A stretch of 21,852 bases of DNA, taken from positions 1 to 21,852 of the IMG/VR virus record IMGVR_UViG_3300010391_000452. The stretch is one strand, 5' to 3'. The notes below the pieces were generated by a model. The model had not been told where the DNA came from, ran no database searches, and saw only the letters and a list, made by a program, of their open reading frames with translations. Positions within the stretch are counted from its first letter, which is position 1. The number at the start of each line of letters is the position of its first letter. This DNA comes from a virus. Position numbers and translations under genes: made by a program. Below are positions 1 through 21,852 of this stretch, in pieces.

Positions 1-80
1 AGTTACCAGCATATGAAACTGGATACAATAAAGCTCTGGACGACATACTAACCCTTTTAGAAGGAGATGGAAATGAATAA
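1..80 (+). CDS. C-terminal end of an upstream phage gene (partial)
   Basis: An open frame enters from the left edge (codons in phase with position 3) and ends at TAA 78-80. It gives about 25 residues with a helical, acidic end containing ALDDILTLLEG. The stop overlaps the probable start (ATG at 73) of the next gene, which is the usual packing in this window and supports real coding. The start and nearly all of the protein lie outside the window, so no function can be given. Confidence 0.45.
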   Translation, partial: LPAYETGYNKALDDILTLLEGDGNE

Positions 81-294
81 TTATACACCAATTACAAATA
101 AAGTAGCAGATATATTAGACCATCTTTTAGTAGAAGGATGGGGTAGTCCTATAACTGAATATCGGAATTACGCAAAGATTTTAAAGCAACTTAGTACACT
201 TATTTTAGAAGAAAGAGCTGATGCGGTTGAAAAGTATAAGGAAGCACGACAGAAAGATATAGATTCTTTTAATAAAAGACTGAATAAATTTTAA
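73..294 (+). CDS. Small hypothetical phage protein (73 aa)
   Basis: Predicted 73-residue soluble, mostly helical and highly charged protein, with a Lys/Glu/Asp-rich second half (EERADAVEKYKEA). An in-frame ATG lies at 67, but AGGAG at 62-66 sits 6 nt before the ATG at 73 and directly abuts the ATG at 67, so 73 is the better start. The gene overlaps the end of the preceding frame. I recognise no family; length and position upstream of the packaging genes suggest a small accessory protein. Confidence 0.6.
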   Translation: MNNYTPITNKVADILDHLLVEGWGSPITEYRNYAKILKQLSTLILEERADAVEKYKEARQKDIDSFNKRLNKF

Positions 295-296
295 CT

Positions 297-386
297 ATGT
301 ACGACTTAGAAAATCCTATTAAATACATGATGATATTTTTGGTAGTTTGCGGACTTGTAATAGGGCTTATTATTGGATTATTCTAA
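297..386 (+). CDS. Tiny single-span membrane peptide (29 aa)
   Basis: ATG at 297 opens a 29-codon frame that begins two bases after the previous stop. The first nine residues are polar (MYDLENPIK). The rest is one strongly hydrophobic stretch (MMIFLVVCGLVIGLIIGLF), long enough for a single transmembrane helix with a Gly-containing face. No clear Shine-Dalgarno sequence precedes it, so the case rests on tight spacing and the clean membrane-helix composition. It could be a holin-like or membrane-anchoring accessory peptide, but nothing distinguishes these. Confidence 0.45.
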   Translation: MYDLENPIKYMMIFLVVCGLVIGLIIGLF

Positions 387-387
387 A

Positions 388-465
388 ATGAAATACCAAG
401 AAATAAAAAGGTACGGCAAAAAGAAAATGAAGACTGAACGGGCATTGTTGAATAAAAAAGAATAA
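388..465 (+). CDS. Tiny basic peptide (25 aa), uncertain
   Basis: ATG at 388 starts one base after the previous stop and gives a 25-residue Lys/Arg-rich peptide (MKYQEIKRYGKKKMKTERAL and a short tail). It has no ribosome binding site of note. Its 3' part contains the left arm (430-441) of a perfect 12-bp inverted repeat whose right arm is at 509-520. The region could therefore be a structured RNA rather than, or as well as, a coding sequence. Confidence 0.3.
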   Translation: MKYQEIKRYGKKKMKTERALLNKKE

Positions 466-520
466 AACAAGTCGGATTCTTTAATGGAGATTCTTACAGT
501 GAACGGCTCCGTTCAGTCTT
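430..520 (+). repeat. Perfect 12-bp inverted repeat with an alternative local hairpin
   Basis: AAGACTGAACGG at 430-441 is the exact reverse complement of CCGTTCAGTCTT at 509-520. The right arm can instead fold locally: TGAACG (500-505) pairs with CGTTCA (510-515) around a four-base loop. The two structures exclude each other. No U tract follows, so this does not look like an intrinsic terminator. It lies immediately upstream of the ATG at 523. Confidence 0.55.
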
Positions 521-522
521 AA

Positions 523-639
523 ATGAAAATGATAACTGAAAAAGAAATACAAAAGGATAAAAAAGCTATGGTACTTATTGTCGTATTAAGTATTTTGTGT
601 TTTTTGACCGCATTATTTTTCAGTACAGGATTTAACTAA
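523..639 (+). CDS. Small single-span membrane protein (38 aa)
   Basis: A 38-codon frame with a charged N-terminus (MKMITEKEIQKDKK) followed by a hydrophobic segment of about 20 residues (MVLIVVLSILCFLTALFF) and a short polar tail. This predicts one transmembrane helix with the charged end cytoplasmic. Its stop TAA shares a base with the next ATG (TAATG at 637-641), a translational-coupling arrangement. Function is unknown; it could be holin- or Rz-like, but there is no supporting motif. Confidence 0.5.
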   Translation: MKMITEKEIQKDKKAMVLIVVLSILCFLTALFFSTGFN

Positions 640-905
640 TGCAAGAAAAGCCCGATATAAGAGTTAGAAGCACGGTTCCCTTTAAGTTAAAAAATAAGAC
701 TGATAGAGACTGGAGAGCATTCAATTTAGAATCTACATTTGGCTTCTTGCCAGAGACTATAATAATCAGTAAACCACGGGGTATGAATAATGTGATAGTA
801 TTAAGTGCAGTCCTCCAAAACGGCAGATGGGTCGATACAAAAGAAGAAATGGAAAAGGTTAAAAAGTCAGAGCAAAAGAAAAAGGGAACTCCCGCCCAAA
901 AGTGA
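639..905 (+). CDS. Hypothetical phage protein (88 aa)
   Basis: An 88-residue protein that starts inside the preceding stop (TAATG) and ends in a GTGA overlap with the next gene. The centre looks like a small beta-rich fold (residues about 8-60, with TIIISKPRGMNNVIVLSAVL). The last 25 residues are Lys-rich and probably disordered. No catalytic or binding motif is visible and I do not recognise the family. Coupling on both sides supports it as a real gene of the pre-packaging cluster. Confidence 0.65.
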   Translation: MQEKPDIRVRSTVPFKLKNKTDRDWRAFNLESTFGFLPETIIISKPRGMNNVIVLSAVLQNGRWVDTKEEMEKVKKSEQKKKGTPAQK

Positions 906-1153
906 AAACAACTTACACTAATTTATATGAGATAACAGAACTTCAACAGAAGATAATGAGATTCGTAGATTATTGGGTTCACGTTGAGAAGTCACCAATT
1001 CCACAAAGGAAGATACTCGAAGAAATGAAAAGCAGAAGTCAAAAAGGATCAACAGTAGTTCATGCACTTAATGGTTTACTAAGATTGGGATATATCAGAC
1101 GGGCAATAGCAATATCAAACAAGACTTTCTATGTACAGTTGAGAAGATTATGA
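902..1153 (+). CDS. Winged-helix DNA-binding protein, LexA N-domain-like (83 aa)
   Basis: The protein starts at GTG 902, overlapping the previous stop. Residues about 12-70 read like the winged helix of LexA: TELQQKIMRFVDYWV as helix 1, SPIPQRKILEEM as the helix-turn-helix entry, STVVHALNGLLRLGYIRR as recognition helix and wing. There is no C-terminal peptidase domain, so it is not an autocleaving repressor. It sits directly before the small terminase and overlaps it by ATGA. It could be a late-gene regulator or a packaging accessory factor. The fold call is fairly safe; the role is inference. Confidence 0.55.
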   Translation: MKTTYTNLYEITELQQKIMRFVDYWVHVEKSPIPQRKILEEMKSRSQKGSTVVHALNGLLRLGYIRRAIAISNKTFYVQLRRL

Positions 1154-1617
1154 AATCTAAAGATGTGTCTATTACTCCAACTATTGAAAAACTAGAAAAA
1201 GCTTTTGACAATGACCTGGACTTGATGTTGTTTTATCTGACGTGGGTTAAATGTGGTCTAAACGCTAGTAAAGCTTACAAAGAACTTCATCCACATGTTG
1301 ATGAACATTCAGCCCGTGTTCTTGGATCACGTCAGTTAGCAAAAGTTAACAAACCCACGATTATGCAAGCATACGGCCTAGATCATCAAACTTATTTTCA
1401 GCAATTAGCTGACGGGATGAAGGCAATTAAATCAGATATAACTGGACAAACCTATCCAGATCACAAGACAAGAGATGTTTATCATACTAAACTAGGAAAG
1501 ATATTAGGCATCGAAACTGATAAACCAGCGGGTATAACAGTCCAAGTCTTAGTAATGCCAGCAGAACTCATAAAAAAGTATGATCTTTCATCCAACACAA
1601 GCGGTAGTAGCAAGTGA
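1150..1617 (+). CDS. terS: Terminase small subunit
   Basis: A 155-residue protein immediately upstream of, and overlapping, the large terminase. Residues about 36-65 (NASKAYKELHP, then SARVLGSRQLAKV) match the N-terminal helix-turn-helix pattern of phage small terminases, where GN-x-T/S-x-A-Y precedes a second helix containing GS-x-L. Small terminase recognises packaging-initiation DNA and loads the large subunit. The C-terminal part is less conserved and ends in a Ser-rich tail. It starts in an ATGA overlap with the winged-helix gene and runs 38 nt into terL. Family assignment rests on the motif and the synteny. Confidence 0.75.
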   Translation: MKSKDVSITPTIEKLEKAFDNDLDLMLFYLTWVKCGLNASKAYKELHPHVDEHSARVLGSRQLAKVNKPTIMQAYGLDHQTYFQQLADGMKAIKSDITGQTYPDHKTRDVYHTKLGKILGIETDKPAGITVQVLVMPAELIKKYDLSSNTSGSSK

Positions 1618-2911
1618 TACTCACGATTACAGAGTAGTCAATTGTGGAAGGCAGTGGGGCAAGACTACCTTAGCTGTTTATGAAATGGTTGCGTGTGCTT
1701 ATTCGGGTGGTGGTAAAGAGATTGCTTATTTTGCTACAACGTATGATCAAGCAAGAAATATCGCATGGAGAATACTTAAAGACGCATCTAGAAGTGCATG
1801 GAGCAGAGAACCAAACGAATCCAGACTGGAGTTATTCATAAAAGCTCAAGATGGTGGCGAATCTAGAGTTACTCTGAGAGGATTTGAAAATGTTGAGACA
1901 GCTAGAGGACAACAGTTTGATTTTCTTGTAATTGATGAGGTAGCTCAGATGCGAAATTGGGACTATTCTTGGCAAGCGATATTAGAACCTACTCTGGCAT
2001 TCAGAAAAGGAAAAGCCCTTTTTATTAGTACTCCAGTTGGTTTTAATCACTTCAAAGAGATGTATGATCGTGGTCAGAATAATGATAGTGTTTGGAAATC
2101 GTGGCGGTTTAAGAGCGAAGACAATCCATTTTTAGCCAAAGAAAGAATAGATAGAGCGAGAGAACAAAGCACACTAGACTATTTCTCGCAGGAATATGAA
2201 GCTGATTTCACCAGAGCCACTGGACTAGCATTAAAAATGTGGTCAAGAGAATTTAACTTGATAGACACATTTGATGTACCAAGAGAATGGCAAAGAGGAA
2301 GAGGTTTTGACTATGGTTCTAATGATCCCACGGCTTCGGTAAGAGTTGCGGTGGATAACGAAGATAATTGGTTTGTTGAAAGATGCTACAAGAACAAACA
2401 GCAAACAATTAGAGATCATGCAACGGCGATACTTTCACAAGACTATGATCTCCCCTTTATACCTATATTTGGAGATCCTTCTGGTGATCAATGGGAGAGA
2501 GAGTTCAAAGATCAAAATATAGAAATAAAACCAGCTAACAAAGAGGTTGGTCAAGGAATGCGGGGTTGGGTTGAATATGGTATAGAAATGATAAACCAGA
2601 GGTTAAAACCTATCCCTGGACATACGGTTTTACTTCCAGATGGGAGAGTAATTGAGAATGCTCCAAAAATGTTTGTATTAAACACTCCAGAGAATATGAT
2701 GTTGGTTAGCGAAATAGAACATTTAATGTGGAAGAAAACAGCAGATGGAACAACTCTCCCAAATCTAGACGAAGCCCTTGATCCAAATGGGCATTCAGAC
2801 TTATGTGCAGCATTGAGGTACTTGTCTGTCAGCTTAAAGAAAAGAATACCAATGGATAATGATAATCAAGACTTTGGTGGAGTGCTTCCTTATATTCCAA
2901 ATCTGGGATAA
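1580..2911 (+). CDS. terL: Terminase large subunit (packaging ATPase/nuclease)
   Basis: This is the motor that cuts concatemeric phage DNA and translocates it into the prohead. The 443-residue protein shows both expected domains. In the N-terminal ATPase the Walker A is GRQWGKTT (residues 23-30) and the Walker B is FLVIDE (115-120) with E120 as the likely catalytic base. The C-terminal RNase H-like nuclease has acidic motifs at D244 (GFDYGSND), D299 (FGDPSGD) and D407 (GHSD). The start overlaps terS by 38 nt; sequence from residue 3 (FHPTQ) already fits the family, so the true start is here or only slightly upstream. All catalytic landmarks look intact. Confidence 0.95.
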   Translation: MIFHPTQAVVASDTHDYRVVNCGRQWGKTTLAVYEMVACAYSGGGKEIAYFATTYDQARNIAWRILKDASRSAWSREPNESRLELFIKAQDGGESRVTLRGFENVETARGQQFDFLVIDEVAQMRNWDYSWQAILEPTLAFRKGKALFISTPVGFNHFKEMYDRGQNNDSVWKSWRFKSEDNPFLAKERIDRAREQSTLDYFSQEYEADFTRATGLALKMWSREFNLIDTFDVPREWQRGRGFDYGSNDPTASVRVAVDNEDNWFVERCYKNKQQTIRDHATAILSQDYDLPFIPIFGDPSGDQWEREFKDQNIEIKPANKEVGQGMRGWVEYGIEMINQRLKPIPGHTVLLPDGRVIENAPKMFVLNTPENMMLVSEIEHLMWKKTADGTTLPNLDEALDPNGHSDLCAALRYLSVSLKKRIPMDNDNQDFGGVLPYIPNLG

Positions 2912-2950
2912 TACTTGCCATCAACTAAATTTGTAGTCTAACCTCTAACT

Positions 2951-4714
2951 ATGACCGATATTATATTGGAGAATCCAGAACTTCAGATGCTTGTAAATAA
3001 CAAGACGACTGGTTTTAACTATCGCAAAAGAAGAGAAGAAGACTGGCGTGAGAACTATGAACTCTACAGGGACAAAGTAACCATAAATCGTCTTACTCAG
3101 AGACAATCAGTTAATCTTCCTTTGATGAAAACCACCCTCAAAACGATTCTTAAGGATGTTGATGATATGCCTGTAATAGTTTTTGAGAGTCTTGATAATG
3201 ACAAACAAGCTGAGGTCTTTCAAAATGAATACTGGAAGTGGACTCTAGAACAGAACAACGCAGAACTACAAGATATAGTAGACAAAAAACAAGACTTCTT
3301 TTTTGGTAGAACATTTGATTCATGGCAGGTTGTAGACGGAAAGATCAAGTTTGATATAGAAGACCCAGAAGATATTTTAGTAGATCGGTTTATGAACCCC
3401 TATGACATAGACTCGTCTAGGTTCTTAATTCACACTCATATATTTAAGCCTCTTAGTTCTCTGCTTGAAAATCCAGATTATGATAGAGAAGCTCTCAAGA
3501 AACTAGAAGAATACTTTAAGTCTCAGCAAGGAATAATAAAAGCTGTGGATAACGAAAACTCTCTACAACAAAAGAACAAAAAAATGATGGATATGGGTGT
3601 ACCTGATACAGACGATCCAGTATTAGGAGAGACTTATGTAGAGCTAACGATGCATAGAGTATTTAGACCCAAAGGTGAGAAATGGACTGATGCCGATGGA
3701 AAAGAACAGACAGTTGAAGCAGAACAGATATTTGCATACGTTGAAGCCGAGAATCAATGTATATTGATGAAAAAACCTCAAGAGGAGATAATTGGTAAGA
3801 CTAAAGACAACTTCTGGAGAAACCACTATAACTACAATACTTGGGGAGATGATATAGACAAACAAGACTTTTGGACAGATGGTGTTGCTGATATAGTTAG
3901 AACTCCCAATAAAGTAGTTAATTCTTGGTTCTCACAGCTTGTAGAAAATAGGACTCTTCGCAACTTTGGTATGCATTATTACGATTCTTCTATGAAGGCT
4001 AATGGATTTATTCCGAGTACATTCACACCTATCCCCTGGGGTTGGTATGGAGTTCCTGGAAAACCATCAGAGGTTTTACAGAAAGTAGATATTCCAGACC
4101 TATCAGAGTCTCTTGATGAAATGAATTATGTAGTTGAGATGGTTGAGAAGTCTACTGGAGCAACTTCTACTCAACAAGGAGTACAGACGGATAGACAAGT
4201 TACTCTCGGTGAAGTACAACTCGCTCAAGGAGAGGCAAAGGCGAGAGTCCAGGGAATGTCGAAGTTTTACACGGCCGCTTGGGAGCAAAGAGCAAGAAAA
4301 TTCCTTAAACTAATAGAGGCCGCCTCTGATCAACTTGATGCAGTTGAAATATATAAGAAAGGTAAGAATAGTAATGATTTATATACAAGAGAGATATCTC
4401 CTCCAGATTGGATGACCAAATCGGGTTATACAGTGAAAGTCTGGAATCAAGACGAGAAGAAAGCTAATGACACAGATAATCTTACAAAACTCAATGCGGT
4501 AATGCTAAATATGCCAGACAATGCAAAGTTAAGAGAGGTGTATCAAAGAAAGTTACTCGAATTTGCTGATCTTACACCAGACGAGATTACAGATATCATG
4601 GAGTTTGAGAAGAAGAAATTGACAATGGGCATTCCTGGAGTTAATAATGGAACTGTACCAGCTGGACAGCCACAGCAACAGACCGCTATACCCACAAATC
4701 AACCAATTATATAA
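2951..4714 (+). CDS. Portal protein
   Basis: A 587-residue protein directly after terL, the usual place for the dodecameric portal through which DNA enters the head. The N-terminus (WRENYELYRDK, then QRQSVNLPLMKTTLKTIL) and the central TGATSTQQGVQTDRQ segment resemble portals of podovirus-like environmental phages. Residues about 195-220 form a charged insertion, and the C-terminus is Gln/Pro-rich and probably disordered. Start ATG 2951 follows a 39-nt gap without a recognisable Shine-Dalgarno. It abuts the next gene without spacing. The call relies on size, order and general portal features rather than one diagnostic motif. Confidence 0.8.
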   Translation: MTDIILENPELQMLVNNKTTGFNYRKRREEDWRENYELYRDKVTINRLTQRQSVNLPLMKTTLKTILKDVDDMPVIVFESLDNDKQAEVFQNEYWKWTLEQNNAELQDIVDKKQDFFFGRTFDSWQVVDGKIKFDIEDPEDILVDRFMNPYDIDSSRFLIHTHIFKPLSSLLENPDYDREALKKLEEYFKSQQGIIKAVDNENSLQQKNKKMMDMGVPDTDDPVLGETYVELTMHRVFRPKGEKWTDADGKEQTVEAEQIFAYVEAENQCILMKKPQEEIIGKTKDNFWRNHYNYNTWGDDIDKQDFWTDGVADIVRTPNKVVNSWFSQLVENRTLRNFGMHYYDSSMKANGFIPSTFTPIPWGWYGVPGKPSEVLQKVDIPDLSESLDEMNYVVEMVEKSTGATSTQQGVQTDRQVTLGEVQLAQGEAKARVQGMSKFYTAAWEQRARKFLKLIEAASDQLDAVEIYKKGKNSNDLYTREISPPDWMTKSGYTVKVWNQDEKKANDTDNLTKLNAVMLNMPDNAKLREVYQRKLLEFADLTPDEITDIMEFEKKKLTMGIPGVNNGTVPAGQPQQQTAIPTNQPII

Positions 4715-5056
4715 ATGATAGACGAACTGGAAGAAAAATACGGATTCAAGATGGAAGATCTTACTTCCGAAGAGAAATCCTACTTCTTTAAGATGCTCGA
4801 TAGCATTCGTGAGAGTCAAATGAGTCCAGAGAAGCTAAGGGAATATATAGTTTCGATGAGAGACGCCGTAGAAGAGGCATTGGAAAATGAACCAGAGTTT
4901 ATTCGTATATTCATATTTAAGTTTGAGAATAGACAACAAATACTTTTAAAGGCTAGACTTAGAAATTATCGTTTACTTGAATCTTTCTTGATGTCTCCAG
5001 AGAGAGCAAAGAAACAACTAGAAGACGCTCTATCAGGGATAACTAGAAGAGCTTGA
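4715..5056 (+). CDS. Small helical head-module protein (113 aa), hypothetical
   Basis: This gene starts at the base after the portal stop and encodes a charged, almost entirely helical 113-residue protein (SEEKSYFFKMLDSIRES, AVEEALENEPEFIRIF). It has no membrane segment, signal peptide or catalytic motif. The position between portal and scaffold suggests a head accessory or portal-associated protein. I do not recognise the family. Transcription after it enters a stable RNA hairpin at 5067-5101. Confidence 0.6.
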   Translation: MIDELEEKYGFKMEDLTSEEKSYFFKMLDSIRESQMSPEKLREYIVSMRDAVEEALENEPEFIRIFIFKFENRQQILLKARLRNYRLLESFLMSPERAKKQLEDALSGITRRA

Positions 5057-5066
5057 GTTTTGTGAT

Positions 5067-5101
5067 GGGAGACGGTATTTAGAGTAGGAATATCGCCTCC
5101 C
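5067..5101 (+). other. Intercistronic RNA hairpin
   Basis: GGGAGACGGTATT (5067-5079) pairs with AATATCGCCTCCC (5089-5101) across a 9-nt loop. This gives 13 positions with one A-C mismatch and one G-U wobble. No T run follows, so it is not a standard terminator. It begins 10 nt after the preceding stop and may act as a 3'-end stabiliser or processing site separating packaging genes from head genes. Confidence 0.6.
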
Positions 5102-5130
5102 GCCAGAGAACTCAAAGAAGGTGAGACAAT

Positions 5131-5301
5131 ATGGGTAAAAAGTGGATTCAAAAAGCAGTAGCAAAGATGAAAAAGAAGGGAACATTAGGTTCCTTTGGCA
5201 AAGCAACAGCTAAAAAGATAAAAGCAGGTCTAAAAAAGGGTGGAAAGATGGCTAAAAAGGCTCTATTCGCTAAGAATATGAAAAAGATAGCCAAAAAATA
5301 A
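5131..5301 (+). CDS. Very basic Lys-rich protein (56 aa)
   Basis: ATG 5131 has a good ribosome binding site (GAAGGTGAG about 6 nt upstream). The 56-residue product is extremely Lys-rich and nearly free of acidic residues (KKGTLGSFGKATAKKIKAG, then KKGGKMAKKALFAKNMKK). Its stop overlaps the next ATG (TAATG). Composition resembles histone-like tails or virion DNA-condensing peptides. The location among head genes fits a packaged or scaffold-associated basic protein, but function is inference. Confidence 0.6.
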   Translation: MGKKWIQKAVAKMKKKGTLGSFGKATAKKIKAGLKKGGKMAKKALFAKNMKKIAKK

Positions 5302-5423
5302 TGAAAAAAGTAAAGATCAAGATAACTAAGAGCAAGAAATCTAAAAAGGTAACTGTTAAAGTGTCTAAATCTAAGAAGTATTATAAAAAGGGTTGGATGA
5401 AGTCTGGCGGTTATGTTAAGTAG
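5301..5423 (+). CDS. Very basic Lys-rich protein (40 aa)
   Basis: A 40-residue frame translationally coupled to the preceding basic gene by TAATG at 5299-5303. It alternates Lys with Ser, Val and Ile (KVKIKITKSKKSKKVTVKVS) and ends in an aromatic/Gly tail (YYKKGWMKSGGYVK). There are no acidic residues. It is probably a nucleic-acid-binding or virion-associated peptide partnered with its neighbour. The pairing and composition are the only evidence. Confidence 0.5.
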   Translation: MKKVKIKITKSKKSKKVTVKVSKSKKYYKKGWMKSGGYVK

Positions 5424-5427
5424 AGAC

Positions 5428-5463
5428 TTGACAAGCACCAATTTTAAACCTTAACCTTAAATT
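5428..5463 (+). promoter_or_regulatory. Possible promoter (consensus -35, poor -10)
   Basis: A perfect TTGACA at 5428-5433 lies four bases after the preceding stop. At 17-18 nt spacing only weak -10 matches are present (TTAACC or TAACCT at 5451-5457), so promoter activity is doubtful. It is included because the two other intergenic TTGACA boxes in this window (7091 and 9729) have good -10 boxes. Confidence 0.3.
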
Positions 5464-5646
5464 ATGAATCCAGAAGCTGAGAAACTATTAAGCGAGATAG
5501 TAGCGAAGTCCCCAGAAACCTTAAATGCAGATGAAATTGCTTTCTTGAAAGCTAGAAAGTCATATCTTAAAGCCTCTCAACTTGAAGAATTTGCAAGTGT
5601 ATTAAAAGAGAAGGTAGTTGAAGAACCGAAGAAAAAGAAGAAATAA
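5464..5646 (+). CDS. Small head-module protein (60 aa), hypothetical
   Basis: A 60-residue helical protein with the pattern LNADEIAFLKARKSYLKASQ and a Lys-rich end. Proteins with a similar LNxDEIAFLRARRSYL motif are, to my recollection, frequent small neighbours of scaffold genes in environmental phages; function is unknown. The start at ATG 5464 has no Shine-Dalgarno; it is preceded by a repeated CCTTAA sequence. It lies 41 nt upstream of the scaffold candidate, with a structured leader between them. Confidence 0.6.
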   Translation: MNPEAEKLLSEIVAKSPETLNADEIAFLKARKSYLKASQLEEFASVLKEKVVEEPKKKKK

Positions 5647-5659
5647 CCTTAGTTTCCAA

Positions 5660-5687
5660 TCCTAAGCCTAGAAATAGGACGGCAAAA
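5660..5687 (+). promoter_or_regulatory. Leader element copy 1 (TCCTAAGCC-hairpin-GGACGG) before scaffold gene
   Basis: TCCTAAGCC (5660-5668), 8 nt, then GGACGG (5677-5682) and CAAAA precede ATG 5688. Inside, CCTA-GAAA-TAGG (5667-5678) forms a short hairpin with a GNRA-type tetraloop. The same arrangement occurs before the coat gene (7135-7160). This suggests a shared cis-acting RNA or protein-binding element for the two head-assembly genes. Confidence 0.45.
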
Positions 5688-6521
5688 ATGGCAAACCATA
5701 CAAAACCCACAAAAGAAGAGTTAGAAAAAGCAACAGAGGAATCTATTCAAGAAGCTGAGGAATTAAAGGATGAGGCTCCAGAAGAACCAGAAAAAGTTGA
5801 AGAAACTCCAGTCCCCGATCCTGAACCAGAACCACAACCAGAGCCAGAAACTGAGCCTGAACCCGAGGTTGAAGAAGAAACTGAGGAAGTAGTTACTCCA
5901 GAGGAAACATTAGAAGAAAAAAGTAAGAGATTAGAGAAGGAAAACAAAGCATCTTCTAGAGAAGCTCAAAAGATAATCGCAAAGAATAGAGTTTTGACAC
6001 AAGCTGTCATGGATACTGACGATATTCCTGAACCAACTGACGAAGAGTTGGAGAAAGAGGCAGGATCGGATAATTGGGAAGTAATGAGTAATATCGAACG
6101 TGGTCTATTTAGGGAGACTATTGTTAGCAAGAGATGGAGGGCTAGAATCAAAGAAGCACAGGATCAAGCTAAAAAAATAGAAAAATGGCAAGAGTCTGTA
6201 CAGGATTTTATAAATGATCCGAAGGTACTAGCCGCAAACCCAGAGCTTGAAGGGAAACAAGAAGAATTTGAGAAGTTTGCCACTTTAGACGAAAACAATA
6301 GTGTTCCATTCAATTTATTAACGGCAGCTTTCCTATATGAACGTTCAAAAAAGAAAGTAGAGCATGAAGGAAAGATGTTTGAAACAGGAAGTGGTGGTCC
6401 AAATGCAAAAGCAATATCAATATCAGGTATCTTGAGCGTTGAAGATGGTCGAAAACTCAGAGAGATAGACTATGGTAAGTGGAAAGAACTATTAAAAGTG
6501 GGTAAAATTGCAAAAGAATAG
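5688..6521 (+). CDS. Probable capsid scaffolding protein
   Basis: A 277-residue, very acidic protein. Residues about 9-85 are rich in Glu and Pro with a PEPEPQPEPETEPEPEVEE run and are probably disordered. Residues about 75-110 and 140-175 look coiled-coil or helical (LEEKSKRLEKENKASSREAQ), followed by a compact C-terminal part. Scaffold proteins assemble coat subunits into proheads and bind coat through a C-terminal helix; the Lys-rich end (KWKELLKVGKIAKE) fits that. The position one gene upstream of coat also fits. No protease motif is visible. The main alternative is a minor virion protein. Confidence 0.65.
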   Translation: MANHTKPTKEELEKATEESIQEAEELKDEAPEEPEKVEETPVPDPEPEPQPEPETEPEPEVEEETEEVVTPEETLEEKSKRLEKENKASSREAQKIIAKNRVLTQAVMDTDDIPEPTDEELEKEAGSDNWEVMSNIERGLFRETIVSKRWRARIKEAQDQAKKIEKWQESVQDFINDPKVLAANPELEGKQEEFEKFATLDENNSVPFNLLTAAFLYERSKKKVEHEGKMFETGSGGPNAKAISISGILSVEDGRKLREIDYGKWKELLKVGKIAKE

Positions 6522-6563
6522 TACTACTTATCTATCTTTCCATAACCACAGTATGATTATATT

Positions 6564-7094
6564 ATGATAGTTAGACCTGAAGCGAGACGGTTATATAGTA
6601 TTGGATGGACTCTTAAAAAAATAGGTGAAAAATATGGTGTGAGCAGACAAAGAGTCTGGCAAATTATTAAGAGATCTTACTCTACTATAGATACCAGTAA
6701 AAGACTTAAGAGAAAAGAATTAAAAGCTAATCCAAGACCTCCCGCAATCCATGTTTTTAATAAATTAAAGTCTTTGGGTTACAAGAGAGTCAACTTTATG
6801 GCTTATGGATCTCCGTTTAATATACGACTTGGTAAAAAGAAGATAGAGGTAAGACAACGTACAAAGCATGAGCTTTCTGACAATACTTTCAGATTTAACC
6901 ATCTCATTATTGGTAAAGAAAAAATAGATTTTTATATATTTCTATGCGGCGATCTAAATAACGGAGTTGTATCATATATAGTTCCTTCAGACATTGTTAA
7001 AGATAGTTGGGCGGTTGTTGTAAATACTAAATATAATACAAAATTGAATAGAAAATACCGTGAAAGATGGACAATACTGAGCAGGAGGGCTTGA
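6564..7094 (+). CDS. HTH protein with a PD-(D/E)XK-like C-domain, possible homing-type nuclease
   Basis: A 176-residue basic protein between scaffold and coat. Residues 12-37 form a sigma-region-4-like helix-turn-helix (GWTLKKIGEKYGVSRQRVWQ). Residues about 60-150 follow a PD-(D/E)XK-like order: a helix (VFNKLKSLGYKR), then PFNIRLGKKKIEVR (84-97) where the core usually reads D...E-x-K, then FYIFLCGD and a YIVPSDI strand. The expected Asp is Asn86 and the Lys is Arg97, so catalysis may be altered or lost. The location suggests an inserted free-standing mobile nuclease or a regulator. The -35 box of the coat promoter overlaps its stop codon. The HTH is likely; the nuclease fold is tentative. 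Confidence 0.5.
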   Translation: MIVRPEARRLYSIGWTLKKIGEKYGVSRQRVWQIIKRSYSTIDTSKRLKRKELKANPRPPAIHVFNKLKSLGYKRVNFMAYGSPFNIRLGKKKIEVRQRTKHELSDNTFRFNHLIIGKEKIDFYIFLCGDLNNGVVSYIVPSDIVKDSWAVVVNTKYNTKLNRKYRERWTILSRRA

Positions 7095-7120
7095 CATCAT
7101 TTAACTTCGTTCTTTATAGT
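7091..7120 (+). promoter_or_regulatory. Strong sigma-70-type promoter for the coat gene
   Basis: A perfect TTGACA (7091-7096), an 18-bp spacer and TATAGT (7115-7120, five of six matches). The -35 overlaps the TGA stop of the preceding gene. Transcription would begin near 7127 and give a leader of about 56 nt before ATG 7183. The unit ends at the terminator at 8319-8367, so coat can be expressed as a single-gene transcript. Confidence 0.7.
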
Positions 7121-7134
7121 TACGACTAGATAAC

Positions 7135-7160
7135 TCCTAAGCCCATACAGGGACGGTAAA
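7135..7160 (+). promoter_or_regulatory. Leader element copy 2 (TCCTAAGCC-hairpin-GGACGG) before coat gene
   Basis: TCCTAAGCC (7135-7143), 7 nt, then GGACGG (7151-7156) and TAAA. The interior can pair as CCC (7142-7144) with GGG (7150-7152). It matches the leader before the scaffold gene, while the hairpin bases differ between the copies, which is the pattern expected of a conserved RNA structure. It lies wholly inside the predicted coat transcript leader. Confidence 0.45.
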
Positions 7161-7181
7161 GTAAATCTACAAATCTTTACC
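7155..7181 (+). promoter_or_regulatory. Hairpin abutting the coat start codon
   Basis: GGTAAAG (7155-7161) pairs perfectly with CTTTACC (7175-7181), with a 13-nt loop; ATG 7183 follows one base later. There is no Shine-Dalgarno between. The stem may stabilise the mRNA or gate ribosome access to the coat start, a typical position for translational control of phage coat genes. Confidence 0.5.
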
Positions 7182-7182
7182 A

Positions 7183-8289
7183 ATGTCAGCATACGGAACA
7201 AAGTTAGCAGAAGGCTTCTCAACTAAAGTCATGGAACAAGTCTATGACATGAATTTGTTAGACTCCATTGTCAATCGAAATTACGAAGGTGAGATCAACG
7301 CTGTTGGATCTAAGCTAAATATATTAGATTTTGGTAAACTCTCTGAGAAAACGTATTCTGGTAGCGCACTTTCAGCAGACTCCTTAACCGAAAACAATGG
7401 TCAATTAGTTATTGATCAATACAAGTCCTTCTACTGGAAAGAGAAAACACTCGACAAATGGCTTTCATACATCAAGAATCCACATCCTTATATCGTTATT
7501 CAAGTTGCTAGTGAGAGATCACGAAACATGGATCTTTTCGCCTTGGCTCTTTATGGAGACGTTGGAGCTGGTAACAGAGTTGGAACAGATGAAACTTCTG
7601 GAACAGTTACAGTAGATGTAACGACAGGAGTAGTTACTGGATCTTCAACAGCATTTACCTCTGCAATGGTTGGTAGAGGATTCAAAGCAACAGGACACAC
7701 AACTTGGTACAGAGTTAAAACATATTCGAGTTCAACATCTATCGTAATCGAAGATGATCTTGATGATGCAACATCAGCATACACAGGTGGAGCAATCAGT
7801 GCAGGTGCAGCCTACACAATCGAAGCTGCTACAACTTTAACAGTCACAGCAGGAACAATTCTCGCAAAAGTAGCTGCTTTGAAGCAAAAACTTGATTTAG
7901 CAGAGAAGAATGGTTACTCAGCAGTACCAGATGGAGATAGATTCTTAATTGCTCCACCCGAGTTCTTCACAGTCTTGGTTCAAGGAACAGGAATAGTTCT
8001 TCATGTAGACGAAGCCTATCAAGATCAGGTCAAAAAAGGCTACATGGGAATGTTACAAGGATTCAAGCTCTATATGAGCAATAGACTCACTGGTAACAAC
8101 ACAGATGGATATCATTTGCTCGCAGGACACCAAAACTGGTTGACCTTTGCTGAGAAAGTACTAGATGCAAGAATGGAAGAGGACATAATTGGAGATTTTG
8201 GAGCTGCTTACAAAGACTTATTTGTATACGGAGCCAAAGTTAAGGATATCAATCGACATCAGGCAGCAGAGTTGTTCGCAAAGTTTTAA
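7183..8289 (+). CDS. Major capsid (coat) protein with an inserted beta-module
   Basis: A 368-residue protein placed after scaffold, with its own promoter and terminator, as expected of the most abundant virion protein. The N-terminus (GFSTKVMEQVYDMNLLDSIV) and C-terminal half (DGDRFLIAPPEFFTVLVQ, DLFVYGAKVKDINRHQAAEL) fit HK97-fold coats of the P22-like environmental type. Residues about 140-215 form an insertion rich in Thr/Val/Gly/Ser (SGTVTVDVTTGVVTGSSTAF through WYRVKTYSSSTSIVIEDD). It resembles a roughly 70-residue beta-barrel module seen in many phage fibre and structural proteins, and probably projects from the capsid surface. Start ATG 7183 is fixed by its leader; no Shine-Dalgarno is present. 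Confidence 0.85.
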   Translation: MSAYGTKLAEGFSTKVMEQVYDMNLLDSIVNRNYEGEINAVGSKLNILDFGKLSEKTYSGSALSADSLTENNGQLVIDQYKSFYWKEKTLDKWLSYIKNPHPYIVIQVASERSRNMDLFALALYGDVGAGNRVGTDETSGTVTVDVTTGVVTGSSTAFTSAMVGRGFKATGHTTWYRVKTYSSSTSIVIEDDLDDATSAYTGGAISAGAAYTIEAATTLTVTAGTILAKVAALKQKLDLAEKNGYSAVPDGDRFLIAPPEFFTVLVQGTGIVLHVDEAYQDQVKKGYMGMLQGFKLYMSNRLTGNNTDGYHLLAGHQNWLTFAEKVLDARMEEDIIGDFGAAYKDLFVYGAKVKDINRHQAAELFAKF

Positions 8290-8318
8290 CAATTAGACAA
8301 ATAGGTTGGTTGTTATTT

Positions 8319-8367
8319 GGGAGCTTGGGAGAAGGTTAATCTGAAATCCCATATAGCTCCCTTTTTT
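8319..8367 (+). terminator. Rho-independent terminator after coat gene
   Basis: GGGAGCT (8319-8325) pairs with AGCTCCC (8355-8361), an inner GGGA (8327-8330) pairs with TCCC (8347-8350), and a run of six T follows at 8362-8367. It is the clearest intrinsic terminator in the window. It ends only 10 nt before the next gene's ATG, so downstream expression needs readthrough or another promoter. Confidence 0.85.
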
Positions 8368-8377
8368 ATTGGATACG

Positions 8378-9373
8378 ATGGCAACATTTCAAACACGATT
8401 TGATTTACAAAGAGAAACACAAGACGAACTCGCTAGGATCGAGGCTAAATCTAGTGGTTTAAGAACAACTACAGAGACGAATTTCTTAGCAGCGCTACTC
8501 CCCTATGTAACAAATAAGATTATAAGATGGTATACCGATCAAGTTACTAATCCTCAGAATCCTCGTGCTCATCTGTCAACCGATCCTATATTAGAAGCAG
8601 AAGGCAACTCCCTTCCCACTGGTTTTTCTGGATTCAGGAAAGGTTCGGTTTTTTACCTTCTAACAGATACAGGTAGGAATGTTTACTTAAACGCAGGAAC
8701 AGAATCGTCTGCTGTATGGAGAATCCCAGGAGCAGAAGCACCATCTGGATCTACATCTCTAAGCCCAAGCGCATCTTTAAGTATGTCGCCATCTCAGTCA
8801 AAGAGTGCGAGTCCATCTGCATCGGCAAGTATTTCTCTCTCGCCTAGTGCATCAGGATCAGCTAGTGCATCAGCTTCCCAGAGTGCCTCATCCTCTGTTT
8901 CTGCTTCGGCCTCGAAATCAGCGTCATCATCGGTTTCGGCCAGTGCAAGTGCTTCAGCTTCAAAGTCTGCTTCGGCATCAGGATCAGCCTCAGCTTCAGC
9001 TAGTGCATCTGCTAGTGCATCTAAGTCTCTTAGTCCATCAGCATCTCAGTCTATTTCTCCTTCGGGTAGTGCCAGTCCGTCTGGATCGCAGTCACCTAGT
9101 TCGTCGGTTAGTGCTTCTGGATCAGCCTCGGCTTCGGCATCTCAGTCTACTAGCGCAAGCGTCAGTGCCAGTTCATCTGCATCTATAAGTCCTTCGCCAT
9201 CCAAGAGTCCATCGGGAAGCGCATCAAAGTCTGCCTCAGCATCACTTAGTCCATCAGGAAGCCAGTCGCCATCAGGAAGTGCATCTAGATCATCAAGTGC
9301 ATCTCAAAGTCCTAGCGGTTCTCAGTCACCATCGGCCAGTGCCAGCCCGTCGTCATCACCATCTTTCCCATAA
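8378..9373 (+). CDS. Virion protein with a 209-residue Ser-alternating (mucin-like) C-terminus
   Basis: A 331-residue protein. An in-frame TTG at 8369 lies against the terminator T run, so ATG 8378 is preferred. Residues 1-40 are helical ([20 protein letters not shown]), residues about 85-118 look like a beta hairpin ([19 protein letters not shown]), and residues 123-331 have Ser at nearly every second position with Ala, Pro, Gly, Gln, Lys, Val, Leu or Ile between. The tract has no Thr-rich blocks or Cys and runs to the stop. It is probably a head- or tail-attached fibre or decoration protein with an extended Ser-rich arm. The arm is an obvious candidate acceptor for O-linked sugars, given the downstream glycosyltransferases. 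The attachment role is inference. Confidence 0.75.
8744..9370 (+). repeat. Ser-alternating low-complexity repeat tract 1
   Basis: This 627-nt tract encodes about 209 residues with a Ser-x dipeptide period (6 nt). Ser codons mix TCN with AGT/AGC throughout, so the protein repeat is kept while the DNA repeat is broken up. The 20-base block at 9017-9036 recurs exactly at 21673-21692 in the second tract. Confidence 0.9.
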
Positions 9374-9376
9374 ACT

Positions 9377-9721
9377 ATGAATACAGATCCAGCAGGTCAC
9401 AAATCAGTCAACATAACAACGAATACAACAACCTTTATTTCTGTACCAGGGAATATCTCTGGTGGTCAGTTGGTGTTAATTGCTCTAGTTGTAAACAAAA
9501 AAGGTGGATCTGGAAGTACAGTAGCTATTTATGACAGTAATGCCATAATCGGTGCCAATTCAGATGTTGAGAATGGATCTTCTAGACTCAAGGCTACTGT
9601 AGACGCTACAGACAGAGTAGGAACCTTGTCCTATGGATTCCCTATGTATAACGGGATATATGTTGTAAGTGGCGGCGGAACAATCGGAGATTACACTATA
9701 GTTTACAAAGAACTTCTTTAA
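9377..9721 (+). CDS. Small beta-rich structural (decoration-like) protein, 114 aa
   Basis: This gene starts 3 nt after the Ser-tract gene. The 114-residue product is almost all short beta strands and turns (VNITTNTTTFISVPGNISGG, then GTLSYGFPMYNGIYVVSGGG and IGDYTIVYKE). The pattern is common in small phage virion proteins that decorate heads or tail structures. There is no signal peptide or catalytic motif. Position in the structural block supports a virion role; exact function is unknown. An RHH operator/promoter follows closely. Confidence 0.6.
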   Translation: MNTDPAGHKSVNITTNTTTFISVPGNISGGQLVLIALVVNKKGGSGSTVAIYDSNAIIGANSDVENGSSRLKATVDATDRVGTLSYGFPMYNGIYVVSGGGTIGDYTIVYKELL

Positions 9722-9728
9722 GAGCCTC

Positions 9729-9758
9729 TTGACACCCTTATATTCTGCTACACATAAT
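9729..9758 (+). promoter_or_regulatory. Promoter of the RHH/anti-defence/glycan operon
   Basis: TTGACA (9729-9734), an 18-bp spacer, and CATAAT (9753-9758, five of six matches). The expected transcription start falls at about 9765-9766, on the ATG of the RHH gene, so that gene would be read from a leaderless or near-leaderless mRNA. No convincing promoter or terminator was found inside the next 11 kb of packed genes, so it may drive the whole cassette. Confidence 0.7.
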
Positions 9759-9765
9759 ATGTGTA
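9749..9765 (+). promoter_or_regulatory. 17-bp palindromic operator over the -10 box
   Basis: TACACATA-A-TATGTGTA is a perfect inverted repeat with 8-bp arms and a single central base. It covers the -10 box and the likely transcription start, and ends one base before the RHH start codon. A dimeric RHH protein binding here would block its own promoter, as known for Arc- and CopG-type repressors. Binding by this particular protein is inferred. Confidence 0.7.
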
Positions 9766-9942
9766 ATGAGACGTATAGACTTCTTAGCTGACAAAAAACA
9801 GGTCGAAACCTTAGAATCTTTTGGTGGAACTCTTAGTGAACATATCCGTAGAGCGCTTGATGAATACATTCAGAAAGTTAAACAGTCAAAGTTAGGTGTG
9901 AGCGCTTCAACTTCAAAGAAAGAAGGTGATACTAATGGGTGA
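9766..9942 (+). CDS. Ribbon-helix-helix (CopG/Arc-like) repressor, 58 aa
   Basis: A 58-residue protein. The N-terminal strand MRRIDFLADK is followed by helix KQVETLESFG, the turn GGTLSEH and helix IRRALDEYIQKV (residues about 24-38). This order and the S-E-x-I-R-x-A-L-x-E-Y pattern are those of RHH repressors, which bind palindromes as dimers through the strand. A 17-bp palindrome overlaps the promoter immediately upstream, giving strong support for autoregulation. The Ser/Lys-rich tail is probably flexible. The gene overlaps the Tad2-like gene by 8 nt, so the two are co-translated. Confidence 0.75.
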   Translation: MRRIDFLADKKQVETLESFGGTLSEHIRRALDEYIQKVKQSKLGVSASTSKKEGDTNG

Positions 9943-10186
9943 TGGTCAAACAATGAGTCCTCCTCCTGCTTCGATAGTTCAACCTACAACAATGTCTTTT
10001 CCAGATGCTATGCATGAAATAAAAGCTGGTAACAAAGTTGCTAGGATTTCTTGGCCAAAAGAGGATTTTGGACTTTTGAGAGATGATTGGTTGGAAATCT
10101 TCACAAATGGAGATTTTTATGTATGGAAGGTAAATGATGGTGATATTGAAGGTGAGGATTGGGTAGTAGTAGCAGATACAAATTAA
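9935..10186 (+). CDS. DUF2829 / Tad2-like protein, putative Thoeris anti-defence
   Basis: An 83-residue protein. GTG 9926 is an alternative start, but AGAAGGTGAT (9921-9930) is a Shine-Dalgarno placed for ATG 9935. Residues 20-40 (MSFPDAMHEIKAGNKVARIS) match the start of the DUF2829 fold (F-x-x-A-L-x-x-L-K-x-G-K-K-V-A-R-x-x-W). Residues about 62-79 (WKVNDGDIEGEDWVVV) match its end (W-x-x-x-x-x-D-x-x-A-E-D-W). Characterised Tad2 proteins of this family bind the signalling nucleotide made by Thoeris immunity. The middle is shorter than in typical members. The family call is fairly good; sponge activity is inference. It lies directly behind the RHH repressor and abuts the first glycosyltransferase. 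Confidence 0.6.
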   Translation: MGDGQTMSPPPASIVQPTTMSFPDAMHEIKAGNKVARISWPKEDFGLLRDDWLEIFTNGDFYVWKVNDGDIEGEDWVVVADTN

Positions 10187-11086
10187 ATGATCGACTTGAG
10201 TGTTTGTATACCTAGTAGAAACTCTGGTGGTGTTAATTTCTGTTCTAAAACTATACAAGATGTACTAGATAAGTCAGAAACTAATATAGAGGTTATTGTT
10301 CATGTTGATGAGGCTTGGCCAACTCCATTGGTAAGTGATAAAAGGGTTCATTATATTCATCCATCCTCTCCCGTAGGGTTGAGACAATCAGTTAATGCCT
10401 GTGTAGCAATAATGGCTACAGGTAAGTATATTCTTAAGACAGATGATCATTGTCTGTTTGGTCAAGGATTTGACAGGATTCTAATTGAAAATCACGGAGC
10501 CGATAATTGGGTACAAATTCCTCGTAGATACTCTTTAGACGCTGAAAACTGGAAGATAAATGAGTCACGACCATATAGAGATTATATGTATATCGATTTT
10601 CCTAGAAAAGGTAAGGCCCATGACGACGGAATGCACGGAGTTGAATGGTGGGACCGACAAAGAGAAAGGTCTGATCCTAGATTCGACATAGATGAGACAC
10701 CCTCTCTTCAAGGATCTTGTTACTTTATGACAAAGAATCACTTCGATAACTTTTTAGGGACTCTTGATCCGACATACTATGGTCATTTTGCTCAAGAATC
10801 TCAAGAAATAGGGTTTAAAACATGGTTGGGTGGCGGAGCAATGATGGTAAATAAGAAAACCTATTATGCCCACTTACATAAAGGGCATCAATACGGTCGA
10901 ATGTATAAATTGGATGATGCAGATCACAAGAGAGGAGCTAATTGGAGTGCTGGTTATTGGCTAAATAATCAGTGGGAGGGTAGAGTCCATGATTTTGCTT
11001 GGTTTATTGATGAAAAGTTTCCAAATATGCCATCTTGGCCTCTGGATTGGAAAGAACAGATAAGGAGTATGGGATGGACAAAGTGA
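10187..11086 (+). CDS. GT-A glycosyltransferase with DxHC motif (GT2/GT27-like), paralogue 1
   Basis: A 299-residue soluble enzyme starting at the base after the previous stop. The N-terminus LSVCIPSRN begins a nucleotide-sugar-binding Rossmann half. The metal motif is D86-D-H88-C89 (LKTDDHCLFGQGFD). An acceptor-side block has ETPSLQGSCYFMTK and FAQESQEIGFKTWLGGG, then YYAHLHKGH near residue 230. In eukaryotic polypeptide GalNAc-transferases the metal site is also DxH (DAHCE), with a late His and a GGEN-type block, so this group resembles GT27 more than standard DxD GT2 enzymes. Donor and acceptor are unknown. The two paralogues here start at 11983 and 19225. Confidence 0.8.
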   Translation: MIDLSVCIPSRNSGGVNFCSKTIQDVLDKSETNIEVIVHVDEAWPTPLVSDKRVHYIHPSSPVGLRQSVNACVAIMATGKYILKTDDHCLFGQGFDRILIENHGADNWVQIPRRYSLDAENWKINESRPYRDYMYIDFPRKGKAHDDGMHGVEWWDRQRERSDPRFDIDETPSLQGSCYFMTKNHFDNFLGTLDPTYYGHFAQESQEIGFKTWLGGGAMMVNKKTYYAHLHKGHQYGRMYKLDDADHKRGANWSAGYWLNNQWEGRVHDFAWFIDEKFPNMPSWPLDWKEQIRSMGWTK

Positions 11087-11163
11087 AATACAAATTAGTT
11101 CATTTGAAAGTTTTTGATCCTGAATTTAGTAATGTTGTGGATCAATATGTTGGACTGAAATGA
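11074..11163 (+). CDS. Small protein (29 aa) coupled to the glycosyltransferase
   Basis: ATG 11074 lies inside the end of the preceding gene, with AGGAG at 11063-11067 six bases upstream, one of the better ribosome binding sites in the window. It encodes 29 residues (MDKVKYKLVHLKVFDPEFSN and a short tail). It fills most of the 90-nt gap before the next gene, otherwise an unusually large gap in this cassette. No family is recognised. Confidence 0.4.
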   Translation: MDKVKYKLVHLKVFDPEFSNVVDQYVGLK

Positions 11164-11176
11164 AACCATTAAAAAT

Positions 11177-11986
11177 ATGAAGAAGATACTTATATTAGGC
11201 TCTACTGGGATGCTTGGATCAATGGTCTTAGGTTATCTTTCAACTAAGGAAGACTTAGAGATAACAGCCCCAACCAGAGAACAGATTGATGAAACGTCTT
11301 TCAAAGATTTCGACTATATAATAAACTGCATAGGAGTAATCAAACAAAAACTTACTGATGTCGAGGATGCCATCTATACAAATTCTCTTCTCCCCTACGC
11401 AATTTCTAAGAATAGATCACCAGAGACCAAGATTATACAGATAGCAACAGACTGTGTTTTCTCAGGTAAAAAAGGGGGCTACTTGGAAACGGATGAACAT
11501 GATGCTAGTGATGTATATGGTAAGACAAAGAGTTTAGGAGAAGTTAATGCAGAAGGATTCTTTAATATCAGAACTTCTGTAATTGGTCCGAGTAAGCGTG
11601 ATCAGGTTTCCCTTTTTGAGTGGTTTATGTCTCAGGAAAAGGGCGCTATCGTTAGAGGTTATGCTAATCATTTCTGGAATGGTGTTACAACTCTCCACTT
11701 TGCCAAGATGTGTTATGCGATTATAAAGAGGAATATAGATTTGCCGAATGTAATCCATTTCATTCCAGCAGATACGATTAGTAAATTACACTTACTCGAA
11801 GTTTTCTCTAAGAAATTTGATAGAGCCGATATCCAAATAGAATCTTTTTTTGCGGATCCCGCCATCGATCGATCTTTATTAACTAATGAAAAGTATAAAA
11901 ACTTGATTCTATGGAATGCTATGGGTTATGAAAATCCACCAACAATAGAAGAAATGGTCGAAGAATTGGCCAATTATATGAAATGA
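11177..11986 (+). CDS. RmlD-like SDR sugar reductase
   Basis: A 269-residue extended short-chain dehydrogenase of the dTDP-4-dehydrorhamnose reductase (RmlD) type, which reduces a 4-keto nucleotide sugar with NAD(P)H. The cofactor loop is GSTGMLG (8-14), IINCIGV follows the second strand, IATDCVFSG holds the catalytic Ser/Thr region, and Y114-G-K-T-K118 is the YxxxK pair. The substrate-binding half is present (FWNGVTTLHFAKM). No dTDP-glucose pathway genes (RmlA, B, C) are nearby, so the substrate may be another deoxy-keto sugar or come from the host. It overlaps the next gene by four bases. Confidence 0.8.
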   Translation: MKKILILGSTGMLGSMVLGYLSTKEDLEITAPTREQIDETSFKDFDYIINCIGVIKQKLTDVEDAIYTNSLLPYAISKNRSPETKIIQIATDCVFSGKKGGYLETDEHDASDVYGKTKSLGEVNAEGFFNIRTSVIGPSKRDQVSLFEWFMSQEKGAIVRGYANHFWNGVTTLHFAKMCYAIIKRNIDLPNVIHFIPADTISKLHLLEVFSKKFDRADIQIESFFADPAIDRSLLTNEKYKNLILWNAMGYENPPTIEEMVEELANYMK

Positions 11987-12924
11987 GTAAAGTATCAATA
12001 ATAATACCAGCGAGAGGAGAAAGTTTAGAAAACTTAAAAAGAACAGTTGATAGCGTTTATAGAAATGCGACTGGAGAATTTGAGATTATTATCGGATACG
12101 ATGGGACACCAAATTTAGGTTTACATGATTATCCAGAAAGTGATAATGGGATATTGAAAGTAATTGCTTTTCCTTCCACAGTAGGTATTAAAACCAATAT
12201 AAACGCTATGGCAGCTATGGCTACTGGCAAGTATATTTATAAGTCGGATGCTCACTGTAGATTCTCCGAAGGATTTGACGAAATTCTCCAACGAAGTATG
12301 CAAGATGACTGGATTGTAATGCCACGTTTCAAAATCATTAAAGAAGACTGGAGTATTCAAATGAGAGATGGTCAAGAAGAGTTCTATGATTACTTCTATT
12401 TGTGTTGCCCGTTCACTGATCCTAAAGGCTTTAGGTTTAAAGCTGGCGGTCATTGGAAAGAAAGAACAATGCAAAGACTTCCTCATACTCCATTACCTTT
12501 ATCTTTAGATAAATTTATAGATGAAACTCCCTCAATTCATGGTTCTGGATGGTTCATTACTAAAGATAGATACTTTGAACTTGGAGGTTTTCCAAATGTA
12601 GACGTATATGGCCACGCACAGGAGCCTATATGGCTTGCTATGAAAAACTGGATGGCTGGAGGTAAAGTGGTGGTAAACAAGGATTGCTGGTACGCACACC
12701 TTCATCAACAAGGAAATAAACGAGGTTACCATATGGATAGAGATCAAGAAAATAGGAGTTATAAACTAGCAGCTGACTTCTTTGTCGGTGATAAATGGGA
12801 TGATACTTGGCCGAAGAAAGTAATGACATTTGAACAATTTGTAGACAAGTTTATGCCTATGCCAACTTGGCCAGATGATTGGCGACAGAGATTACAAGAA
12901 TGGAAACTTACGAATACATCATAA
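11983..12924 (+). CDS. GT-A glycosyltransferase with DxHC motif, paralogue 2
   Basis: A 313-residue enzyme coupled by ATGA to the RmlD-like gene. It has the same order as its two paralogues: VSIIIPARGE at the N-terminus, D89-A-H91-C92 (YKSDAHCRFSEGFD) as metal-binding motif, ETPSIHGSGWFITK, GHAQEPIWLAMKNWMAGG and YAHLHQQGNKRG. DAHC is identical to the core of the DAHCE motif of polypeptide GalNAc-transferases. The C-terminus ends in FMPMPTWPDDWRQRLQEWK, close to the FPNMPSWPLDWKEQIRSM ending of paralogue 1, showing a shared ending. Sugar and acceptor are unknown. Confidence 0.8.
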   Translation: MSKVSIIIPARGESLENLKRTVDSVYRNATGEFEIIIGYDGTPNLGLHDYPESDNGILKVIAFPSTVGIKTNINAMAAMATGKYIYKSDAHCRFSEGFDEILQRSMQDDWIVMPRFKIIKEDWSIQMRDGQEEFYDYFYLCCPFTDPKGFRFKAGGHWKERTMQRLPHTPLPLSLDKFIDETPSIHGSGWFITKDRYFELGGFPNVDVYGHAQEPIWLAMKNWMAGGKVVVNKDCWYAHLHQQGNKRGYHMDRDQENRSYKLAADFFVGDKWDDTWPKKVMTFEQFVDKFMPMPTWPDDWRQRLQEWKLTNTS

Positions 12925-13538
12925 AAAAGTTCAATATAAACGTTGGTCGTCAATACACTGTAGATATTCCCGAAATGGTTGGAAGTGTCTCTTTAGTTAA
13001 GCTCTTCGCTGAATTGGGTTTTACCAAAGGAGCTGAAATTGGAGTTGATAGAGGTCTATTTTCTGAATATATGTGTCAGAACATTCCTAATTTACATCTT
13101 ACTGGAGTCGATCCTTGGACAAGAGATGTTTTTGAGGACGGAAACCCATACAAACTAGATCAATCATACTTTGATGGTTGTTACGAAGAGGCTAAACGAA
13201 GACTCGCTCCTTATAATTACACTCTTATTAAGAAAAAATCAATGGATGCACTAGCTGATGTACCCGATAACTCTCTTGACTTTGTATACATCGATGCAAA
13301 TCACGATTTTGTGAATTTTTCTCGTGATTTAGACGGATGGAAACATAAAGTACGCCCTGGAGGAATTGTTTCTGGACATGACTACGCTTACTACTCTTTC
13401 CGTAAAGTAAATCACGTTAAAAGAGCCTTAGACGCATATGCAATCTGTTATAGGATGCACCCTATCTTTGCTGTTATGTATGATCCTAGTGGCTTGAAAC
13501 GTGATAGATATCGAAGTTGGTTCTGGGTGAAGCAATGA
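12900..13538 (+). CDS. Class I SAM-dependent methyltransferase (Methyltransf_24-like), copy 1
   Basis: A 212-residue enzyme. An in-frame TTG at 12879 exists, but ATG 12900 is the natural start, giving a 25-nt overlap with the glycosyltransferase. Motif I, GAEIGVDRG (44-52), binds S-adenosylmethionine; LTGVDPW is the post-I acidic strand; VYIDANHDF (129-137, D132 and H135) and VRPGGIVSGHDY complete the Methyltransf_24 pattern typical of sugar O-methyltransferases in polysaccharide clusters. It probably caps or decorates a sugar made by this cassette. Position in the cluster supports this; the substrate is inference. Confidence 0.75.
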   Translation: METYEYIIKKFNINVGRQYTVDIPEMVGSVSLVKLFAELGFTKGAEIGVDRGLFSEYMCQNIPNLHLTGVDPWTRDVFEDGNPYKLDQSYFDGCYEEAKRRLAPYNYTLIKKKSMDALADVPDNSLDFVYIDANHDFVNFSRDLDGWKHKVRPGGIVSGHDYAYYSFRKVNHVKRALDAYAICYRMHPIFAVMYDPSGLKRDRYRSWFWVKQ

Positions 13539-14119
13539 AACCTATAATACTTGGACATTTTGGTCGCAGAACAGCGCTTATTCAAATGCTTCGAGAGCGT
13601 GGAGCAAAAATCGGTGCTGAAATAGGAACAGATCGTGGACAATATGCAGAGGAACTGTTTGGAGGAATACCAGATTTAGAGCTTATTTGCGTTGATCCCT
13701 GGTTACCATATACAGAAGGAAAAGAAATCTATAACCAGATTGATATGGACGATGTATTTAAAGAGGCGATGACGAGACTATCTCGTCATAATTCTAAAAT
13801 AATGAAGATGACTAGTATGGAAGCGGTCAAACAAATTCCAGACGAATCGTTGGACTTTGTTTTTATTGACGGTAACCATGAATATAACTATGTTTTAGAA
13901 GATATAACTGAGTGGACAAAGAAAGTTAAATCTGGTGGCGTTGTGGCTGGGCATGACTACGTTGAAAATTCAGAGAGATATTATGGGGTAATTGAAGCGG
14001 TCAACGAGTATATCAGTCGTAATAAAGTAGCACCCCTATTTATATTAAATGTACCATCTCATGTCCCAAAAAGGAAAAAGGGTAATTTTGTTGACTGCTG
14101 GATGTTTATAAAACCATGA
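13535..14119 (+). CDS. Class I SAM-dependent methyltransferase, copy 2
   Basis: A 194-residue paralogue of the preceding gene, overlapping it by ATGA; an upstream in-frame TTG at 13517 is less likely as start. GAEIGTDRG (27-35) is motif I, ELICVDPW the next strand, and FVFIDGNHEYN with D112 and H115, then VKSGGVVAGHDY, form the second half. The tandem arrangement suggests two different hydroxyls are methylated, or that the pair forms a heterodimer. The two proteins align throughout the core but differ at both ends, so they are diverged rather than recently duplicated. Confidence 0.75.
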   Translation: MKPIILGHFGRRTALIQMLRERGAKIGAEIGTDRGQYAEELFGGIPDLELICVDPWLPYTEGKEIYNQIDMDDVFKEAMTRLSRHNSKIMKMTSMEAVKQIPDESLDFVFIDGNHEYNYVLEDITEWTKKVKSGGVVAGHDYVENSERYYGVIEAVNEYISRNKVAPLFILNVPSHVPKRKKGNFVDCWMFIKP

Positions 14120-14634
14120 TAATCGGAAAAGGAGACATTGCTAGTATCTTAAAGGACAGAGATGATTGGTTGTTTTTTGCTTCTGGTGTGAGTAACAGTC
14201 AAGAAATAAAAGAATCCGAGTATACCCGAGAGAAAGAACTACTAAATCAGGTATTCCTCCAAACAGTTCCTCTGCTTACGCAGTCTAAAGACAGAAAGAT
14301 AGTTTATTTTAGTTCCTTAGCCGCTTTTTATGTCGATAGTAGATATTACAGACACAAAAGAGAGATGGAAGAACTTGTTAAAACTTTCCCAAGTTACGCA
14401 ATTGTACGCATAGGTAATATCTTGTGGGGTAAAAACCCTCACACTCTTATAAATTCTATGAAAGAAAGGGTCAAAAATGGTGAACCATTAGAAATAAGAG
14501 ACGAATATCGGTATGTAGTCGATAAAGAGGAGTTTTTGTACTGGGTCGGAGTTATTCCAGAGTGGAATGTTGAGCTGAGTATTCCAGGTAGACGTATGAA
14601 GATTAGAGAAATAGTAAAGGAATACGTATTATGA
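14116..14634 (+). CDS. Short SDR-like nucleotide-sugar reductase/epimerase (172 aa)
   Basis: A 172-residue protein with short-chain dehydrogenase landmarks but no full N-terminal cofactor loop: MIIGKGDIA replaces GxxGxxG. IVYFSSLAAFY contains the catalytic Ser region, Y77-Y-R-H-K81 is a YxxxK pair, and YAIVRIGNILWG follows as in sugar epimerases. About a third of a normal extended SDR is missing, mainly between strands 2 and 4 and at the C-terminus. It may be a specialised minimal reductase or a degenerate partner. Overlaps with both neighbours (ATGA) suggest it is still expressed. Confidence 0.6.
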   Translation: MIIGKGDIASILKDRDDWLFFASGVSNSQEIKESEYTREKELLNQVFLQTVPLLTQSKDRKIVYFSSLAAFYVDSRYYRHKREMEELVKTFPSYAIVRIGNILWGKNPHTLINSMKERVKNGEPLEIRDEYRYVVDKEEFLYWVGVIPEWNVELSIPGRRMKIREIVKEYVL

Positions 14635-15446
14635 TCTCAATTTTTGCTAAACCACCATTTATGATGAAGCATCTCCAAAGAGTATCATCAACGATTCGTG
14701 GTGAACAGATTGCGGCTTATATGGGAGGAGCTAGGCTTAATCCTCCAAGTGGATATGAAAATGACGTATGTATCTATGTAAAACCTCACATTAAGTCTGG
14801 GAGCGATTTTCACTTCGAGAAAAATTCATATATTGATATTCACGATGGGTGGGAGCTGACAGAAACCTTACAAAGGTATCCTGAAGTTGGAGTTATAGCT
14901 TACTCTGACTTGGCTATGGAAGCTCTCTCGTTTCTGAAGAATCGCAAAGTCCTTATTCCTCATCATCATCTTAATTTTGAAAGAGTAAGAAGAGAAAGAG
15001 ACACTATCAAAAAAGTTGGAATAACAGGATCACAGAGAGCATTTGATCATATTCCACAGGAAATAAAGGATGGACTGAGTAAAAGAAATATCAAACTTGA
15101 GTTTCACTCTCTTTTTTATCCAAGAATGGCTGTATCTAAGTTTCACGAGAGTTTAGATATACATTTACACTGGCGGCCTTATTTGAAAAGGAAATTGTCA
15201 GCTCCTTTCAAGATAATTAACGCCGCTTCTTTTGGCGTACCTACGATTGCGCTTGATGAACCAAGTTTTGATGAAATGGAAGGCTGTTATATTCCAGTTA
15301 AGACCCCAGAAGAGTTTTTGGAGAAACTAGATGGACTAATAGCCTCGAAAGAGTTATATGACGCTATTGCGAGATTATGTATTGAGAAATCAGAAAAATA
15401 TCACATAGAGAATATAGCAAAGTTATATTCAGCACTAGATCAATGA
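14631..15446 (+). CDS. GT-B glycosyltransferase (GT4-like)
   Basis: A 271-residue protein with a GT-B-type C-terminal half: HLHWRPYLKRKLSAPFKIIN then AASFGVPTIALDEPSFDEM corresponds to the donor-sugar segment of GT4 enzymes, in which a small-residue-rich helix precedes a conserved acidic residue. PVKTPEEFLEKLDGLI follows as in that family. The N-terminal acceptor half is shorter than usual (GT4 enzymes are mostly 350-400 residues). No membrane segment is present. It probably adds a sugar to a glycan begun by the DxHC enzymes; the donor is unknown. Coupled by ATGA to both neighbours. Confidence 0.7.
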   Translation: MISIFAKPPFMMKHLQRVSSTIRGEQIAAYMGGARLNPPSGYENDVCIYVKPHIKSGSDFHFEKNSYIDIHDGWELTETLQRYPEVGVIAYSDLAMEALSFLKNRKVLIPHHHLNFERVRRERDTIKKVGITGSQRAFDHIPQEIKDGLSKRNIKLEFHSLFYPRMAVSKFHESLDIHLHWRPYLKRKLSAPFKIINAASFGVPTIALDEPSFDEMEGCYIPVKTPEEFLEKLDGLIASKELYDAIARLCIEKSEKYHIENIAKLYSALDQ

Positions 15447-15838
15447 AAATAGGGATAACATTTGGAGCTTTTGACTTATTACATCCTGGTCACATTCTCT
15501 TCCTAAGAGAGTGTAAAGAGAGATGCGACACTTTATATGTTGCTTTACAAGTTGATCCGAGTGTAGAAAGAAAAGAAAAAGGTAAACCAGTTCAGAGTAT
15601 ATGGGAAAGATATCTCCAACTTAAAGGAAATAGAGATGTAGACGTAATAATTCCCTATGAAAGTAATCGAGACTTAATAAACATACTGGAGACAAAGGGA
15701 TTTGATGTAAGGTTTTTAGATAATAACTATCAAGAACATCCAGAGAAAATAATTGGTAAGGACATTGTTCCCATCGAATATATCTATAGAGGACACGATT
15801 ATTCATCCACTGAGTTAAGAAAAAGACTTAAAAGATGA
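15443..15838 (+). CDS. Cytidylyltransferase-family nucleotidyltransferase (TagD / HldE C-domain-like)
   Basis: A 131-residue enzyme that joins a sugar- or polyol-phosphate to a nucleotide. It shows the two family signatures: H14-P-G-H17 (FGAFDLLHPGHILFL) and SSTELR (121-126), the ISSTxxR motif. Size matches glycerol-3-phosphate cytidylyltransferase (TagD), but VDPSVERKEKGKPV also resembles the adenylyltransferase half of HldE. Lying immediately before HddA- and GmhA-type genes, it is the best candidate for the last step of a nucleotide-activated heptose pathway. Nucleotide preference (CTP or ATP) cannot be read from the sequence. Confidence 0.75.
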   Translation: MKIGITFGAFDLLHPGHILFLRECKERCDTLYVALQVDPSVERKEKGKPVQSIWERYLQLKGNRDVDVIIPYESNRDLINILETKGFDVRFLDNNYQEHPEKIIGKDIVPIEYIYRGHDYSSTELRKRLKR

Positions 15839-16800
15839 TAATAACTAAAACACCGCTGCGACTGAGCCTACTAGGAGGTAACACAGATTTCCGAGAGTAT
15901 TATCTCAACTATAGTGGATTAGTTTTAACAACGACAATTGATAAGTACATCTATTGCATTGTCAAAAAACGTTTTGATGATCTAATAATTATTAACTACA
16001 CAATCAAGGAAACAGTAAATAATGTTAATGATCTTAAGCACGATCTCGTAAGAGAGTCTTTAAAACTACTTGGAATTGAAAAGGGTATTGAAATATCATT
16101 TATGTCGGATATTCCAACTCGTGGTACAGGATTAGGATCAAGTAGTGCTGTAACAGTTGGAGTACTAAACGCTCTACATACTTATCTCGGAGATCAAGTT
16201 AGTTTATGGCAACTTGCTGATGAAGCTATAAAAATTGAATTGGACATACTCAAGAAGCCTATCGGTGTACAGGATCAGCACGCAGTTGTATTAGGAGGAT
16301 TGAGGGCAATATCATTGCCACAATCTGGTCAGGTTGAGGGACAAATGGTAAAGATTGATGAATCTGTTAAACAAGACTTCAATAATAGTTTGATGCTCTT
16401 ATATACAGGACTAGACCGAAGCTCAGACGAAATTTTATCTTCATTTAATTTGAAAAGAGACAAAGCGCTTCTTGATCAAAATAAAGTACTTGCAAATGAT
16501 GGTATAGCCGCTCTCCTTAAAGGCAATCTTCGGAGGTTTGGCGAACTTCTGGATATCTATTGGACTGTTAAGAAACAGTTAAGTAACAAAATAAGTAATT
16601 CCAAGATTGACGAAATGTATAAGTTAGCCAAAGATGCTGGTGCTATAGGAGGAAAAATAGTTGGAGCGGGTGGTGGTGGATTTTTACTGGTGATGTTTCC
16701 ATCGAACAAAAGAGCTTCGGTCCGAAAGGCATTGAAAGATTATAAAGAGTTGACGTTCAGATTTGGAGAAGAAGGAAGCAAGATTATATTTAACGCATGA
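15835..16800 (+). CDS. hddA: GHMP kinase, D-glycero-D-manno-heptose 7-phosphate kinase type
   Basis: A 321-residue GHMP kinase. TPLRLSLLGGNTDF at the N-terminus is the substrate-side motif typical of the heptose/fucose kinase subgroup. PTRGTGLGSSSAVTVG (94-109) is the ATP-binding loop, and GGKIVGAGGGGF (272-283) is motif 3. HddA makes heptose 1,7-bisphosphate for GDP-heptose, and this gene is followed by a GmhA-type isomerase, which supplies its substrate from sedoheptulose 7-phosphate. Length is normal and all motifs look intact. The main alternative within the family is an L-fucose kinase-like activity, less likely given the neighbours. Confidence 0.8.
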   Translation: MIITKTPLRLSLLGGNTDFREYYLNYSGLVLTTTIDKYIYCIVKKRFDDLIIINYTIKETVNNVNDLKHDLVRESLKLLGIEKGIEISFMSDIPTRGTGLGSSSAVTVGVLNALHTYLGDQVSLWQLADEAIKIELDILKKPIGVQDQHAVVLGGLRAISLPQSGQVEGQMVKIDESVKQDFNNSLMLLYTGLDRSSDEILSSFNLKRDKALLDQNKVLANDGIAALLKGNLRRFGELLDIYWTVKKQLSNKISNSKIDEMYKLAKDAGAIGGKIVGAGGGGFLLVMFPSNKRASVRKALKDYKELTFRFGEEGSKIIFNA

Positions 16801-17234
16801 TGAAAGAACTTGTAGACCTTATAAAAATGGCTCGTAGGGTGTTTGTCTGTGGCAATGGTGGCAGTGCTGCAACTGCAGAACATTTTACTAACGATTTATT
16901 TTCAAAAGGCATAAAGGCGATGTGTCTTAATAGCAATACTTCAATAATGACTATGATTGCTAATGATTTTGGATATCAGTATGTATTCAGTAATCAAATG
17001 AATGTTTATGCAACTCCGCACGACCTACTGGTTGTTTTTTCTGGTAGTGGCAATTCTCCGAATATAGTAGAGGTATTAAAACAGGGTATCTGCCCTAAAT
17101 TTGCTATTTTAGGGATGGGTGGTGGCGAAGCCGCAAAATTAGCGGATCATTATCTGATTGTTAACTCAAACAAATATGAAGTAATAGAGAACAAACACTT
17201 GTGGATTGCCCATAAGGTTAAAAAACTACTATGA
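16797..17234 (+). CDS. gmhA: SIS-domain isomerase, sedoheptulose 7-phosphate isomerase-like
   Basis: A 145-residue sugar isomerase domain. VFVCGNGGSAATAEHF (15-30) and FSGSGNS (81-87) are the phosphate-binding segments, and the C-terminus IENKHLWIAHKV keeps the His pair seen at the end of GmhA. GmhA turns sedoheptulose 7-phosphate into D-glycero-D-manno-heptose 7-phosphate, the substrate of the preceding kinase. The protein is about 45 residues shorter than usual and lacks most of the N-terminal helical hairpin that helps build the tetramer, so assembly may differ. It starts at tandem ATGs (16797 and 16800) in an overlap with hddA. Confidence 0.75.
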   Translation: MMKELVDLIKMARRVFVCGNGGSAATAEHFTNDLFSKGIKAMCLNSNTSIMTMIANDFGYQYVFSNQMNVYATPHDLLVVFSGSGNSPNIVEVLKQGICPKFAILGMGGGEAAKLADHYLIVNSNKYEVIENKHLWIAHKVKKLL

Positions 17235-18145
17235 GATATTTAGTAACAGGAGGAGCTGGATTTATAGGGAGTCATTTAGTAGATAGGCTACTGAAAGACA
17301 GTGATAACCATGTAATAGTATTAGACGATTTCTCTGAAGGAAAATGGGAAAATCTCCCATCAATTAAGACTAAAAACATGGTTGTATTCGGTGGATCTAT
17401 CTTAGACGATAACTCCTTCATCTATGAGAAAATAGATACCGTGTTTCATCTCGCTGCTTTGACTCGACCGAGAGAGTCAATGTTCAAACCAGAAGAATTT
17501 ACTCGTATCAATGTAGACGGAACCGTTAGAGTCTTAAAAAACTGTAGAGATAATAATGTAAAAAGGGTAGTTTTCATGTCCAGTGCCGCAACATATGGTC
17601 ATTTACCTCTACCTTTATACGAAGGTATGATTCAAGATCCCGCTAGTCCTTATGCTCTTACAAAGGTTGTTGGAGAGAGTTACTGTAAGTTATTCCAAAA
17701 GTTGTATGGCTTGAACATTAACTGCATAAGACCATTTAATGTCTATGGTCCTAGACAAAATCCGCACGGAGGATATGCTGGAGCTGTACCTAAATTCATA
17801 GATACTCTTAAAGAGGGTGGCAAACCCTTTATTACTGGAGATGGAAATCAAGTTAGAGACTTTGTTTATATAGATGACGTGGTCGATTTAATCCTTCTCG
17901 CAGCAGGATCTGAGATATCTGGGGAAGTATTTAATGCTGGATCTGGTAAAAACATCTCTATAAATGATCTGTATTCCGTGATATGCGAACTCATGGGGAA
18001 AAAGGTAACTCCAGAACACGTTTTACCAATGTTTGAGCCAGAGACATTAGCAGATATATCAAAAGCTGAAAAAATGTTAGGTTGGAAGCCAAAATTTCCA
18101 TTAGAGGAAGGTCTAAAAAGAACTATAGATGTACAAGGGAATTAA
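17231..18145 (+). CDS. NAD-dependent nucleotide-sugar epimerase/dehydratase (GalE-like extended SDR)
   Basis: A full-length 304-residue extended SDR. The cofactor loop is GGAGFIG (7-13), HLAALTRP follows strand 4, SSAATYG (117-123) carries the catalytic Ser, and Y141-A-L-T-K145 is the YxxxK pair. NVYGPRQNPHGGYAGAVPKF and VRDFVYIDDV are typical of UDP-glucose/UDP-GlcNAc 4-epimerases and related dehydratases. It lies directly after the heptose genes, where bacterial clusters often place an NDP-sugar epimerase. The exact substrate cannot be decided from motifs. Confidence 0.85.
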   Translation: MRYLVTGGAGFIGSHLVDRLLKDSDNHVIVLDDFSEGKWENLPSIKTKNMVVFGGSILDDNSFIYEKIDTVFHLAALTRPRESMFKPEEFTRINVDGTVRVLKNCRDNNVKRVVFMSSAATYGHLPLPLYEGMIQDPASPYALTKVVGESYCKLFQKLYGLNINCIRPFNVYGPRQNPHGGYAGAVPKFIDTLKEGGKPFITGDGNQVRDFVYIDDVVDLILLAAGSEISGEVFNAGSGKNISINDLYSVICELMGKKVTPEHVLPMFEPETLADISKAEKMLGWKPKFPLEEGLKRTIDVQGN

Positions 18146-18161
18146 AAAACCAGGTGAAATC

Positions 18162-18476
18162 GTGAAACATATACTATGTGTGTGTGATCATGGGAATAAT
18201 AGGTCTGTAACTATGTCTCATATTCTAAAATATGTAAGTAATTTTGAAACTTTGACGGCTGGGCTTGGTTATCACACTCCCGAAACACTAAAAATGTTGT
18301 TTGACTGGGCTGATGTAATTACTGTTCCAGAAGAAAAGTTGCTCCTTTTGATTCCAGAAGAATATAAATCAAAAATAAAATTCTATAACATTGGTGAAGA
18401 TGTTTATCCGAGACCTTTTAATAAGCAACTTTACTCAAAAGCTAATGCGCTGATGGAGGCAGATCCAATAGAATGA
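18162..18476 (+). CDS. CX5R phosphatase-like protein (COG4551/low-molecular-weight PTP type)
   Basis: An ATG at 18129 would overlap the epimerase gene, but AGGTGA (18153-18158) is a ribosome binding site for GTG 18162, and the fold starts there: KHILCVCDHGNNRS puts the P-loop C8-X5-R14-S15 at the N-terminus, as in small tyrosine-phosphatase-like proteins. FDWADVITVPEE and NIGEDVYPRPFN follow in the usual order, the latter a possible general-acid loop. Length is 104 residues. It could control a host or phage kinase, or remove a phosphate in sugar-nucleotide synthesis, where the cassette otherwise lacks a phosphatase. The active-site Cys and Arg are intact; function is inference. Confidence 0.6.
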   Translation: MKHILCVCDHGNNRSVTMSHILKYVSNFETLTAGLGYHTPETLKMLFDWADVITVPEEKLLLLIPEEYKSKIKFYNIGEDVYPRPFNKQLYSKANALMEADPIE

Positions 18477-19243
18477 AAATAACAATTATTGGTGCAGGTT
18501 GGGTGGGGAAAGCAATGAAACAGCTTTTTCCTGATGCTTGCGTTTATACACATCATATAGGAACCAAAGAGAAAGCAAATGAAGGAGACATCGCCTTTAT
18601 ATGTGTTCCTACGCCTTATACAGTCGATTCTAAGGGCCTTGAGGGTCGATTAGACACGTCTATAGTGGAAGAATGTGTAAGGTGGTGTAAATGTCCTATA
18701 ATTGTTATCAGATCGACAATAAACCCTGGTGATTCGGACTTCCTCTCTCTTAAATACAAGAAACGGATCGTTTTTCAACCAGAGTACCTCGGGGAAACTC
18801 CCCAACATCCGTTTTTAGATCAAAAAAATACCCCGTTTATGATAATTGGAGGAAAACCGAAAGACAGAAGAGAACTTATTAGCTTATATACTTCTGTCTA
18901 TAATGCCAATGTTAAGATCAGACAGGTAACAACTACCGAGGCCGAAGTGATTAAGCTTACTGAAAATCGAGCTATAGGATGTAAAGTTGCAGAATGCCAA
19001 GAATTGTATGACGTTTGTGAGATGGCTGGAGTTGATTACTATACAATTCGAGATGCAGTTTATGGTGACGACCCCCGCTTCAATCTCTGGTGGACATTCG
19101 TGTTCGAAAAGAGGGGTTTTAACTCAAAGTGTATTCCTAAAGATGTTTACGGGTGGTGTGCGTGGGCGGAGAGTGTTGGATATAATCCAGAAATTACCCG
19201 AGCGATATTAGAAAGAAATAAAAAATGGCTAACTACGATTTAA
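18473..19243 (+). CDS. Truncated UDP-glucose/GDP-mannose dehydrogenase-family protein
   Basis: A 256-residue protein with the first two of the three family domains. IIGAGWVG (5-12) is the NAD loop, FICVPTPYTVD and VIRSTINPG follow, VFQPEYLGE contains the substrate-site PEYL, and KLTENRAIGCKVAECQELYD is the central helix with its catalytic Lys. FNSKCIPKDVYGW puts the catalytic Cys at C220, in the position of the G-x-C-x-P-K-D motif. The C-terminal nucleotide-sugar-binding domain (about 120 residues) is missing. Either this is a minimal enzyme or it has a changed substrate. Family oxidises UDP-hexoses to uronates. Overlaps with both neighbours. Confidence 0.75.
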   Translation: MKITIIGAGWVGKAMKQLFPDACVYTHHIGTKEKANEGDIAFICVPTPYTVDSKGLEGRLDTSIVEECVRWCKCPIIVIRSTINPGDSDFLSLKYKKRIVFQPEYLGETPQHPFLDQKNTPFMIIGGKPKDRRELISLYTSVYNANVKIRQVTTTEAEVIKLTENRAIGCKVAECQELYDVCEMAGVDYYTIRDAVYGDDPRFNLWWTFVFEKRGFNSKCIPKDVYGWCAWAESVGYNPEITRAILERNKKWLTTI

Positions 19244-20856
19244 GCATACTTATTCCTGGTCGTAATGAAGAGCTGATGGGTCGTACTATTCAAGATATTC
19301 TTGAAAATATACAAGGTAATACGGAAATAATTGCTATTTTGGATGGGTATATACCAAATCCTGGTCTAAAACCAGATCCTAGACTCACAATTATTTACAA
19401 TCCAGAACCTGTTGGTCAAAGAGCTGCTGCAAATCAGGCAGCGAGAATTGCAAAAGGTAAATATGTTATGAAAGTTGATGCTCACTGTGCCTTTGATAAA
19501 GGTTTTGATATCAAAATGATAACTGATATGCAAGACGATTGGACAATGATTCCTACAATGAAGAACTTGCACGCCTTCGATTGGGTTTGTCCAGATGATC
19601 ACAGAAGATATCAAGGTCCGTCTGGTCCTTGTAAAGATTGTGGTAAACCGACAGTGAAAGATATTGTGTGGATTCCAAAAGCAAGTCCGAATAGTCATTC
19701 TTTCAGATTTGATAAAACAATGCATTTTCAGTACTTCAATGAGTACTCCAAAAGACCAGAAGTACAAAAGGGAATTGAAGTAAACGGTGTTTACGATCCG
19801 TTATTAAGAGAAACACTAAGTATCCAGGGATCATGTTTTATGTGTACTAAGGAGAAATTCTTTGAACTTGGCCTTTGCGGTGAGGAATTTAATAGTTGGG
19901 GACAACAAGGAGTCGAGGTAGCCTGTAAAACATGGTTATCTGGAGGTCGGGTGGTTGTTAGTCTGAAAACTTGGTATGCTCATATGTTTAGAACTCAAGG
20001 TGGAGACTTCAGTTTTCCTTACTCTAATCCTCAATCAAAGGTTCAAGAAAATAGGGAATTGTCTAGACAACTGTTTCAACACGATGGCTGGCCCAAAGCA
20101 ACTCGTAAATTTCAGTGGTTATTGGATAGATTCAACCCTCCAGATTGGGATAAATTAACTAAAGGAATTTGTTACTACTCAGACAATGAACTTGATGGAA
20201 CCAAACTTGGCGAAGAAGTAAAGGCTAGACTTAAGAAAATAAGTCAAGACAAGAATATCCCAATTACTACGGCTTGTCTCAAGAAGATTGATCTAGGAGT
20301 TAAAAACGTACACTTTCCCTCTATGAAACGAGGAATATATACGATGTTTAAACAGATTCTTGCTTCTTTGGAAAATAGCACAGCAGATATAGTTTACTTA
20401 TGTGAAGCTGATGTACTGTATGATTCTTCTCATTTTGATTTCACTCCACCAAGAAATGACATCTACTACTATAACCAGAACAACTGGCAACTGAGAGTGG
20501 ATGATGGATTTGCCGTATATTTTGATTGTAAAAGAGTAAGTCAATGTTGTGCATATCGAGAACTTTTAATAGAACACTATAGGAAGAGACTCAAGATGGT
20601 TGAAGAGATCGGTTTTAGTAGAGCTATGGGATTTGAGCCAGGTAGTCATAATAGACCAGAGAGGGTTGACGATGTTAAATCTGACATTTGGAGATCAGAG
20701 ATTCCTAGTATTGATTTAGCACATGGAAAAAATGTTACCAGTCGTCATTGGAGACAACAGGATTTTAGGAATCAAAGAAATTGTCAAAATTGGCAAGAAG
20801 GATACAGTATTCCAGAGTGGGGAGAAACAAAAGAGATTATTAAGCTTCTTAAGTAA
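19225..20856 (+). CDS. Two-domain glycosyltransferase: DxHC GT-A domain with zinc-ribbon-like insert plus second GT-A-like domain
   Basis: A 543-residue protein, the third DxHC paralogue and the only fused one. Residues 1-305 carry LSILIPGRNEE, D85-A-H87-C88 (VDAHCAFDKGFD), ETLSIQGSCFMCTK, VACKTWLSGG and TWYAHMFRTQGGDF; the last recalls the late HVFR segment of polypeptide GalNAc-transferases. An insert holds C122, H126, C136 and C139 in C-x3-H...C-x2-C spacing, likely a small zinc site. Residues about 312-543 form a second domain with CEADVLY (393-399) as a possible metal motif and a conserved-looking DDGFAVYF strand, resembling another GT-A fold. It may add two sugars in sequence. It overlaps the previous gene by 19 nt and closes the cassette. 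Confidence 0.75.
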   Translation: MANYDLSILIPGRNEELMGRTIQDILENIQGNTEIIAILDGYIPNPGLKPDPRLTIIYNPEPVGQRAAANQAARIAKGKYVMKVDAHCAFDKGFDIKMITDMQDDWTMIPTMKNLHAFDWVCPDDHRRYQGPSGPCKDCGKPTVKDIVWIPKASPNSHSFRFDKTMHFQYFNEYSKRPEVQKGIEVNGVYDPLLRETLSIQGSCFMCTKEKFFELGLCGEEFNSWGQQGVEVACKTWLSGGRVVVSLKTWYAHMFRTQGGDFSFPYSNPQSKVQENRELSRQLFQHDGWPKATRKFQWLLDRFNPPDWDKLTKGICYYSDNELDGTKLGEEVKARLKKISQDKNIPITTACLKKIDLGVKNVHFPSMKRGIYTMFKQILASLENSTADIVYLCEADVLYDSSHFDFTPPRNDIYYYNQNNWQLRVDDGFAVYFDCKRVSQCCAYRELLIEHYRKRLKMVEEIGFSRAMGFEPGSHNRPERVDDVKSDIWRSEIPSIDLAHGKNVTSRHWRQQDFRNQRNCQNWQEGYSIPEWGETKEIIKLLK

Positions 20857-20886
20857 TTGTCTCCAATCAATATCATTCTTTATTCT
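20857..20886 (+). promoter_or_regulatory. Weak promoter-like pair before the second structural gene
   Basis: TTGTCT (20857-20862) and TATTCT (20881-20886) are separated by 18 bp, the same spacing as the two stronger promoters. Each box matches the consensus at only four of six positions. The following ATG at 20893 would lie at about the transcription start, as it does for the RHH gene. It is listed as a possibility only. Confidence 0.25.
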
Positions 20887-20892
20887 TAGCTC

Positions 20893-21852
20893 ATGGGAGT
20901 TCTAACTTCTACTACATTTTTAGGCGGTGCAGGAAGATTTTTAATCGGACCCCAGACGTGGGCGAATGCTCACGATGCTACAGACGCCTCTTCAAATTTT
21001 GCAACCTACGAAGTCGAAGCAGAACTATTCGCTGGTAATTACTACATCGAAAGAACGGCACTTCCTAATGGAGAGACGGCGGATATTCCAGATGGCGCTA
21101 CGATTACAGATGCCAGACTTAATTTTGATGCTTATACAACACTTGATGCTCTAACAATCCATGTTATTCAGACGACACAAGCAACAACATCCTCTAGAGA
21201 TAACGCTGATTTCGACCAACTTACGAGCGGTACTTCGGGTGGGTCAACGACTATAAGCAATGGCTCTCCAGCTCAGGCCGCTTCTATAATCTTTAACGCT
21301 ACTGGCCGTGGATGGATAAACAAAACTGGAATATCCAAGTTGGGAATTATTTGTGATGCTGATCTAACCAATATCGCTCCTGGTACTTCGGAGGAAGGAA
21401 TTGTTGTCATAACTAATGTTCAACTGGTTGTAACTTATACGAGTGAAAGTGCTTCCCAGAGTCCTTCAGGATCGCTTTCGCCCTCTGCATCAGGTTCTGC
21501 AAGTGCATCTAAATCACAAAGTCCTTCCGCTTCTCTGTCTCCAAGCGCTTCATTATCACCCTCTGCATCTCTTTCACCTTCTGCAAGCGCCTCTGCTTCA
21601 TCAAGCGCATCTCTTTCACCTTCTGCAAGTCAATCTCCCAGTTCTTCGCCATCAAGTTCTGCTTCAGCCTCTGCATCTAAGTCTCTTAGTCCGTCGGCAT
21701 CCCCCAGTATCGGATATGCTGGATATACGAGAGGAAATTATGCCGTTCTTCCGTCGGACGATGCAGATTTAGAAACTGTTTATTCTGCTCAGGATATTAT
21801 CGATGTAGCAACCAGTGATGATGTAAGGGTAGGACAGGTTGGAACAGGCGAG
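20893..21852 (+). CDS. Structural protein: beta-sandwich, Ser-alternating linker, further domain (partial at right edge)
   Basis: An open frame from ATG 20893 to the window end (320 codons, no stop). Residues about 30-184 are beta-rich; IPDGATITDARLNFDAYT and VITNVQLVVTYT are typical of DNRLRE-like jelly-roll domains of phage and secreted surface proteins. Residues 186-272 are a Ser-alternating tract like that of the protein at 8378, and residues 273-320 start a new domain (YAGYTRGNYAVLPSDDADLE). The tract therefore acts as a linker between folded domains here, in contrast to its C-terminal position in the first protein. Probably a tail fibre or virion surface protein. Its C-terminus is unseen. 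Confidence 0.75.
   Translation, partial: MGVLTSTTFLGGAGRFLIGPQTWANAHDATDASSNFATYEVEAELFAGNYYIERTALPNGETADIPDGATITDARLNFDAYTTLDALTIHVIQTTQATTSSRDNADFDQLTSGTSGGSTTISNGSPAQAASIIFNATGRGWINKTGISKLGIICDADLTNIAPGTSEEGIVVITNVQLVVTYTSESASQSPSGSLSPSASGSASASKSQSPSASLSPSASLSPSASLSPSASASASSSASLSPSASQSPSSSPSSSASASASKSLSPSASPSIGYAGYTRGNYAVLPSDDADLETVYSAQDIIDVATSDDVRVGQVGTGE
21448..21708 (+). repeat. Ser-alternating low-complexity repeat tract 2
   Basis: 261 nt encode about 87 residues with Ser at nearly every second position (LSPSAS units recur). It shares the exact block GCATCTAAGTCTCTTAGTCC (21673-21692) with tract 1 at 9017-9036, and near-identity continues for about ten more bases. The two tracts probably share ancestry or have exchanged sequence. 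Confidence 0.9.

Follow-up and report, generated by a model that had tools for sequence, protein, structure and literature searches.

Candidate phage-encoded mucin-type O-glycosylation of Ser-alternating virion stalks in a probable Patescibacteria phage

Here we describe a viral sugar cassette that is bracketed by two genes for long Ser-alternating stalks, and we propose that the phage carries out mucin-type O-glycosylation of its own virion stalks, the best reading of the locus, to which we assign a probability of roughly 0.7. The window (the whole IMG/VR record, 21,852 bases, classed as linear and probably a fragment) is part of a tailed-phage genome, in which packaging genes are followed by a scaffold-like gene, the major capsid protein gene, Ser-stalk gene A, the sugar cassette and Ser-stalk gene B (Table 1). 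The initial annotation had placed an 11-kb sugar cassette between the Ser-tract genes, and this arrangement is real; the cassette spans approximately 10.2 to 20.9 kb, and the end of its last gene, encoding the third DxHC glycosyltransferase (GT3), lies 36 bp from the start of stalk gene B.

Table 1. Features of the window, with coordinates, strand and supporting evidence.
Feature	Coordinates	Strand	Evidence or remarks
Terminase	1580-2911		Among packaging genes
Major capsid protein	7183..8289	+	PHROG phrog_267 major head protein, E=9.7e-17; 162 viral relatives
Ser-stalk protein A	8378..9373 (ATG 8378, stop 9373)	+	Conserved 122-aa N domain, then Ser-alternating tract; C-terminus ..SFP
Ser-alternating tract A	8744..9364	+	104 Ser in register, 207 aa
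Small ORF after stalk gene A, ahead of the cassette	9377..9721	+	Present in 22 loci
Tad2-like (Thoeris anti-defence 2-like) small protein	9926..10186	+	PF11195, E=8.7e-8; 70 loci
DxHC glycosyltransferase 1 (GT1), pp-GalNAc-T-like, single domain	10187..11086	+	Pfam Glycos_transf_2; profile relatives
RmlD-like NAD sugar reductase	11177..11986	+	PF04321, E=1e-12
DxHC glycosyltransferase 2 (GT2), the enzyme modelled	11983..12924	+	Profile; model pLDDT 92.5; Foldseek
Methyltransferase 1 (Methyltransf_24)	12879..13538	+	PF13578; relatives in 88 loci
Methyltransferase 2 (Methyltransf_24)	13517..14119	+	PF13578
Cassette protein without Pfam or NCBIfam match	14116..14634	+	30 loci
Weak GT-B (group 1) glycosyltransferase-like protein	14631..15446	+	PF13692/PF13524, E ~0.005, under cut-off
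Cytidylyltransferase-like nucleotidyltransferase (HldE-C / TagD type)	15443..15838	+	Pfam/NCBIfam scans
GHMP sugar kinase, HddA-like	15835..16800	+	NF049969, 152 bits vs cut-off 600
SIS-domain isomerase, GmhA-like	16797..17234	+	TIGR00441, 93 bits vs cut-off 209
NAD sugar epimerase/dehydratase	17231..18145	+	PF01370, E=6.9e-56
Small protein with CX5R sequence (CDHGNNR)	18129..18476	+	No Pfam match
UDP-sugar dehydrogenase-like protein, below full length	18473..19243	+	PF00984, PF03721
DxHC glycosyltransferase 3 (GT3): pp-GalNAc-T-like domain and C-terminal domain with invariant ExD	19225..20856	+	
Ser-stalk protein B, truncated at the contig end	20893..21852	+	N domain non-conserved
Ser-alternating tract B	21442..21708	+	45 Ser in register, 89 aa

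The presumed acceptors are unusually regular. In protein A, 104 consecutive Ser occupy every second position, and the next-longest alternating run in the protein is 1. The two virion-region Ser genes thus flank the cassette as the initial annotation had stated, with its tract lengths of 209 and at least 87 residues corrected to 207 and 89; tract B is complete, as it is followed by approximately 48 non-Ser residues before the contig end, which truncates the protein and not the tract. All six Ser codons are used in the tracts, with TCN and AGY intermixed, the longest exact DNA repeat within tract A is 14 bp, and TRF found two short arrays only. These features rule out a recent DNA tandem repeat as the origin of the tracts; since the DNA is hardly repetitive and the two codon classes are mixed, the alternation is held at the level of the protein. 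Across 68 relatives of protein A that are complete, tracts reach a median of 90.5 alternating Ser. Their intervening positions are filled mostly by A, P, L, G, V and K, with aromatic residues, D, N and H almost absent, and SFP is the most frequent C-terminus. The N domain of protein A (8378-8743), found in approximately 108 loci, was modelled with a pLDDT of 93.9 and has no fold match in the PDB or BFVD at E<=0.001; judged from the model, it is likely a new head-region virion fold.

The enzymes that would glycosylate these tracts are related to one another, GT2 and GT3 being 33-35% identical to GT1 and all three belonging to Pfam Glycos_transf_2. They share the DxHC motif and an invariant late block around YAH, so the common motif and late-His block noted in the initial annotation are real. 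Its suggestion that they resemble polypeptide GalNAc-transferases (pp-GalNAc-Ts) is likewise supported. As a single query GT2 gave a weak match to GALNT10, and a profile built from 86 relatives of the glycosyltransferases returned pp-GalNAc-transferases first when searched against the PDB, with GALNT1 at E=5e-17, TgGalNAc-T3 at 3e-15, GALNT9 at 1e-14 and GALNT4 at 4e-14, and with GALNT10, 12, 2 and 7 also matched. The alignment of the profile with GALNT covers approximately positions 4-256, the whole catalytic domain, acceptor half included, whereas most non-GALNT matches (chondroitin and heparosan synthases, GalT1, SpsA) are confined to the N-terminal third to half, which binds the nucleotide. 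The same annotation had proposed comparing predicted structures of the DxHC enzymes with known folds, and the AlphaFold2 model of GT2 (pLDDT 92.5) agrees with the profile: the best 50 Foldseek matches in the PDB are all pp-GalNAc-T chains (best E 3e-18, TMq 0.55-0.67), with approximately 16-21% identity in the structural alignments. For the modelled enzyme, TM-scores in this range and a high rmsd over long alignments indicate that the fold and family neighbourhood are shared and that it is no close copy.

Conservation of the putative metal site is consistent with this placement. All 86 members have D89, H91 and H239, and these residues align with the three metal ligands, H239 falling on the late His of GALNT1; the patterns used for recruitment included DxHC, and the invariance of D89 and H91 is therefore partly a product of selection, whereas that of H239 is not. 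In TgGalNAc-T3 of T. gondii, Mn is bound by D, H and the late His (PMC11074326), and DxH in place of DxD marks GT27 and GT60, both of which O-glycosylate Ser/Thr of polypeptides (PMC7185993). Most of the 86 members are 250-350 aa in length, and neither they nor GT3 have a Pfam match to the ricin-type lectin domain that is usual in GT27. At E<=0.001, none of the 86 members matches PF11397, the Pfam family of GT60. From sequence and model, the DxHC enzymes appear to be GT27-like, matching GT27 in fold and metal site but lacking its lectin domain. The C-terminal domain of GT3 (20155-20853), with its invariant ExD, was found in 71 loci, in some as an ORF of its own, and has no Pfam or PDB match; it is a candidate for a new GT-like family. 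By eye, two relatives (L060 and L154) have a methyltransferase-like domain fused in its place.

The initial annotation had also proposed searching for co-occurrence of DxHC genes with Ser-alternating virion genes, and the two do travel together, in counts that share ancestry throughout, the loci being related and not independent trials. With the capsid gene as an anchor that is neutral to both tract and glycosyltransferase (80 viral loci taken), a Ser-tract gene lies right after the capsid gene, no more than 700 bp away, in 60/60 loci that extend at least 1 kb downstream, and a DxH glycosyltransferase is found in 37 of the 39 loci that extend at least 3 kb downstream. Anchored on the glycosyltransferase, at least 20 alternating Ser occur in 69/79 viral loci within the locus DNA covered; a pattern search of complete records gave tract-like matches in L049, which is among the ten tract-less loci, and in several metagenome-assembled genomes (MAGs), and a single short match in L051. 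When sugar epimerases served as the anchor, the tract was present in 4/4 DxH-positive and 0/38 DxH-negative viral loci (Fisher 9e-6), the latter amounting to 0.55 Mb at a threshold of at least 20 alternating Ser. Direct adjacency is no more than suggestive: a DxH glycosyltransferase is the next gene for 35 of 100 Ser genes, compared to 24.4 +/- 4.2 in shuffled gene order, which is only modestly higher. In adjacent pairs, a mostly one-domain glycosyltransferase follows the stalk gene at a median of 42 bp, and a mostly two-domain one precedes it at a median of 25 bp; the two-domain type tends to sit directly upstream of the second stalk gene.

The DxH glycosyltransferase occurs in 6/380 Patescibacteria genomes, as expected of a viral gene. 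A scan of 362 such genomes for at least 40 alternations gave five of Ser type, assigned by eye from the matched DNA, of which three are glycosyltransferase-positive, compared to 2/357 of the others (Fisher 1e-5). The remaining Ser-type genomes, G146 and G247, have long tracts and no DxH glycosyltransferase. The genome scan, which used the pattern WSNNNN, also picks up Thr-Pro repeats, and long Thr-alternating repeats of this type were observed in five Patescibacteria genomes (G132, G089, G087, G210 and G263), possibly as parts of cellular surface proteins. Among viral loci, a TCNNNN x14 scan gave six with long varied tracts of at least 40; a DxH glycosyltransferase is present in L291, L315 and L384, and none was found within the fragment DNA of L294, L306 and L376, which may use another enzyme or be incomplete. 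A TCNNCN scan for Ser tracts returned mostly other frames or homo-Ser and no DxH glycosyltransferase, and serves as loose background only.

Pairing of enzyme and tract extends beyond the capsid type of the window. Fifty-five glycosyltransferase loci lack the window-type capsid protein, and annotation of two of them, L058 and L082, showed capsid family phrog_1357 instead of phrog_267. In this second lineage the pairing sits on unrelated virion proteins: L058 has up to 382 alternating Ser, L074 has Laminin_G_3 domains ahead of the tract, and L155 has a Gly-rich domain on the Ser-tract protein. What the loci have in common is the tract and the glycosyltransferase, not the carrier protein, and this is the strongest argument for the tract as the presumed acceptor. 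In L068, a single protein (13863-16589) combines a Laminin_G_3 domain, a Ser tract and a Sipho_Gp37 minor tail domain, an order that would read as a Ser stalk fixed to the tail and bearing a lectin-like head.

These patterns bear on two alternative readings. The cassette might remodel the host surface, for receptor masking or superinfection exclusion, with the Ser tracts as flexible linkers and the co-occurrence a property of one virus group. Nucleotide-sugar enzymes and glycosyltransferases are common in phages, O-antigen nucleotide-sugar biosynthesis genes have been reported in groundwater Patescibacteriota phages (PMC12911398), and the loci are phylogenetically related; yet the nearest solved structures are polypeptide transferases across the whole domain, DxH-less sugar cassettes lack Ser tracts, the pairing spans two capsid lineages and differing stalk-bearing proteins, and the genes lie in the structural region, directly 3' of the capsid gene. 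We consider host-surface remodelling unlikely. The glycosyltransferases could also act on a lipid carrier, a host glycan or some other protein. Quite improbable, in our view, is that their target is a different virion protein, for instance the capsid protein, with the Ser tract not serving as acceptor. There is precedent for this in the mycobacteriophages Che8, Corndog and Myrna, whose own glycosyltransferases add sugars to proteins of the capsid and the tail tube (Freeman 2023, cited by PMC12363180 and PMC11256854), and the capsid gene adjoins the stalk gene; against it, the DxH family pairs with Ser-tract genes in the phrog_1357 as well as the phrog_267 lineage, and the Ser-alternating tract is the element common to the loci, on otherwise unrelated proteins.

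In the mechanism that we infer for glycosylation of the virion stalks, from transferase activity to sugar identity and role on the virion, two structural proteins would present extended Ser-alternating stalks, and nucleotide sugars would be made by the other cassette enzymes. A cytoplasmic GT-A DxHC enzyme, working with an activated sugar and with a metal coordinated by D-x-H and the late His, would place the first sugar on stalk Ser, DxHC paralogues and other cassette enzymes would extend the glycan, and the methyltransferases would cap it; that methyltransferase relatives occur in 88 loci was counted in favour of virion glycosylation. The outcome would be sugar-coated stalks that act as rigid spacers, as a shield and possibly as lectin-bearing arms. 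A variant that partly overlaps this scheme has the stalks primed by another cassette enzyme, for example the GT-B-like protein, with the DxHC enzymes extending the glycan. Three DxHC paralogues per genome would fit such a division of labour, as would the priming of bacterial Ser-rich repeat proteins (SRRPs) by a GtfA/GtfB pair (PMC6973325), but it is the DxHC family whose members resemble polypeptide transferases, and relatives of the GT-B-like protein occur in only 37 loci compared to 136 for the DxH glycosyltransferases, so it cannot be the universal primer. This variant, too, we regard as unlikely.

Autotransporter heptosyltransferases of bacteria modify Ser in repeat proteins with heptose, and the initial annotation had drawn on them, together with a nearly complete nucleotide-heptose route. 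GmhA-, HddA- and HldE-C-like proteins are indeed present, all scoring far under their equivalog cut-offs; the cassette epimerase is not specifically HldD-like, and Pfam and NCBIfam scans of the cassette found neither GmhB nor a match to a heptosyltransferase family, in which the window differs from the autotransporter systems. Heptose-like genes occur in approximately 20 loci only, compared to 136 with a DxH glycosyltransferase. The heptose module is accessory, and we abandoned heptose as the central sugar and with it a central role for the autotransporter parallel. Two small cassette proteins deserve mention in their own right. CDHGNNR in the protein at 18129-18476 is a CX5R-like phosphatase signature, seen in 8 loci only, and this protein could be the missing phosphatase step. 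The Tad2-like protein (PF11195, 9926-10186) lies just upstream of GT1, and its 70 loci are mostly capsid-bearing; it is possibly a Thoeris anti-defence protein carried along in a structural operon.

Several known systems share elements with the one proposed here. Eukaryotic mucin-type O-glycosylation by GT27 has in common with it the GT-A fold, D-x-H-C, the late metal His and similarity over approximately 250 residues; unlike GT27, the window enzymes are found in probable bacterial viruses, are approximately 16-21% identical to it and lack the ricin-type lectin domain, and the presumed acceptor, for a donor that is likewise presumed, has strictly alternating Ser. The SRRPs of streptococci, staphylococci and lactobacilli also have long domains in which Ser alternates with small residues, encoded in clusters with glycosyltransferases; these domains are proven O-glycan acceptors, and some SRRPs carry lectin-like binding regions (PMC6973325). 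In contrast to the virion genes and GalNAc-T-like enzymes of the window, SRRPs are surface adhesins that depend on accessory Sec export and GtfA/GtfB priming, and the cassette proteins of this fragment record have no Pfam or NCBIfam match to the GtfA/GtfB pair or accessory Sec. Mycobacteriophages, too, have a phage-encoded glycosyltransferase cassette, which decorates the phage's own virion proteins. By eye, Che8 gp108 resembles a fusion of a GT2 domain with a methyltransferase-like one; among Che8 gp108-110, however, only gp108 reaches 20 bits, over a partial domain and with DDDD instead of DxH.

The virus is known from metagenomes only. With few exceptions, the named genomes matched by the glycosyltransferase family are Patescibacteria MAGs (Woesebacteria, Collierbacteria, Zambryskibacteria and others), an assignment made via binning, and the host is probably one of these ultra-small bacteria. 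A tblastn search of 50,697 phage records gave no match for GT1 or GT2, and the capsid protein has remote cultured-phage relatives only. In the literature searched, with subscription journals mostly outside it, we found no paper on the pairing of a DxH glycosyltransferase with a Ser-alternating virion protein.

Glycosylation of virions by phage glycosyltransferases is already known from mycobacteriophages; what is new here is the pairing of enzyme and presumed acceptor. As far as we found, glycosylated phage virions have been shown in a small number of mycobacteriophages only, whose particles are shielded by the glycan. In the loci described here, enzyme and presumed acceptor are legible together from sequence in more than 100 related loci, and the SxSxS code can be tested with synthetic peptides. 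More broadly, we think it somewhat more likely than not that self-contained mucin-type O-glycosylation is widespread in phages, apparently of Patescibacteria, with GT27-lineage enzymes dedicated to strictly Ser-alternating virion stalks that occur in two or more capsid lineages and on proteins of the head region, of the tail and of lectin-like type. If true, relatives of the animal mucin initiators would exist in prokaryotic viruses together with a visible acceptor code, which bears on the origin of mucin-type glycosyltransferases, on the nature of uncultured Patescibacteria phages and on the display by phages of lectin-like domains on sugar-stiffened stalks.
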